A DNA stretch of 64,000 nucleotides, from positions 124,001 to 188,000 of the forward strand of contig NZ_JADYTU010000001.1 in NCBI RefSeq assembly GCF_021531375.1, read 5' to 3'. Position numbers and translations under genes: made by a program. The notes beneath the pieces were generated by a model, which saw nothing but the letters and a program-made list of their open reading frames with translations, made no database searches and was not told where the DNA came from. Positions 1 to 64,000 of the stretch are shown one piece after another. This DNA comes from Pseudoflavonifractor phocaeensis (GTDB taxonomy: Bacteria > Bacillota > Clostridia > Oscillospirales > Oscillospiraceae). How positions within the stretch are numbered: the stretch's first letter is position 1; each line of letters begins with the position of its first letter.

Positions 1-639
1 CCCTACACGCTGTCCTACGGCCAGAGCGAGGTCGGTTCCAGCTGCGCCCTTCCCTGCCCGGGCCAACCCGTGAAGGACTGTGCGGTTGGCATTCCCGCCC
101 CCCTGAATATCATCAGCGTGTTCAAGCACGGCACCGAGGAGGAACTGGATTACGGCGAAGTGGGCGAGATCTGCGTCTCCGGCCCCGGCCTGATGCTGGG
201 CTATGACGACGAGGAGAAGAGCGTGGAGGCTCTGCAGACCCACAGCGACGGCCTGACGTGGCTGCATACTGCCGACCAGGGCTACATGGACGAAAACGGC
301 ATCATCTATATGCTGGGCCGCGGCGACAAGGTGCGCTATAACGGCGGCGCGCTGCTGGAACTGGTGATGGAGAACCGGGTCGCTGAGGCTGGGATCGAGG
401 GTCTGGTGGACGGATTCTTCGTCATCGTCCCCGACAAGGAGCACAAGGGTTACTATCTGCCCTACCTGTATACTGTTCTGGAGGACGGCTGTGCCCCTGA
501 GGATATCCGGGAGGCTGTTGACAACGCCTTGGAGGATTTCGAGCGCCCTGTGGAGATCATCCAGGTGCCCGAACGCCCCTTCTTCCATTTTAAGACCAAC
601 CGGATCGGTCTGGCCCGCCAGCTGATGGGCGAGAATTAA
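1..639 (+). CDS. AMP-forming acyl-CoA synthetase-like enzyme, C-terminal part
   Basis: The frame is open from the first base, so this is the 3' part of a longer gene (212 codons visible). The first residues, YGQSEVGSS, fit the conserved Tyr-Gly-x-Ser/Thr-Glu motif of adenylate-forming enzymes. They are followed by GEICVSGPGLMLGY and by a TADQGYMDENGIIYMLGRGD segment matching the ATP-binding Asp and hinge motifs. The family activates a carboxylic acid with ATP to an acyl-adenylate, then usually transfers it to CoA or a carrier protein. The end, with FKTNRIGL, resembles the C-terminal lysine region. The substrate cannot be told from this part. A stem-loop terminator follows. Confidence 0.8.
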   Translation, partial: PYTLSYGQSEVGSSCALPCPGQPVKDCAVGIPAPLNIISVFKHGTEEELDYGEVGEICVSGPGLMLGYDDEEKSVEALQTHSDGLTWLHTADQGYMDENGIIYMLGRGDKVRYNGGALLELVMENRVAEAGIEGLVDGFFVIVPDKEHKGYYLPYLYTVLEDGCAPEDIREAVDNALEDFERPVEIIQVPERPFFHFKTNRIGLARQLMGEN

Positions 640-651
640 TATGGGTAAATA

Positions 652-711
652 CGCGGGATTCACTGGAGGCGCCAGACCGGAGGCACGGACCAGTGGGTCC
701 CGCGCTTTTTT
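652..711 (+). terminator. Rho-independent terminator after the synthetase gene
   Basis: Arms 652-666 and 690-704 pair over 15 positions with two G-U pairs, and six T follow at 706-711. The stem begins 12 bases after the stop codon. Confidence 0.8.
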
Positions 712-762
712 GTTCTGTAAAGTCTAGGCCCCCGGGCGGGAGAAAAAAGAAAGGAGATGGGG

Positions 763-791
763 TTGCAATCAAAGGTAGTTTCTGGTATACT
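763..791 (+). promoter_or_regulatory. Sigma-A-type promoter for the surface-protein genes
   Basis: TTGCAA at 763-768 and TATACT at 786-791 are separated by 17 bases. The expected transcript start is near 798, giving a leader of about 110 bases before the dockerin protein gene. No known riboswitch was recognised in that leader. Confidence 0.6.
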
Positions 792-906
792 TTTTCCATA
801 TAATTATGAAGAGTGTGTTCGATAGAGCGAAGGCCTTGTTAGGCTGGAGGATCCGCGGGAAGCCGATCAAAAAAGCAGAACGTAATCAATGAGATGAGGA
901 GAATCT

Positions 907-3900
907 GTGATGAGGAAAAAAGCTAGATGGCTGACATCGGTCATGCTGACAGCTGCCATGGTTATGAGCTGTCTGCCCATCGCGTCAGCAAAGACGTACA
1001 CCCCGCCAAGCGCTCAGGGAAGCGCAAACTCCAATCCCTGGGGCATCAACGTGGACCTGTCCGGCGTCCCGGCGCAGGTGCAGGCTACGGTAGCCAATAT
1101 GATCGCCCAGGGCGAGGAGCCCATGGAGAAGCAGACCGATGCTCTCCTGGCTAAACTCGTGGAAAGAGCCAGCGGCATCAGCCTGGAGGCTGTCAAGACC
1201 AGCCTGGGCTTGGAGCTGCTGCAGAACGACATGGGTACCTTTGATACCTCCCGCTTCAACCTGACTGAGAGCCAGTTCAACCGGGTCATGAGAGAGGTCC
1301 TGGCGGACTATTACCTGGGCGACGTGGCTTATGAGTGCGAGGTCGTGGACGGCAAGGTCACGGGAATCAATTATGTGCCCAAGTCCGAGGCGTCCGACGC
1401 GATGATCACCGCCGCCATGCTGGCAGAGGATGACGAGGAATCGGTGTCTTCTCAAACCATGGCCGCCTCCTTTTCGCTGAATAATGAGGATGCGGCCGTT
1501 TTGTCCGATGAGGACGACGTCGATGAGAATACGCAGGACATCACGGTCAAAGTAAACTGGAAGGACAATAACAAGACGGCAAACCGTCCCGACACCGTGA
1601 CACTGATTCTCATTGGCAAGACCGAGAACAGTGATCAGGATACTTCAGAGTATTATGACCAAGACGATCCTTACTATTATGAATACAAATTTGAATTCGA
1701 TAAGAAGACCCCTTCTAAAACGATTTCCGTTCCCAAGTACGACGAGGCTGATAATGAGATTACCTATACTGTTTCCGAGAATGGCATTGAAAACGGCGGC
1801 ACACTGAATGGCAAGAAGGGTGCCACCTATACCGTCACATACGATCAGGCCAACTACACCGTGACAAATACTGCGGACGGCGAGTCTGGTACTGAGTATG
1901 ATGTCTATTTCGACTGGCAGCGTGACGACAAATTTGTCGATGCGGACGGGAACATAGTCGGTAAAGAAAACGCTGCCATGACTCTGATTTACGATTCGGA
2001 GACAAAGACAATTGGATACGGAGAGAAGAGCGTCATCGACTTCAAACTGGTGTCCGTCACGCTGACGCCCAAGGACGGCGATGGCAGTGAGAAGATTGTT
2101 CTGGAACCTACGGAAGAAAATGGCGTGGATTACGAAACGATGTACGCGTTCGGAGAGCATGAGTCCCTGAACAGGGCCGACTTCGGTAAAAACGCCGACT
2201 ACGCTTCCACCATCAAGTATGCCACCTACGACTGCAAGTACGGCACCTTCGAGGACCGGAAGGATGTGACCGCCTGCGCTGAACAGATCCACTGGAACCA
2301 GATGCTGACCTTCACCGGCGACTTTGCCCAGCACTTCGGTGCGGCAGGTGACTTCTGGACCTCCAAGAATACGAAGGATACGCCTTACGGTGCGTTCAAG
2401 ACCCAAATCGACTCTTATCCGGAGGACTACATCCCCGATGCCGTTATGGACCACACCATGGAGATGATGACCCTGGCCTATATGTCCTATGAGAAGGACT
2501 ACGGCAGCCTGCTGGATGAGAAGATCAAGGACTGCCTGGACCAGCTGGACGAGAAGATGACCCCGGTCCAGAAGTATCTGGTCATCCACGACTGGATCGC
2601 CAATAACGCAGAGTTTGACATGGGCGTCCTGGTCAAGACCGCGGCCGGCACCGGCAATCCGGATCCCGCCCAGATGACCGCCTTCGGCACCCTGCTGTCT
2701 GATGCCATGGGCTATGACGGCTGCGTCTGCTTGGGCTACGCCGCCACCTTCGCCGTGCTGGTCCAGCAGGCATTCCCTGAGATCTACCAGAACGAGGACG
2801 GCACCTGGAAGACCGCCTCCGAGGTGAAAGATAAAGACATCGTGGACCTGGTCCAGATCCGGTTCTACGCGGACCTGGCCGAGTTCAGCGTAGCTGGTGC
2901 GGATTCCGGCTTCGGCAAGGCCGATGAGATGTTCGGCTCCGCCCATTACTATAATGCGGTCAAAGTCGGGAGCAAGTGGTACTGCATTGACTCCGCCTAT
3001 GACGACATCAGTACCGAAGTCATGGACCAGTGCCGCGTGGAGACCAAGGGCAATATTTCCCACAAGTACTTCATGATCTCTCCCGTCAACATGCTGGGCA
3101 TGTTCGAGGATTCCATGGACTACATCGACTGCCGGTATGACGGCGTGGTCTTCCTGAGAACCCTCAACACGGATGAAGAGGGCAATGTGATCGTGGACGC
3201 CAACGGCAATCCCTATAAGACCGAGAAGGATAAGTACGGCAACGAGCATGTGTACTGGACCAAGTACAACGTGGAAGACGTGGGCATGAAGGAGCTGGAA
3301 TGCGACGACGAGCAGTATGAGGCCACCTGGTTCTCCGGCGCTGTGGGCGAGATCACCCATGACGACAACTACTGGTATTACATCACCGGCCCCAGCTTCT
3401 CCTACGCCAACATGATGAACATGATGAACCAGATGAAAGACCAGGGCAAGGACCTGGGCGAACTGATGGAGCAGATGCGCGGCGAGAGCAACAACTCCGA
3501 GAAGGACCGGCTGGTCCGCCGTCCCCGCACCGCCGTGGATGAGCCGAAGGAGACGGAGGAGACGGAGGAAGAAGAAAGCGGCAGCAGCGGCGGTACCGGC
3601 GGCATGAGCTCCTACGACGATCCCCACGATGAGATCCTGTTCCATTTCGGCTACGGCTCCGTGCTTCCCGACGAGGAAGTGCTGGACAACAAGGACATCT
3701 CCGAAGATAAGAAGCAGGGCCCGTATTACGACCAGGTCCTCCTGGACGAGACATACTACGACATGTATCCCGATCTGGTCCACAGTATGGGTATGTACGA
3801 CGGCGTGCTCTATTTCAACCTGGGCAACAAGATCTACACCATGACCGGCGCGGACAAGGTGACCAGCGCGGAAGAGAAGCTGACCCTGGAGGATGTGGCC

Positions 3901-5178
3901 ATTGCCCAGCTGAAGGAGTACAACGACGTGTACGCCAAGACCGACGGCCGTGACTTCACCGGTATGTCCTTCTACGCGGTGTCGAAGGCTGACTACAACG
4001 CAGAGGGTGCCGAGAACAACGCCTTCCATGTGTTCAACCGTCCCATCGCCGCCATCTGCATTGAGGATGAGGTGATATATCGGGAGGATCCGATTATGGG
4101 TGGCCCTGATGGTGAAACTGTGGTCGGCAAGACCACGGTCCGCGATGGCGACCCCGTTCCCACCCTGACTGTCAGTATCGGCACCAACTTCTCTGAGTCC
4201 AACAAGGGCCGGAAGGATGATGACGGCAATTACGTGTACGGCCCCTACGAGCCCTACACGCTGGAGGCCGTGGACTACAACCCCGATTACAGCAAGTACA
4301 CCGACGACGGCTCTGATCCCGATGTCAACGACAACGAGGAGTTCATGTGGTGCGCCAACGTGGTGGATACCATGCCCATGGACGCTATGCTCGAAGAGTT
4401 GGCCTCTGAGGAGAACACAGAAGACGCTGAAGCGGTTGAGAATGCCTCTGAGGGCACTGAGGATGACAAGTACGTTACTGTTACCGTTCGTGCCTGGTGT
4501 GGTCAGGATGGTTACACGGAGCAGCGGACCAAGACATACGGCTTGAGTGACGGCACCGCTAAGGTCACAAACGAGAATGATCTGGCGCAGAACCACCACT
4601 ACATCGACAACGAGCTGGAAGAGTGCTACGTCTGCGTCCACTGCAATACCTCCTATCACGAGGAGTACGAGGACGGTGACGACGGGTACAAGCCGTATGA
4701 CAAGGATGCGACCTACGAGCACTATGACTATGATGAGGGCGAGACCCCTGAGTTCGTGAACATCGAGTGGGCGGCGGACTACAGCACCTGCACGGCACAG
4801 CTCAAGTGTGCTGAGCGGTACTGCGACGCTGCGATCTACGATACCTTTAACTGCACAGTCAAGGATGAGGAAATCGCCGGCTCGGACGGCAATACTTACA
4901 GAGTGTGCACCGCGACCTACATGGGCAACGTGGTCGATAAGCAGTATCCCAATGGCAAGCCCGCGTACACCCTGGGCGATGTGAATGACGACGGCGAGAT
5001 CAAATTGAAGGACGTCGTTCTCCTGCGCCAGTATTACGCAGGTGGGGATGTTACGGTGAATGAACTCGCTGCCGATGTGAACGGAGACGGCTCAGTCACT
5101 CTGAAGGACGTCGTTCTCCTGCGCCAGTATTACGCGGGATGGGATGTCCAGCTCGGCAAGAGCGAAGATGCTGAATAA
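907..5178 (+). CDS. Secreted transglutaminase-like protein with Cna-B domain and C-terminal dockerin
   Basis: The 1423-residue product starts with a signal peptide (KKARW, then a hydrophobic stretch ending near ASAK). GTG at 907 and ATG at 910 are both possible; ATG is better spaced from GAGGAGA. Residues about 211-320 resemble a Cna protein B-type domain (VKVNWKDNN, then RPDTVTL, ending VTNTADG). Residues about 560-700 form a transglutaminase-like domain with a plausible triad of Cys608 (CLGYA), His680 (HYYNAV) and Asp695 (WYCIDSAYDD). The C-terminus carries two dockerin repeats with intact calcium loops, DVNDDGEIKLKD from 1358 and DVNGDGSVTLKD from 1390. The dockerin should bind a cohesin, and the next gene encodes one. 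The substrate is unknown; such domains can be proteases or cross-linkers. Confidence 0.85.
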   Translation: MMRKKARWLTSVMLTAAMVMSCLPIASAKTYTPPSAQGSANSNPWGINVDLSGVPAQVQATVANMIAQGEEPMEKQTDALLAKLVERASGISLEAVKTSLGLELLQNDMGTFDTSRFNLTESQFNRVMREVLADYYLGDVAYECEVVDGKVTGINYVPKSEASDAMITAAMLAEDDEESVSSQTMAASFSLNNEDAAVLSDEDDVDENTQDITVKVNWKDNNKTANRPDTVTLILIGKTENSDQDTSEYYDQDDPYYYEYKFEFDKKTPSKTISVPKYDEADNEITYTVSENGIENGGTLNGKKGATYTVTYDQANYTVTNTADGESGTEYDVYFDWQRDDKFVDADGNIVGKENAAMTLIYDSETKTIGYGEKSVIDFKLVSVTLTPKDGDGSEKIVLEPTEENGVDYETMYAFGEHESLNRADFGKNADYASTIKYATYDCKYGTFEDRKDVTACAEQIHWNQMLTFTGDFAQHFGAAGDFWTSKNTKDTPYGAFKTQIDSYPEDYIPDAVMDHTMEMMTLAYMSYEKDYGSLLDEKIKDCLDQLDEKMTPVQKYLVIHDWIANNAEFDMGVLVKTAAGTGNPDPAQMTAFGTLLSDAMGYDGCVCLGYAATFAVLVQQAFPEIYQNEDGTWKTASEVKDKDIVDLVQIRFYADLAEFSVAGADSGFGKADEMFGSAHYYNAVKVGSKWYCIDSAYDDISTEVMDQCRVETKGNISHKYFMISPVNMLGMFEDSMDYIDCRYDGVVFLRTLNTDEEGNVIVDANGNPYKTEKDKYGNEHVYWTKYNVEDVGMKELECDDEQYEATWFSGAVGEITHDDNYWYYITGPSFSYANMMNMMNQMKDQGKDLGELMEQMRGESNNSEKDRLVRRPRTAVDEPKETEETEEEESGSSGGTGGMSSYDDPHDEILFHFGYGSVLPDEEVLDNKDISEDKKQGPYYDQVLLDETYYDMYPDLVHSMGMYDGVLYFNLGNKIYTMTGADKVTSAEEKLTLEDVAIAQLKEYNDVYAKTDGRDFTGMSFYAVSKADYNAEGAENNAFHVFNRPIAAICIEDEVIYREDPIMGGPDGETVVGKTTVRDGDPVPTLTVSIGTNFSESNKGRKDDDGNYVYGPYEPYTLEAVDYNPDYSKYTDDGSDPDVNDNEEFMWCANVVDTMPMDAMLEELASEENTEDAEAVENASEGTEDDKYVTVTVRAWCGQDGYTEQRTKTYGLSDGTAKVTNENDLAQNHHYIDNELEECYVCVHCNTSYHEEYEDGDDGYKPYDKDATYEHYDYDEGETPEFVNIEWAADYSTCTAQLKCAERYCDAAIYDTFNCTVKDEEIAGSDGNTYRVCTATYMGNVVDKQYPNGKPAYTLGDVNDDGEIKLKDVVLLRQYYAGGDVTVNELAADVNGDGSVTLKDVVLLRQYYAGWDVQLGKSEDAE

Positions 5179-5216
5179 TTTAGGAATCTGTTTAACAAAA
5201 CAAGGAGGTTTTTGAA

Positions 5217-6839
<1,623 letters not shown>

Positions 6840-6851
6840 TAAATTGCAACC

Positions 6852-6897
6852 GCGCCTTTCGTCTGGCAGCCCCGCAAGGGGCTGCCGGACAAGGCGC
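6852..6897 (+). terminator. Strong hairpin after the cohesin gene
   Basis: The arms start GCGCCTT and end AAGGCGC, with an inner GGCAGCCCC/GGGGCTGCC stem. Only a short T-poor tail follows, so it may act as a partial terminator or 3'-end stabiliser between the cohesin gene and the next surface gene. Confidence 0.6.
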
Positions 6898-6966
6898 TTG
6901 TAAAGCATAATATAGAGAGAAGATTGGTCCCTGGCCCATTATTTTTGAGGAAAAGGAGAATGTGAT

Positions 6967-8637
6967 ATGCGGAAGAATCGCCGTTGGATTGCTATCGTAA
7001 TGGCAATCTGTATGATAGCCGCACTGTCTTCCAATGTGTTTGCAAGCAATGTGACTGCTGAGACTGTACCCGCACCTACTTGTGAAGTAATTATCCCCGG
7101 TGACCAGATCCCTGCTGCCCCTGTTCTGCCCGCGCTGCCTGGGTGCCCCGCGCTGCCTGTGCTCCCTTCGATTCCCGTTCTGCCGGAGTTGCCCGAGTGT
7201 CCCGAACTGCCCGAGTGTCCCGAGTTGCCTGAGTGCCCCTCGCTGCCTGGGTGCCCCGCGCTGCCTGTGCTCCCTTCGATTCCCGTTCTGCCGGAGTTGC
7301 CCGAGTGCCCTGAGTTGCCCGAGTGCCCTGAGCTGCCCGAGTGTCCCGAGTTGCCTGAGTGCCCCGAGTTGCCCGAGATCCCTGATATCGATGTTGAGGA
7401 TCACGGCTGTGAGGCCACTCACATTGACGTGAAGGTCGACGCCAAGTATTCCGTTAAAATCGACGGCGAGACCGTGGTGATGCAGGGCAAGCTGGACCCC
7501 GATTCTATTAAGATCGTGGTCAAGACTCCGCTCACCAATATCAATTATGACTTTTCCGATTTTGATGTTAAGACCCGCAGAGAGCGTGGTATGTGGGAGT
7601 ACAGCATCGGTCTGAGCCTTCCCGATGGTACTCTGCTGGCCGCTATCGACTGGGTCGGCGCCAGCTTCTACATGAGAAATCTGTACTTCAGTGCCGATAT
7701 CCTGTTTGAGGATGTGCCTGACGCCCTGAAGGAGGTTCTGCCCCAGAACGAGGATGGACTGTATGTTGTGGAGGTTGAGGACCACCGCTACACCGGCATC
7801 CAGGAGTGCACCGGCGGCCACGGCATGAGAAGCCAGGGCCACCATGGCATCCCCACCGGCCTGGACCTGTATCTGACCGGCGCTTCTTTGGCCCCCTACA
7901 TCACCAACGATGACCTGACCATCGAAAAGGTCCTGGTTGACCAGGACGGCAAGGCCGTTGAAGTCGGCGAGAACGCCCCCGAGTTCACCTTCACCATGAA
8001 GGATAGCAAGGGCAACGATGTTTACTTTGTGAACAACGTTTACAGCGCCTCTGACGCTGAGAACGCTTCCAATAAGATCAAGGTGGCTGCCGACGCGTCT
8101 GTCACCCTGAAGGATCTGCCCAAGGGTACTTATGAGATTACCGAGCTCACATCTGAGGGCTATAAGATCTACTCCATCGAGGAAGTTGCCAGCGAGAAGA
8201 CCAGCATCACGGTCAGTGTGGGTGCTGAGGATGATGTGATCACCTTCGCCAATACCAAGGTCGACCCCACTGATCCTACCGACCCTACCGATCCTACCGA
8301 TCCTACCGACCCCACTGATCCTACCGATCCTACCGATCCCACCGAGCCTACCGATCCTACCGATCCCACCGATCCTACCGAGCCCAGCAACCCCACTGAT
8401 CCTACTGAGCCCAGTAATCCCACCGATCCTATCGAGCCCACTGATCCCACCGAGTCTACCACTGAACCTGATCCCGCTCCGGTAGATGTTGAGCCTGTTT
8501 TGGACGATGTGCCCAAGACCGGTGATGACGGCAATGTTGCTCTGATGATGCTGCTGCTGGCATGCGCTGCCGCCGGTATGGCTGTCACCTTTGCCGCGAG
8601 CAAGAAGCTGAGCTACACTGGCAAGCGTGTGAAGTGA
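6967..8637 (+). CDS. Sortase-anchored surface protein with Pro/Cys repeats and a Cna-B-like domain
   Basis: The 556-residue product starts with a signal peptide (RKNRRWIAIVMAICMIAAL, cleavage near VFAS). Residues about 48-138 are hexad-like repeats of the type CPELPE and CPALPVLPSIP with a cysteine in nearly every unit. A middle domain of unknown fold follows. Residues about 318-430 resemble a SpaA/Cna-B domain (LTIEKVLVDQDGKAVE, ending ITFANTK). A Thr-Asp-Pro stalk (DPTDPT repeats) leads to the sortase signal VPKTGD at 515-520, a hydrophobic helix and a basic tail. The adjacent class B sortase is the obvious candidate for attaching it to the wall. The ligand or role is unknown. Confidence 0.8.
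   Translation: MRKNRRWIAIVMAICMIAALSSNVFASNVTAETVPAPTCEVIIPGDQIPAAPVLPALPGCPALPVLPSIPVLPELPECPELPECPELPECPSLPGCPALPVLPSIPVLPELPECPELPECPELPECPELPECPELPEIPDIDVEDHGCEATHIDVKVDAKYSVKIDGETVVMQGKLDPDSIKIVVKTPLTNINYDFSDFDVKTRRERGMWEYSIGLSLPDGTLLAAIDWVGASFYMRNLYFSADILFEDVPDALKEVLPQNEDGLYVVEVEDHRYTGIQECTGGHGMRSQGHHGIPTGLDLYLTGASLAPYITNDDLTIEKVLVDQDGKAVEVGENAPEFTFTMKDSKGNDVYFVNNVYSASDAENASNKIKVAADASVTLKDLPKGTYEITELTSEGYKIYSIEEVASEKTSITVSVGAEDDVITFANTKVDPTDPTDPTDPTDPTDPTDPTDPTDPTEPTDPTDPTDPTEPSNPTDPTEPSNPTDPIEPTDPTESTTEPDPAPVDVEPVLDDVPKTGDDGNVALMMLLLACAAAGMAVTFAASKKLSYTGKRVK
7133..7307 (+). repeat. 67-bp perfect direct repeat inside the Pro/Cys region
   Basis: Bases 7133-7199 are identical to 7241-7307, an offset of 108 bp or 36 codons. 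They encode the CPALPVLPSIPVLPELPE block twice. The identity suggests a recent in-frame duplication within the repeat array. Confidence 0.88.
8263..8450 (+). repeat. Asp-Pro-Thr stalk repeat
   Basis: About twenty tandem 9-bp units encode Asp-Pro-Thr, with occasional Glu-Pro-Thr or Asn-Pro-Thr variants. It forms the wall-spanning stalk before the sortase signal. Confidence 0.9.
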
Positions 8638-8719
8638 GCGAAGAGAGAATGTGAGACGTGGTAACGGATGCGTTGCCGTGTCAGATCAGGCTCAAGACCA
8701 TTTTCTCGGAAACAGATCT

Positions 8720-9535
8720 ATGAACGTGAAACGCAGAGCATTATTGCTGACCGTGTCTCGGCTGCTGTTCCTGTTTTTTGCCGCGGTCTTTCTCATCGTC
8801 TCTGTTCTGTTGGCTGCCCGACTGTACCGTGAGCGGAAAGAGCAACAGGCGTTTGAGAGATTGAGCGCGATCGTGTCGGAAGAGGACAGACAGCTGGAGG
8901 AAAGCGATGAGCAGCCTGACAGCTTATCTGGCGATGGAGTGCAGAGGGAAGAAATTACAAAGCTGGACCGTTATCGCCAACTCTACGCGATGAATCCGGA
9001 CTTTTTTGGCTGGATCTCCGTGGCTGGCACCCCGCTGAATTATCCGGTGATGTATAAGCCAGATAGAGAGGATTACTACCTCAGACGTGCTTTTGACGGC
9101 AGCAAGTCTCTGAGCGGAGTTCCGTATATCGAGGAAAGCTGCTTTCCAGGCTGCGGGAACTACTTGATCTATGGTCACTACATGAAAAATGGCACCGTAT
9201 TTGCCGCTGTCACGTCCTATGAATCGCAGAGCTTTTGGGAAGAACATCCTACGATCTCTTTCGATACGTTGGATGGGGAAGGCGAGTACAAGGTCATGGC
9301 TGCGTTTGACTCCCGCGTGTATGCTGTGGACGAGAAGAATGTGTTCCGCTATTATCAATACACGGATCTGAGCAATCCCGAGGTCTTTGCGGAATATGTT
9401 TCTCTGGTACAGAAACATGCTCTGTATGACACGGGTGTTACGGCGGAATACGGCGATGAGCTTATCACCCTGAGTACCTGCAGCTATAAGACGAAAAACG
9501 GACGTTTTGTCGTCGTTGCGTGTAAGCAAAGCTAA
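8720..9535 (+). CDS. srtB: Class B sortase
   Basis: A membrane-anchored cysteine transpeptidase of 271 residues that cuts a sorting signal and links the protein to peptidoglycan. ATG at 8720 gives a basic start followed by a hydrophobic membrane segment; an upstream GTG at 8651 in the same frame is possible. The class B pattern is clear: NPDFFGWISVAGTPLNYPV, then YGHYM with His153, then TLSTCSY with Cys254 and Arg262. It directly follows a gene for a VPKTG-signal protein, its likely substrate. A strong terminator follows, closing the surface module. Confidence 0.9.
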   Translation: MNVKRRALLLTVSRLLFLFFAAVFLIVSVLLAARLYRERKEQQAFERLSAIVSEEDRQLEESDEQPDSLSGDGVQREEITKLDRYRQLYAMNPDFFGWISVAGTPLNYPVMYKPDREDYYLRRAFDGSKSLSGVPYIEESCFPGCGNYLIYGHYMKNGTVFAAVTSYESQSFWEEHPTISFDTLDGEGEYKVMAAFDSRVYAVDEKNVFRYYQYTDLSNPEVFAEYVSLVQKHALYDTGVTAEYGDELITLSTCSYKTKNGRFVVVACKQS

Positions 9536-9540
9536 ACCGA

Positions 9541-9586
9541 AAAGTCCCTATTACCATGTGGGAACATGGTAATAGGGACTTTTTTA
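9541..9586 (+). terminator. Rho-independent terminator after the sortase gene
   Basis: Perfect arms AAGTCCCTATTACCATGT and its complement flank a GGGA loop, followed by six T. Confidence 0.95.
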
Positions 9587-9694
9587 ATCCGATTCAAAAG
9601 AGCCTGAAAACCGGGGACCTGACAGGAAGAAGATAGATATGCTGAGAAAATTGAATCGAGCATAAAAAGGAACGCGGTTTGCAGGGCAGGACAC

Positions 9695-11170
9695 TTATCC
9701 GTTTTGAAGCAAAATATTCACGGTCTGAATCACATGCTGCACCATTTCCGCGGCAGATATCCTGTCTTCAATGGCGACGTATTTGTTATCTGTCCAAATA
9801 TCATCAAAAAATCTGCGGAACACGTCACAGATCTGCACTTTGTTCAAAATACTGATGTTATTGGTGGGCGCGGTGCGAACCAGCCGCAGGTAGCACAGCG
9901 TATCTGACAAAAACAGCGTGGGATTGGGTACGCATTGCAGATCGGTAAGAAGGCCGCTGCGCAGCATTTTGATGTTCAGACGAGGATTTTTCTGAAACAG
10001 AGACGTAAAGTGCTGCAAGTATTTAAGCCGCTGTTGGGGCGTCAGATTGACCTTTTGATTGTAGAAATCCAATTGTCCCGACACCGCGAAATCTGTCAGC
10101 GCGTCTTCATGAACCAGGATCTGAATATCCATGTTTTCCAGAATACTCTTGACCAGAATATGGGTCTTTTGCAGCGTCTCTTTATCAATGGACTCATTCA
10201 CCGGATGATAGCCGGCAGCCAGTTCTTCGTGGAGGTCGTCCGGCAGGAAATGTTCGGTCAGGTGTCCCAGCAGCCATCGCTGGTTTCTTGCAAACAGGTA
10301 CTGGAGATAGTCGTGGCTGTGCAGCATTTCGCCCATTGTGACTTTGCGCACCAATAGTGTCTCATTGTTACAAAAGCTCGCCACCCGGTCATAGATCGCG
10401 TTGCAGGTCGTGATATCCTCACTTGTGACAACGGAAAGACAATGTGTTTTATCCACTACCATACCGGATATGGCATAGGCGTCTTTCACAGCAAAGACAA
10501 TTTTTCCAACTGCCTGCATGCCACTATAAAGCTGGTAATCCACATTGGTCTCTTTACTCAGCATGTTGATCAGAAACACTGCATTATAGGGGTTGGTCCA
10601 ATCATTTAGGTCCAGGTTGATCAGCATGGAAAAATGGACGCCGGGATAATATCGAAAGTTGACGTCCTGCCTGCCCTTAAAGTCGGCCACCATCAGCTGA
10701 TAGTGTTGATCCAATGACAGAATATCAATCATTGCCACCACATAAAGCGATTTCACTTGCCTAAGTGATGGATGCTGCATTTTTGCCAAAAACTCAGCTA
10801 AGGTCAGCTCTGGATAGTGTAGTGTCTGGGGGGCGATGTTAGAGCCCGTGGTTTCTTTCAGTTCCCGGACGTAATTCAGTTCACTCTGCAAATTGTCGTA
10901 AGCTGCCCGCATCAGGTCATCATCTTGATCCACCTGATACTCTAAGTAGAGCGCCTGCCGGCTGTCGTCGTCAAGGGTGTCCACAATGCAGCGGCTGATC
11001 CCACGTAGCACGCTTTCCGCTGTTTTGTCAGAGGGAAGGGAATTGCCGTTGACCCACTTACTGATGTAGGACTCATCATACTGCAATTGCATGGCCAGCG
11101 TATGGTTTTTGAGTCCTGCCATAGCCATCAGCCGTTTCAGCAGACTGCTGAATCTGTTTTTTTCTTTCAT
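9695..11170 (-). CDS. Large HTH (Xre-like) regulator of unknown target
   Basis: ATG at 11170 is chosen because GGGAGGAA lies just upstream; the frame remains open further upstream. The 491-residue product has an N-terminal helix-turn-helix of the Xre type (about 5-62: RLMAMAGLKNHTLAMQLQYDESYISKWVNG). About 420 residues without a family I recognise follow. The C-terminal part has a mixed hydrophobic and charged pattern and no obvious membrane segment, so it is probably cytosolic and may sense a ligand or partner. It converges on the surface module; a regulatory link to it is only a guess. Confidence 0.7.
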   Translation of the reverse strand: MKEKNRFSSLLKRLMAMAGLKNHTLAMQLQYDESYISKWVNGNSLPSDKTAESVLRGISRCIVDTLDDDSRQALYLEYQVDQDDDLMRAAYDNLQSELNYVRELKETTGSNIAPQTLHYPELTLAEFLAKMQHPSLRQVKSLYVVAMIDILSLDQHYQLMVADFKGRQDVNFRYYPGVHFSMLINLDLNDWTNPYNAVFLINMLSKETNVDYQLYSGMQAVGKIVFAVKDAYAISGMVVDKTHCLSVVTSEDITTCNAIYDRVASFCNNETLLVRKVTMGEMLHSHDYLQYLFARNQRWLLGHLTEHFLPDDLHEELAAGYHPVNESIDKETLQKTHILVKSILENMDIQILVHEDALTDFAVSGQLDFYNQKVNLTPQQRLKYLQHFTSLFQKNPRLNIKMLRSGLLTDLQCVPNPTLFLSDTLCYLRLVRTAPTNNISILNKVQICDVFRRFFDDIWTDNKYVAIEDRISAAEMVQHVIQTVNILLQNG

Positions 11171-11283
11171 ATGTGTTCCTCCCAGTTGCAGCACCGGTGC
11201 CTCCCGCTGGCGTAAGGGAGGGCAGGCAAATTCCGCAGCTGACTGATGTGGTTCCGTTGGCAAAATGATGATTTATTTATTTC

Positions 11284-11313
11284 AGTATATTCTGACTCTT
11301 GTTGGTTTGTCAA
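11284..11313 (-). promoter_or_regulatory. Promoter for the large HTH regulator
   Basis: Read on the minus strand, TTGACA (11313-11308) and TATACT (11289-11284) are separated by 18 bases. The transcript start would lie about 110 bases before the ATG. Confidence 0.65.
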
Positions 11314-11463
11314 TAGTGCGCCGGGACGGACAAACACCCTGTTTCCGGGAGTTTTTTTCCTTTTGAAAGGAAATGCTGGGGGATGGAGTCTCTGATTGAA
11401 TGGATTGCTTGCATAGGTGTAGGTTTGTCAAGGTTTACAGAAGATCAGACCGGGGTCTTGCTA

Positions 11464-11494
11464 TAAAAAAACCGGCAGTGGAAACCACTGCCGG
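11464..11494 (-). terminator. Terminator of the tRNA-Ser transcript
   Basis: A 10-bp stem CCGGCAGTGG/CCACTGCCGG with a three-base loop is followed, on the minus strand, by seven T. It lies a few bases after the tRNA 3' end. Confidence 0.9.
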
Positions 11495-11498
11495 CTGC

Positions 11499-11589
11499 TG
11501 GCGGAGATGGAGGGATTCGAACCCCCGGGCGGTTTGACCCGCCAACTGATTTCGAGTCAGCCTCGTTACGACCACTTCGATACATCTCC
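11499..11589 (-). tRNA. tRNA-Ser(CGA), with encoded CCA
   Basis: The minus strand folds as a class II tRNA. The acceptor stem GGAGATG pairs with CATCTCC and the discriminator is G. The anticodon arm is CTGA-CTCGAAA-TCAG, giving anticodon CGA. A long variable arm (GGCGGGT..ACCGCC) is followed by a T arm with GGTTCGAATCC. The 3' CCA is encoded at 11501-11499. It reads UCG serine codons. Confidence 0.95.
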
Positions 11590-11792
11590 ATATTGTATTT
11601 TAAAAGGTCTGTGGGTTTCGGCCCGTCTGGGTACTGCCCGATTTGATACCGCCTGATCTGCCATCGGGCCGCCGGGACGGGAAAGCGCAATAAGGATACC
11701 AGACAACGGCAAAAAAATCAAGTTTTTTGGGGCAAAAATTTAGGATAATTCCGAAGTATCCCCCTCCCCGCGGGCCGGGGAGGGGAGGAAAG

Positions 11793-13064
11793 TTATCGGG
11801 AGGGAGTGTCCTCATAGGGCAGTCCGGCGAGATAACGCCGGGCCAGGTCCAGAGCGTGGTGGGCGGTTTGGGTGCGCAGACGGGCGCGGACAGGCCGGTT
11901 GCCCAGCTTCAGGGCACGGACATGCGTGCCCGCAGGGGTGGCGATGGCCACAAACATGGTGCCCACTTCGTTGCCCCGGTCGTCCTTGTCGGGGCCGGCT
12001 ACGCCGGTGGAGGACAGGGCCACGTCGCAGCCCAGAGCCGCCCGGGCGCCCTCCGCCATAGCCGCTGCCACTTCCGCGGAGACGGCGCCGAACTGGTCCA
12101 GCAACCGCTGGGGCACGCCGAGAACGCCGGCCTTGACCTCGTTGGTGTAGGAGACGATTCCACCCTTGAAGACCTGAGAGGCGCCGGGGACGTCGGTGAG
12201 CCGTTTGGCGATCAGACCGCCGGTGCAGCTTTCCGCCACACCCAGAGTCAGCCCTTTTTCCTTTAAAAGGCCCTCCACCACTTCCTCCAGGGAGGACACG
12301 TCCACACCGTATACCTTGGAGCCGAACAGCTTCTTGATCTGCTCCACCGTGGGCTTCAGCAGAGCCTGGGCCTCCTCATCGGTGGCGGCTTTGGCGGTGA
12401 CCCGCAGCTCACACTCCCCTTCCTTGGCGTAGGGCGCCAGAGTGGGGTTCGACATGGCGTTCATCTGGTCCCGGAGCTGGGCCTCCATGGAGGACTCGCC
12501 GATGCCGAAGAGCTTCAGGGTGTGGGAGGCGATGACCCCCTCGGACAGGGACTGGAGATAGGGCATGGCCCGGTAGCGGAACATGGGCCGACACTCGCTG
12601 GGGGGGCCAGGGAGCATGATGACGTGGACTCCCTCGGCCTGGAAGGCGCAGCCAGGGGCGGTGCCCCAGTCGTTGGACAGAACGGTACAGCCCTCGGGAA
12701 GCATGGCCTGCTGGAGGTTGTTTTCCGTCATGGGCCTGCCGGTGCGGGTAAAGTAGCTCTTGATCCGGTCCGCCGACTCCTGGTCAAAGACCAGCTTCTT
12801 GCCAAAGGCCTCGGCCAGAACATTTTTGGTCAGATCGTCGCAGGTGGGGCCCAGACCGCCGGTGGTGATGATGATGTCGGCCCGCTTTTTGGCGATGGCC
12901 ACGGCCTCCTTGGCCCGCTGGGGATTATCGCCCACCACGGTGTGGTAGTAGACATTCAGCCCCAGCTCGCTCAGCCCCTGGGACAGCATTTGCGCGTCCG
13001 TGTTGGCGATGTTGCCCAGGAGCAGCTCCGTTCCTACGGACAGGATTTCTACGGTATGAGACAT
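11793..13064 (-). CDS. cinA: CinA-family nicotinamide-nucleotide amidase / damage-inducible protein
   Basis: This 423-residue cytosolic protein has the two-domain CinA layout. Residues 1-170 are a molybdopterin-binding-like (MoCF) domain (EILSVGTELLLGNIANTDAQ, then TTGGLGPTCDD and LPGPPSE). Residues about 255-415 are the PncC-type amidase domain (VAESCTGGLIAKRLTD, SYTNEVK, STGVAGP). The family hydrolyses NMN to nicotinate mononucleotide, and the N-terminal domain can have ADP-ribose pyrophosphatase activity. GGAGGT precedes the ATG. Length and motifs look complete. A GC-rich hairpin lies downstream at about 11761-11786, without a clear T run. Confidence 0.93.
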   Translation of the reverse strand: MSHTVEILSVGTELLLGNIANTDAQMLSQGLSELGLNVYYHTVVGDNPQRAKEAVAIAKKRADIIITTGGLGPTCDDLTKNVLAEAFGKKLVFDQESADRIKSYFTRTGRPMTENNLQQAMLPEGCTVLSNDWGTAPGCAFQAEGVHVIMLPGPPSECRPMFRYRAMPYLQSLSEGVIASHTLKLFGIGESSMEAQLRDQMNAMSNPTLAPYAKEGECELRVTAKAATDEEAQALLKPTVEQIKKLFGSKVYGVDVSSLEEVVEGLLKEKGLTLGVAESCTGGLIAKRLTDVPGASQVFKGGIVSYTNEVKAGVLGVPQRLLDQFGAVSAEVAAAMAEGARAALGCDVALSSTGVAGPDKDDRGNEVGTMFVAIATPAGTHVRALKLGNRPVRARLRTQTAHHALDLARRYLAGLPYEDTPSR

Positions 13065-13134
13065 GGATAAGACCTCCGAAAAGAAGCAATCAGGCGCTTC
13101 ACAAAAATGATGGGATATTCCTCGGGTACGCGAT

Positions 13135-13746
13135 TCAGAATCTATAGGTCAGCACGGCAGTCTGGGTGGGGGTGTGAGGGGTGAGCTCCAGAGCGCTGCC
13201 GGGGTACCGGACCACGTCGCTCCGCAGGGCAAGAAAATCCTCCAGACGGGCGATGACCTCGTAGCCGAAGGTATCGGAGCGGTAGTGCATGGGGACCACG
13301 ATCCGGGGCTTCAGATCCTCCACCAACTCCTGGGCCTGGCTGGCGTCGATGGTGTAGTATCCGCCCACCGGGATCAGAAGGACGTCCAGTCCCCGCAGGC
13401 GGTCCAGCTGCTCCGGCGTCGGGATACAGCCCAGATCGCCCAGATGGGCCAGCCGCATCCCCTCGGCGGCGACGATGTGGATGGTGTCGGGCCCCCGCAG
13501 AGCGCCGCCCTCCGGGTCGTGGAAGGTGGAGATGGTCTCCACGGAAAAGGAGGGGGTGCGGCCGGTGAGACCGACCAGCTCCCGGGCGCCGTGGTCCCGG
13601 TGATCGTGGCTGCACAGCACCAAATCGGCGGTCAGGCGGATGGGGGAGAGGCCGGGGACGCTGCCGTCCCGGTAGGGATCAAAGACCACAGAGCCCTCCG
13701 CCGTTTCCAGCGTGAAGCAGGAGTGACCGTTCCAGATCAGATTCAT
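13135..13746 (-). CDS. MBL-fold metal-dependent hydrolase
   Basis: ATG at 13746 is chosen for its GAGAGGAG RBS seven bases upstream, giving 203 residues. The start MNLIWNGHSCFTLE and the metal motif CSHDHRDHGA (His-x-Asp-His) are typical of the UPF0173/UlaG-like branch of the metallo-beta-lactamase fold. Later metal ligands are plausible in LAHLGDLG and VVPMHYRSD. The substrate is unknown. A minus-strand TATAAT (13809-13804) lies upstream, without a good -35 box. It is not obviously in an operon with cinA, which begins 70 bp downstream on the same strand. Confidence 0.82.
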   Translation of the reverse strand: MNLIWNGHSCFTLETAEGSVVFDPYRDGSVPGLSPIRLTADLVLCSHDHRDHGARELVGLTGRTPSFSVETISTFHDPEGGALRGPDTIHIVAAEGMRLAHLGDLGCIPTPEQLDRLRGLDVLLIPVGGYYTIDASQAQELVEDLKPRIVVPMHYRSDTFGYEVIARLEDFLALRSDVVRYPGSALELTPHTPTQTAVLTYRF

Positions 13747-14143
13747 AAAAACGCTCCTCTCAGTAAGATGAACAAAAGGGGAGGAAATTTGGTGATTGTG
13801 CATATTATAGCACGGAAGGGGCGGGAAAGGAAGCCAATTTGGAGGGCGGATTTTCAGAGGGCGGGGAAAATTTGATTAGAAAGACGGCAAAACAAGGCGG
13901 AAAGGCGGGGGAAAGAGAAATAAAGCCGATTTAGTAGAAACGAAAGCCCGGCGAAGTTCGGCACAATGCCCGAAAAGTTGCCTCGAAAAAGAAGCATGAT
14001 AACGTAAATGTCAAAAATGGAGGGCTCAGGAGGAAAAATGAGGCCGTTTTATGAATTTTTTGCAATTTTTCGACCAATTTATAGTTGAAATTCTTTGGGA
14101 TTTGGAATACAATGATAGCCGCGTGAACAAGGAGGCGGCCAAC
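13747..14143. other. Divergent intergenic region, MBL hydrolase to trmL
   Basis: It holds a minus-strand -10 box (13809-13804) and the trmL promoter (14085-14113). Between them, about 13820-14080 is purine-rich with no codon-like frame or known motif that I can support. Confidence 0.55.
14085..14113 (+). promoter_or_regulatory. Promoter for trmL and perhaps the glycolytic run
   Basis: TTGAAA (14085-14090) and TACAAT (14108-14113) are spaced by 17 bases. The start point is expected near 14120, a short distance before the RBS AAGGAGG. Confidence 0.7.
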
Positions 14144-14632
14144 GTGCTGAACATTGTATTGGTAGAACCGGAGATCCCGATGAACACCGGAAATATCGCA
14201 CGGACCTGTGCCGCCACCCGCAGCCGTCTCCATCTGGTCAAGCCGCTGGGATTTGACATCAGTGATAAGGCGGTCAAGCGCGCCGGGCTGGACTACTGGC
14301 CCATGGTGGATCTGCGGGTCTATGAAAATCTGGATCACTTCTTTTGGGAAAATCCGGACCCCGACCTGTGGCTCGCCACCACCAAGGCTCCCCGGGACTA
14401 CACCCAGGCGACCTTCCGACCGGACTGCTGGCTCATGTTCGGGAAGGAGACCGCCGGTCTGCCCGAGGACCTGCGCCGGACCTATTATGACCGGTGCATC
14501 CGCATTCCCATGCGGCCCGACGCCAGAAGCCTGAATCTGGCAAACTCCGTGGCTGTCCTGGCCTATGAAGCGCTGCGGCAGCAAGGCTTTCCCGGCCTGT
14601 CCGGAGTGGGGTCCATGGCGGAGAAAGCTTGA
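14144..14632 (+). CDS. trmL: tRNA (cytidine(34)-2'-O)-methyltransferase TrmL
   Basis: A SPOUT-class enzyme that methylates the ribose of the wobble base in tRNA-Leu species using S-adenosylmethionine. GTG at 14144 is chosen because AAGGAGG lies eight bases upstream and the family begins exactly [17 protein letters not shown]; the frame is open further upstream. The 162-residue length is typical. The [12 protein letters not shown] motif and the C-terminal knot ([13 protein letters not shown], then [17 protein letters not shown]) are intact. The family's usual Gln or Pro before NTGN is Met here. pgk follows after 55 bp. Confidence 0.93.
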
Positions 14633-14687
14633 ATTTTGTAAACCGCATCCCTTTCCAACTGCGTTACTGAAGAAAGGAGTCTCTGTT

Positions 14688-15884
14688 ATGAACTACAATA
14701 AGAAGACTGTCAAGGACATCGACGTCAAGGGTAAAAAGGTGCTGCTGCGCTGCGATTTCAACGTCCCCATGGCCAAGGACGGCAGCGGCGTCATCACCGA
14801 TGACAAGCGCATCCGGGCCGCTCTGCCCACCATCCAGTATCTGCTGGACCAGGGCGCTGCCGTCATCGCCTGCTCCCACATGGGCAAGCCCAAGGGCCAG
14901 GTGGTCCCCGAGTTGTCCCTGAAGCCTGTGGCCGCCCGGCTGAGCGAGCTGCTGGGCAAGCAGGTCATTATGGCCGCCGATGTGGTGGGTCCCGACGCCC
15001 AGTCCAAGGCTGCCGCGCTCCAGCCCGGCCAGATCATGCTGCTGGAGAACACCCGCTTTGAGGCCGGCGAGACCAAGAACGATCCCGCTCTGGCCAAGGC
15101 CATGGCCGACATGGCCCAGATCTATGTGTCCGACGCTTTCGGCGCCGTCCACCGCGCCCACGCCTCCACCGCCGGCGTGGCCGACTATCTGCCCGCCGTG
15201 TCCGGCTTCCTGATCCAGAAGGAGCTGGAGGTCATCGGCGGCGCCCTGGCCGCGCCCAAGCGTCCCCTGGTGGCCATCCTGGGCGGCTCCAAGGTGTCCT
15301 CCAAGATCGGCGTCATCAACAACCTGCTGGAGATCGCCGATACCATCATCATTGGCGGCGGCATGGCCTATACCTTCTCCGCCGCGGAAGGCGGCAAGGT
15401 GGGCAACTCCCTGCTGGAGAGCGACTGGATGGACTACTCCAAGGAGATGGTCAAGAAGGCTGCCGACAAGGGCGTGAAGCTGCTGCTCCCCGTGGACACC
15501 GTCTGCGGCGACAAGTTTGCCCCCGACGCCAATATCCAGGTGGTCGAGGCCGGCCAGATTCCCGATGGCTGGGAGGGACTGGATATCGGCCCCAAGACTG
15601 TGAAGCTGTACTGTGACGCCGTGGCCGACGCCGGTACTGTGATCTGGAACGGCCCCATGGGCGTGTTTGAGTTCCCCGCCTTTGCCAAGGGCACCGAGGC
15701 TGTGGCCGAGGCCCTGTCCAAGACCAACGCCATCACCATCATCGGCGGCGGCGACTCCGCGGCCGCGGTGCAGCAGCTGGGCTATGCCGACAAGATGACC
15801 CATATCTCCACCGGCGGCGGAGCCAGCCTGGAGTTTATGGAGGGCAAGGAGCTGCCCGGCGTCGCTTGCCTGCTGGATGCCTGA
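14688..15884 (+). CDS. pgk: Phosphoglycerate kinase
   Basis: It transfers phosphate from 1,3-bisphosphoglycerate to ADP in glycolysis. ATG at 14688 follows AAAGGAG and gives 398 residues, the normal length. The N-terminal substrate site LLRCDFNVP, the SHMGKPKG and [10 protein letters not shown] segments, and the C-terminal nucleotide site GGGDSAAAV (near 353) are all present. It heads the pgk-tpiA-gpmI-eno run, so the lower half of glycolysis is encoded together. GAPDH is not in the window. Confidence 0.97.
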
Positions 15885-15981
15885 GCGCGGGAAGTCTCAA
15901 AAAAGAAAATCATTGCGCACCCTTCTGCTTAAATCACGGCAGATTTGAAATAATGCTAATAGAATTAGGGAGAGAGAAACC

Positions 15982-16755
15982 ATGAATCGTCGTTATCGCA
16001 AGACCATTATCGCCGGAAACTGGAAGATGAACAACACCCTGTCCCAGACCAAGGCCTTTGCCGAGGAGATTAAGCCCATCATGCCCAAGGGCAAGTGGTG
16101 CAACGTGGTGCTGTGCGTTCCCGCGGTGAATATCACCAACGCCGTCCGCATGTTCAAGGACTGCCACATCGCCATCGGTGCTGAGACCTGCCACTATGAG
16201 GACCACGGTGCCTACACCGGCGAGATGACTGTGGAGATGATCAAGGAGGCCGGCGCCAAGTACGTCATCATCGGCCACTCCGAGCGCCGCCAGTACTACA
16301 ACGAGACCGACTTCACCGTGAACAAGAAGGTCCATGCCGCCATCAACGCCGGCCTGATCCCCATCGTCTGCGTGGGCGAGAGCCTGGAGCAGCGTGAGCT
16401 GGGCGTGACCATGGAGCTGATCGCTTACCAGGTCAAGTGCGCTCTGGCCAATGTGCCCGCTGAGAAGATGCGTCATGTGGTCATCGCTTACGAGCCCCTG
16501 TGGGCCATCGGCACCGGCAAGACCGCTACTGCCGAGCAGGCCGGCGAGGTCTGCCAGGCCATCCGTGCCGTCATCCGCAAGCTGTACGGCGCCCATGTGG
16601 CCCGCTCCGTCACCATCCAGTACGGCGGCTCCATGAACGCCAAGAACGCCGCCGAGCTGCTGGCGCAGCCCGACGTGGACGGCGGCCTGATCGGTGGCGC
16701 CTCCCTGAAGCCCGCTGACTTCGTTCAGATCATCAACGCCGCGAACCAGGAGTAA
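15982..16755 (+). CDS. tpiA: Triosephosphate isomerase
   Basis: It interconverts dihydroxyacetone phosphate and glyceraldehyde-3-phosphate. The 257-residue product has the N-terminal AGNWKMNNT (catalytic Lys), the electrophile His99 in IIGHSERR, the base Glu171 in AYEPLWAIGTG, and the phosphate-binding YGGSMN. GGGAGAGAGA provides the RBS region. It lies 97 bp after pgk. Confidence 0.97.
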   Translation: MNRRYRKTIIAGNWKMNNTLSQTKAFAEEIKPIMPKGKWCNVVLCVPAVNITNAVRMFKDCHIAIGAETCHYEDHGAYTGEMTVEMIKEAGAKYVIIGHSERRQYYNETDFTVNKKVHAAINAGLIPIVCVGESLEQRELGVTMELIAYQVKCALANVPAEKMRHVVIAYEPLWAIGTGKTATAEQAGEVCQAIRAVIRKLYGAHVARSVTIQYGGSMNAKNAAELLAQPDVDGGLIGGASLKPADFVQIINAANQE

Positions 16756-16764
16756 CGAGCCGAA

Positions 16765-16782
16765 CATTTTCCGCGGAAAATG
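16765..16782. other. 18-bp perfect palindrome between tpiA and gpmI
   Basis: The sequence from CATTTTCC to GGAAAATG is self-complementary. It lies 10 bp after the tpiA stop in a GC-rich 149-bp gap. It may be an mRNA-processing hairpin or a protein site; there is no T run. Confidence 0.4.
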
Positions 16783-16904
16783 CACCGCTGCGCGACGAGC
16801 CGGCTCTCGCGGGTGGGAACCAGTTTCCCCCCGCGTGCCCCCTCCGCTCTCCGGGGGGAATAAGGTGTCCTTCGGACCTATGACAAGGAGTAACTGAGGT
16901 TTTT

Positions 16905-19810
<2,906 letters not shown>

Positions 19811-19826
19811 ACTTCAAGTTCCAGCA

Positions 19827-19861
19827 ACAGCGCCGCCCGACAGGGCGGCGCTGTTTTTTTG
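19827..19861 (+). terminator. Terminator of the glycolytic run
   Basis: Twelve-base arms ACAGCGCCGCCC/GGGCGGCGCTGT with a four-base loop, then seven T. Confidence 0.95.
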
Positions 19862-19987
19862 TCGTCCAGCTCCCGGGGCCCCCGGCGAGACCCAGCGCAG
19901 CGGTCTCGCGGGGGAAAGGAGGAGCGGTGGAGTGAACGAGCCTTGCCATTTGCGGCGAGGCGAGTGATACGAAACTTGCGACGACGC

Positions 19988-20039
19988 GGCGACATCGCCG
20001 AGCACCCCGGCATGAAGGCTTTCTTCAACCTGCGCTAAG
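19988..20039 (+). repeat. Detached second copy of the eno 3' end
   Basis: It is a 51/52 match to the end of eno. The frame upstream of this copy is closed by stops, so it is not expressed as part of enolase. It is followed by its own terminator. Confidence 0.97.
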
Positions 20040-20051
20040 TTCCAGACATGC

Positions 20052-20088
20052 AAAATCAGGACCGCCTATGGGCGGTCCTGATTTTTTT
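20052..20088 (+). terminator. Second terminator after the eno-end copy
   Basis: Arms ATCAGGACCGCC/GGCGGTCCTGAT with loop TATG, then seven T. The stem sequence differs from the terminator at 19827. Confidence 0.93.
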
Positions 20089-20117
20089 CAATGTTAGAAA
20101 TTTTCCTCAAAATGGGC

Positions 20118-20145
20118 TTGTAGTGTGGAAAAGCCCTGCTATACT
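20118..20145 (+). promoter_or_regulatory. Promoter for trmO
   Basis: TTGTAG (20118-20123), a 16-base spacer and TATACT (20140-20145) lie about 43 bases before the start codon. Confidence 0.5.
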
Positions 20146-20187
20146 GGACACAACGGCGCCGTAAAATCAAAATAACGAGGAGATTTT

Positions 20188-20667
20188 ATGGAACACAACT
20201 TTATATTGCGTCAGATCGGTACCGCGCACACGGGGGAGGAGGGCTTTTATCTTGCCATCGCCCCCCAGTATCGAGAGGCGTTGGCAGGGCTGGAGGAGTT
20301 CAGATATATCAACGTCCTGTGGTGGTTCTCCGGCTGCGACAACAGCATGTCCCGGGAAAAGTTGTGGGAGTGCAGGCCCTATGTCCGCGGCCCGGAGGTG
20401 CTGGGCGCTTTCGCAACCCGGACGCCGGAGCGCCCCAATCCCATCGCCCTGTCCTGCGCCCGCGTGACCCATTTGGACCGGGAGCGGGGGGTAGTAGGTC
20501 TGGACTATCTGGACGCGGAAGAGGGCAGTCCCGTGCTGGACCTCAAGCCCTACCTCCCCAGTCTGGACCGGGTGGAGCGGCCCGTCATGCCCGCCTGGTG
20601 CGCCCATTGGCCGGACAGTGTGGAGAAAAGCGGAGATTTTGACTGGGAGAAGGAGTTCAACTTCTGA
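20188..20667 (+). CDS. trmO: tRNA (N6-threonylcarbamoyladenosine(37)-N6)-methyltransferase TrmO
   Basis: It methylates t6A37 in threonine tRNAs with S-adenosylmethionine (UPF0066/TsaA-YaeB family). The 159-residue product has the family start (LRQIGTAHT), YINVLWWFS and the signature FATRTPERPNPIALS, followed by LDYLDAEEGSPVLDLKPYLP. The length fits the short bacterial form. It is a single gene between its own promoter and a bidirectional hairpin. Confidence 0.9.
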   Translation: MEHNFILRQIGTAHTGEEGFYLAIAPQYREALAGLEEFRYINVLWWFSGCDNSMSREKLWECRPYVRGPEVLGAFATRTPERPNPIALSCARVTHLDRERGVVGLDYLDAEEGSPVLDLKPYLPSLDRVERPVMPAWCAHWPDSVEKSGDFDWEKEFNF

Positions 20668-20683
20668 GCCGGGGAATGAGAAA

Positions 20684-20712
20684 AGGGGGACCGCCCGACG
20701 GGCGGTCCCCCT
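20684..20712. terminator. Hairpin between convergent trmO and the GDSL hydrolase gene
   Basis: Arms AGGGGGACCGCC/GGCGGTCCCCCT with a five-base loop. On the minus strand TTTT follows, so it may serve both genes. Confidence 0.75.
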
Positions 20713-20734
20713 GCTGTATTTCATGTGTCAAAGC

Positions 20735-21319
20735 TTAAAACCGCTCCGCCAGTACCCGGCACAGTACGTCGGCCATCCTCCGGTGGCCCTCCTCGGTGGG
20801 GTGGAGGCCGTCCTGGAACAGGGAACGGTCCACCGTGCCGTCCGGGCGAAGGAATGGGCTGCGGAAGTCGGCCAGGGGCAAATGTTTGTCGGCGGCGTAG
20901 TGGCGGATCCAGTGGGCGTATTGCTCGCCCAGAGCGGCAGTGCGGGCCATATCCTGCTCGGGATCCCACTCTGGGGAGCACATGTCCGCCGGGAAAATGG
21001 GCAGGGGGACCCCCAGGATTACCGGGATGGACAGCAGCTCCGCCTGGCGGCAGATGGCGACCACATTGGCGCAGACGGGGCGGTACTGGCCGGTGATGCT
21101 GATGTCGTTGATGCCGCCCAGCAGCACCATGGCGTCGGGAGCCTGGTGAAAGACCTGGGTCTGGCACCGGGCCAGCATCCCTCCAGTGGTGTCGCCGCTG
21201 ACGCCCCGGTTGATCAGTGTATGGCCGGTGCGGGCGGACACCAGGTCGGACCAGCGCTTTGACAGGTCGGGCAGGCCAAAACCGTAAGTGATGCTGTCTC
21301 CCATACAGATGATCTTCAT
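20735..21319 (-). CDS. SGNH/GDSL-family hydrolase
   Basis: A 194-residue cytosolic esterase- or lipase-like enzyme; there is no signal peptide. Block I is MGDSITYGFG (catalytic Ser8), block III is LLGGINDIS, and the Asp-His pair is in DGLHPTEEGH. The start codon overlaps the stop of the Crp/Fnr gene by four bases (ATGA), with the RBS inside that gene's end. The two are therefore translationally coupled. The substrate is unknown. Confidence 0.88.
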   Translation of the reverse strand: MKIICMGDSITYGFGLPDLSKRWSDLVSARTGHTLINRGVSGDTTGGMLARCQTQVFHQAPDAMVLLGGINDISITGQYRPVCANVVAICRQAELLSIPVILGVPLPIFPADMCSPEWDPEQDMARTAALGEQYAHWIRHYAADKHLPLADFRSPFLRPDGTVDRSLFQDGLHPTEEGHRRMADVLCRVLAERF

Positions 21320-21984
21320 AAAAGTTCCTCCTGTTTCAGCAGATAAAATTGATTCTTTTTCGCGCGTACCAGCCCCTCCCGGCGCAGCTTGCTCAGTTCA
21401 TTGGACAATGCGCTCCGGTCCACCCCCAGGTAGTCCGCCAACTGCTGTCGGTCAAAGGGGATGGAAAAATGGGAACTCCCCTGGAGCACCGCCTGGTCGG
21501 AGAGATAGGACAGCAGCCGCCCCCGGATGGTCTTGGAAGACGTGTAAAAACTGCGCCGGGACAGGGAAAGATTTTTCCGGGCGGTGATGCTCAGCAGATT
21601 GCGGACCAGTACCCTCTGATGGAGGCAGCCGGACTCGCCGGAGAAGATCTGCCCCACGTCCAGAAAAAGCACCCGGGTCTCCCCGGCGGCCACCGCGTTG
21701 ACCATAAGCGGCTCTCCGGGCAGGCAGGCGTAGGTTTCGGCAAAGACTTCTCCCTCTCCCACATGGCCCAAAACGGTCCGGTTGCCCCATATATCATCGT
21801 GCTCCAGCGTCACTCCGCCGGACAGCACCAAGCCCAGCCGCCGGGTCCGGTCTCCTAGGCGGAGGATGGTCTCTCCCTTTTGATAGCGGCGGACTTCCGC
21901 GTCCAGACAGCGGAGCATCTCCGCGACCTCCTCCCGGGAGGCCCCCCGAAACAGGTCGGTGGTTTCCAGATCTTGCAGGTCCAT
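21316..21984 (-). CDS. Crp/Fnr-family transcriptional regulator
   Basis: The 222-residue product has an N-terminal cyclic-nucleotide-binding-like domain (LVLSGGVTLEHDD, VGEGEVFAE). A C-terminal winged HTH follows (IPFDRQQLADYLGVDRSALSNELSKLRREGLV). The N-terminal cysteine cluster of true FNR is missing, so an effector other than an Fe-S cluster is likely. It is divergent from a ferredoxin-domain gene, with a 16-bp palindrome between them that suits this family. It probably controls that gene and itself. Confidence 0.9.
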   Translation of the reverse strand: MDLQDLETTDLFRGASREEVAEMLRCLDAEVRRYQKGETILRLGDRTRRLGLVLSGGVTLEHDDIWGNRTVLGHVGEGEVFAETYACLPGEPLMVNAVAAGETRVLFLDVGQIFSGESGCLHQRVLVRNLLSITARKNLSLSRRSFYTSSKTIRGRLLSYLSDQAVLQGSSHFSIPFDRQQLADYLGVDRSALSNELSKLRREGLVRAKKNQFYLLKQEELL

Positions 21985-21996
21985 AGTACCTCCATT

Positions 21997-22012
21997 TGTT
22001 GTATTAACAACA
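21997..22012. promoter_or_regulatory. Crp/Fnr-type operator, perfect 16-bp palindrome
   Basis: TGTTGT-ATTA-ACAACA: two six-base half-sites with a four-base centre, the geometry of Crp/Fnr sites. It lies 13 bp upstream of the regulator's ATG. Its centre (22004.5) is about 41.5 bp before the predicted start of the divergent gene, the class II activator position. Confidence 0.75.
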
Positions 22013-22033
22013 TATAGAATAGAGAGATCATAC

Positions 22034-22039
22034 TATACT
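22034..22039 (+). promoter_or_regulatory. -10 box for the ferredoxin-domain gene
   Basis: TATACT with no good -35 hexamer 17 bases upstream (CATATA at 22011-22016). The operator overlaps that place, which suggests activator-dependent transcription. Confidence 0.6.
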
Positions 22040-22064
22040 TGAGCCATCCAGTCAAGGAAAGGTT

Positions 22065-22763
22065 GTGATCTGCATGATCCGCAGATTGATTCATATCGAC
22101 GAGGAGCGCTGCAACGGCTGCGGCCTGTGCGCCAAAGCCTGTCACGAGGGAGCCATCGGCATGGTGGACGGCAAGGCCAGACTGCTGCGGGACGACTACT
22201 GCGACGGCCTGGGAGACTGCCTGCCCGCCTGCCCCACGGGGGCCATCACCTTTGTGGAGCGGGAAGCCGCCGCCTATGACGAGGCCGCCGTCCAGGCCAA
22301 TAAGGCCCGGCAGGGGGTGCCCACCGGCGGCTGCCCCGGCAGCCGTGCCCAGATGCTCCGCCGGGAGGAGGAAGAGGGACTGGCTCCCGCCGTGCCCTCT
22401 CAGCTGCGCCAGTGGCCGGTCCAGATCAAGCTTGCTCCCATCAGCGCCCCTTATTTCAACGGGGCACACCTGCTCATCGCCGCCGACTGTGCCGCCTATG
22501 CCTACGGCAGTTTCCACCAGGATTTTATCCGGGGGAAGGTGACGCTGATCGGCTGCCCCAAGCTGGACGGCGTGGATTACAGCGGGAAGCTGACGGAGAT
22601 CATCCGTCAAAACGACGTGAAAAGCGTCACCGTGGTCCGGATGGAGGTGCCCTGCTGCGGCGGCCTCCAGAATGCGGCGGTGACCGCTCTGAAAAACAGC
22701 GGCAAGTTCATTCCCTGGCAGGTGGTCACCATCTCCACCGACGGGAGAGTGACAGGTCGGTAA
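22065..22763 (+). CDS. Two-[4Fe-4S] ferredoxin-domain protein
   Basis: The 232-residue product begins with a bacterial ferredoxin fold: CNGCGLCAKACHEGA, then CDGLGDCLPACPTGA, giving two sets of cysteines for [4Fe-4S] clusters. A longer C-terminal part has further cysteines (GGCPGS, AADCAA, GCPKLDG, VPCCGG) that may bind another centre. The GTG at 22065 is best spaced from AAGGA; ATG at 22074 is an alternative. Such proteins sit beside Crp/Fnr genes in many anaerobic Firmicutes and are thought to act in redox or nitrosative responses, but the exact role here is unknown. Confidence 0.83.
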   Translation: MICMIRRLIHIDEERCNGCGLCAKACHEGAIGMVDGKARLLRDDYCDGLGDCLPACPTGAITFVEREAAAYDEAAVQANKARQGVPTGGCPGSRAQMLRREEEEGLAPAVPSQLRQWPVQIKLAPISAPYFNGAHLLIAADCAAYAYGSFHQDFIRGKVTLIGCPKLDGVDYSGKLTEIIRQNDVKSVTVVRMEVPCCGGLQNAAVTALKNSGKFIPWQVVTISTDGRVTGR

Positions 22764-22824
22764 AAAACGGTCCGCCCCTAAGCGCACCTGCAAGGTGCAG
22801 CAGCTCGGGAGCGGACCGTTTTAT
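22764..22824 (+). terminator. Terminator after the ferredoxin-domain gene
   Basis: Outer stem AAAACGGTCCGC/GCGGACCGTTTT with an inner GCACCT/AGGTGC hairpin; the descending arm ends in a T-rich tail. It starts right after the stop codon. Confidence 0.85.
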
Positions 22825-22945
22825 TTCCTTGCCGGACCAAGGTTGCGAAAGCCTTATGGCCCGCTGAAAAGGGAGTAAAATGGGATTTCAGTCGAAACGC
22901 AGAGGAATCGGTGGAAAACTTTGTGGATTTCTGAAAGATTTGTGC

Positions 22946-22974
22946 TTGACGGGGGCTTGACAAGATGGTATAAT
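22946..22974 (+). promoter_or_regulatory. Promoter of the str operon
   Basis: TTGACG (22946-22951), a 17-base spacer and TATAAT (22969-22974). The leader to rplGB is about 75 bases and ends in GGGAGGAGGAGGG. Confidence 0.75.
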
Positions 22975-23055
22975 TCCAAATTGCGGTGGTAGGGGCTTTG
23001 CGCCCTTTTACCCGATGAAACGCCCCCGGAAACGGGGGAGGAGGAGGGCACCGAT

Positions 23056-23295
23056 ATGATCTCTGAACTGAACAGTCCCAATAAGGTGGTCGGTGCCAAG
23101 CAGGTACGGCGTGCCCTGAACGACGGCCGGGCCAGAAAAGTGTTTGTGGCCGCCGACGCCGATCCCCGGGTCACCCAGCCGCTGGCGCAGCTTGCCGTGG
23201 ACAAGCGGATCGCCGTGGAGCTGGTCCCCACCATGAAGGAGCTGGGCTCCGCCTGCGGCATCGCCGTGGCGAGCGCGGTGGCTGCGCTCCTGTAA
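23056..23295 (+). CDS. rplGB: L7Ae-family ribosome-associated protein (YbxF type)
   Basis: A 79-residue kink-turn RNA-binding protein of the L7Ae/L30e fold. The GAKQVRRALNDGRARKVFVAADAD opening and the later TMKELGSACGI match the YbxF/RplGB family. In Firmicutes this gene sits just before rpsL, as here. rpoB and rpoC do not precede it in the window. The RBS is strong. Confidence 0.88.
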   Translation: MISELNSPNKVVGAKQVRRALNDGRARKVFVAADADPRVTQPLAQLAVDKRIAVELVPTMKELGSACGIAVASAVAALL

Positions 23296-23299
23296 TTGG

Positions 23300-23336
23300 A
23301 TTTTAACAGAATAAGGTCTCCTTATTTTGTTAAAAT
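23300..23336 (+). terminator. Long inverted repeat between rplGB and rpsL
   Basis: Seventeen-base arms (23300-23316 and 23320-23336) pair with one G-U and a three-base loop. The T content of the right arm is high but no T run follows. It may act as an attenuator or processing site ahead of rpsL. Confidence 0.6.
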
Positions 23337-23381
23337 ATATATTATGCCCCATGGGGCAGCTTTCGAGAAAGGAGGAAAATC

Positions 23382-23804
23382 ATGCCTACTTTTAATCAGC
23401 TGGTTCGCAAGGGCCGTCAGCAGGTGGCCTACAAGTCCACTTCTCCCGCCCTCCAGCACGGTCTGAACACCCTGAAGAACAAGGCCACCGATCTGCCTTC
23501 TCCCCAGAAGAGAGGTGTCTGCACCGCCGTTCGTACTTCCACTCCTAAGAAGCCGAACTCCGCTCTGCGTAAGATCGCCCGTGTCCGCCTGACCAACGGT
23601 ATGGAAGTCACCGCCTATATCCCCGGTGTCGGCCACAACCTGCAGGAGCACTCCGTGGTTATGATCCGCGGCGGCCGTGTCAAGGACCTTCCCGGTGTGC
23701 GTTACCACATCATCCGCGGCACTCTGGATGCCCAGGGCGTCAACGGCCGTATGCAGGCCCGTTCCAAGTACGGTGCCAAGCGTCCCAAGGCCGGCAAGAA
23801 GTAA
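23382..23804 (+). CDS. rpsL: 30S ribosomal protein S12
   Basis: The 140-residue decoding-centre protein begins [13 protein letters not shown] and contains the conserved [17 protein letters not shown] and [28 protein letters not shown]. Lys in TPKKPNS and the PGVRYH loop are the usual sites of streptomycin resistance changes; both look wild type. AAAGGAGG precedes the ATG. Confidence 0.98.
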
Positions 23805-23995
23805 TTTTACCTTGTTGTAAGATCGCTTCCGGACGAAAGTCCAACCTGAATTGCATTGTGCGCTTACGCGCAAGGCAACCCGCCTTGCCGAGCGTTTACC
23901 TATATATCTATGGGCGGACCTCGGACAGGCATTACACGGAACACAGCGTTTCGAGTACCTATGATTTCTATATTTATAAGAAGGAGGGAAGCAAA

Positions 23996-24466
23996 GTGCC
24001 CAGAAGAGGAAATGTACCCAAGCGGGAGGTTCTGCCTGATCCGCTTTACAACTCCGTCCTGGTTACCAAGCTCACCAACAGCATCATGCTGGATGGCAAG
24101 AAGGGCGTGGCTCAGAAGGTGGTTTACGGCGCCTTCGACATCATTAAGGAAAAGACCGGCAAGGAGCCCATGGAGGTTTATACCCAGGCTCTTGAGAACA
24201 TCATGCCCTCCCTGGAGGTCAAGGCCCGCCGTGTGGGCGGCGCCACCTACCAGGTGCCTATCGAGGTCCGGCCCGAGCGCCGTCAGACCCTGGGTCTGCG
24301 CTGGCTGACCACTTACGCCCGCGCCCGTGGTGAGAAGACCATGAAGGAGCGTCTGGCTGGCGAGATCATGGACGCCGCCAACAACACCGGCTCCGCCGTG
24401 AAGAAGCGCGAGGACACCCACAAGATGGCCGAGTCCAACAAGGCTTTCGCCCACTACCGCTGGTAA
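23996..24466 (+). CDS. rpsG: 30S ribosomal protein S7
   Basis: GTG at 23996 is chosen because AAGGAGGG lies seven bases upstream and the family starts [13 protein letters not shown]. The 156-residue product has [21 protein letters not shown] and the conserved [13 protein letters not shown]. It is an assembly organiser of the 30S head. The 191-bp gap after rpsL is long for this operon and its frame is open, but no gene is evident in it. Confidence 0.97.
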
Positions 24467-24484
24467 TCACAAAGGAGAGAAAGT

Positions 24485-26590
24485 ATGCCTAGAAAAGTTT
24501 CTCTTGAGAACACTCGTAACATTGGCATCATGGCCCACATCGACGCGGGCAAGACGACCACCACCGAGCGTATCCTCTATTATACCGGCGTCAACTACAA
24601 GATCGGCGAGACCCATGAGGGTACCGCCACCATGGACTGGATGGCTCAGGAGCAGGAGCGCGGCATCACCATCACCTCTGCCGCCACCACCTGCTACTGG
24701 CAGGGAACCAAGAACCAGTTCCCCCAGACCCGTCTGAACATTATCGACACCCCGGGCCACGTGGACTTCACCGTTGAGGTGGAGCGCTCCCTGCGCGTGC
24801 TGGACGGCTCTGTTACCGTCATGTGCGCCAAGGGCGGCGTGGAGCCCCAGTCCGAGACTGTGTGGCGCCAGGCCGATAACTACAAGGTCCCCCGCATGAT
24901 CTACGTCAACAAGATGGATATCATGGGCGCCGATTTCTACAACGTGCTGCACATGATCCATGACCGTCTGAAGTGCAATGCCGTGCCCATCCAGCTGCCC
25001 ATCGGCTCCGAGGATACCTTCAAGGGTATCATCGACCTGGTGGAGATGGACGCCGACATCTACTATGACGAGCTGGGCAAGGACATGCGCGTGGAGCCCA
25101 TCCCCGAGGACATGATGGAGCTGGCCCAGGAGTACCGCACCAAGCTGCTGGACGCCTGCGCCGACATCGACGAGGAGATCATGATGCTGGTGCTGGAGGA
25201 GCAGGAAGTTCCTCAGGACATGATCCGCCGCGCCCTCCGCAAGGGTACCATCGACAATGTCCTGGTCCCCGTCACCTGCGGCACCTCTTACAAGAACAAG
25301 GGTGTGCAGAAGCTGCTGGACGCCATCGTGGACTATATGCCCTCTCCCATCGACATCCCCGCTATCGACGGTGTCAACCCCGAGACCGACGAGCCCGATG
25401 TCCGTCACGCTGACGACAACGCGCCCTTCTCCGGTCTGGCTTTCAAGATCGCCACCGATCCTTTCGTTGGCCGTCTGTCCTTCGTGCGTGTGTACTCCGG
25501 TATCCTGAATACCGGTACCACCGTTCTGAACTCCACCAAGAAGCAGAAGGAGCGCATCGGCCGTATCCTGCAGATGCACGCCAATCACCGTGAGGACATC
25601 GAGTGCTGCTATGCCGGCGACATCTGCGCCGTCATCGGCCTGAAGAACTCCACCACCGGCGACACCCTCTGCGACGAGAAGGCTCCCATCATTCTGGAGT
25701 CCATGGAGTTCCCCGAGCCTGTTATCCGCGTGGCTATCGAGCCCAAGACCAAGGCCGGCCAGGAGAAGATGGGCATCGCCCTGATGAAGCTGGCCGAGGA
25801 GGACCCCACCTTCAAGACCTACACCGACGAGGAGACCGGTCAGACCATCATCGCCGGTATGGGCGAGCTCCATCTGGAGATCATCGTGGACCGTCTGCTC
25901 CGCGAGTACAAGGTGGAGGCCAACGTGGGCGCTCCCCAGGTCGCCTATAAGGAGACCATCAAGAAGTCCGTTGAGCAGGACACCAAGTATGCCCGTCAGT
26001 CCGGCGGTAAGGGCCAGTACGGCCATGTCCGCATCACTGTGGAGCCCAACGAGCCCGGCAAGGGTTATGAGTTCCTCAACGAGATCACCGGCGGCGTCAT
26101 CCCCAAGGAGTATATCCCCGCGGTCGACGCCGGTATCCAGGGCGCCATGCAGGCGGGTGTTCTGGCCGGCTATCCTGTGGTCGACGTGAAGGTCCACCTG
26201 ACCTTCGGCTCCTACCACGAGGTCGACTCCTCCGAGATGGCCTTTAAGATTGCCGGTTCCATGGCCTTCAAGGAGGCCTGCCGCAAGGCTACCCCCTGCC
26301 TGCTGGAGCCTATGATGAAGGTTTCCGTCATCGTTCCCGATGAGTACCTGGGCAACGTCATCGGCGATCTGAACAGCCGCCGCGGTCAGATCCAGGGTCA
26401 GGAGAGCCGTCCCGGCGCCACCCAGATCGACGCGCTGGTGCCTCTGGCCAACATGTTTGGCTACGCCACCGATCTGCGTTCTTCCACCCAGGGCCGCGGC
26501 CAGTACTCCATGGAGCCCCACAGCTATGTGGAGATCCCCAAGAGCATCGCGGACAAGATCATCGCCGAGCGTGGCCGCAATCAGGAGTAA
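24485..26590 (+). CDS. fusA: Translation elongation factor G
   Basis: The 701-residue GTPase drives ribosomal translocation. The GTP motifs are intact: [10 protein letters not shown] (P loop), RGITITSA (switch I), DTPGHVDF and NKMDIMGA. Domains II-V follow, with GGKGQYGHV and [16 protein letters not shown] in domain IV. It starts 18 bp after rpsG. Confidence 0.98.
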
Positions 26591-26618
26591 TTCTGACGCG
26601 GTTTGCAGGAAAATGGGG

Positions 26619-26647
26619 TTGCATTTACCGTCGGAATAGGATAAAAT
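26619..26647 (+). promoter_or_regulatory. Internal promoter for tuf
   Basis: TTGCAT (26619-26624), a 17-base spacer and TAAAAT (26642-26647), in the 120-bp gap between fusA and tuf. It would allow extra EF-Tu expression. Confidence 0.6.
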
Positions 26648-26710
26648 ATCCCCGATACGATGTACCCCGGCATAATTTTGATTTGAATTGTAAATAAGGA
26701 GGAAATTCCA

Positions 26711-27913
<1,203 letters not shown>

Positions 27914-27936
27914 TTTTATACTCCCTATGTTCTCAC

Positions 27937-27972
27937 AAAAGGGCGGACTTCTTTGGAAGTCCGCCCTTTTTC
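27937..27972 (+). terminator. Terminator of the str operon
   Basis: Arms AAAAGGGCGGACTTC/GAAGTCCGCCCTTTT around a TTTG loop, ending in a T run. Confidence 0.95.
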
Positions 27973-28051
27973 TATCAAGAAAACCAACGGCTGTGCCGAT
28001 GACTCCCAAATACTTTTGTCAAACACAGAAACAAGTATCCTCCCTTGTCAG

Positions 28052-28082
28052 AATAGAGGCGGTCGGCAGACCGCTTCTATTT
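28052..28082. other. Inverted repeat downstream of the tuf terminator
   Basis: Arms AATAGAGGCGGTC/GACCGCTTCTATT (one G-U) with a four-base loop, then TTG. Possible second terminator. Confidence 0.5.
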
Positions 28083-28285
28083 TGTCAAAGGAGGAATTAT
28101 ATTTAGCACGCAAGAATATCAATATGGAAACCGACACTGTGGTGTAGGGGAAGTCATGTAAAATAGTGGGAGGAGATAGACGGACAAATGGACAGTATAT
28201 TCAAAATCAACTGCGGAAGAATCGTGGGGAAGCGTATAAGTATACGAGAGCACAGAGGCTCGTTTGTGGGGCAAGAAAAGCAACG

Positions 28286-28339
28286 AGCCCCTTTCGGGGC
28301 AGACCGGAAAAACTGTCCGGGTCATGCCGCAAAGGGGCT
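28286..28339 (-). terminator. Compound hairpin ending the Na/Pi cotransporter transcript
   Basis: Arms AGCCCCTTT (28286-28294) and AAAGGGGCT (28331-28339) enclose an inner CCGGA/TCCGG stem. On the minus strand a TTTTCTT stretch follows. Confidence 0.6.
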
Positions 28340-28364
28340 TGCGCAAACCACCGGAAACCGGCGG

Positions 28365-30164
28365 TTACGATTTTGCGGATAGCTGGGAGGCATTCTCAAT
28401 TGGGATGTAGTATTTGTCCTTGGCTTCCTGAAACAGCTCGTCGAACTGCCTGGAGCCGCCCTGATGGAGCTGTTTGAGGTAGGTGTGGATATCGGACCGG
28501 ACCAGGGAGTCACGTTCTGCGTTCTGGTGTATGATGCGGACGGCGGCATTGGAGCAATGGTCGGAGATACGCTCCAGATTAATCAGCAATTCCAAAAATT
28601 GGGTGCCCAGCTCCACAGTGCATACGCCCTGCTTCAGCCGTTCCACATGGCGTTCCCGCAGGGTAGCGGTGAGGAGATCCACTACCTCCTCGAGAGGCTC
28701 AACTTGGAAAGCGGCGTAGGAGTCGTGGGTGCGGTAAGCTTCCATAACTTGCTCCAGCGCATCGCTGACGGCGGAACAGACGGATTTCAGTTCCAGCTGG
28801 GCCACGTCGGAGAATACCAGATCTTTTTCGTGGAGGGCCGTGGCAGATTCTGAAAGATTCACCGCATAGTCGCCGATCCGTTCAAAATCGGACAGTGCGT
28901 GGAGCAGGTCGGAGACCAGATCGCTGTCGTGGGCGTCCAGCGAGTGACGGGACAGCTTGACCAGATACTGATCCAAAGCGCCCTCCATGTGGTCCAGAGC
29001 CTCCTCCTGCTGGGTCAGGAGCTCCAGCTGCTTGGGATCGTAGTCGGACAGCAGTTCTACGGCAATGCGATAGTTGTCCTTAGCCAGATTACCCATCTGA
29101 ATAATAACAGTGCGGGCGCGTTCCAGAGCCACGGAAGGAGTAGACAGAAAGCGGGGGTCCAGTACCGAGACTACAGGGTCGGCGGCGCCGGAGTCGGGGA
29201 TGGTCCACTCCACCAGTCGGACCAACTGCCGGTTGAAGGGCAGCAGCAGGAGGGTGCAGATGATGTTGAAGAAGGAATGGAGATCGGCAATGGAGCCGTA
29301 ATTCATCACATTGTTCCAGAAGGGAAGGTGAAAAACAGCATTGAGTCCGTATAGGACCACCAGGAATACCAGTGTGCCGATGATATTGAAGTAAAGGTGG
29401 ACCGCGGCGGTCCGCTTGGCATTACGGCTGGCTCCGATGCTGGAGATAATGGCGGTGACACAGGTGCCGATGTTCTGGCCCATGATAATGGGCATGGCGG
29501 TGGCAAAGGTGACCACGCCGGAGGCGGACAGTGCCTGGAGAATGGCTACGGAGGCGGTAGAGCTCTGGATCAGGGCGGTGATGGCAGCACCTACCGCGAT
29601 GCCCAGGACGGGGTTAGAGAAGCGTACAAACAGCTCCTGGAAGGCTTCCAGCTGGGTCAGAGGGGTCAGGGCGTTTTCCATGGACTTGATGCCGATGAAA
29701 AGCAGGCCGAGGCCCAGAAGGACCTGCCCCACTGTCTTTTTCTTACCGCCGTTGAAGAAGGAGAAGAAGAGAATGCCGGCAAAGGCCATCAGGGGGCCCA
29801 GCATCTCGGGCTTGAGCAGCATCAGGAAGAAATTGGAATCTGACAGGCCGCCCAGCCGCAGGATCTGGGCAGTAATGGTGGTACCGATATTGGCGCCCAT
29901 AATGACACCCACGGCTTGACGCAGTTTCAGAATGCCTGCGTTGACGAAGCCGATGCACATGACCGTGGTTGCGGCGGAGGAGTGTACCATACCGGCCACC
30001 ACTGCGCCCAGCAGCACACCCTTCAGGATGTTGTCAGTAAGCCGTTCCAAAAGAGAAGCCAGCCGTCCGCTGGCCAGTTTTTCCAGCCCGGAGGTCATAG
30101 TGGACATGCCGAACAGGAAGGTTGCCAGCGCGCCCAGCAGTGTAATGACGTCTCGAATATTCAA
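28365..30164 (-). CDS. Na/Pi cotransporter family protein with PhoU-like C-terminus
   Basis: A TTG start at 30164 is chosen: AAGGAGG lies seven bases upstream and the product then begins MNIRDVITLLGALATFLFGM, as the family does. The 599-residue protein has the two inverted Na/Pi repeats with QSS-type motifs (VHSSAATTVM, then QSSTASVAIL) in about 8-9 membrane segments over residues 1-310. A PhoU-like helical domain follows (about 340-560, with SDFERIGDYAVN and NLERISDHCSNAA). It probably imports phosphate with sodium, or modulates phosphate signalling. Confidence 0.9.
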   Translation of the reverse strand: MNIRDVITLLGALATFLFGMSTMTSGLEKLASGRLASLLERLTDNILKGVLLGAVVAGMVHSSAATTVMCIGFVNAGILKLRQAVGVIMGANIGTTITAQILRLGGLSDSNFFLMLLKPEMLGPLMAFAGILFFSFFNGGKKKTVGQVLLGLGLLFIGIKSMENALTPLTQLEAFQELFVRFSNPVLGIAVGAAITALIQSSTASVAILQALSASGVVTFATAMPIIMGQNIGTCVTAIISSIGASRNAKRTAAVHLYFNIIGTLVFLVVLYGLNAVFHLPFWNNVMNYGSIADLHSFFNIICTLLLLPFNRQLVRLVEWTIPDSGAADPVVSVLDPRFLSTPSVALERARTVIIQMGNLAKDNYRIAVELLSDYDPKQLELLTQQEEALDHMEGALDQYLVKLSRHSLDAHDSDLVSDLLHALSDFERIGDYAVNLSESATALHEKDLVFSDVAQLELKSVCSAVSDALEQVMEAYRTHDSYAAFQVEPLEEVVDLLTATLRERHVERLKQGVCTVELGTQFLELLINLERISDHCSNAAVRIIHQNAERDSLVRSDIHTYLKQLHQGGSRQFDELFQEAKDKYYIPIENASQLSAKS

Positions 30165-30237
30165 ATTTATTGCCTCCTTGGGGGTTCGTCTTTGCCCCCA
30201 TTCCACAGATTTGACGTACACTTCACATTACGATTTG

Positions 30238-30266
30238 ATTATAAATAAAAAAGGACCTCGGGTAAA
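30238..30266 (-). promoter_or_regulatory. Promoter for the Na/Pi cotransporter gene
   Basis: On the minus strand TTTACC (30266-30261), 17 bases, TATAAT (30243-30238). The start point is about 65 bases before the TTG codon. Confidence 0.55.
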
Positions 30267-30370
30267 GAGGTTTTCAAGATTTCCTGCAAAATTTACGGAG
30301 GAAAAAACGAATCAAAAAACAATTTAAGGGGATCTTGCAGAAACACCACACATGTCAAAACTTTACTAGT

Positions 30371-30378
30371 GTAACGCA
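30371..30378 (+). promoter_or_regulatory. GTAACGCA element upstream of the histidine-locus transporter
   Basis: The same 8-mer occurs over the predicted transcript start of yerC (34987-34980, minus strand). It is a candidate site for YerC; two copies alone are weak evidence. Confidence 0.3.
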
Positions 30379-30458
30379 GCATCGAAGTAGAGCAATAGTT
30401 CATCGATGAAGCGATGTGAAGGTGTACAAAACAAACGGACAATAAAAATAAGTTTTTG

Positions 30459-30487
30459 TTGATTTTTACAAAGGGTTGTGGTATCTT
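30459..30487 (+). promoter_or_regulatory. Promoter for the YuiF-like transporter
   Basis: TTGATT (30459-30464), 17 bases, TATCTT (30482-30487). It predicts an unusually long leader of about 210 bases. Confidence 0.6.
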
Positions 30488-30530
30488 ATAGACAGACGGA
30501 ATTTCCTTGTACAGGCCATCTTTCAAAACG

Positions 30531-30604
30531 GAGCGTGATTTCCGACGGTGCTAGCCCGTCGCCTTTTCCTGGCCGTCTAACAGGAAAGAAATGATGCTAC
30601 GCTT
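30531..30604 (+). promoter_or_regulatory. Structured leader RNA of unknown class
   Basis: Three helices can form a closed multi-branch fold. P1 is AGCGT/ACGCT (30532-30536 with 30599-30603). P2 is CGACGG/CCGTCG (30543-30548 with 30556-30561). P3 is TTTCCTG/CAGGAAA (30565-30571 with 30581-30587). TTTCC at 30539-30543 could compete for the GGAAA of P3. I recognise no known riboswitch consensus. Confidence 0.4.
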
Positions 30605-30703
30605 GAAATGGCGCACAGGGAAAAAGCAAAGAATCACAAGCGCAACCCCCTAAGAGAAGAAAAGAATTGTATCAACGGAAAAATTGAAGAGAGGGAGTTT
30701 GTT

Positions 30704-32011
30704 ATGGCACTATTAACCAACCCGGTCCTGGTCTCTGTCGTTGTTCTGTGCGTCCTGTGTCTGCTCAAGCTGAACGTTCTGATGTCCCTGATCATCGCCG
30801 CCATGGTCGGCGCTGTGCTGGGCGGCATCTCCATCCCCGACGCCATGGGCATCCTGTGTGACGGCTTCAGCGGCAACGCCAACACCGCTTTGTCCTATGT
30901 CCTGCTGGGTACCTTTGCCACCGCCATTGCCTCCACCGGCCTGGCCGACATGCTGTCCAAGAAGCTGTCCAAGATCATGGGCGGCAAGGGCAAGCTGATG
31001 CTGGTCATCCTGGCCGCCGTGGCCTGCCTGTCCCAGAACCTGGTCCCCGTACATATCGCCTTTATCCCCATCCTGATTCCCCCCCTGCTGTCTCTGATGA
31101 ATGAGATGAAGATCGACCGCCGCGCCGCCGCCTGCTCTCTGGCGTTCGGCCTGAAGGCCCCCTACATCTCCATCCCCTTCGGCTTCGGCGCTATCTTCAT
31201 GGGCATCATCGCCGACAACATGACCGCTAACGGCATGGCCATCACCGTGGGCGAAGTGGCCAAGTTCAACTGGATGCTGGGCCTGTGCATGCTCGTTGGC
31301 CTGCTGCTGGCTATCTTCGTCACCTACCGCAAGCCCCGTGAGTACAAGAATCTGACCATCAACACCGAGGCGTCCGATGCTGTGTCCGACCACATGACCG
31401 TCGCCCACTGGGTGACCATCGTGGCCATCCTGGCCGTGGTTGTGATCCAGGTCAAGTTCGATAGCCTGTCCCTGGCCGCTCTGGGCGGTCTGCTGGTCAT
31501 GTTCATCGGCCAGGCTGTGAAGTGGAACAAGATCGACGAGCAGTTTGCCGGCGGCATCAAGATCATGGGCATGATCGCCATCGTGATGCTGGTGGCTGGC
31601 GGCTATGCTGAGGTTATGAAAGCCACCAACGCTGTTGACGCTCTGGTCAACGCCGCTGTCTCCATCATGGGCGGCAACAAGATCATCGCCGCTACCGTTA
31701 TCACCCTGATCGGCCTGCTGGTCACCATGGGTATCGGCTCCTCCTTCAGCACCGTTCCCGTCGTCGCCATCATCTATGTGCCCCTCTGCATGAAGATGGG
31801 CTTCTCCCCCGCCGCTACCGCTATCCTGATGTCCGCTGCCGCCGCTCTGGGCGATGCCGGCTCCCCCGCTTCCGACACCACCCTGGGCCCCACGTCCGGT
31901 CTGAACGCCGATGGTCAGCACGACCACATCTGGGATACCTGCGTGCCTACCTTTATCCACTATAATATCGCCCTGATGATCGGCGCCATCGTTATCTCCC
32001 AGTTCCTCTGA
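30704..32011 (+). CDS. NhaC-superfamily transporter, probable histidine permease (YuiF type)
   Basis: ATG at 30704 follows GAGGGAG; an upstream open frame is ignored. The 435-residue product is almost entirely hydrophobic with about 11-12 membrane segments. FGLKAPYISIPFGFGAIFMG and DAGSPASDTTLGPTSGLNADGQHDH are hallmarks of the YuiF group, which has been annotated as both Na+/H+ antiporter and predicted histidine transporter. The next gene is histidine ammonia-lyase, which favours histidine uptake. A GC-rich hairpin separates the two genes. Confidence 0.83.
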   Translation: MALLTNPVLVSVVVLCVLCLLKLNVLMSLIIAAMVGAVLGGISIPDAMGILCDGFSGNANTALSYVLLGTFATAIASTGLADMLSKKLSKIMGGKGKLMLVILAAVACLSQNLVPVHIAFIPILIPPLLSLMNEMKIDRRAAACSLAFGLKAPYISIPFGFGAIFMGIIADNMTANGMAITVGEVAKFNWMLGLCMLVGLLLAIFVTYRKPREYKNLTINTEASDAVSDHMTVAHWVTIVAILAVVVIQVKFDSLSLAALGGLLVMFIGQAVKWNKIDEQFAGGIKIMGMIAIVMLVAGGYAEVMKATNAVDALVNAAVSIMGGNKIIAATVITLIGLLVTMGIGSSFSTVPVVAIIYVPLCMKMGFSPAATAILMSAAAALGDAGSPASDTTLGPTSGLNADGQHDHIWDTCVPTFIHYNIALMIGAIVISQFL

Positions 32012-32047
32012 TTCGGAGATAGATAAGTTGATCTGCTGAAATCCCAA

Positions 32048-32086
32048 AACTCACGCCCGCCCGATGGGCGGGCGTGGAGTTCTTTC
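32048..32086 (+). terminator. Hairpin between transporter and hutH
   Basis: Stem CGCCCGCCC/GGGCGGGCG with AACTC/GAGTT outer pairs, followed by a short T-rich tail. It may only partly stop transcription into hutH. Confidence 0.7.
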
Positions 32087-32145
32087 CCTGCGTCTGTTCC
32101 ATCCACCAAACCGTAATCGTACAATAGGAAGGAGACATTACTGAA

Positions 32146-33711
32146 ATGTATAATCCTAAGGAAATCAAGCATGTCGTTCTGACTGGTCATGACCTGAACC
32201 TGGAGACCTTCGTTGCTGTCGCCCGTTACGGCGCCACTGTCGAGCTGGCCGACTCCGCTCTGGAGGCCATGGAGAAGTCCCGCGCCCTGGCCGAGAAGAT
32301 CGCCGCCGAGAAGCGCGTGGCTTACGGCATCACCACCGGTTTCGGCGACTTCCAGAAGGTCGCTGTTTCTGCCGAGATGTCCAACCAGCTGTCCACCAAC
32401 CTGATCATCAGCCACTGCACCGCCATGGGCGATCCCTATGTGCCTGAGGTTGCCCGCGGCATGCTGCTGCTGCGTGCCAACGCTCTGTGCGTGGGCGTGT
32501 CCGGCGTCCGTCCTCTCCTGGTCCAGATGATGATCGAGATGCTGAACAAGGGCGTCACCCCCATCATCCCCCAGAAGGGCTCTCTGGGCTCCTCCGGCGA
32601 CCTGGCTCCTCTGGCCCACATGTCTCTGCCTCTGCTGGGCAAGGGCAAGGCTTGGTACAACGGTGTTGAGATGACCGGTGCTGAGGCCATGGCCGCCGCC
32701 GGCATCAAGACCCTGGATACTCTGGTCAGCAAGGAAGGCCTGGGCCTGACCAACGGCACCTGCGCCATGACCTCCGTGGGCGCTCTGGCTCTGTACGACA
32801 CCATTTGCGCCGCTCAGCTGGGCGATATCATCGGCTCCATGGACTTTGAGGCCCTGACCGGTCTGCGCAACGCCTTTGATCCCCGTATCCACCAGGTCCG
32901 TCATCAGGTCGGCCAGATGAAGGTCGCCGAGAACATGGCCAAGCTGCTGGAAGGCTCCGAGATCCTTGACAACTGCCAGAACGACCGTGTGCAGGACGCT
33001 TACGCTCTGCGCTGCATCCCCCAGCTGCACGGCGCTTGCCGCGACGCTATCGAGTACGTCCTGGACAAGACTGAGCGCGAGCTGAACGCTGTCACCGATA
33101 ACCCCCTGATGTTCCTGGAGGACGAGGCTGTTATCTCCGGCGGTAACTTCCATGGCGAGCCCATGGCCATTCCCTTCGACACTCTGGGTATTGCCGCTTC
33201 CGAGCTGGCCAACTCCTCCGAGCGTCGTCTGGAGCGTATGGTCAACGCCGCTCTGTCCAACGGCCTGACCCCCTTCCTGACCGTCGAGGGCGGCGTCAAC
33301 TCCGGCTACATGATCGTGCAGTACGCTGCCGCTTCCATGGTGTCTGAGAACAAGATCTACGCCCATCCCGCTTCCGTGGACTCCATCCCCTCCTCCGCCA
33401 ACCAGGAGGACATCGTGTCCATGGGTACCACCGCTGCCCGTACCGCCGGCATGATCGTCAAGAACACCCTGGACGTTCTGTCCCTGGAGCTGATGACTGC
33501 CTGCCAGGCCATCGACATCCGTCGTAAGCTGAATACCCACGGCCAGGGCATTACCCCCCTGCACCAGGCCATTTATGACCGCGTGCGCAAGGAGGTCCCC
33601 TTCTACGATCTGGACCGTGAGATCTGGCCCGAGATCGATGCCGTCAAGAAGATGGTGTACAGCGGCGAGATCCTGGAGATCGCCCGCCAGTTCATCCCCG
33701 ACCTGTACTAA
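32146..33711 (+). CDS. hutH: Histidine ammonia-lyase
   Basis: It removes ammonia from L-histidine to give urocanate. The 521-residue length is normal. The cofactor segment reads GSLGSSGDLAPLAH, so the MIO triad is Ser149-Ser150-Gly151 where Ala-Ser-Gly is usual. The HAL-type signature SVDSIPSSANQEDIVSMG is intact and favours histidine over phenylalanine or tyrosine. GGAAGGAG is the RBS. The rest of the hut pathway (hutU, hutI, a formiminotransferase) is not nearby. Confidence 0.93.
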   Translation: MYNPKEIKHVVLTGHDLNLETFVAVARYGATVELADSALEAMEKSRALAEKIAAEKRVAYGITTGFGDFQKVAVSAEMSNQLSTNLIISHCTAMGDPYVPEVARGMLLLRANALCVGVSGVRPLLVQMMIEMLNKGVTPIIPQKGSLGSSGDLAPLAHMSLPLLGKGKAWYNGVEMTGAEAMAAAGIKTLDTLVSKEGLGLTNGTCAMTSVGALALYDTICAAQLGDIIGSMDFEALTGLRNAFDPRIHQVRHQVGQMKVAENMAKLLEGSEILDNCQNDRVQDAYALRCIPQLHGACRDAIEYVLDKTERELNAVTDNPLMFLEDEAVISGGNFHGEPMAIPFDTLGIAASELANSSERRLERMVNAALSNGLTPFLTVEGGVNSGYMIVQYAAASMVSENKIYAHPASVDSIPSSANQEDIVSMGTTAARTAGMIVKNTLDVLSLELMTACQAIDIRRKLNTHGQGITPLHQAIYDRVRKEVPFYDLDREIWPEIDAVKKMVYSGEILEIARQFIPDLY

Positions 33712-33736
33712 GCCGTACAGCCGTCAAACCCAATAT

Positions 33737-33767
33737 CCCCAGGGAGTCAACTCCCTGGGGTTTTTTT
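33737..33767 (+). terminator. Terminator after hutH
   Basis: Arms CCCCAGGGAGT/ACTCCCTGGGG with a two-base loop and seven T. The next gene starts 16 bases later with its RBS right after the T run. Confidence 0.95.
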
Positions 33768-33782
33768 AAAGGAGGAGCCGCC

Positions 33783-34559
33783 ATGAAACTGAATGTTCTG
33801 CGCGCCGACCCGGCGGGCAATATCACGCTGTTCGTTCTCGACCCGGTGGAGAAGGCGCAGCGGGGCAAGATTGCCGAGCAGTTGATGGCTATTGAGGAGT
33901 TTAAGGCTGAGCAGGTGGGCTTTTACTGCCCGCCCACCGGTGAGGCCGATGGCCATATGGAGATGATGGGCGGTGAGTTCTGCGGAAATGCCACCCGCGC
34001 CTTTGGCATGCTCATTGCTCAGGAGAAGGGCGGGCTGTCCCGAGTCCGGATCGAAGCCAGCGGCTGTGACCACTTGGTGAACGTGGACGTGGATCTGGCC
34101 GCCGGGACCTCCCGGTCCGAGATGCCTCTGCCGCAGTCGGTAACTGCCCAAGAGGTGGAGGGACACAAAGGCACTCTGGTCCACCTTGGGGGCATCGCTC
34201 ACCTGGTAGTGGAAGGGGTGGAGCCCAGTGTGGAGTTCTTTGAGAAGGCCGAGCCCCTGTTCCGGGACATCCAGGGCCTGGACGCCTACGGCGTCATTTT
34301 CCTGGGTGATGGAAAGATGACGCCTTTGGTAAAGGTGCCTGCCGCCAATAGCCTGGTTTGGGAAGGAAGCTGCGGGTCCGGTTCTCTGGCCTCGGCGGTG
34401 GCTCAGAGCCAGGGAGCGCCCGATGGCGAATTTTCCCGCGAGTATGTCCAGCCTGCCGGCGTGGTCCGGGCCACTGTGGTCCGCCAAGGCGGCAAGGAAA
34501 TCGCCGCTTATATCGGCGGACCGGTCCGTCTGGAGCAGCCCGTGGAAGTAGAGATCTGA
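33783..34559 (+). CDS. DapF-family cofactor-independent epimerase, candidate histidine racemase
   Basis: The 258-residue product has the DapF two-lobe pattern with both catalytic cysteines: Cys67 in GGEFCGNATRAFG and Cys197 in WEGSCGSGSLA. The surroundings differ from DapF itself (which has CGNGARC and ECGTGA), so it is probably not the lysine-pathway enzyme. CntK and some Fusobacterium relatives of this fold racemise histidine. The setting next to hutH, a YuiF transporter and yerC makes histidine racemase the best guess. A 24-bp spacing after the hutH terminator and an own RBS (AAAGGAGGAG) suggest read-through expression. Confidence 0.72.
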   Translation: MKLNVLRADPAGNITLFVLDPVEKAQRGKIAEQLMAIEEFKAEQVGFYCPPTGEADGHMEMMGGEFCGNATRAFGMLIAQEKGGLSRVRIEASGCDHLVNVDVDLAAGTSRSEMPLPQSVTAQEVEGHKGTLVHLGGIAHLVVEGVEPSVEFFEKAEPLFRDIQGLDAYGVIFLGDGKMTPLVKVPAANSLVWEGSCGSGSLASAVAQSQGAPDGEFSREYVQPAGVVRATVVRQGGKEIAAYIGGPVRLEQPVEVEI

Positions 34560-34561
34560 AG

Positions 34562-34606
34562 AAAAAAGATATGGCCCGCGGAATTTCCGCGGGCCATATC
34601 TTTTTG
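34562..34606. terminator. Bidirectional terminator between the epimerase gene and yerC
   Basis: A perfect 21-base stem, AAAAAGATATGGCCCGCGGAA and its complement, with A and T runs on both sides. Confidence 0.95.
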
Positions 34607-34614
34607 TTTGTGGA

Positions 34615-34962
34615 TCAGAGCCTGGAATGGAGCGTTTCGCTCTCCGAGCTGTCTGGATCCTTCTCATCCTGTTGGGCCAGACGGTTCAGGACCATCTCAT
34701 AACCTCCGGAGCCGTAACGCAGTTCTGTGTTGATTCGGGTGATGGTGGAGCTGCTGACAGGAACCTGGCTGCGGATCATTTCGTAGGTGTTTCCTTCTCT
34801 CAGCAGTCGCGCGACTTGGAGCCGCTGGGCGAAGGCGGTCACCTCCTGGACCGTAAACAGATCGCTGAAAAAGGTGTAGCATTCTTCAGCATTTTCCAGT
34901 GAGAGCAGGGCCTGAAAGAGCTGGTCGATGGACTCTGTGCGGTTGATGCGTAGATGTGACAT
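34615..34962 (-). CDS. yerC: TrpR-like regulator YerC (proposed histidine regulator HisR)
   Basis: The 115-residue product matches the YerC/YecD group of TrpR-fold proteins: [30 protein letters not shown], then [19 protein letters not shown]. Comparative-genomic work has proposed that such proteins are histidine-responsive repressors (HisR) in Firmicutes. Its position beside hutH and a histidine-type transporter agrees with that. GAGGAGG precedes the ATG. A GTAACGC element over its predicted transcript start could be an autoregulatory site. Confidence 0.88.
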
Positions 34963-34991
34963 AAAAAGCCCTCCTCATATGCGTTACGTTG

Positions 34992-35020
34992 ATTCTACCA
35001 AATTTTTAAATGGTTGTCGA
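34992..35020 (-). promoter_or_regulatory. Promoter for yerC
   Basis: On the minus strand TCGACA (35020-35015), 17 bases, TAGAAT (34997-34992). The element GTAACGCA (34987-34980) lies at the expected start point. Confidence 0.55.
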
Positions 35021-35095
35021 GCAAAAATGCAGGTAAAAAGCAAAAAGAATAAGGACGGGCCCGGCGGGAATAGAGTGAATCGGAGGTGTTGCCCA

Positions 35096-35467
35096 GTGCT
35101 GTCACCGATGATCTACCTGATGATAAACGGACTTTTTTTTACCCTCCGCCTGTCCGGGGGCGGCGGATCCTTCCCGCGGCCCCTAAAGGCGGCCGAGGAG
35201 CAGGAGTACCTGAGCAGGTGCGCTCAAGGAGATCTGGAGGCCAGGAATATCCTGGTGGAGCATAACCTGCGCTTGGTGGCCCACATTGTGAAGAAGTATT
35301 ATGCCCAGTCAGGGGATCAGGATGACCTGATCTCTATCGGGACCATTGGGCTGATCAAAGGAATCTCCACCTTTAAAGCAGATAAAAATGTGCGGTTGGC
35401 CACTTATGCCAGCCGATGTATTGAAAATGCTATGCTATCGCAGTGGAACAATCGGCAGTTGAGGTAG
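35096..35467 (+). CDS. sigK: Sporulation sigma factor SigK, N-terminal part, interrupted by a skin element
   Basis: GTG at 35096 lies eight bases after GGAGGT and gives a hydrophobic pro-sequence ([19 protein letters not shown]) as in pro-SigK. Then come [13 protein letters not shown] and sigma region 2: [39 protein letters not shown]. SigK matches end at codon 111 (35426); the frame then runs into foreign sequence and stops at 35467, giving a 123-residue truncated product. The missing regions 3-4 are at 50090-50455 in the same frame. After excision SigK would be 231 residues. It is the late mother-cell sigma factor. Without excision no functional SigK can be made. Confidence 0.95.
35426..35429 (+). 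other. Left attachment core (attL) of the sigK element
   Basis: AATG, shared with 50090-50093; the crossover must fall here to restore the SigK codons Glu-Asn-Glu-Ile. It is the same SigK codon position as the B. subtilis skin junction. Confidence 0.85.
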
Positions 35468-36054
35468 AAAACCATGAACCTTTTGGGGCAAAATGGCGCC
35501 TGCTGGCGAGAGTGGGAGTCCATTGCTATATTTTGATTTCCAATATATCGGGTGCGGTAAAAGTAGTCCCTCTCCAAATTCTTCAGTTTCCAGTGGTGCT
35601 GCCCCACAAGTTTCAGGACGCAGAAAAGTTCAATTTGCAGTTCCCGGACTTCTCGGAAATCACCGAAACAGCGGACAAGCTGCGCTGGCTTCGATACCAG
35701 AAAGGACTGCGGCAGAGAGACGTTGCAGACTACGCCGGGATAGACCGGAGCACCTATGTCCACTATGAGGAATACGGCAAAGACCTCTATCCGCCGGAGC
35801 ACATGGAGAAAATCGCGCAGCTTTTTGAAGTGCCGGTCGATACGCTTCTGGATGACTACAATCTATTTCTGAGGAATGGTCAGGGCAACCAGATCAAGGC
35901 AATCCGAACGAAACTGGGGCTGACGCAAAAACAATATGCGGACAAGCTGGGCGTCAGCCTTGGAAATCTCAAGCATTGGGAGCAAAACCGCAAGCAGATT
36001 TTCAAATCCACATGGGAGAAGTATTTCAAACAGAGTCTTGAAAGCCGTGAATAA
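35443..36054 (+). CDS. Double-HTH (Xre-type) protein, start uncertain
   Basis: The frame is open from GTG at 35443, inside the tail of truncated sigK, but no RBS supports it; GTG at 35512 is another choice. The certain part has two Xre-type helix-turn-helix units: [21 protein letters not shown] and [21 protein letters not shown]. It ends [11 protein letters not shown]. Similar proteins occur on clostridial mobile elements. The N-terminal third may be a remnant of another gene. The mark CATGAACCTT-TTGGGGC at 35473 recurs imperfectly at 36343, hinting at a duplication or insertion of the stretch between. Confidence 0.6.
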
Positions 36055-36097
36055 TTCCGATAGAATTATTACAGAATCATTCAGGAGATACAGACCC

Positions 36098-36301
36098 ATG
36101 ATTATTAAATCTTCGACTGCACTGTGTAACGACTACAGCATGGTCTCTGATCTGGCGCATGAAAAAGCCGAACAGCGTGAGGAAACCTTGAAGCTGCGCG
36201 CAAAGCTGGAGGCAGCAGAGGCCGCTCGGCTTTCCGGCGCACCTGCCTACACGTTGGAGGAATCCAGAAAACGGTTGGAGGCAATCTATCAGCGTGACTG
36301 A
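36098..36301 (+). CDS. Phd/YefM-like antitoxin with internal deletion
   Basis: ATG at 36098 follows AGGAGA. The 67-residue product opens MIIKSSTALCNDYSMVSDLA and ends LKLRAKLEAAEAARL with TLEESRKRLEAIY, both typical of small Phd/YefM antitoxins. The usual middle (IYITKNGEGD..VVMS) is missing: LAHEKAE joins directly to EQREETL. The deletion is in frame and probably removes the DNA-binding strand. No toxin gene follows. Confidence 0.65.
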   Translation: MIIKSSTALCNDYSMVSDLAHEKAEQREETLKLRAKLEAAEAARLSGAPAYTLEESRKRLEAIYQRD

Positions 36302-36430
36302 CCTTGCACTCAGCGGGAGGTTGAAGCCATCGCGCAGCTCCACATGAACCTTGTGGGGCCAAATTCAGCGAGAAACATATGAAAAACGGGCAGACCGGCG
36401 TTCAATGCTGGCCTGCTCGTTTGCTATGTA

Positions 36431-36607
36431 TTATTGCTGCGCTTTCAGATGCTTCACGGCTGCGTCCACCAGTTCCAGCTTCTGCTCCGTGGAACAGGGC
36501 AGCTTTTGGATGGATTTCAGCGCCTGCTCGGACTGGAACTTCGCCAGCTCCTGCCCAAGCTCCTGCTGCGCCTGCTTTGATTTCGGGAAGATCAGAAATA
36601 CTTCCAT
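36431..36607 (-). CDS. Small helical protein, 58 residues, unknown function
   Basis: ATG at 36607 has AAAGGAGGG five bases upstream. The product starts MEVFLIFPKSKQAQQELG and continues as a charged, Gln-rich helix (SEQALKSIQKL). It reads in the same direction as the replication and mobilization genes that precede it on the minus strand. No family is recognised. Confidence 0.6.
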   Translation of the reverse strand: MEVFLIFPKSKQAQQELGQELAKFQSEQALKSIQKLPCSTEQKLELVDAAVKHLKAQQ

Positions 36608-36749
36608 GGCTGCCCTCCTTTCCAGAGCATTTTCTGCTTCAATCTATGCGTGTGTTCCGGCGCTTATGTAGACAGATAGAACTCGATTTCGCGGCCGCGA
36701 GGGAAATCGTATTGCCACGCGGCTTTGGCGGTGCGGGAATGCTTGCAGT

Positions 36750-37151
36750 TCAAGGGCTTTTCGCCCCCAAATTGTCTACGCCCGTGCGCCGTTTACGGGC
36801 GGATTTTGCCTTCTGCCGGCGGTGAACCTCCTTGGCGCAGGCGGGGCAGTATTTTGTCCTGCCGGCGCGGGCGAGAATGCCCGCGCCGCAGACTTCGCAG
36901 CGGCGCAGCTTCTTGGGGCTGAGAATGGCCTGTTCCAGCTTGGGCTGCTGGGGCAGTACAGCGCGGCGGAACCACCGGCAAAGCAGGCTGCGGGAGATGT
37001 ACTGCGGGCAGACACCGTCCAGCAGCAGGCAGTCGCCATCCAAGAAGTTACAGCAGCGCCTTGTAAGGCCGCGCACGCTGCGGAGCTGTCCTGGCGTCAA
37101 GCGGAAGAGCGTGCCATCCGGCAGCCGCTCGATGGGGTCAAGCTTGTGCAT
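36750..37151 (-). CDS. Cysteine-rich VLP-domain protein
   Basis: ATG at 37151 follows AAAGGAGGG. The 133-residue product has RLTPGQLRSVRGLTRRCC, then LLLDGVCPQYISRSLLCRWFRRAVLP, then a CEVCG...CPAC zinc-ribbon-like pair and a basic tail. This family is confined to conjugative and mobilizable elements of Firmicutes, function unknown. Its start overlaps the RepA-like gene by 14 bases, so the two are coupled. Confidence 0.83.
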   Translation of the reverse strand: MHKLDPIERLPDGTLFRLTPGQLRSVRGLTRRCCNFLDGDCLLLDGVCPQYISRSLLCRWFRRAVLPQQPKLEQAILSPKKLRRCEVCGAGILARAGRTKYCPACAKEVHRRQKAKSARKRRTGVDNLGAKSP

Positions 37152-37524
37152 CTTCGCCCTCCTTTGCGATAAGCTTTGCATCCGCTGGGTAGTTCAGCGT
37201 AATGAGCGCAGGCTTGCCCAAGCCCTGCTTGCGTCGAACGATCAAGCCGCTGTATTCCAGCTCCCGGAAGATCCGCGTGGTGCTCTGGCGGCTGCGGTGG
37301 AGCTTCGTCTGCGCCTGCTCCAAGGTGAAGTACAGCCGAATTGTGCCGTCCGGCTCAACGTAGCCGTTCTGCCGGGAGATGCTGGCTCTGTCCAGCAGGA
37401 GAGCGTAGAGCACCTTTGCGTCGTTGCTGATGTCCCGCAGGGCTTCGTCTTGGAGAAGGAACCTTGGAAGCGGCACATAGGACGCCGCTGGGCTCTGCGT
37501 CGTGAGCTTGCAAAAAGTTTTCAT
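37138..37524 (-). CDS. RepA-like replication initiator, N-terminal-domain protein
   Basis: ATG at 37524 has AGGAGGT directly upstream. The 128-residue product begins MKTFCKLTTQSPAASYVPLP and has a winged-helix pattern (SNDAKVLYALLLDRASISRQNG, then LHRSRQSTTRIFRELEYSGLI). This is the RepA_N type found on plasmids and integrative elements. It is shorter than full RepA proteins, so it may act as an accessory or be a remnant. Confidence 0.78.
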   Translation of the reverse strand: MKTFCKLTTQSPAASYVPLPRFLLQDEALRDISNDAKVLYALLLDRASISRQNGYVEPDGTIRLYFTLEQAQTKLHRSRQSTTRIFRELEYSGLIVRRKQGLGKPALITLNYPADAKLIAKEGEDAQA

Positions 37525-37752
37525 CTGACCTCCTATCCCATCCATCCCATCAGGTGTATTGATTGGATTGATAGATTGATTCTCTTGTATCTTGATTTAT
37601 TTCTTATTAGTTAGAGAATGAATTTCAGCCCCGATGGAAGGCACGAAAACCGTCGTCCTGAAATCCGGTTGCGGAACGCTCCGGAGCGTCAGCTTGTCCA
37701 CCGTCCGGAAAACCGGTGACGGAAAACCCACACACGGAAAATCCCGTTGTGG
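37525..37752. other. Intergenic stretch upstream of the RepA-like gene
   Basis: No gene is visible. It holds a perfect 14-bp palindrome, ACGCTCCGGAGCGT (37676-37689), and AT-rich sequence at 37555-37620. A site for RepA is possible. Confidence 0.4.
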
Positions 37753-38091
37753 TCAAAGCTCGTCCTTTTGCCGCGCTTTCAGCAGCTCCCAGATCTCGGC
37801 CTGCCGCGCTTTCAGCTCGGCAACGTCGTCCTCATAGCAGCGCCCGGTACTGTTGATGCGGCGGCAAATCTGGTTGATGTTCGAGGCGACTCTGCTGACG
37901 GTGGCAGCCAGCTTCTTTTGCTCGGTGTAGTCCACCTTGATGATGTACCCGTCGATCAGCATCTTCCGGGCATACGCCCCGAAGTTGTGCGTCCCCAGCT
38001 GGCGCATTTTGTGCTGGATGAGATTCAGCTCCTGCTCGTTCAGGCAGATTTCCTTGCGGATGGGGCGCGTGCGGTCTGGCATGAGAATCAC
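37753..38091 (-). CDS. mobC: MobC-like relaxosome protein
   Basis: The 112-residue product resembles mobilization accessory proteins: RKEICLNEQELNLIQHKMRQ, then FGAYARKMLIDGYIIKVDY, VASNINQICRRINSTG and a charged helix. MobC helps a relaxase nick oriT, but no relaxase gene is in the element. ATG at 38091 overlaps the previous stop (ATGA); an internal ATG at 38082 is possible. Confidence 0.83.
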   Translation of the reverse strand: MILMPDRTRPIRKEICLNEQELNLIQHKMRQLGTHNFGAYARKMLIDGYIIKVDYTEQKKLAATVSRVASNINQICRRINSTGRCYEDDVAELKARQAEIWELLKARQKDEL

Positions 38092-38348
38092 CCCTTCAGG
38101 TGCAGCCCGAAGGCACCGTTTTCTTCCAGAATTTCCAGATAGCCGTTGCCGGTGAGTTCAGCAAAAACCGGAGCAACTTTTTCGGGCGGAAGGGTCAGAG
38201 CATTTGCAAGTTCCTGAGCACTCAGACCGCCGTCTTCGAAGGTGTACAAGAGCGCGCCGGTGAGCTTGGCTTCTGCGGAGAGGTTCGTATCCAGCAGGAG
38301 GCGGGTGGGGACAGCAGTCATGTGGGTGTGGTTGTAGTAAGTGATCAT
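38088..38348 (-). CDS. Small winged-helix-like protein, unknown function
   Basis: The 86-residue product (MITYYNHTHMTAVPTRLLLD) has a segment LTGALLYTFEDGGLSAQELANAL that reads like a helix-turn-helix with a following wing (NGYLEILEENGAFGL). GGAGAACC precedes the start. It is translationally coupled to mobC and may be a relaxosome or control protein. Confidence 0.62.
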   Translation of the reverse strand: MITYYNHTHMTAVPTRLLLDTNLSAEAKLTGALLYTFEDGGLSAQELANALTLPPEKVAPVFAELTGNGYLEILEENGAFGLHLKG

Positions 38349-38479
38349 AGTGGTTCTCCTTTCGATTTTGAAAATCTCTGTTTGAAGGGCGGGTTTGGAT
38401 GGATTGGTTTCCCTTTCACCATCCCACGGACAATTTTTGACCGTTTGTCAGGTGGCTTGAAAAAATTCCGGACGTACAG

Positions 38480-38505
38480 AAGGTCCTCTATATAACCAAC
38501 GGACA
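38480..38505 (+). repeat. 26-bp direct repeat, copy 1
   Basis: AAGGTCCTCT, seven variable bases, CAACGGACA. It matches 38571-38596 at 21 of 26 positions. Confidence 0.75.
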
Positions 38506-38570
38506 CATTTTCCGGTTTTGTCCGAAAAAAGTTTTGAGGATGGAGGCCTCCTCCTGCACTCTCGCTCCAA

Positions 38571-38596
38571 AAGGTCCTCTCACTATTCAACGGACA
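38571..38596 (+). repeat. 26-bp direct repeat, copy 2
   Basis: Second copy, 91 bp from the first. The fixed ends with variable middles suggest a protein-binding iteron or oriT element. Confidence 0.75.
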
Positions 38597-38634
38597 AAAT
38601 GATGCGGCGCGTCACGGTTCTGTCATAACAAGGA

Positions 38635-38676
38635 CAAAAAAGAAGCGCTTGCCACTACGACAAACGCTTCTTTTTT
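38635..38676 (-). terminator. Terminator of the DUF1653-like gene
   Basis: Stem AAGAAGCG../..CGCTTCTT with A and T runs on either side; on the minus strand it follows the stop codon at 38684 closely. Confidence 0.8.
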
Positions 38677-38683
38677 GCATCAA

Positions 38684-39427
38684 TTATTCGAGCAAATCCT
38701 CTATGTCCTTTTGGTCGTATTCAGTTTTCTGCATCAACCGGCAGACGCCGTCTGCCTCGTCCCGCTGCTGCAAAAGCTGAGCAAACGCCCGATAGAGTGC
38801 AATCTGCCGACGCTCGATTGCGCCGCGATTCATGTGCATGGCCTCAGCCGTTTTGCGGATGGACAGTCCCTCGGAAAAGCGTTTCCGAAACAGATCGGCG
38901 TAATCATTGAGCACGGTTTTGAGGGATTGCTGAGCAAAGGCAAGGTCCTCGCACATGGCTTGATAAGCTTCACGGCCTGATACACCGATGTACTGCTTGC
39001 GCTCCCGGATCAGCTTGTACCGCCGCAGATCCATCCGGTAGTTTTCACAGATGTCCTTGGCGTATTCATAGTACGTTTTACTGCGCCGGATGTGGCGTTC
39101 GTCCTGTTCGCAAGGGATATACACAAAGGGCTTGCGCTTGGGTTCCGGAAAGCCGTCCTCTGTTACTTCTCCGATCATTTCCGGTTCGACCTCGCGCCGG
39201 GTCTGACGGATGTATTTATCTTTAAGAATACCATCCACATTCACCTGCTCACAGAAGGACTCCAGGCGAATGGTGTAGTATTCCTCATTGCCTTCCCGGA
39301 TGAAGCTGGCATCCTTGCAGATCACAACAGCTTCGCCGGTATCGATATCTTTTACCACGCGGACAACGTAGATCCGCTTGCCGTCGTATCGTTTATAGTA
39401 ACCGGCAAAAACGCGTTTGACTGCCAT
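38684..39427 (-). CDS. DUF1653-like protein with sigma-70-like helices
   Basis: ATG at 39427 has GGGAGGGG upstream, giving 247 residues; the open frame extends further upstream without support. Residues 1-75 (AGYYKRYDGKRIYVVRVVKD, then DTGEAVVICKD) resemble DUF1653. The rest is helical and charged with a sigma-factor-like segment (LSIRKTAEAMHMNRGAIERRQIALY), suggesting DNA binding. A weak promoter is upstream (TGTTTA at 39490-39485, TATACT at 39467-39462, minus strand). The role is unknown; control of element genes is plausible. Confidence 0.6.
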   Translation of the reverse strand: MAVKRVFAGYYKRYDGKRIYVVRVVKDIDTGEAVVICKDASFIREGNEEYYTIRLESFCEQVNVDGILKDKYIRQTRREVEPEMIGEVTEDGFPEPKRKPFVYIPCEQDERHIRRSKTYYEYAKDICENYRMDLRRYKLIRERKQYIGVSGREAYQAMCEDLAFAQQSLKTVLNDYADLFRKRFSEGLSIRKTAEAMHMNRGAIERRQIALYRAFAQLLQQRDEADGVCRLMQKTEYDQKDIEDLLE

Positions 39428-39734
39428 GCATAGGCCCCTCCCATCCGTGTGATTTGCTATCAGTATATCATAGAGTGCGGCCGATAAACAGGACAATTTG
39501 AAAAACGCGGATCAGGGAATGTTGAAGAATAGCAAGCACATCCGGTGTCCGTACACACCGGAAAAATGCACGCGCTGCCCCCTCCGTCCAAGCGTGCATT
39601 TTATCATTTGGGATGATCCCAAACCCTGTGTTTTTGATAAACCTCGGTTATTCAGTTATAATCAGAGAAATGAGATGATAACAAGAGCAACACAAACAGC
39701 TGGTGCTTCAGACCGCATAATGTCCATGAACTAC

Positions 39735-39772
39735 GGCAAGAGACTTTCGCAATGTGATGCGAAAGTCTCTTG
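39735..39772 (+). other. Perfect hairpin overlapping a promoter
   Basis: Arms GCAAGAGACTTTCGC/GCGAAAGTCTCTTGC with an eight-base loop. The 3' arm ends in the -35 box of the next promoter, so it could be an operator or an upstream terminator. Confidence 0.7.
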
Positions 39773-39798
39773 CTTTATGACTTTGGATGGCGTATAAT
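39770..39798 (+). promoter_or_regulatory. Promoter for the Xre gene and likely the helicase pair
   Basis: TTGCTT (39770-39775), 17 bases, TATAAT (39793-39798). Confidence 0.7.
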
Positions 39799-39829
39799 TA
39801 TGTCAACATTTGTAGTTGGAGGTAGGAAA

Positions 39830-40048
39830 ATGGCTATCTCATATAACAAGCTTTGGAAATTACTTGTTGATAGAAAAATGAGCAAAGCGGATTTGAGAAA
39901 AGCTGCTGGGATTGCGCCAAATACCATGACCCGCTTGAGGCGCGATGAGGAAGTCACACTTACGGTGCTCAATAAGATCTGTACATCGCTCAACGTCAAT
40001 ATTGGTGATATCATGGATTTCGTTCCGGATAATTGTTCTATAAGCTAA
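39830..40048 (+). CDS. Small Xre-family regulator
   Basis: ATG at 39830 follows GGAGGT. The 72-residue product is a single HTH: WKLLVDRKMSKADLRKAAG, then APNTMTRLRRDEEVTLTVLNKICTSL. It lies 41 bp upstream of the helicase gene, behind the same promoter, and probably controls it. One-HTH genes heading defence cassettes are common. Confidence 0.85.
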   Translation: MAISYNKLWKLLVDRKMSKADLRKAAGIAPNTMTRLRRDEEVTLTVLNKICTSLNVNIGDIMDFVPDNCSIS

Positions 40049-40089
40049 TATTCATTTTATAATCATCTTGATTTAGGGAGAAAGAAGCA

Positions 40090-43000
40090 ATGAGTTTACA
40101 TCCCGGTCTATACGAACAAGTCATCAACAATGCCTTGACGGGCGAGCTTGTGGAGATTCCGGAGGCTCGCAAGTCTGTTGCACCCATTGACAAGGCGGAA
40201 GCCTCCAAGGTGCTGGCGCAGTATCTGGCGGATGTGGTTCAAAAGGGCTTGGATAACGTGCTGGACAACGGCGGGGATATTTCTGCCCAGATCGGGCTGA
40301 CCAACCAGATCGTTGAGCTCATTCAAAATACGACGCAAGAAGCTGACTTTGCTGCGTTGGGCGTTGACCGGCGGGCAGAGCAGCTTCTTGCGCTTTTACG
40401 GGAGACCGACCCGCGGCTGGCGGTGGGGAAAACAGCGGCGGACATAGAGCGCCCGGAAACCTCCATCGCACAGAGTTCCCTATTCACCGGCGCAGTGCAT
40501 GAGCCGCAGATGTTTACAGAGCTCAAAAAGGAAATCGTCTCGGCCGACCGGATCGACATGCTGGTGTCCTTCATCAAATGGAGCGGCCTACGGCTCATCA
40601 TGGACGAGCTGCGGGAGTTTACGCATAGCGGCGGCGAGCTCCGTATCATCACCACCTCCTATATGGGCGCTACCGATGTAAAAGCCATTGAGGAGCTTCG
40701 AAAACTGCCCAATACACACATCAAGGTCAGCTACAACACCAAGACGACCCGGCTCCACGCCAAGGCATATATCTTTTACCGTGAAACCGGCTTTACGACG
40801 GCTTATGTTGGTTCGTCCAACCTGTCCAATGCGGCATTGACTAGCGGGTTGGAATGGAACACAAAAGTAACGCGGCGCGACCTACCCGAAACCATCGACA
40901 AGATCGCCGCTACCTTCGAGTATTACTGGAATGACCGGGAATTTGAGTACTATGATGAGGGACAGAAAGAGCGTCTGGCCTATGCGCTGAAAGCGGAAAA
41001 ATATTTCGACACCAACAATGCCGACGTCTACACCATGGACATCAACCCCTATTCCTACCAGCAGGAGATTTTGGACAAGCTGGAGGCGGAGCGCACCGTC
41101 CGAGGTTATACTCGCAATCTAGTGGTAGCCGCCACCGGTACCGGCAAGACGGTCATCTCTGCTTTAGACTACAAGCGCTTCCGCAAGCAGAATCCGGATA
41201 GACCCTGCCGCCTGCTGTTTGTGGCGCACCGAGAGGAAATCCTCAAGCAGAGCTTGTACACCTTCCGCGCCGTGCTCAAGGACGCAAACTTTGGTGAGCT
41301 GTTTGTGGGCAACTATAAGCCGGAGAGCATCGACAACTTGTTTCTGTCCATCCAGACTTTCAACTCACAGAGCTTCACGGAAAAGACGAGTCCCGATTTT
41401 TACGATTACATCATCGTGGACGAATTCCATCATGCCGCCGCGCCGACTTACCAGAAGCTCTTGTCCTACTACCAGCCGCGCATCCTGCTGGGCTTGACCG
41501 CTACTCCGGAGCGTATGGACGGCAAGAACATCCTGCCCTACTTCAACAATCGTATCGCCGCTGAGATCCGTCTGCCGGAAGCCATTGATCGAAAGCTCCT
41601 GTGCCCGTTCCAGTATTTTGGCGTTACCGATACGGTGAATCTGGATGCGCTCAAATGGTCCGCCGGTGGCTACCAAAAGAGCGAGCTGGAGCACATCTAC
41701 ACGTTCAGCGGGGCGGTTGCCGACCGCCGCGCCGACCATGTGGTGACGGCACTGCTGAAATATGTGACGGACATTGACGAGGTGAAGGGTCTCGGCTTCT
41801 GTGTGACGGTAGATCACGCGGAATTTATGTGCCGTTATTTTAACGACCACAACATTCCGTCCATGTGCCTCACCGGGCAATCTTCGGACGAGGAAAGAGC
41901 GGCGGCAAAGCGGCGCTTGGTGTCCGGCGAGGTGCGGTTTATCTTCGTCGTGGACATCTATAACGAGGGCGTAGATATTCCGGAAGTCAATACTGTTCTT
42001 TTTCTGCGTCCCACGGAGTCATTGACGATCTTCTTGCAGCAGCTGGGACGTGGTCTGCGTCTATCCGAGGACAAGGAATGTCTGACCGTGCTGGACTTCA
42101 TCGGTCAGGCAAATAGAAAATACAATTTTGAAGATAAGTTTGCGGCGCTGCTGTCGAATACCACCCGCAGCGTGAGCCGTGAAATTAAGGATGGTTTTGT
42201 GTCAGTCCCCAAGGGCTGCTATATCCAGCTGGAGAAGAAGGCGGCCAAATACATTTTGGAGAATATCCGCGCTTCCTATGGCAATACGGCTGGGTTGGTG
42301 GCTCGCGCAGCCTCCTTTGCGGAGGACAGTGGGCTGGAGCTGACGCTCAAAAACTTCTTGGATCACTACCATCTTGACCCACGGGCGATCTACAAGTTTT
42401 CCTCCTTTTCTCGCATTTGTGCCAGAGCGGATGCCATCGAGGACTTTTCAGAACCGCTGGAGGACATCCTGACCAAAGCGTTTGCAAAGCTCGCCGTGGT
42501 TGATTCTCGCCGCTGGATTTCGTTCCTGTTGGACGTCCTTCCGCGTTTGGACAACCTTGATTTTGCAGCGCTTCCGGATGTGGAAAAGCGGATGATGCAA
42601 ATGTTTTACATCACCGTCTGGGGTAAGGCTGTGGAGGACTGGGACGACGAAGAGGTGCTTAGTAACCTCTATGCCCTGTCTGACAGCACGGTTCTGCTCG
42701 GCGAGCTCTTGGAACTGCTGCGCTACCGCTTCGAGCAGATCGACTTCATCGACGAGCCGGTTGACCTGGGCTTTGACTGTCCTCTGGATTTGCATTGCAC
42801 CTATACCCGCGACCAGCTCTTGGTAGCGCTGGACTTTATGAAGCCGTCCACCGTTCGTGAGGGCGTGAAGTGGCTGCCGGAGAAAAACATCGATGTGTTC
42901 TTTGTGACGCTGAACAAGGCGGACAAGGACTACTCGCCAACCACCATGTACAACGATTATTCCATCAATGAGAGCTTGTTCCATTGGCAGAGCCAGAGCA

Positions 43001-43248
43001 CCACGGCGGAGAATTCGTCCACCGGTCAGCGCTATATCCACCACAAGGAACGCGGCAGCAGGGTGCTGCTGTTTGTCCGTGAGTTTAAGTCGGACCGTAT
43101 GACCGGCGGTGCGGAAGCGTACACCTATCTGGGCACGGCGAACTACGTGAAGCATACGGGCAGCAGGCCGATGAATATCACCTGGCAGCTGGACCGCCCG
43201 ATCCCGGCGAAGTTCTTGAAGAAGACAAATAAGTTGGTAGTAGGCTGA
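40090..43248 (+). CDS. PLD-nuclease / SF2 helicase / DUF3427 protein
   Basis: The 1052-residue product has three parts. Residues about 130-300 form a phospholipase-D-type nuclease domain with the HKD motif RLHAKAYIF (His223, Lys225) and AYVGSSNLSNAAL. Residues about 320-700 are a superfamily 2 helicase: Walker A AATGTGKTVIS (Lys353), VDEFHH (Asp444), GLTATPERMDG and QQLGRGLRLSEDKE. The C-terminal third fits DUF3427, including RAIYKFSSFSRIC. Such proteins occur on mobile elements and in defence islands. It probably acts on foreign DNA; that role is inference. Confidence 0.88.
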   Translation: MSLHPGLYEQVINNALTGELVEIPEARKSVAPIDKAEASKVLAQYLADVVQKGLDNVLDNGGDISAQIGLTNQIVELIQNTTQEADFAALGVDRRAEQLLALLRETDPRLAVGKTAADIERPETSIAQSSLFTGAVHEPQMFTELKKEIVSADRIDMLVSFIKWSGLRLIMDELREFTHSGGELRIITTSYMGATDVKAIEELRKLPNTHIKVSYNTKTTRLHAKAYIFYRETGFTTAYVGSSNLSNAALTSGLEWNTKVTRRDLPETIDKIAATFEYYWNDREFEYYDEGQKERLAYALKAEKYFDTNNADVYTMDINPYSYQQEILDKLEAERTVRGYTRNLVVAATGTGKTVISALDYKRFRKQNPDRPCRLLFVAHREEILKQSLYTFRAVLKDANFGELFVGNYKPESIDNLFLSIQTFNSQSFTEKTSPDFYDYIIVDEFHHAAAPTYQKLLSYYQPRILLGLTATPERMDGKNILPYFNNRIAAEIRLPEAIDRKLLCPFQYFGVTDTVNLDALKWSAGGYQKSELEHIYTFSGAVADRRADHVVTALLKYVTDIDEVKGLGFCVTVDHAEFMCRYFNDHNIPSMCLTGQSSDEERAAAKRRLVSGEVRFIFVVDIYNEGVDIPEVNTVLFLRPTESLTIFLQQLGRGLRLSEDKECLTVLDFIGQANRKYNFEDKFAALLSNTTRSVSREIKDGFVSVPKGCYIQLEKKAAKYILENIRASYGNTAGLVARAASFAEDSGLELTLKNFLDHYHLDPRAIYKFSSFSRICARADAIEDFSEPLEDILTKAFAKLAVVDSRRWISFLLDVLPRLDNLDFAALPDVEKRMMQMFYITVWGKAVEDWDDEEVLSNLYALSDSTVLLGELLELLRYRFEQIDFIDEPVDLGFDCPLDLHCTYTRDQLLVALDFMKPSTVREGVKWLPEKNIDVFFVTLNKADKDYSPTTMYNDYSINESLFHWQSQSTTAENSSTGQRYIHHKERGSRVLLFVREFKSDRMTGGAEAYTYLGTANYVKHTGSRPMNITWQLDRPIPAKFLKKTNKLVVG

Positions 43249-43277
43249 CATACTTGGCATGATTTAAGGAGACACCT

Positions 43278-45986
43278 ATGGACGCACGAAAGCACTTAAT
43301 CATCATAAAAGGAAAAGACCAGACGGACTCGGTCGCGAGCTTTCAGTTCCATGACGGGAAGTGCGAGGTCGTCTATACCAGTGCGCCCAATAAGACATAC
43401 AGCTTTCAGAGTAGCAATGTGGAGATCCTGCCTCTGAAAAAGAAAATTGACCCTGCGCAGGTGATTGTCATCGCAAATGGGCAAGCCATCAGCGGAATTG
43501 ATGAGATTCTCGATTTCAGCGGGTATTATCGTATTGTCCGCAACGGAAAGAGAGATTTATCGTTCCACAGGAGCGAAGTGCAGTTCCAGCAGAATTGCCT
43601 GGCAGACGGTAAAAATCAAGAAGCATTCCAATATTTCAAGGAGACTGCCGCTGCAATCAGTCTGGTGGCGGAAAACGGTATCAACATTCTAAGTATGCAG
43701 TATGACAAGATCCAGCAGGTCAGCGAGGATACCGTGTTGGCAAGCTATCTTGCACCGCAGAAAGACGTCAAAATGCCCCAGATGCCTGAGGCAGTGATCT
43801 ATCCGTTTGGCCTGAACCAGAGTCAAAAGCTGGCGGTAGAACGGGCGCTTTCCTCCAAAATCAGTATCATTCAGGGGCCACCGGGTACTGGGAAGACACA
43901 AACGATCCTGAATATCATCGCCAATGTTGTTCGCAGCGGAAAAACCGTGGCGGTTGTCTCCAACAACAATTCCGCAACGCATAATGTTGTGGAAAAGTTG
44001 GAGAAGAAAAATGCCGCTTTTCTGACTGCGTTTCTCGGCAGCCTTGCCAACAAAGAGAAGTTTCTGGATGCACAGACAGGCACCTATCCGAATATGAGCG
44101 CTTGGGAAATGTCGCCGGAGGAACGACAGCAATTAGATCAGGAAACGACTGCGCTCTCCAAAGAACTGAACGAAATGCTCAATGCCAAAAACCGCATTGC
44201 GGAAATTGAGCAGGAGTTCTTACAGCTAAACCCGGAGCAGCATTATTTTGAGGAATATTACGCAAGTTACAGTGACATGCCAATGGAGAGCTTGGACAAG
44301 CTGTCCTCGCAGAAGCTTCTTGCGCTTTGGATGGAATTTGAACAGCATGCAGAGTGTGAGACTCGCTTGGGCCTGTTGCAAAAAATATCCATCATGTTTC
44401 GATTCAACCGTAATGCGCTCAAATTGTTTATCCGTTCCCCGGAACAGGTCATTCCCTATTTGCAGAGTCAGTTTTATTCGGTGAAGAGGCGGGAACTGGA
44501 GGCTGAAAAGCAGGAATTGCACCGAAAGCTGGAGCGTTACGCTTTCGACGCGAAGATGGAAGAGCTCACTCAGAAGTCCCTGCGGCTGTTCCGGGCGGAA
44601 CTGGCAACACGGTATCATTGGCGAAATAATAGACGGTGCTTTGAAAAGAATGATTTCCGCCGGAATTCCGAAGAGTTTACCCGCGAGTATCCGGTGGTGC
44701 TTAGCACGACCTATTCCATCAAAGGAACGCTGAGCATCGATCATATCTACGATTACTTGATCGTGGATGAAGCCTCACAGGTCGATTTAGCCACAGGGGT
44801 ACTGGCATTTTCCTGTGCGCGGAATATCGTGATTGTCGGGGACTTGAAGCAGCTCCCCAATGTGCTGACGGAGGATGACATTCGCACCAGCGATGCCATT
44901 TGGCAAAAGCATTCCTTGGATGAGCGTTATCGCTTTTCTACCCACAGTTTGCTGTCCTCTGCATTGGAAATATGGCAGGATGCACCTGTTACGCTGCTGC
45001 GGGAACACTACCGCTGTCACCCGAAGATCATCAATTTCTGCAATCAGAAGTTCTACCACGGACAGCTGATCGTTATGACAAAAGACCATGATGAGCCGGA
45101 TGTGTTGACCATGTACCGGACGATTGCCGGTAATCACGCCCGTGGGCATCTCAACCAGCGCCAGATCGATGTCATCCAGCAGGAGGTGCTTCCGCGGCTG
45201 CATCAGCAAAATTTCCAGAGCATCGGTATTATCACGCCATATCGGGATCAGGTGACAGCCATCCGCAAGCAGCTGGGAGATACTTATGAGGTGGACACCG
45301 TCCACAAGTTTCAGGGGCGAGAACAAGATGCGATCATTCTGACCTCAGTCGACAATGTCATCACAGATTTTGTGGATGATCCCCATATGCTGAATGTGGC
45401 GGTTTCCCGCGCGGTCCATTCGCTGACGGTGGTCACATCGCAGGACCCACGTAATGACCAGACCAACTACGGCGATTTGACACGATACATCGAATATAAC
45501 AATTTTGAAGTGATCCAGAGCCAAGTCTACTCCGTGTTCGATATGCTCTACCAGGGCTATGCCGAGCAGCGCAAGGTATATCTGCAAAAACATAAGCGGG
45601 TATCTGAGTACGATTCTGAGAATCTCATGTACTCTGTGATTCAAGAGGTGCTGTCCGAAGAGGCATTTTCCACTATCGGCTGCGCTGTACATGTTTCTCT
45701 TGCAACACTGGTGAAAGACTATGAACCGTTGACGGAGGAAGAACACAAATATGCCCGGAATCCGTTGACGCATGTTGATTTTTTGTTATTCAATCAAATG
45801 GATAAACAACCTGTGCTAGCAATTGAAGTGGACGGGACTGGCTTCCATGAAGCCGGGAGCAAACAGGCAGAACGCGATATAAAGAAGAACTCCATTCTGA
45901 AGAAGTGTGCCATCTCGCTGCTGCGGCTACGTACTGACGGTAGCGGAGAAAGAGAGAAGATTAGGACTGCACTAAAGAGAAAATGA
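43278..45986 (+). CDS. SF1 (Upf1-like) helicase with C-terminal DUF2726-type nuclease
   Basis: The 902-residue product begins with about 170 residues of unknown type. The helicase core has GLNQSQKLAV (Q motif), GPPGTGKTQT (Lys206), VDEASQ (Asp497), GDLKQLPNV, REHYRCHPKIINF, VDTVHKFQGREQDAI and NVAVSRAVHSLTVV. Residues about 820-900 resemble a DUF2726/Vsr-like nuclease: HVDFLLFN, then AIEVDGTGFH, AERDIKKNSILKK. It starts 29 bp after the PLD-helicase gene, so the two are very likely co-expressed. Upf1-like helicase-nuclease fusions recur in anti-phage systems. Confidence 0.88.
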   Translation: MDARKHLIIIKGKDQTDSVASFQFHDGKCEVVYTSAPNKTYSFQSSNVEILPLKKKIDPAQVIVIANGQAISGIDEILDFSGYYRIVRNGKRDLSFHRSEVQFQQNCLADGKNQEAFQYFKETAAAISLVAENGINILSMQYDKIQQVSEDTVLASYLAPQKDVKMPQMPEAVIYPFGLNQSQKLAVERALSSKISIIQGPPGTGKTQTILNIIANVVRSGKTVAVVSNNNSATHNVVEKLEKKNAAFLTAFLGSLANKEKFLDAQTGTYPNMSAWEMSPEERQQLDQETTALSKELNEMLNAKNRIAEIEQEFLQLNPEQHYFEEYYASYSDMPMESLDKLSSQKLLALWMEFEQHAECETRLGLLQKISIMFRFNRNALKLFIRSPEQVIPYLQSQFYSVKRRELEAEKQELHRKLERYAFDAKMEELTQKSLRLFRAELATRYHWRNNRRCFEKNDFRRNSEEFTREYPVVLSTTYSIKGTLSIDHIYDYLIVDEASQVDLATGVLAFSCARNIVIVGDLKQLPNVLTEDDIRTSDAIWQKHSLDERYRFSTHSLLSSALEIWQDAPVTLLREHYRCHPKIINFCNQKFYHGQLIVMTKDHDEPDVLTMYRTIAGNHARGHLNQRQIDVIQQEVLPRLHQQNFQSIGIITPYRDQVTAIRKQLGDTYEVDTVHKFQGREQDAIILTSVDNVITDFVDDPHMLNVAVSRAVHSLTVVTSQDPRNDQTNYGDLTRYIEYNNFEVIQSQVYSVFDMLYQGYAEQRKVYLQKHKRVSEYDSENLMYSVIQEVLSEEAFSTIGCAVHVSLATLVKDYEPLTEEEHKYARNPLTHVDFLLFNQMDKQPVLAIEVDGTGFHEAGSKQAERDIKKNSILKKCAISLLRLRTDGSGEREKIRTALKRK

Positions 45987-45988
45987 TT

Positions 45989-46063
45989 ATGTCGAGAATA
46001 ATGAGGAATACAATCAGATGTAAAAAATGTGGAGACGTCATCGAAAGTAAAACCATTCTTTGA
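45989..46063 (+). pseudogene. Truncated zinc-ribbon small protein
   Basis: Twenty-four codons (MSRIMRNTIRCKKCGDVIES, then KTIL and a stop) match the start of a small Firmicute zinc-ribbon family. The second Cys pair is lost. It begins three bases after the helicase stop. Confidence 0.5.
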
Positions 46064-46119
46064 GACATAACGCTTCGTTTCAGCAATTCTATTATGAATG
46101 CTAGATTGTATTGGTTTCG

Positions 46120-46168
46120 ATTATACCCCCATTATACCCTTGATTTCACGGGTATAATGGGGTATAAT
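46120..46168 (+). promoter_or_regulatory. Promoter with large inverted repeat upstream of the ATPase gene
   Basis: TTGATT (46140-46145), 17 bases and TATAAT (46163-46168). Arms 46120-46139 and 46150-46168 are complementary with one extra base and consist of GGTATAAT units, so a regulator could cover both promoter boxes. Confidence 0.78.
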
Positions 46169-46202
46169 TCTATGCATAATAGTTTCACCGGGGAGGTGCA
46201 CC

Positions 46203-47987
46203 ATGGAGCTATTTGAGCTTCAAGCCAAAATTGCTGATCTGGAGCAACAGATTGCGGAGCTGCCTGCAGGGTTTGTCACAAAGAAGACGATCAACGGCAA
46301 TGTGTATTTCTATCACCGTTGGACGGAGAACAAAAAGCGGCGGGAGAAGTATATTTCTGCTGACGAATTGGAAAACTTCCGTGCTCAGATCGAGAGGCGG
46401 AAGGAACTGGAGCATGAGCTGAAGGCGCTGAAAAAGCAGCTGCCCAAGGCGAAATCTGCGAGCCCTTCCGCGTTTACCACCAATGTCCGCACCGGCGAGG
46501 CGCTGCGCTCCTTTGCGGCATCTGTTTGCGGCTATCGCAGGCGCGAGTGTTTCCAGCAGCTGCACAACTTTGTCTACGGCGAGCCGCAGGACAAGGTATT
46601 CATCCTCTACGGCCTGCGCCGGACGGGGAAAACCACTATGATCCGCCAGATTTTCGCGGAGATGAGCGACGCAGAGCTTTCGAAAGCAGCTTTCATTCAA
46701 ATCACAGCAAGAGACACATTGGCTGATGTGAACCGCGATCTCAAGACGTTGGAGGAGCAGGGCTTCCGCTATGTGTTTCTCGACGAAGTGACGCTGATGG
46801 AGGACTTTATTGAGGGCGCGGCGCTGTTCTCCGATGTGTTTGCCGCCTGCGGAATGAAAATCGTGCTGTCCGGCACGGATTCACTGGGTTTCCTGTTCAC
46901 GGAGGATGAGCAGCTCTACGACCGCTGCATTCTGCTGCACACGACCTTCATCCCTTACCGCGAGTTTGAGTCTGTGCTCGGCATTCATGGCATCGACGAG
47001 TATATCCGCTACGGCGGCACTATGAGTCTCGGCGGTGTCCACTACAACGAAACCTCCACGTTTGCCAGCAAGGAAAGCGCGGACGAGTATGTGGATACGG
47101 CTATTGCACGCAACATCCAGCACTCCCTGCGCTGCTATCAGTACGAGGGACATTTCCGCCATCTGCGTGACCTGTATGAGAGGAACGAACTGACCAGCGC
47201 CATCAACCGCGTGGTGGAGGACATCAACCACCGTTTCACGCTGGAAGTGCTGACACAGGATTGGAAATCCCACGACCTTGGCATTTCCGCCAGCAATCTT
47301 CGCCGGGATCGGGAGAACCCTACGGACATCCTTGATCGCGTTGACCTTGTAGCTGTCACAGACAGCCTGCGGAAGTTGCTGGAGATCCGGAACAAGGCGG
47401 AGCAGACTTTGGCGTTGGACGATATTCATGCGGCGGAGATCAAAGAATATCTGGATTTGCTGGACCTGACGCGGGAGATCGACGTGCTGCACCTGCCGGA
47501 TGTCAGCCGGAAATCCAGCCGCACGGTGATCGCCCAACCCGGTCTCCGCTATGCGCAGGCCGATGCGCTGATCCGCAGCCTGCTGCTGGATGAGACATTC
47601 AGCGCCCTGTCTTTGCCGGAGCGCACCGCTGTTCAGGAACGCATTCTGACCGAGATCAGAGGCCGGATGCTGGAAGACATTGTCCTGCTGGAAACCAAGC
47701 TGGCGAACCCCAAAAAGCAGGTATTTGTCCTGCAATTTTCCGTGGGCGAGTTCGATATGGTGGTGTTTGACCCGGAGGCGGGCTCCTGCCGGATTTTCGA
47801 GATCAAGCACAGCGAGGAAGCTGTCCCACAGCAGTATCGCCATTTGATCGACGAGCAAAAATGCGCCCAGACCGAGCACCGCTACGGCCCGATCACCGGA
47901 AAGTTCGTCCTCTACCGCGGGGAAAGCCAAGTGGTAGATGGCATTCGATATCAGAACGTGGAAGAATATCTGAGAAGCCTTGCATGA
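46203..47987 (+). CDS. AAA ATPase with C-terminal PD-(D/E)xK-like domain
   Basis: GGGGAGG precedes the ATG. The 594-residue product starts with a coiled-coil segment (ELQAKIADLEQQIAEL, later RAQIERRKELEHELKALKK). An ATPase of the DUF4143-linked type follows: YGLRRTGKTTM (Lys143), YVFLDEVTLMEDF (Asp195 region) and LSGTDSLGFLF. The C-terminal part has FDMVVFDPEAGSCRIFEIKHSEE, which fits a PD-(D/E)xK nuclease core (Asp, then Glu-x-Lys). The family is abundant in gut anaerobes and its role is mostly unknown. It has its own promoter and terminator, so it is a separate unit. Confidence 0.8.
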   Translation: MELFELQAKIADLEQQIAELPAGFVTKKTINGNVYFYHRWTENKKRREKYISADELENFRAQIERRKELEHELKALKKQLPKAKSASPSAFTTNVRTGEALRSFAASVCGYRRRECFQQLHNFVYGEPQDKVFILYGLRRTGKTTMIRQIFAEMSDAELSKAAFIQITARDTLADVNRDLKTLEEQGFRYVFLDEVTLMEDFIEGAALFSDVFAACGMKIVLSGTDSLGFLFTEDEQLYDRCILLHTTFIPYREFESVLGIHGIDEYIRYGGTMSLGGVHYNETSTFASKESADEYVDTAIARNIQHSLRCYQYEGHFRHLRDLYERNELTSAINRVVEDINHRFTLEVLTQDWKSHDLGISASNLRRDRENPTDILDRVDLVAVTDSLRKLLEIRNKAEQTLALDDIHAAEIKEYLDLLDLTREIDVLHLPDVSRKSSRTVIAQPGLRYAQADALIRSLLLDETFSALSLPERTAVQERILTEIRGRMLEDIVLLETKLANPKKQVFVLQFSVGEFDMVVFDPEAGSCRIFEIKHSEEAVPQQYRHLIDEQKCAQTEHRYGPITGKFVLYRGESQVVDGIRYQNVEEYLRSLA

Positions 47988-48008
47988 TAACAGTTCAATA
48001 AAAACTTA

Positions 48009-48047
48009 GGCAGCCTCTGGTTGAAACCAACCGGAGGCTGTCTTTTA
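48009..48047 (+). terminator. Terminator of the ATPase gene
   Basis: Stem GGCAGCCTCTGGTTG with its near-complement (one G-U pair), loop AAAC, then TTTT. Confidence 0.88.
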
Positions 48048-48058
48048 CTTATTGAATC

Positions 48059-48092
48059 GAACTTGTTTATCCGATATGCTATAAACAAGTTC
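48059..48092. other. 12-bp inverted repeat
   Basis: GAACTTGTTTAT/ATAAACAAGTTC with a 10-base spacer, all pairs Watson-Crick. It has operator-like geometry. Confidence 0.7.
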
Positions 48093-48194
48093 GCCGGAAT
48101 TGACTTGACGTATGACAAGTAGCAATGCGCAAAAATCGTGCGGCGAGACTGCAAGAATGCAGTCGATGACGAAAACAATAATGTTCTAAATAGC

Positions 48195-48245
48195 GCGCAT
48201 CGCTCATTTCATCAATCATTTTCTCGATACACATGAGCGATGCGC
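48195..48245. other. 13-bp inverted repeat with 25-base spacer
   Basis: GCGCATCGCTCAT (48195-48207) and ATGAGCGATGCGC (48233-48245). Possibly a binding site for the recombinase or a directionality factor, or a remnant of a smaller insertion. Confidence 0.7.
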
Positions 48246-48318
48246 TCCGAACTGGCACGATCATCGCGCGAAAACCCCTGCCTCCCGCAGAAATTTTCAG
48301 ATTCTTCCCTTGGGTACC

Positions 48319-48347
48319 TTTTCAAACGGATTCCAATCCGTTATAAT
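48319..48347 (+). promoter_or_regulatory. Promoter of the recombinase with palindromic operator
   Basis: TTTTCA (48319-48324), 17 bases, TATAAT (48342-48347). A palindrome ACGGATT-CC-AATCCGT (48326-48341) fills the spacer. It looks sigma-A-like and repressible, not like a typical SigE promoter. Confidence 0.6.
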
Positions 48348-48384
48348 ATATCTACCAACCTAACGAATAACGCGAGGTGCCGCC

Positions 48385-50094
48385 ATGAAAACGAAAGATA
48401 CGCCGAAGCAATACGTCATCTACTCCCGCAAGTCCAAATTCACCGGCAAGGGCGAGAGCATTGAGAACCAGATCGAGCTGTGCCGCCAGTACATCGCCAT
48501 GCACTTTGGCGAGGAAGCGGCGGAAAACGTGCTGGTCTACGAGGACGAGGGCTTTTCCGGCGGCAATCTGGAGCGCCCGCAGTTCAAGAAAATGATGAAG
48601 GACTCCCAGAAGATCGCCTTTGCCGCCATCGTGGTCTACCGCCTCGACCGCATCAGCCGCAACATCGGTGACTTTGCGAAGCTCATCGAGGATTTGGGCG
48701 ACCGGCACATCGACTTCATCTCCATCCGCGAGCAGTTCGACACGTCCTCGCCCATGGGCCGCGCCATGATGTACATTGCGTCGGTTTTCTCCCAGCTGGA
48801 GCGGGAGACCATCGCCGAGCGCATCCGGGACAATATGCATGAGCTGTCCAAAACCGGGCGCTGGCTGGGCGGCACCACACCTACCGGCTACGCCTCGGAG
48901 AGTGTGTCCAGCGTGACGGTGGACGGTAAGGTGAAGAAAGCCTGCAAGCTGAAGCCCATTCCGGAGGAAATCCAGCTGGTCAAGACGATTTTCTCGGTTT
49001 TCATGGAGACCGGCTCCCTCAGCAAGACCGACCAGTATCTGCTGGAGCACCGCTGCGTCACGAAACGCGGCAAGCAGTTCACACGCTTTGCCATCCGGGG
49101 CATTCTGACCAATCCGGTCTACATGATTGCCGACGAGACGGCGTATGCGTATCTGAAAGAGAACCATGTGGATCTATTTGCTGAGCGCTCGGAGTTCGAC
49201 GGCGAGCACGGCATCATGGCCTATAACCGAACCTTGCAGCGCGCGGGCAAGGCAAACCAGATCCGCCCCATGGAGGAATGGATCGTGGCGGTGGGTAAGC
49301 ACCCCGGCATTATCGCAGGCAGCGATTGGGTGCAGGTGCAGGCCATGCTGGACGTGAACAAATCCAAGAGCTACCGCAGACCACGCAGCAACGTGGCGCT
49401 GCTGTCCGGCCTGCTGCGGTGCAGCGAGTGCGGTGACTATATGCGTCCAAAGCTGACCAACCGAACCAATGCGGACGGCGAGCTGATCTACACCTATATG
49501 TGTTCCACCAAGGAGCGCAGCCACGGCACGGTCTGCGGCATGAAAAACTGCAACGGCAACACTCTGGACGCCAAGATCATCGAGGAGATCCGCAAGCTGT
49601 CCGCCGACAAAGAGACCCTCTCCAATTTGCTGGCGCAGACGAAAAAAATCATCAGCGGCAGCAAGGAGGGCTACGACGCGGAATTGGCGCTGCTGAAAGA
49701 GAAGCACGCAGAAACGGAAGACCGCATCAAGCGTCTGGTGGAATCTCTGTCCGTTGCCAGCGACACCTCAGCCAAATACGTCATGGAGCAGATTGACGAG
49801 CTCCACCGGGAGAGCGAGACGCAGCAGGCAAGGCTTTCTGAGCTGGAAGCCCTCACTGAGCAGAGCCGGATGCTGCATCAGGAGTTTGCCTTCCATCAGG
49901 AAATGATAGAGTCGTTCGCCAATGCGGTGGATTCGGCAACGCTGGAAGAAAAGCGACGCCTGCTGCGCACCATTGTCAAAAAAGTGGTCTGGGATGGCAA
50001 AAACGCCTACGTCTACCTGTTTGCGGAGGATGGAGAGGCGGATTTGCCGCCTGTTGACCAATCTATGTATCCGTTGGGAGAGGATAGCGAATGA
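48385..50094 (+). CDS. spoIVCA: Large serine recombinase of the sigK element (SpoIVCA-like)
   Basis: This site-specific recombinase should excise the element from sigK in the mother cell. The 569-residue product has the resolvase domain (YVIYSRKS with catalytic Ser14; VYRLDRISRN; SPMGRAMMYIASVFSQLERE). The recombinase domain follows (GGTTPTGY, FTRFAIRGILTNPVY), then a zinc ribbon (LLRCSECGDYM, then YMCSTKERSHGTVC) and a coiled coil (about 415-500). GAGGTG precedes the ATG. Its stop TGA (50092-50094) lies in the right junction, so excision uncouples the gene from sigK. The equivalence to SpoIVCA rests on position and family. Confidence 0.93.
   Translation: MKTKDTPKQYVIYSRKSKFTGKGESIENQIELCRQYIAMHFGEEAAENVLVYEDEGFSGGNLERPQFKKMMKDSQKIAFAAIVVYRLDRISRNIGDFAKLIEDLGDRHIDFISIREQFDTSSPMGRAMMYIASVFSQLERETIAERIRDNMHELSKTGRWLGGTTPTGYASESVSSVTVDGKVKKACKLKPIPEEIQLVKTIFSVFMETGSLSKTDQYLLEHRCVTKRGKQFTRFAIRGILTNPVYMIADETAYAYLKENHVDLFAERSEFDGEHGIMAYNRTLQRAGKANQIRPMEEWIVAVGKHPGIIAGSDWVQVQAMLDVNKSKSYRRPRSNVALLSGLLRCSECGDYMRPKLTNRTNADGELIYTYMCSTKERSHGTVCGMKNCNGNTLDAKIIEEIRKLSADKETLSNLLAQTKKIISGSKEGYDAELALLKEKHAETEDRIKRLVESLSVASDTSAKYVMEQIDELHRESETQQARLSELEALTEQSRMLHQEFAFHQEMIESFANAVDSATLEEKRRLLRTIVKKVVWDGKNAYVYLFAEDGEADLPPVDQSMYPLGEDSE
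50090..50093 (+). other. Right attachment core (attR) of the sigK element
   Basis: AATG, identical to attL; the bases that follow (AGATCCTAATG) continue the SigK reading frame, while those before belong to the recombinase gene. Confidence 0.85.
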
Positions 50095-50455
50095 GATCCT
50101 AATGTACTTTCGGGCACAGAAGAAACTGCAGGGGGAAGTGTCTCTGGCGGATACATTGGAATCGGGGGGGGAGGGAGGATCCCTGTCTCTGATGGATGTG
50201 ATCGCGGTGGACGACAATATGCTGGAGGAACTGGATACCCGGGATGCCTGCCAGAAGGTGCGTAGATGCGTGGATACCTGCCTGACCCCCAGGGAGCGCA
50301 CAATCATCGTTCGGCGTTACGGACTGGATGACCGTCCGCCGCAGACCCAGCGGGAGATCGCCGCCCAGTGTGGCATCAGCCGCTCTTATGTATCCCGCAT
50401 CGAAAAACGGGCACTGGAGAAGCTGGAAGACGCCATGCAGGGGTGGCGGCCATAA
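50090..50455 (+). CDS. sigK: SigK, C-terminal part (regions 3-4), severed by the skin element
   Basis: From the junction the frame reads NEILMYFRAQKKLQGEVSL, which continues the SigK N-terminal part exactly. It contains region 4 with the HTH TQREIAAQCGISRSYVSRIEKRALEKL. There is no start codon with an RBS of its own, so it depends on excision for translation. Together with codons 1-110 it gives a 231-residue protein. The ends of the two parts carry no decay, so selection for excision is strong. Confidence 0.95.
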   Translation, partial: NEILMYFRAQKKLQGEVSLADTLESGGEGGSLSLMDVIAVDDNMLEELDTRDACQKVRRCVDTCLTPRERTIIVRRYGLDDRPPQTQREIAAQCGISRSYVSRIEKRALEKLEDAMQGWRP

Positions 50456-50472
50456 TGGAAGAGCATGACAAA

Positions 50473-50506
50473 GCGGCGCTTCGGGAGACCGGCGCCGCCA
50501 CTTTTT
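50473..50506 (+). terminator. Terminator of sigK
   Basis: Arms GCGGCGC/GCGCCGC with a 12-base loop, followed by CACTTTTT. Confidence 0.75.
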
Positions 50507-50530
50507 CTGTGCCAGGCAGAAAGTGCGGGA

Positions 50531-50559
50531 TTGTTTTTCCCGCTGGATATGTGTATAAT
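50531..50559 (+). promoter_or_regulatory. Promoter of the Lrp-aminotransferase operon
   Basis: TTGTTT (50531-50536), 17 bases, TATAAT (50554-50559). Confidence 0.72.
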
Positions 50560-50614
50560 ATTTTGAACCCGTTTGCAAGCAGGAATTATTAGCGGAGAAA
50601 TGGAGGACACCGTC

Positions 50615-51094
50615 GTGGAAAAACTGTTGGAGTTATTGGAGCAGGATTGCACCATGAGTATAGAGCAGGTGGCAGCCGCCGCAGGGATGCCTGTGGATGA
50701 GGCCAAGGCAGCCATCCGGAAATATGAAGACGAGCGGATCGTTTTGGGCTATCAGGCCATCATCGACTGGGACCGGGTCCGGAAGGAGACAGTCACCGCT
50801 TTGATCGAAGTCAACGTGACCCCTCAGTCCATCGACGGCTTTGACCGGATCGCCGAGCGGATCTACCAGTACGATGAGGTGGAGAGCATGTACCTGATGA
50901 GCGGCTCCTTCGATTTGGCCGTCATTATTTCTGGCCGTACCCTGCGGGAGGTGGCTCAGTTTGTAGGCGAGCGTCTGGCCCCCATCCAGGGCGTCACCGG
51001 CACCGCCACCCACTTTATTCTGAAAAAATACAAAGAGAAGCACCTGGTGTTCCGTCCCCAGGAGCCCGAGGAAAGGGAGTACATTTTCGTATGA
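50615..51094 (+). CDS. Lrp/AsnC-family regulator
   Basis: GTG at 50615 is chosen: GGAGGA lies seven bases upstream, better spaced than for the ATG at 50600. The 159-residue product has an N-terminal HTH (MSIEQVAAAAGMPVDEAKAAIRKYE) and a C-terminal RAM ligand domain (IEVNVTPQSIDGFDRIAERI, MYLMSGSFDLAVII). Its stop overlaps the aminotransferase start (ATGA), so it likely regulates that gene in response to an amino acid. Confidence 0.9.
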   Translation: MEKLLELLEQDCTMSIEQVAAAAGMPVDEAKAAIRKYEDERIVLGYQAIIDWDRVRKETVTALIEVNVTPQSIDGFDRIAERIYQYDEVESMYLMSGSFDLAVIISGRTLREVAQFVGERLAPIQGVTGTATHFILKKYKEKHLVFRPQEPEEREYIFV

Positions 51095-52281
51095 ACTACG
51101 ACCAGATCCTGAACCAAAAGATCCAGGGCGTCAAGCCCTCCGGCATCCGGAAGTTCTTTGACATTTTGGAGGAGATGACCGACGCCATCTCCCTGGGTAT
51201 CGGTGAGCCCGACTTCGTCACGCCCTGGCACATCCGGGACGCGGGCATCTACTCTCTGGAGCGGGGCCACACCAAATACACCTCCAACGCCGGTATGCTC
51301 CAGCTCCGGCGGGAGATCGCGGCCTATCTGAACCGGCGCTTTGACCTGCATTACGATTATAACGGCCAGATCCTGGTCACCGTGGGCGGAAGCGAGGCCA
51401 TCGACCTGGCCATGCGGGTGCTGGTCGATCCGGGAGACGAGGTCATTGTCCCCGTTCCCTCCTTCGTCTGCTATGGCCCTCTGGCCGAGATGGCCGGCGG
51501 CGTCCCTGTCTATGTGGAGCTGAAGGCGGAAAACAAGTTCCGCCTCACGCCCGAGCAGCTGAAGGCGGCCATCACGCCCAAGACCAAGGCGCTGGTGCTC
51601 CCCTTCCCCTCCAACCCCACCGGCGGCATCATGGAGCGCCGGGACCTGGAGGCCATTGCCGAGGTGCTCCGGGGCACCGACATCATGGTCATCTCCGACG
51701 AGATTTACGCCGAGCTGACCTACGGCCAGCGCCATGTGTCTATGGCGAACCTGACCGATATGTATGAGCGGACCATCGTGGTCAACGGATTTTCCAAGAG
51801 TCATGCCATGACAGGCTGGCGTATGGGTTATGTCTGCGCCCCCAAGCCCATTATCGCCGCCATGACCAAGCTGCACCAGTTCGGCATCATGTCCGCCCCC
51901 ACCACCAGCCAGTACGCTGCTGTGGAGGCCATGCGGAACGGTGACAGGGACATCGAGCACATGCGGGAGGAGTACGACCGCCGCCGCCGCTACCTGGTGG
52001 AGAATTTGAACCGAATCGGCCTGACCTGCTTTGAGCCTAAGGGTGCCTTCTATGTGTTTCCCTGTATCCAGTCCACCGGCCTGACCAGCGAGGAGTTCTG
52101 TGAGCGGTTCCTCATGGAGGAGAAGGTGGCCGTCATCCCCGGCAACGCCTTTGGACCCGGGGGAGAGGGCTATGTCCGCGCCTGCTATGCCGCGTCCATG
52201 AAGGACATCGCCGAATCTATCGCCCGGATGGACAACTTCCTGACCAACCTGCGCCGCAAGCAGGGACGGGGCGAAGAGTGA
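51091..52281 (+). CDS. Class I/II PLP-dependent aminotransferase (PatA-like)
   Basis: The 396-residue product shows the fold-type I pattern: SLGIGEPDFVTP, the GGSEAIDLA phosphate motif, PFPSNPTGG, SDEIYAEL with the PLP-contacting Asp, and the Schiff-base Lys in NGFSKSHAMTGWRMGY. A C-terminal Arg for the carboxylate is in YVRACYA. It is coupled to an Lrp-type regulator and followed by thrH, suggesting amino-acid biosynthesis or salvage. The exact substrate cannot be read. Confidence 0.9.
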   Translation: MNYDQILNQKIQGVKPSGIRKFFDILEEMTDAISLGIGEPDFVTPWHIRDAGIYSLERGHTKYTSNAGMLQLRREIAAYLNRRFDLHYDYNGQILVTVGGSEAIDLAMRVLVDPGDEVIVPVPSFVCYGPLAEMAGGVPVYVELKAENKFRLTPEQLKAAITPKTKALVLPFPSNPTGGIMERRDLEAIAEVLRGTDIMVISDEIYAELTYGQRHVSMANLTDMYERTIVVNGFSKSHAMTGWRMGYVCAPKPIIAAMTKLHQFGIMSAPTTSQYAAVEAMRNGDRDIEHMREEYDRRRRYLVENLNRIGLTCFEPKGAFYVFPCIQSTGLTSEEFCERFLMEEKVAVIPGNAFGPGGEGYVRACYAASMKDIAESIARMDNFLTNLRRKQGRGEE

Positions 52282-52298
52282 GAAAGGAGAACGACCGG

Positions 52299-52898
52299 AT
52301 GAATATTGTATGTTTGGACATGGAGGGGGTCCTGGTCCCTGAGATCTGGATCGCCTTTGCCCAGGCCAGCGGAATCCCGGAACTGAAGCGGACCACCCGG
52401 GACGAGCCCGACTATGACAAGCTGATGCAGTGGCGCTTGGGCATCCTGAAGGAGCACGGCCTGGGCCTGAAGGAGATCCAGGAGGTGATTGCCACCATCG
52501 ATCCCCTGCCCGGCGCCAAGGAGTTTCTGGACGAATTGCGCTCCCTGACCCAGGTGGTCATTCTCAGCGATACCTTTGAACAGTTTGCCAAGCCCCTGAT
52601 GAAAAAACTGGGCTGGCCTACCTTAATGTGCAACACGCTGGAGGTGGCCCCCGAGGGAGAGATCACCGGCTATCAGATGCGCTGCCCCAAGTCCAAGCTG
52701 ACCACGGTGAAGGCGCTGCAGTCTATCGGCTACGAGACCATCGCCGCCGGGGACAGCTTCAATGACCTGGGCATGATCCAGGCCAGCAAGGCCGGATTCC
52801 TGTTCAAGAGCACCGAGGCCATCAAGGCGGCCCACCCCGAGCTGCCCGCCTATGAGGAATTTGACGAGCTGCTGAATGCGATCAAGAAGGCGCTGTAA
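52299..52898 (+). CDS. thrH: ThrH-type phosphoserine phosphatase / homoserine kinase
   Basis: ATG at 52299 lies nine bases after AAAGGAG. The 199-residue HAD protein starts MNIVCLDMEGVLVPE with the nucleophile Asp in DMEG, where most HAD enzymes have DxD; this Glu form is the ThrH signature. SDTFEQF and AAGDSFNDLGMI complete the active site. ThrH dephosphorylates phosphoserine and can phosphorylate homoserine. It fits with the upstream aminotransferase in a serine-type pathway. Confidence 0.9.
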   Translation: MNIVCLDMEGVLVPEIWIAFAQASGIPELKRTTRDEPDYDKLMQWRLGILKEHGLGLKEIQEVIATIDPLPGAKEFLDELRSLTQVVILSDTFEQFAKPLMKKLGWPTLMCNTLEVAPEGEITGYQMRCPKSKLTTVKALQSIGYETIAAGDSFNDLGMIQASKAGFLFKSTEAIKAAHPELPAYEEFDELLNAIKKAL

Positions 52899-52899
52899 C

Positions 52900-54216
52900 A
52901 TGAAGGATGAATTTGAGACGCTGCCCTTTCAGTCCGCCGATATCCTGCTGCCCCAAGACTGCGACCTGTCCCTGTGGAGCGTGGTGGCCTGCGACCAGTA
53001 TACCTCCCAGCCTGAGTACTGGCAGCGGGTGGAGGAGCGGGTGGGGAAGAACCCCTCGACGCTGCGGCTGATCCTGCCGGAGAGCTGCCTGGAAGGCCCC
53101 AACGTGGAGACCGACATCATGGAGATCAACAACACCATGACCCGCTATCTGCGTGAGGGGCGGTTCCGCACCCTGCCCAACGCCATGATCTATGTGGAGC
53201 GCACGTTGGACAGCGGCAAGGTCCGGCGGGGCCTGATGGGCATGGTGGACCTGGAGCAGTACGACTACGAGCCTGGCTCCGCCGCGCTGATCCGTGCCAC
53301 TGAGGGGACGGTCCTGTCCCGTATTCCGCCCCGGGTGGCGGTGCGGAAGAACGCCCCCATCGAGCTGCCCCATGTAATGCTGCTGGCCGACGACCCGGAC
53401 AAAACCGTGGTGGAGCCTCTGGCCGGGCAGACGGGAGAGATGGAGCTGCTGTACGACTTTGAACTGATGGAGCGGGGAGGCCATATCCGGGGCTGGGCCC
53501 TGAACGGGGAACAGAAAACTCAGGTGGCCCGGGCGCTGACGGCTCTGTCCGACCCGGCGGCCTTCCGGAGCCGGTACGGCCTGATCGGGGAGGAGCCGGT
53601 GATGCTGTTCGCCGTGGGCGACGGCAACCACTCCCTGGCCACCGCAAAGGAGTGCTGGGAGCGGGCGAAGAAGCTGACGCCCCCGGACCAGTGGGACAAG
53701 CTGCCCGCCCGGTACGCCCTGTGCGAGCTGGGCAACCTCCATGATGACTCTCTGGAGTTCGAGCCCATCCACCGGGTAGTCTTCGGCGTGGAGCCGGAGG
53801 AACTGCTGGATGGACTGGTCCGGTACTATCCGGATGCCCGGCTGGGCACGCGGACAGCGCACGGCCAGCAGGAGGGAGCGGGACACACCCTGCCCTATGT
53901 GTACGGGCAGACGGAGGGGACAGTCACTGTATTCCATTCCAGAGCCCAGCTGCCTGTGGGGACGCTCCAGGCTTTCCTGGACCAGTACCTGCTGTCCCAT
54001 CCCGGGGCGCGGGTAGACTATATCCACGGAAAGGACGTGGCGGTGGAGCTGGCCCGCAGCCGGAAGGACGCGGTGGCTTTCCTCCTGGACCCCATGGGGA
54101 AGGAGGAGCTGTTCCCCACGGTCATCCACGACGGAGTGCTGCCCCGAAAGACCTTCTCCATGGGGGAGGCCCACGACAAGCGCTTTTATTTGGAGGCCCG
54201 GAAGATCCGGGTATAA
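52900..54216 (+). CDS. DUF1015-family protein
   Basis: ATG at 52900 starts one base after the thrH stop. The 438-residue product has the family marks LWSVVACDQYTSQPEYW, an HSLATAKECWE motif after GDGNH, and FLLDP near the end. DUF1015 genes are often found with serine-pathway genes and are described as possible kinases or ADP-dependent serine-kinase-like proteins (SerK group). Here the aminotransferase-thrH-DUF1015 order supports a role in serine metabolism, not proven. Confidence 0.85.
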   Translation: MKDEFETLPFQSADILLPQDCDLSLWSVVACDQYTSQPEYWQRVEERVGKNPSTLRLILPESCLEGPNVETDIMEINNTMTRYLREGRFRTLPNAMIYVERTLDSGKVRRGLMGMVDLEQYDYEPGSAALIRATEGTVLSRIPPRVAVRKNAPIELPHVMLLADDPDKTVVEPLAGQTGEMELLYDFELMERGGHIRGWALNGEQKTQVARALTALSDPAAFRSRYGLIGEEPVMLFAVGDGNHSLATAKECWERAKKLTPPDQWDKLPARYALCELGNLHDDSLEFEPIHRVVFGVEPEELLDGLVRYYPDARLGTRTAHGQQEGAGHTLPYVYGQTEGTVTVFHSRAQLPVGTLQAFLDQYLLSHPGARVDYIHGKDVAVELARSRKDAVAFLLDPMGKEELFPTVIHDGVLPRKTFSMGEAHDKRFYLEARKIRV

Positions 54217-54238
54217 GATCAGAAAAGGAGGGACCGCC

Positions 54239-55090
54239 ATGGAGGTCCAGGCCCGGGCAAAACTGAATCTGACGCTGGACGTGCTGGGCAAGCGCCCGGA
54301 CGGATACCATGACCTGAAAATGGTTATGCAGTCCATCACCCTGGCGGATACCCTGACCCTGGAGGACAACGGCAGCCATGCGGTCCGGGTCAGGAGCAAC
54401 CTGACCTTCCTGCCCAGCGGGGACAAGAATCTGGCGGCCAAGGCGGCTCTGTGCTTTTATCAGGCCCTGGGCCGGGAGCCCAGAGGGCTGGATATTGCAC
54501 TGGACAAGCGCATCCCGGTGTGTGCCGGGATGGCGGGCGGCAGCAGCGACGCGGCCGCCGTGCTCCGGGCGCTGAACGGCCTGGAGGGGGAGCCTTTTTC
54601 TCTGGAGGAGCTGGCCCGGGTGGGGGAGCAGGTGGGCTCTGACGTGCCCTACTGCGTTCTGGGCTGTACCGCCCTGGCCGAGGGCCGGGGAGAGCGGTTG
54701 ACCCCCCTGCCTGCGTTGCCCGCCTGCTGGGTGGTGGTGTGCAAACCCGATTTCTCCATCTCCACTCCGGAACTTTTCGCCCGCATCGACGGATGCCGGG
54801 TGCGCTGCCGCCCGGACACCGAAGGGATGCTGGCCGCATTGGAGGCGGGGGACCTGGCCGGGGTTGCCCGGCGGATGTACAACGTCTTTGAGGATGTGCT
54901 GCCCGAGCGCCAGCGTGCCCGGGTGACCGATATTAAAAACCTGCTGATCCAGCGGGGGGCTCTGGGAGCCAATATGAGCGGCACCGGACCCACGGCGTTT
55001 GGCCTGTTTGAAGAGGAAGTGGCGGCCCGGGAGGCTGCCGCCCTTGCGGCCCAGCATTATAAGGAGACTTTTTTGGCCCGTACCGTTTAA
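54239..55090 (+). CDS. ispE: 4-diphosphocytidyl-2-C-methyl-D-erythritol kinase
   Basis: The GHMP kinase of the MEP isoprenoid pathway: it phosphorylates CDP-methylerythritol. The 283-residue product has AKLNLTLDVLGKRPDGYHDL, the ATP loop PVCAGMAGGSSDAAAVL, and MSGTGPTAFGLF near the end. AAAGGAGGG precedes the ATG. It follows DUF1015 after 22 bp and ends in a strong terminator. Confidence 0.96.
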   Translation: MEVQARAKLNLTLDVLGKRPDGYHDLKMVMQSITLADTLTLEDNGSHAVRVRSNLTFLPSGDKNLAAKAALCFYQALGREPRGLDIALDKRIPVCAGMAGGSSDAAAVLRALNGLEGEPFSLEELARVGEQVGSDVPYCVLGCTALAEGRGERLTPLPALPACWVVVCKPDFSISTPELFARIDGCRVRCRPDTEGMLAALEAGDLAGVARRMYNVFEDVLPERQRARVTDIKNLLIQRGALGANMSGTGPTAFGLFEEEVAAREAAALAAQHYKETFLARTV

Positions 55091-55102
55091 AAATGGAAGA
55101 AG

Positions 55103-55146
55103 CCGTCCACACTGTAAGCAATCACTTACGGTGTGGACGGTTTTTT
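55103..55146 (+). terminator. Terminator after ispE
   Basis: Arms CCGTCCACACTGTAAG and CTTACGGTGTGGACGG with one G-U, then six T. Confidence 0.93.
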
Positions 55147-55172
55147 GTGCAGGGACCGTCGGAGGAGGAGCC

Positions 55173-55790
55173 ATGGACAGAAGATTAAAGCGGTGGGAGC
55201 TGGCCCTGATGCTGGGGGTGCTGTGTGCCCTGACGGCGGGAGTCTGGCTGGGCGGCGAGCGGGAGGCGCTGGCGGACAGCGTGATCCGCCTCCATGTGAT
55301 TGCCAACTCGGACAGCGACGCCGACCAGGCATTGAAGCTGGCGGTACGGGACCGGGTGCTGGAGCAGGCGGAGAGCCTGTATCCCCGGGGCGCGGACCTG
55401 GAGGAGGCGCGCCGGGCGCTGGAGGGTCACTTGAACGCCCTGGCCGCCGCCGGGCAGGCGGTGGTGGAGGAGTGGGGCTATGACTATCCGGTCTCAGCGG
55501 AGCTGACCCGGTGCTGGTTCCCCACCAAGGAGTATGATGATTTCGCCCTCCCCGCCGGGGATTACGAGGCCCTGCGGGTGGTCATCGGGGAGGGGGAGGG
55601 CCGGAACTGGTGGTGCGTGGCCTTCCCGCCCCTGTGCTTGGGAGCGGCCAGCGAGACGGTGGAGGAGGCTGCCCGGGCGGGCAGCTTTACACAGAACCAG
55701 GCGCGGCTGATCACCAGGGAGACCGAGGGCTATGTGCTGAAGTTCAAGGGGATGGAGCTGCTGGGGGAACTGCAGGGGCTTTTGAGGTAA
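55173..55790 (+). CDS. spoIIR: Stage II sporulation protein R
   Basis: ATG at 55173 follows GGAGGAGGAG. The 205-residue product has a basic start, a membrane/signal segment (LALMLGVLCALTAGVWL), and the SpoIIR core DSVIRLHVIANSDSDADQALK, WFPTKEYDDFALPAGDY and WWCVAFPPLC. Secreted from the forespore, SpoIIR triggers SpoIIGA to process pro-SigE. With sigK it shows that the organism keeps the sporulation programme. Confidence 0.95.
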   Translation: MDRRLKRWELALMLGVLCALTAGVWLGGEREALADSVIRLHVIANSDSDADQALKLAVRDRVLEQAESLYPRGADLEEARRALEGHLNALAAAGQAVVEEWGYDYPVSAELTRCWFPTKEYDDFALPAGDYEALRVVIGEGEGRNWWCVAFPPLCLGAASETVEEAARAGSFTQNQARLITRETEGYVLKFKGMELLGELQGLLR

Positions 55791-55858
55791 AGGAAGATTT
55801 GGCCCCCTGCGCGTTGTGAGAAACGCTCCGCGAACTTCAAATTGATTTTGAAAGTATT

Positions 55859-55890
55859 CATCGGGCAGTCCATGGGACTGCCCGATTTTT
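55859..55890 (+). terminator. Terminator after spoIIR
   Basis: ATCGGGCAGTCC/GGACTGCCCGAT with loop ATG (about 55860-55886), then a T run. Confidence 0.85.
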
Positions 55891-56023
55891 GAGTCTCGAC
55901 ATATCGTTCTCCTCAGAGACGGTCAAGATATCTGCGGCGATGGGACCGGGCCAGTGGTTTGATGTAAACATAAGAAAGAAATTATGATTTTTTTCCGGGA
56001 GGGTGCATACCCTGTAGGCGGGG

Positions 56024-56713
56024 GTGAGTACTTTGCTGGGACAGCTGAGATACGGACGTGAGGGCCGGGGCCGCGCGGAGTTGGGGGAGCTCTACGGCCT
56101 GCGTGTCCTGTGCTGCTCCGCCGACCCGGAGGGCTGGCTGGGGGAACGGCGGCTGAGAAAGGCGGGGCGCGCCCTGCGGCGGGGCGGCGCGCTGCGGATG
56201 CTGACGCCCCAGGGCTTCTCCCGCTGGGACTTGATGGGGGAGTGCGGACTTGCTCCTGTGGATCCATCCCCGTTTCTGCGGGCGCAGTCTCTCCCGTTGG
56301 CGCTGGGTGCCCTGGAGCGGCAAGGAAGTGCGCCGGACCGGGCCTCAGTGGCACTGCGGGGCCTGCGGGCCGACCGGGAGATGGCGCGGGCCGCCGCGGC
56401 CCTGTGTCCCCGGGTGCGCCACCTGGTCATCTCCGCCCCCAGGGGAGGACGGGAGCTGGCCCTCTGGCTGCGCCGTGAGTTCGGGCTTCCGGTCCTGCCG
56501 GAGAGCGAGGAGGCCCAGGTGGCCCTGTGCTTCCATCCCGCGGGCCAAGGGGCGGAGCGGGTGAAGCTGGAGCTGTACGGGGCCGCTCCGGACTTGGCTG
56601 GCCTGACCCTCACGGCCCCCGCTTTGGCGGAGGCGGACCGGAGCAATCTGCTTTTGCTGACCGCCCTGTGGGAAGGGGGGCGCCTGGGCGAGAATGGGGT
56701 AAAAATTACTTGA
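56024..56713 (+). CDS. Unrecognised Ala/Leu/Arg-rich protein
   Basis: The 229-residue product (GTG start at 56024 with a weak GGCGGGG RBS; TTG at 56033 also possible) has no family I recognise. It has regular Leu/Arg spacing (LRKAGRALRRGGALRMLTPQ), a possible nucleotide-binding-like middle (LVISAPRGGRELALWLRREFG) and acidic ends. Codon use fits the genome. The greA promoter overlaps its stop codon, showing tight packing. Confidence 0.6.
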   Translation: MSTLLGQLRYGREGRGRAELGELYGLRVLCCSADPEGWLGERRLRKAGRALRRGGALRMLTPQGFSRWDLMGECGLAPVDPSPFLRAQSLPLALGALERQGSAPDRASVALRGLRADREMARAAAALCPRVRHLVISAPRGGRELALWLRREFGLPVLPESEEAQVALCFHPAGQGAERVKLELYGAAPDLAGLTLTAPALAEADRSNLLLLTALWEGGRLGENGVKIT

Positions 56714-56738
56714 CAGAGCCAACTTTAAACTCTATAAT
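56710..56738 (+). promoter_or_regulatory. Perfect consensus promoter for greA-lysS
   Basis: TTGACA (56710-56715), 17 bases, TATAAT (56733-56738), all 12 positions consensus. It overlaps the stop codon of the upstream gene. The leader has two small hairpins (CATACTG/CAGTATG and GCCCGGG/CCCGGGC). Confidence 0.9.
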
Positions 56739-56826
56739 GACACATACTGCATCAGTATGCCCAATTCTTTATTATATAAGGTATCGCCCGGGGCTTGCCC
56801 GGGCCTTGAAAGGTGTGCGAGGTATC

Positions 56827-57300
56827 ATGGCAAAAGAATACAAACTGAGTCCTCAGCGTCTCAAGGAGCTCCAGGACGAGATGAATTATCTGAAGACCGT
56901 CCGGGAGAAAGAGGTCGCGGAGCTCATCAAGGAGGCCCGTTCCTTCGGCGACCTGTCCGAGAACAGCGAGTACGACGAGGCCAAGAACGAGCAGGGCAAG
57001 CTCTACTCCCGCATGGCCGAGCTGGAGGAGATCCTCTCCAACTATGTGGTCATCGAGGAGGAGGAAGCCGGAGGCGACTATATCCGCCTGGGGTCCACCG
57101 TCACCGTCCTGGACAAGGAATTTGACGAGGAAGAGACCTATAAGATCGTGGGCTCTCAGGAGGCCGATCCCATGAACGGCGCCATCTCCGAGGACTCCCC
57201 CTTCGGCAAGGCCCTGCTGGGCCGGAACGCCGGGGAGGACGTCACCGTGGACGCCCCCGCGGGCCCTGTGGCTTACAAGATCCTCAAGGTGGAGCGCTGA
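56827..57300 (+). CDS. greA: Transcription elongation factor GreA
   Basis: It stimulates RNA cleavage by backtracked RNA polymerase. ATG at 56827 gives 157 residues, the family length. The N-terminal coiled coil ends in the tip sequence RSFGDLSENSEYDEA with the conserved acidic pair, and the C-terminal FKBP-like domain has GSQEADPMNGAISEDSPFGKALLG. A GAGGT RBS is weak, but the promoter is very strong. Confidence 0.96.
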   Translation: MAKEYKLSPQRLKELQDEMNYLKTVREKEVAELIKEARSFGDLSENSEYDEAKNEQGKLYSRMAELEEILSNYVVIEEEEAGGDYIRLGSTVTVLDKEFDEEETYKIVGSQEADPMNGAISEDSPFGKALLGRNAGEDVTVDAPAGPVAYKILKVER

Positions 57301-57348
57301 TTTTTACAGAATACGGCCCTGGGGCCGGAGAAGATAGGAGTGGTCTAT

Positions 57349-58854
57349 ATGGCCGAGAACAAGAACCAGGGCGCCGCCCCTGAGCAGCAGAATCTGTCCC
57401 AGCTGCTCCAGATTCGCCGGGACAAGCTGAAGGAGCTGCAGGACAGCGGCAACGATCCTTTCCAGATCACCAAGTATGTGGTGGACAATGACTCCGCCAA
57501 TATCAAGGACAACTTCGACGCCCTGGAGGGCAAAGAGGTGTCCGTCGCCGGCCGTCTGATGAGCAAGCGGGGCATGGGCAAGGTGTCCTTCTGCGACCTT
57601 CAGGACAAGACCGGCCGCATCCAGCTCTATGCCCGCCGGGACGAGATGGACGAGGCGGAGTATGCCCGCTTCAAGAAGTATGACATCGGCGATATCGTGG
57701 GCGTCAAGGGCGTGGTGTTCCGTACCCAGCGGGGGGAGATGTCCGTCCGCGTGGTCACCTGCACCCTGCTGTCCAAGTCCCTGCTGCCCCTGCCCGAAAA
57801 GTTCCACGGCCTGACCAACCAGGAGCTGCGCTACCGTCAGCGCTATGTGGACCTGATCGTCAACCCCGAGGTAAAGCGCAACTTCATCATCCGCTCCCAG
57901 TTCATCAAGCATGTCCGGGAGTTCATGGACGGCCGGGGCTTCATGGAGGTGGAGACCCCCGTTTTGAACACCATCTCCGGCGGCGCCACCGCCCGGCCCT
58001 TCATTACCCACCACAACACCCTGGACATCGACATGTATATGCGGATCGCCACCGAGCTGCCCCTGAAGCGGCTCATCGTGGGCGGCATGGACCGGGTGTA
58101 TGAGATCGGCCGCATCTTCCGCAACGAGGGCATGGACCCCAAGCATAACCCCGAGTTCACCACCATCGAGCTGTACCAGGCCTATGCCGACTTCAACGAC
58201 ATGATGGACCTGTTCGAGGACCTGCTGTCCTCCGCAGCTCAGAAGATCCTGGGCACCTATCAGGTCCAGTGGCAGGGCCAGGACATCGACCTGACCCCCG
58301 GCTGGCCCCGTATGACCATGGCCGAGGCCGTCAAGCAGTATGTGGGCATCGACTTTATGGCTATCGATTCCGACGAGGAGGCTGTGGCCGCCGCCGAGGC
58401 CATCGGTGTGGAACTGCCTGAGACCGCTGACAAGACCTGGGGCAACGCCCTGTACGAGTGCTTTGACCAGCGGGTGGAGGAGAAGCTGATCCAGCCTACC
58501 TTCATCACCATGCATCCTGTGGACGTGTCTCCTCTGGCCAAGCGGTCTCCCAAGGACCCCCGGCTTACCGAGCGGTTCGAGCTGTTTATCTGCCACAGCG
58601 AGATGGGCAACGCCTTCTCCGAGCTGAACGACCCCATCGACCAGCGCCAGCGCTTCCAGAAGCAGGTTGAGCTGCGGGACAAGGGCGACGACGAGGCCGG
58701 CATGATGGACGAGGACTTCCTCACCGCGCTGGAGTACGGTATGCCCCCCACGGGCGGACTGGGCATCGGCATCGACCGCTGCGTCATGCTGCTGACCAAT
58801 TCTGACTCCATCCGGGAAGTGATTTTGTTCCCCACGATGAAACCTTTGGACTGA
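57349..58854 (+). CDS. lysS: Lysine-tRNA ligase, class II
   Basis: ATG at 57349 is preferred over GTG at 57340, which lies too close to the RBS. The 501-residue product has an OB-fold anticodon domain (about 50-150: VSVAGRLMSKRGMGKVSFCD), then motif 1, motif 2 (RIFRNEGMDPKHNPEFTTIE) and motif 3 (GLGIGIDRCVMLL). It couples lysine to tRNA-Lys. It follows greA after 48 bp, a common clostridial pairing. Confidence 0.97.
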   Translation: MAENKNQGAAPEQQNLSQLLQIRRDKLKELQDSGNDPFQITKYVVDNDSANIKDNFDALEGKEVSVAGRLMSKRGMGKVSFCDLQDKTGRIQLYARRDEMDEAEYARFKKYDIGDIVGVKGVVFRTQRGEMSVRVVTCTLLSKSLLPLPEKFHGLTNQELRYRQRYVDLIVNPEVKRNFIIRSQFIKHVREFMDGRGFMEVETPVLNTISGGATARPFITHHNTLDIDMYMRIATELPLKRLIVGGMDRVYEIGRIFRNEGMDPKHNPEFTTIELYQAYADFNDMMDLFEDLLSSAAQKILGTYQVQWQGQDIDLTPGWPRMTMAEAVKQYVGIDFMAIDSDEEAVAAAEAIGVELPETADKTWGNALYECFDQRVEEKLIQPTFITMHPVDVSPLAKRSPKDPRLTERFELFICHSEMGNAFSELNDPIDQRQRFQKQVELRDKGDDEAGMMDEDFLTALEYGMPPTGGLGIGIDRCVMLLTNSDSIREVILFPTMKPLD

Positions 58855-58967
58855 GAAGAGTCAAAAACTTAGTAATTGCAAGGGTTTGCGGTTTTGAAGG
58901 CGTTGTAGCTGACAACAAATTTACCGCAATTGAGAAGCCCTCTTTTTAATCGGATGGGTTTTGCATG

Positions 58968-59020
58968 AAAAAAGACGAGTCTGCAAGTACGTTGAACGTA
59001 GTGCAGGCTCGTCTTTTGTT
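58968..59020. terminator. Bidirectional terminator between lysS and the sensor kinase gene
   Basis: Stem AAAAGACGAG.CTGCA with its complement and an inner TACGT/ACGTA hairpin; A and T runs on both sides. Confidence 0.85.
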
Positions 59021-59055
59021 GTGCCGATCCGTGATATTGTCGCAATAAAGAAAAA

Positions 59056-61557
59056 TTAACTGTTTAGATTTCTGACTATGACCTTTACGATCTCTTCCAG
59101 TACAATTGGTTTTGACAAATGCCCGTTCATACCTGCGTCTAAAGACGCCTGAACATCTTCTGCGAAGGCATTGGCGGTCATGGCAATAATGGGTATTCTG
59201 CGGGCATCCGGGCGATCGGGCATGTTGCGGATGGCCGCTGTGGCGTCATAGCCGTTCAGCGCCGGCATCATAATATCCATCATAATCATGTCGAAGGTGT
59301 CGGGTGGATTCTCTGTGAAGATTTTTACTGCCTCGTTGCCGTCGGCGGCTCTGGTCACCTGAATTCCCAGCTCCTCCAACTGCACCATTGCGATTTCCGC
59401 ATTCAAATCGTTATCCTCTGCCAGCAATATCTTCACGCCCAGCAAGTACGTCTTAGCGGCAGGATGATCTTGCGCCTGAATCTTGATTTCATCGGTGCCC
59501 TCCACGGGAAGCTCCACGGTGAAGGTGGAGCCCTGGCCCTTTTTACTCTCCACAGAAATGGTACCGCCCATCAGATCTACATACCGCTTTGTGATAGCCA
59601 TGCCCAGGCCGGTGCCCTTATAGTGTGTCCGTGCTCCGGTCTCCTCCTGAGAAAATTCGTCGAAGATATGCTTGACATATTCCTCACTCATGCCCACGCC
59701 GGTGTCTGTGACCCGATAGCGCACCATGATGTGCCGGTCATCCCCACCGGGATGGTAGCTGGCTTCGAAGGTGATGCTGCCGCCGTCCTCTGTAAACTTG
59801 ACCGCGTTGCCGAGAATATTTACCAGCACTTCCCGAATGCGAATGGAATCGGCAAGCACATAAGGCGTTTCGGGTACTGCCAAACTGGTACGGAATGTAA
59901 TATTCCGGTCGGACAGGAAGCCGTGCATGATGCTGAGCACCGTATCTGCCACCGCCGTAATATCAACGGGAAGGGGAGCGAATTTTATTTTGCCGCTTTC
60001 AATGCGGCTGATATCCAGCACATCATTGATCAGGGTCAGCAGATGCTCGGAACTGTTTCTGATCTTGTGGAGACAGCTCCTTACCTCCGGCTTGGGATCC
60101 TGTTTCAAAGCGATATTGGTAAAGCCGATGATCGCGTTCATAGGCGTGCGAATATCGTGAGAAATGTTATTCAGGAAGATGGTCTTTGCGCGGCTTGCGT
60201 TCTCAGCGGCATTGACGGCGTCTTCAAGAGCCTGATGGATCTTCTTGTCGCCGGTACGGTCAGACATATCAAGGATAAATTTTTTCTCCCCCTGAATGTC
60301 GCTGCAGAATGCGACTACATGGAACCAGATCGTCTCACCGCTTAACTGGTGGATGCACTCTCTGTCCCATTCCATCTGCTCGCCGGGAAGGATGTAAGGA
60401 AGCCAGTTCAGAATATAGGTGGTGCCGTTTTGGCTGACGAGCCGCTCCAGCACATGGACATCTTCGCGCACCTGTGCTTCCGGGATGCCCAGCAGCTTTT
60501 CGATGTTGGGGCTGACATAATCCACCCGAAGGCTCTGGGCATCCAGCATCAGGAACACATCGTCCACGTTGACCGACAGCTTAGAAAACAGTTCGTCACG
60601 AGCCAGCAGTTCATGATCCTTCCGTCTCAGCTTTTGCCGGTTTTGCTGAATTACAAACAGCAGGAGCATCACGGCCAGACCGATGGCGATGCCCGACACC
60701 ACGATCATGGTGGTGGACTGAAGCTTGCTCATGCTTGCATTGACCACATCGGTGGGCACGACACCCAGAACGGTCCAGCCCTGAAAATTCGCAGACTCAT
60801 ATACCAGATAATAGGGCCTGCCATTGATATCAAACACCATTGCGCCGGAATCGCCTGTCAGGAAGGCCTCATGCAGGTCGGAGATCTCCGCGCCGGTCAG
60901 GCTTTCTGATTTTTCCAGCAGAGCGAAGAAATTGTGGATATCCTTCAAATCCTCGTTGCCGTTGTCCACAACGATCCGGCCATCGGGCAGCACCGCAAAG
61001 GTGCTGGCTTGTCCGTCGAAAGCAGAAATCTTGAGCGCGTCCACCAGATCGGAGTTGTTAAAGGTAATGGCAATGGCCTCATAATCAAAGTCACGGTAGC
61101 GGCCCTGGGCGGCGGGAATGGCAAACACCAAGATTTCCGGCTTATCCGGGATGACGGAACAGGCGACCACAGGCTGTTTTTCCAGAATCAAATCCGCAAG
61201 CTGATCCCGCAGATCCAGGTAGCCCCGCTGTCCCTCCAATGTGAGATATTCGCCGTTTCGGGAGATAAAATAGAAATCGGTGAAATTGCTTTCTTCTTGC
61301 GCCTGGTTCACATAAGCCTGAATATCCGCTTCGCTTGGCGCAGTCTCCAGATAAGGCGCCCACATTCGCATATGGCTCCAGCTGATGGAGACCAGGTTAT
61401 GCAGAGCCTGATTGGCCTGATGAAAGATTTCCACAAGGTGAGCAGTGCTTTCTGTGTAAATGGTCCGGGAGCCAAAAGTATAATAAGAAAAGCCAGCCCA
61501 AATTGCTCCGGCAGCAAATACAAGCGTAAGCAGCAGAACAATCAAACGCTTTTTCAT
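59056..61557 (-). CDS. Hybrid sensor histidine kinase
   Basis: The 833-residue membrane protein has an N-terminal anchor, an extracellular dCache-like sensor (about 30-290), a second membrane helix (SGIAIGLAVMLLLFVIQQ, about 292-310), a PAS domain (about 320-440), a HisKA domain with His467 in SHDIRTPMNAIIGF, an ATPase domain (NILGNAVKFTEDGG, GTGLGMAI) and a receiver domain with Asp761 (MMDIMMPALNGYDA). GAAAGGAGGG precedes the ATG. It lies after the binding lipoprotein in the same operon and may read that protein's ligand. The separate HPt protein should receive phosphate from its receiver. Confidence 0.93.
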   Translation of the reverse strand: MKKRLIVLLLTLVFAAGAIWAGFSYYTFGSRTIYTESTAHLVEIFHQANQALHNLVSISWSHMRMWAPYLETAPSEADIQAYVNQAQEESNFTDFYFISRNGEYLTLEGQRGYLDLRDQLADLILEKQPVVACSVIPDKPEILVFAIPAAQGRYRDFDYEAIAITFNNSDLVDALKISAFDGQASTFAVLPDGRIVVDNGNEDLKDIHNFFALLEKSESLTGAEISDLHEAFLTGDSGAMVFDINGRPYYLVYESANFQGWTVLGVVPTDVVNASMSKLQSTTMIVVSGIAIGLAVMLLLFVIQQNRQKLRRKDHELLARDELFSKLSVNVDDVFLMLDAQSLRVDYVSPNIEKLLGIPEAQVREDVHVLERLVSQNGTTYILNWLPYILPGEQMEWDRECIHQLSGETIWFHVVAFCSDIQGEKKFILDMSDRTGDKKIHQALEDAVNAAENASRAKTIFLNNISHDIRTPMNAIIGFTNIALKQDPKPEVRSCLHKIRNSSEHLLTLINDVLDISRIESGKIKFAPLPVDITAVADTVLSIMHGFLSDRNITFRTSLAVPETPYVLADSIRIREVLVNILGNAVKFTEDGGSITFEASYHPGGDDRHIMVRYRVTDTGVGMSEEYVKHIFDEFSQEETGARTHYKGTGLGMAITKRYVDLMGGTISVESKKGQGSTFTVELPVEGTDEIKIQAQDHPAAKTYLLGVKILLAEDNDLNAEIAMVQLEELGIQVTRAADGNEAVKIFTENPPDTFDMIMMDIMMPALNGYDATAAIRNMPDRPDARRIPIIAMTANAFAEDVQASLDAGMNGHLSKPIVLEEIVKVIVRNLNS

Positions 61558-61591
61558 GGCACCGCCCTCCTTTCGTCTGGATTCCAGCTGC

Positions 61592-63496
61592 TTATTTGTC
61601 CTGAAGAATGGTCACATACTCCGTGGGCTCCAGAAGCTGTTTTGTGATCGCCAGCGCATCCGTGATGCAGTCATAGTTTGTGTAATTGTCGATATACTGA
61701 TCCTCGCGCTTGGCTTTCAGATCCTCGGGCATGGGGCAGTTGCAGAAGGTGGGGTGTTCCAGATAGGTATCCGCGCCCACCAGCAGCACCGTGTAAACGG
61801 TGTCATCCTCCAAAGGCTTCCCATTCACGGTAATATCGCCCAGGGTAAACTTTCCGCGCTCTGTTTCGATAACCGTGTATTCCAGGCCGCTGGTAACAGG
61901 CATCTGGTTGCGGTGCCGGATGGGGTTGGAGCCATCCTCCTTCACATTCACAAGCCAATCCATGATCCGGCGGATCTCCGCGCCGGTGTACTCACCGCGA
62001 TAGGCGTCGTTCTTATAGGTCATGACCCACTGGATCTGCTGCATGGTATAATCCCCGGCAAAAATGGGGGAGCTAACCACGCTGGCATAGCCAATGGCGA
62101 TTTGCTCCCCGTTTGCCGCCCGCAGGGTATTCATCAGGGAGGACGCGGCGGCGCTGCCGTGGACGCCGAAGTCATTGGAATAAGCGTTTTCCTGGGTGAA
62201 CAGCACCTCTTCGGACTCCGGATTTACATAGTTGATAAGTTGGGCGTTGAAATCCTCATAAGCGCCCCGGGCATCATACTCGCCGCGCATCATCTTGTGG
62301 GCAACATCCTGAGAAATGGCAAATACCTCGGTGGAAGCCAGGCGCATGTACAGGTGGTTGCTGTCGATGCAGTCCTGCGCATATTGGAGTGCGGGAGAGG
62401 GGGAAATACTCACTTCCTTATTATAGGACAGTACGGAAGCGCCGGCGGCAACAGCCTTCTGACCTTCCTCGCTGAAAATCGCCATCAGAACTTCCATAAC
62501 GGCATTCTTCTTGGCCTCATCCTTCTCCACACGCCTGGAAACGGCCAGCTGACACATGGGATAGGTGAGTACCCAGTTATCCTGAGAGGTTTCTCCGAAA
62601 TACGGAAGAATGACGCTGGTGATGCCTTCCTCCTCCGTAAAGCTCTCGGCCATGGCCGCGGTTGCGCGGATCATCGCGGTCTGCCCGTCAAGATAGGGCT
62701 GGGTCACCGGGTGAAAGGCCAGCTCCTCGTCGTCTGGCTGGAAATGAACATCCGTTAGAAATTGCGCATACTTCTCAAAAACCTTCGGCCAGACCTGGTC
62801 GTCCAGGCCTACCTGGTTATTTGCGGTTTCACTTTCATACTCCATGCGCCACTTGGTCCCCTCCAGGCTCATCAGCTCCGGGATGGCACAGCCCTGCATG
62901 GTCTCCAGACAGGTGTAGTCATACTTCCAGTCGGTCTGGAACCCCTTGATGCCCAGCGCCTCAAAGGCATTGATGGCTGCCAGAAACTCGGCGTAATTGG
63001 TGGGCAGGGGGATGTTATATTGGTCAAACAAATCCTTGTTGGCCATGATGGAATCCACCTCGGCGCACATGGGCAGCCAGCGGATCGCACCACTGTTTTC
63101 ACGGTTGACCTCCAGGTAGCTGCTATAAAAGGTGCCCGCCACCTCGGTCTGGCTCAGATCCATCAGATGCTGGGCCAGTGGGGACGCGTCGTTCAGGGAG
63201 AACCGGCGGCAGGTGATGATGTCCGGCATAGGCTCGCCCCGGGCAAGCAGATCCTTGTAGTATTCCATGGTGTTGTAGCTCTGAACGAAGGTAAACTCAA
63301 TCTCTGGGAACTTTTGTTCCAGCCAGGGAGTTAGCTCCTTGAACATGGACCGGTCCCACATATACATGGAGATGGCGATTTTACCCTCCTTTCCGCCGTT
63401 GTCGGGCTGCTCGGTAGTGTTGCGCCGGCCGGCGCAGCCGCCCAACAGCGTTGCTGACATGGAAACGGCAAACAGCAGACATAAAAGTTTCTTCAT
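61592..63496 (-). CDS. Lipoprotein fusing an ABC-type solute-binding domain to a 5'-nucleotidase C-terminal-like domain
   Basis: The 634-residue product is a lipoprotein (LLGGC, lipidated Cys21). Residues about 40-410 are a family-1 extracellular solute-binding domain (FPEIEFTFVQSYNTMEYY, PDIITCRRF, AEVDSIMANKDLFDQYNIPLP). Residues about 430-620 resemble the C-terminal domain of 5'-nucleotidases (AYSNDFGVHGSAAASSLMN, GDYTMQQIQWVMTYKND). No ABC permease is near. With the adjacent kinase and HPt genes, it looks like a sensing protein rather than an importer component. The ligand is unknown. Confidence 0.83.
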   Translation of the reverse strand: MKKLLCLLFAVSMSATLLGGCAGRRNTTEQPDNGGKEGKIAISMYMWDRSMFKELTPWLEQKFPEIEFTFVQSYNTMEYYKDLLARGEPMPDIITCRRFSLNDASPLAQHLMDLSQTEVAGTFYSSYLEVNRENSGAIRWLPMCAEVDSIMANKDLFDQYNIPLPTNYAEFLAAINAFEALGIKGFQTDWKYDYTCLETMQGCAIPELMSLEGTKWRMEYESETANNQVGLDDQVWPKVFEKYAQFLTDVHFQPDDEELAFHPVTQPYLDGQTAMIRATAAMAESFTEEEGITSVILPYFGETSQDNWVLTYPMCQLAVSRRVEKDEAKKNAVMEVLMAIFSEEGQKAVAAGASVLSYNKEVSISPSPALQYAQDCIDSNHLYMRLASTEVFAISQDVAHKMMRGEYDARGAYEDFNAQLINYVNPESEEVLFTQENAYSNDFGVHGSAAASSLMNTLRAANGEQIAIGYASVVSSPIFAGDYTMQQIQWVMTYKNDAYRGEYTGAEIRRIMDWLVNVKEDGSNPIRHRNQMPVTSGLEYTVIETERGKFTLGDITVNGKPLEDDTVYTVLLVGADTYLEHPTFCNCPMPEDLKAKREDQYIDNYTNYDCITDALAITKQLLEPTEYVTILQDK

Positions 63497-63529
63497 GTTT
63501 CTTTGTATTCTCCCTCTCAGTGTATTCTC

Positions 63530-63901
63530 TCATCTATGATCGGCGTCTAAATAAGCGCGAATTGCACTTACGGTCAACTGATAATCCTGCTTTACTTCTT
63601 CAAAAAGAGGATTGGCGCCGACTGGGATGACCTCTGCTTCAGACCGGAGCAATTCCGTCAGCTGTGACGCAGAAGAAAACAGCCTGTTCAGACTAAGATT
63701 TCCACTTACGCCCTGGAGTGTATGTGCCGCGCGAAATGCCTTGTCGCGGGTGCCCTCCTCCATGGCAATACACAGCTCCGCAAAACTGCCGTCATCCAGA
63801 AACTTCGTAATGAACCTCTTGACCAGGGTTCCACTTGACAGCCGTTTTTCTGCCTGAGCGAAATCACCGCCCAGTTGCTGGTAACACTCTTGAATCGTCA
63901 T
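63530..63901 (-). CDS. HPt phosphotransfer protein
   Basis: The 123-residue protein has a single HPt helix bundle with the phospho-accepting His60 in RAAHTLQGVSGNLSLNRL. It should relay phosphate from the hybrid kinase receiver to an output regulator, which is probably outside the window. A GAGGATGAG RBS lies in the end of the preceding gene. Confidence 0.9.
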   Translation of the reverse strand: MTIQECYQQLGGDFAQAEKRLSSGTLVKRFITKFLDDGSFAELCIAMEEGTRDKAFRAAHTLQGVSGNLSLNRLFSSASQLTELLRSEAEVIPVGANPLFEEVKQDYQLTVSAIRAYLDADHR

Positions 63902-63904
63902 ATC

Positions 63905-64000
63905 TCATCCTCTTTTTCGCCGTATCTTTTTCCACAAAAAGGGAATCCACTCGCTGTACAACAGATTTTTCGTTCTGTTGTAGTTCGTGTGCGCAAACAT
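63905..64000 (-). CDS. C-terminal end of an upstream gene, unrecognised
   Basis: The minus strand is open from the window edge to a TGA at 63907-63905 (31 codons). The end is basic (LLYSEWIPFLWKKIRRKRG). It lies three bases before the HPt start, so it is probably the preceding gene of the same operon. The family cannot be told. Confidence 0.45.
   Translation of the reverse strand: MFAHTNYNRTKNLLYSEWIPFLWKKIRRKRG

What the first reader, a model, noticed from the sequence alone, without database searches (positions are those of the whole stretch)
39770..45986. Candidate two-gene anti-phage cassette in the skin element
An Xre regulator is followed, behind one promoter, by a PLD-nuclease/SF2 helicase/DUF3427 protein and an SF1 Upf1-like helicase with a DUF2726-type nuclease end. 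Both pair helicase and nuclease modules and are probably co-expressed (29 bp apart). I do not recognise the pair as a named defence system. Housing in a sporulation-excised element would mean that only the mother cell loses it.
Basis: inference. Interest (0 to 1): 0.78.

Follow-up and report, generated by a model that had tools for sequence, protein, structure and literature searches.

The report
SauUSI-type restriction enzyme plus solitary helicase-nuclease
A gut Clostridia genome carries, inside a piece of DNA that splits a sporulation gene, an enzyme of a known type that shreds foreign methylated DNA, followed by a widespread and still unnamed helicase-nuclease that usually travels alone, so the two are probably neighbouring defences and not one new two-part system.

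Summary
An HTH gene (39830-40048), a PLD/SF2/DUF3427 protein (P1, 40090-43248) and an SF1 helicase with a DUF2726 nuclease end (P2, 43278-45986) lie in one row inside a 14.66-kb element that splits sigK. A congener has the unsplit gene.

P1 is not unknown. It matches PADLOC's type IV restriction model over most of its length (E 2.5e-232) and the solved structure of SauUSI (7clg). It keeps the HxK, helicase and two key 5-methylcytosine-pocket residues.

P2 is a widespread Upf1/Dna2-like helicase-nuclease without a full-length model in PADLOC. It is not an obligate partner of P1. Two genomes of other genera carry P2 at 94-95% identity without a P1 homologue. In one, only about the last 50 codons of P1 survive, directly upstream of an intact P2. 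Of 86 P2 loci, 5 have a P1-like gene within about 10 kb, in varying order: far above chance, but the pattern of defence islands, not of a fixed pair. P1's recurrent partner is a Nudix hydrolase (11 of 42 loci).

Best reading: a SauUSI-like type IV enzyme and an independent single-gene helicase-nuclease, probably also defensive, co-transcribed as skin-element cargo. No activity could be tested.

The parts
35430..50089 (.). skin-type element (14.66 kb) interrupting sigK
   Evidence: window flanks 33782-35429 and 50090-51956 align to adjoining parts of an uninterrupted sigK locus in a same-genus genome, G329/L157; G329 sigK is whole, 96% identical
34928..35429 (+). N-terminal half of sigK (ORF start not refined)
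   Evidence: translation; sigK search gives own hit to residues 1-96
50090..50455 (+). C-terminal half of sigK
48385..50094 (+). large serine recombinase (Resolvase, Recombinase, Zn-ribbon), next to the sigK C half
   Evidence: Pfam; 11 of 13 homologues fetched from the family also adjoin a sigK half
39634..39662 (+). sigma-70-like promoter upstream of the HTH gene
   Evidence: TTGATA-17-TATAAT, 11/12; consensus match only
39736..39773 (.). perfect 16-bp inverted repeat just upstream of the HTH gene; operator or hairpin
   Evidence: function not tested
39830..40048 (+). HTH_26 (Cro/C1-type) regulator
   Evidence: Pfam E 2.8e-23; a short ORF of similar sequence precedes the P1 homologue in L107 by 19 bp
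40090..43248 (+). P1: SauUSI-like type IV restriction enzyme (PLD nuclease, SF2 motor, coupler, DUF3427/SRA)
   Evidence: PADLOC mREase_IV E 2.5e-232; SauUSI structure 7clg E 1.9e-88 over residues 147-1023; catalytic and pocket residues
43278..45986 (+). P2: stand-alone Upf1/Dna2-like SF1 helicase with tandem N-terminal beta-barrels and C-terminal DUF2726 PD-(D/E)XK-type nuclease
   Evidence: Pfam; invariant K206 and D834/E850/H857/Q863/D867/K870 in 48 homologues; AlphaFold pLDDT 89.3; Ighmbp2/Upf1 Z about 25

Best explanation
Two independent nucleic-acid-degrading defences share one operon in a skin element. P1 works like SauUSI: a dimer whose C-terminal SRA (DUF3427) domain reads 5-methyl- or 5-hydroxymethylcytosine, which switches on an SF2 motor that translocates along duplex DNA, while the PLD nuclease makes breaks and shreds the modified DNA. 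P2 is a single-gene system: a Upf1/Dna2-type ATP-driven motor that moves on single-stranded nucleic acid and presents it to its C-terminal PD-(D/E)XK-type nuclease, most likely attacking phage ssDNA intermediates or transcripts. Their co-transcription here is a loose assembly of the kind seen in defence islands. Shown here: domains, conserved residues, folds, loose linkage, empty site. Inferred: substrates, the defence role of P2, joint expression.
For: P1: PADLOC model over residues 118-1042; 7clg over 147-1023; H223/K225, K353, DEFH and QQLGRG motifs; SauUSI pocket Asp858 and Trp868 have counterparts in P1 and in most homologues that keep the domain; SauUSI mechanism from PMC7913695. P2: catalytic residues invariant in 48 proteins from several phyla; Upf1/Dna2 fold. 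Independence: P2 at 94-95% identity in G354 and G363 without P1, with only a P1 C-terminal relic in G363; no recurrent partner. Defence setting of P2 relatives: type I R-M and Septu PtuA in G363, a type I methyltransferase in G354, Wadjet in G035; SNF2, N6-methylase and TIR genes in Parabacteroides; next to an integrase-like gene in a viral contig.
Against: No activity data for either protein. P2 often sits alone among ordinary genes (34 of 75 loci with both flanks have no close co-directional neighbour), and the PADLOC comparison of near and far neighbours was not decisive. Co-localisation with P1 exceeds chance (5 observed, about 0.08 expected), so some functional synergy is not excluded. 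The SauUSI pocket residue Tyr831 aligns to Val in P1, and the Glu of SauUSI's HxKx4E motif is a Tyr in P1, so base preference and catalysis could differ.
Confidence: 0.68

Rival explanations
1. A dedicated two-gene defence system: P1 senses and cuts modified DNA, P2 unwinds and degrades the ends or transcripts, and both are needed. It would be the SauUSI-based counterpart of type II/III CoCoNuT systems, where a type IV McrBC core is nearly always encoded with a UPF1-like helicase.
For: 29-bp spacing and shared promoter-like site; 5 of 86 P2 loci have a P1-like gene near, about 0.08 expected; genome-level association in 290 Clostridia, Fisher p = 0.017; the P1-P2 junction also existed in G363; type IV plus UPF1-like helicase is an established pairing in CoCoNuTs.
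Against: Near-identical P2 without P1; P1 lost while P2 stays intact in G363; P1 mostly without P2; order and spacing not conserved; P1's recurrent partner is a Nudix hydrolase.
Confidence: 0.13
2. P2 is not a defence gene but an accessory DNA-repair or RNA-processing helicase-nuclease (Dna2-like) that happens to be mobile.
For: Closest folds are cellular Upf1, Ighmbp2 and Dna2; many P2 copies sit singly among housekeeping genes.
Against: Patchy distribution: 9 of 291 Clostridia, 643 of 5,426 E. coli. Phyla are intermixed in its tree. It occurs on plasmids, on islands, in a viral contig and next to restriction, Septu and Wadjet genes. Split or interrupted copies occur. Repair genes are seldom so dispensable.
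Confidence: 0.17

Closest known systems
SauUSI type IV restriction enzyme (PDB 7clg; PMC7913695)
   Same: PLD nuclease, SF2 helicase-like motor, coupler region and C-terminal DUF3427/SRA in the same order; HxK, Walker A and DExH motifs; pocket Asp and Trp conserved
   Different: P1 has about 100 more N-terminal residues ahead of the PLD domain; pocket Tyr831 aligns to Val; the Glu of HxKx4E is Tyr in P1; HTH_26 gene upstream; activity not tested
UPF1-like helicases CnuH of CoCoNuT systems, above all Type III-B with a fused Vsr-like nuclease (PMC11090510)
   Same: UPF1-like SF1 helicase with helical insertion, fused or coupled to a nuclease, associated with type IV restriction
   Different: P2 is mostly solitary; no McrC-family (PF10117) match in this genome; tandem N-terminal barrels and a DUF2726 domain instead of the CnuH N-terminal parts
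Mokosh (MkoA/MkoC)
   Same: UPF1-like (COG1112-type) helicase core, MkoA E 2.1e-51; Mokosh too combines this core with a PLD nuclease (own knowledge)
   Different: only the helicase core of P2 matches (residues 138-740); no MkoB match; P1's PLD belongs to a type IV enzyme
skin / sigK intervening elements
   Same: split sigK, terminal large serine recombinase, empty site in a congener
   Different: cargo here is P1/P2 plus replication/mobilisation-like genes; about ten other elements of the family read here carry other cargo

Membership tests
SauUSI-type (type IV modification-dependent) restriction enzymes | N-terminal PLD nuclease with HxK motif | tested here: met
   PLDc_2 E 1e-11; H223/K225 conserved in aligned homologues
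SauUSI-type (type IV modification-dependent) restriction enzymes | SF2 helicase-like motor in the middle | tested here: met
   ResIII E 5.2e-37, Helicase_C; K353, DEFH, QQLGRG
SauUSI-type (type IV modification-dependent) restriction enzymes | C-terminal DUF3427/SRA target-recognition domain with 5mC pocket | tested here: met
   DUF3427 E 1.6e-24; counterparts of SauUSI F841, D858 and W868 present, I842 is Val, Y831 aligns to Val
SauUSI-type (type IV modification-dependent) restriction enzymes | full-length similarity to a characterised member | tested here: met
   7clg E 1.9e-88 over 147-1023; PADLOC mREase_IV 2.5e-232
SauUSI-type (type IV modification-dependent) restriction enzymes | cleaves 5mC/5hmC DNA with ATP | not testable with these tools
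   needs protein or a restriction assay
Mokosh | full-length MkoA or MkoC, or MkoA with MkoB | tested here: not met
   MkoA and MkoC match only the helicase core of P2; no MkoB hit among the HTH gene, P1, P2 and the AAA_14 gene
CoCoNuT (type II/III) | McrB/McrC-type CnuB/CnuC | tested here: not met
   no PF10117 (McrC) match in this genome; CnuB itself was not searched
CoCoNuT (type II/III) | UPF1-like helicase coupled to a nuclease | tested here: met
   P2 architecture and fold
dedicated two-gene P1-P2 system | conserved co-occurrence and gene order | tested here: not met
skin (sigK intervening) element | split sigK with recombinase at element end | tested here: met
skin (sigK intervening) element | excision restricted to the mother cell in sporulation | not testable with these tools
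   established for other skin elements; not shown for this one

The most novel reading that the evidence does not exclude
P1 and P2 act as a layered unit, a SauUSI-based counterpart of CoCoNuTs: P1 shreds modified phage DNA and P2 clears single-stranded DNA or transcripts that escape, carried in an element that the mother cell discards while the spore line keeps it.
Probability: 0.12. Interest if true: 0.6.

Novelty: new variant of a known kind. Interest (0 to 1): 0.36.

Why it matters
P1 ties the first gene to a biochemically understood enzyme, so its substrate (5mC/5hmC DNA) can be tested at once. P2 defines a large family without a full-length defence model: a solitary Upf1-like helicase fused to a DUF2726 nuclease, present in several phyla and, as a 33%-identical relative, in 12% of complete E. 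coli genomes. That relative could be tested in an ordinary laboratory strain with coliphages. The recurring Nudix gene beside P1 relatives suggests nucleotide-pool sanitation linked to type IV restriction, which is also testable.

Tried and rejected
A fixed P1-P2 cassette: rejected on co-occurrence, gene order and the G363 relic. Skin element as a defence hot spot: none of the other skin elements fetched carries P1 or P2, and the ORFs read in about ten of them are mostly other cargo. PADLOC tally of near against far neighbours of P2: inconclusive, because the output counts families, not proteins (90 against 56 families). Mokosh and CoCoNuT membership: defining parts not met. Literature: of the five held papers that name DUF2726, the one opened describes it as a REase-fold DNase domain; the DefensePredictor paper's main text does not mention a helicase. 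Searches for a named Upf1-like single-gene defence and for Nudix linked to type IV restriction gave nothing direct.
Full report
What is there. Between 39830 and 45986, on the + strand, lie an HTH_26 regulator (72 aa), P1 (1052 aa) and P2 (902 aa), all with intact frames. Gaps are 41 bp and 29 bp. One good promoter-like site precedes the regulator, and no terminator-like site lies between P1 and P2. A perfect 16-bp inverted repeat lies at 39736-39773, just upstream of the regulator; it could be an operator, which is inference.

The setting. Both genes lie in an element that splits sigK. Window flanks 33782-35429 and 50090-51956 align to one uninterrupted locus of a same-genus genome, G329, whose sigK is whole (96% identity). 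The element is therefore 35430-50089, 14.66 kb, with a large serine recombinase next to the C-terminal half. In 120 genomes of the family, 14 including this one carry a recombinase homologue. Of the 13 others fetched, 11 adjoin a sigK half. None of them has P1 or P2, and the cargo read in about ten of them differs. Loss in the mother cell only is how known skin elements work (established knowledge) and is not shown here.

P1. Pfam reads PLDc_2, ResIII, Helicase_C and DUF3427. PADLOC's type IV restriction model covers residues 118-1042 at E 2.5e-232. In the PDB, the best match is 7clg, which is SauUSI (the code is cited in PMC7913695), at E 1.9e-88 over residues 147-1023. In SauUSI the C-terminal domain is an SRA fold that reads 5-methylcytosine; binding starts ATP-driven translocation, and PLD dimers shred DNA between sites. 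P1 keeps H223/K225, K353, DEFH and QQLGRG. In the alignment to SauUSI, D858 and W868 of the modified-base pocket are kept, F841 is Phe, I842 is Val and Y831 is Val. The Asp and Trp are also kept in most homologues that have the domain. The Glu of SauUSI's HxKx4E motif is a Tyr in P1. P1 is thus a SauUSI-like type IV enzyme by the sequence tests available; activity is inferred.

P2. The core is SF1, AAA_11/AAA_12, with a C-terminal DUF2726. Across 48 homologues, the Walker A Lys206 and D834, E850, H857, Q863, D867 and K870 in the C-terminal domain are invariant, as expected of an active PD-(D/E)XK-type nuclease. The AlphaFold model (pLDDT 89.3) matches Ighmbp2 and Upf1 at Z about 25 and Dna2 at about 20 over residues 110-744. 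The first 106 residues form two small beta-barrels without a clear match. PADLOC has no full-length model: MkoA and MkoC match the helicase core only. In the tree, phyla are intermixed. The family is patchy: 9 of 291 Clostridia, 5 plasmid records with at least 80% coverage, and an E. coli relative (33% identity) in 643 of 5,426 genomes, there on chromosomes only.

Are they a pair? In 290 other Clostridia, P2 occurs in 8 genomes, P1 homologues in 42 and both in 4 (Fisher p = 0.017). Of 86 P2 loci with 1.21 Mb of flanks, 5 have a P1-like gene nearby, against about 0.08 expected from P1's density in Clostridia. This estimate is rough, since the loci come from several phyla. The pairs differ in order: P1 upstream with two genes between (L012), P1-Nudix-P2 (L013), P1 several kb upstream (L029), P2 upstream of P1 (L055, L079). 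P2 has no recurrent immediate neighbour, and 34 of 75 loci with both flanks have no close co-directional neighbour at all.

The sharpest evidence comes from the same family. G354 and G363, of other genera, carry P2 at 94-95% identity, and neither has a P1 match at 1e-100. In G363, DNA at 92% identity to the window runs through P2 and stops inside the last codons of P1: only about 50 codons of P1 remain, directly before an intact P2, preceded by a type I R-M system and a Septu-type PtuA. So P1 was lost and P2 stayed whole. Conversely, P1 at 73-88% identity occurs in G331, G305, G293, G310 and G304, where no P2 was found. In G035 both occur about 11 kb apart with Wadjet genes between them; the P1 copy there has an internal TGA, and a second P1 copy sits on another contig. 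This is how unlinked defence genes in islands behave.

P1's real recurrent neighbour is a Nudix hydrolase: 11 of 42 P1 loci have one within 100 bp on the same strand, and 3 more have one on the other strand within 200 bp downstream (two of the 11, L029 and L126, were read from their sequence, since the pattern missed them). The Nudix proteins score towards MutT and the pyrimidine (deoxy)nucleoside triphosphate diphosphatase model, below cut-offs. E. coli NudG/Orf135 of that kind hydrolyses 5-methyl-dCTP (own knowledge), so a link to cleaning modified dCTP from the pool of cells that carry a 5mC-dependent nuclease is an inference worth testing. The window's own copy lacks a Nudix gene.

Comparison with known systems. 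P1 is a member of the SauUSI kind. P2 works most like the UPF1-like helicases of CoCoNuTs, one type of which carries a fused Vsr-like nuclease and is tied to type IV restriction. It is not a CoCoNuT (no McrC match in the genome) and not Mokosh (core match only). Interest is moderate: the system-level claim weakens, while P2 and the Nudix link are useful leads.

Noticed in passing
L149 (G395:C142:7000-26900), 1411-11691: Another sigK-splitting element whose cargo reads like an arginine biosynthesis cluster (argG, argH, argC, argJ, argB, argD, argF by sequence), between the two sigK halves. Mis-assembly not excluded.
   Followed up: no
P1 homologue loci such as L013, L101, L124, L197, L202: A Nudix (MutT/NudG-like) gene lies within 100 bp on the same strand in 11 of 42 SauUSI-like loci, a possible nucleotide-pool partner of 5mC-dependent restriction.
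   Followed up: partly
window 46203-47987: AAA_14 ATPase gene downstream of P2, with its own promoter-like site (46140-46168) and weak similarity to PADLOC candidate PDC-S01 (E 1.5e-12).
   Followed up: partly
window 39736-39773: Perfect 16-bp inverted repeat upstream of the HTH gene; no other fetched locus has it (the one match, L100, is this same place).
   Followed up: partly
L187 12001-14616 (E. coli plasmid pB39_V) and E. coli chromosomes: A P2 relative (33% identity) occurs in 643 of 5,426 complete E. coli genomes on islands beside a PAPS-reductase/IbrB-like gene pair; in several O157:H7 genomes the match spans two annotated features.
   Followed up: partly
L014 9259-12001, L036, L094: Some P2 genes are split into two ORFs, suggesting inactivation (or sequencing errors).
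   Followed up: no
window 36750-38590 (- strand): DnaD/replication-initiator-like (37138-37545, PHROG DnaD-like E 8.7e-19) and mobilisation-like small genes in the left part of the element, probably remains of a mobile element.
   Followed up: partly
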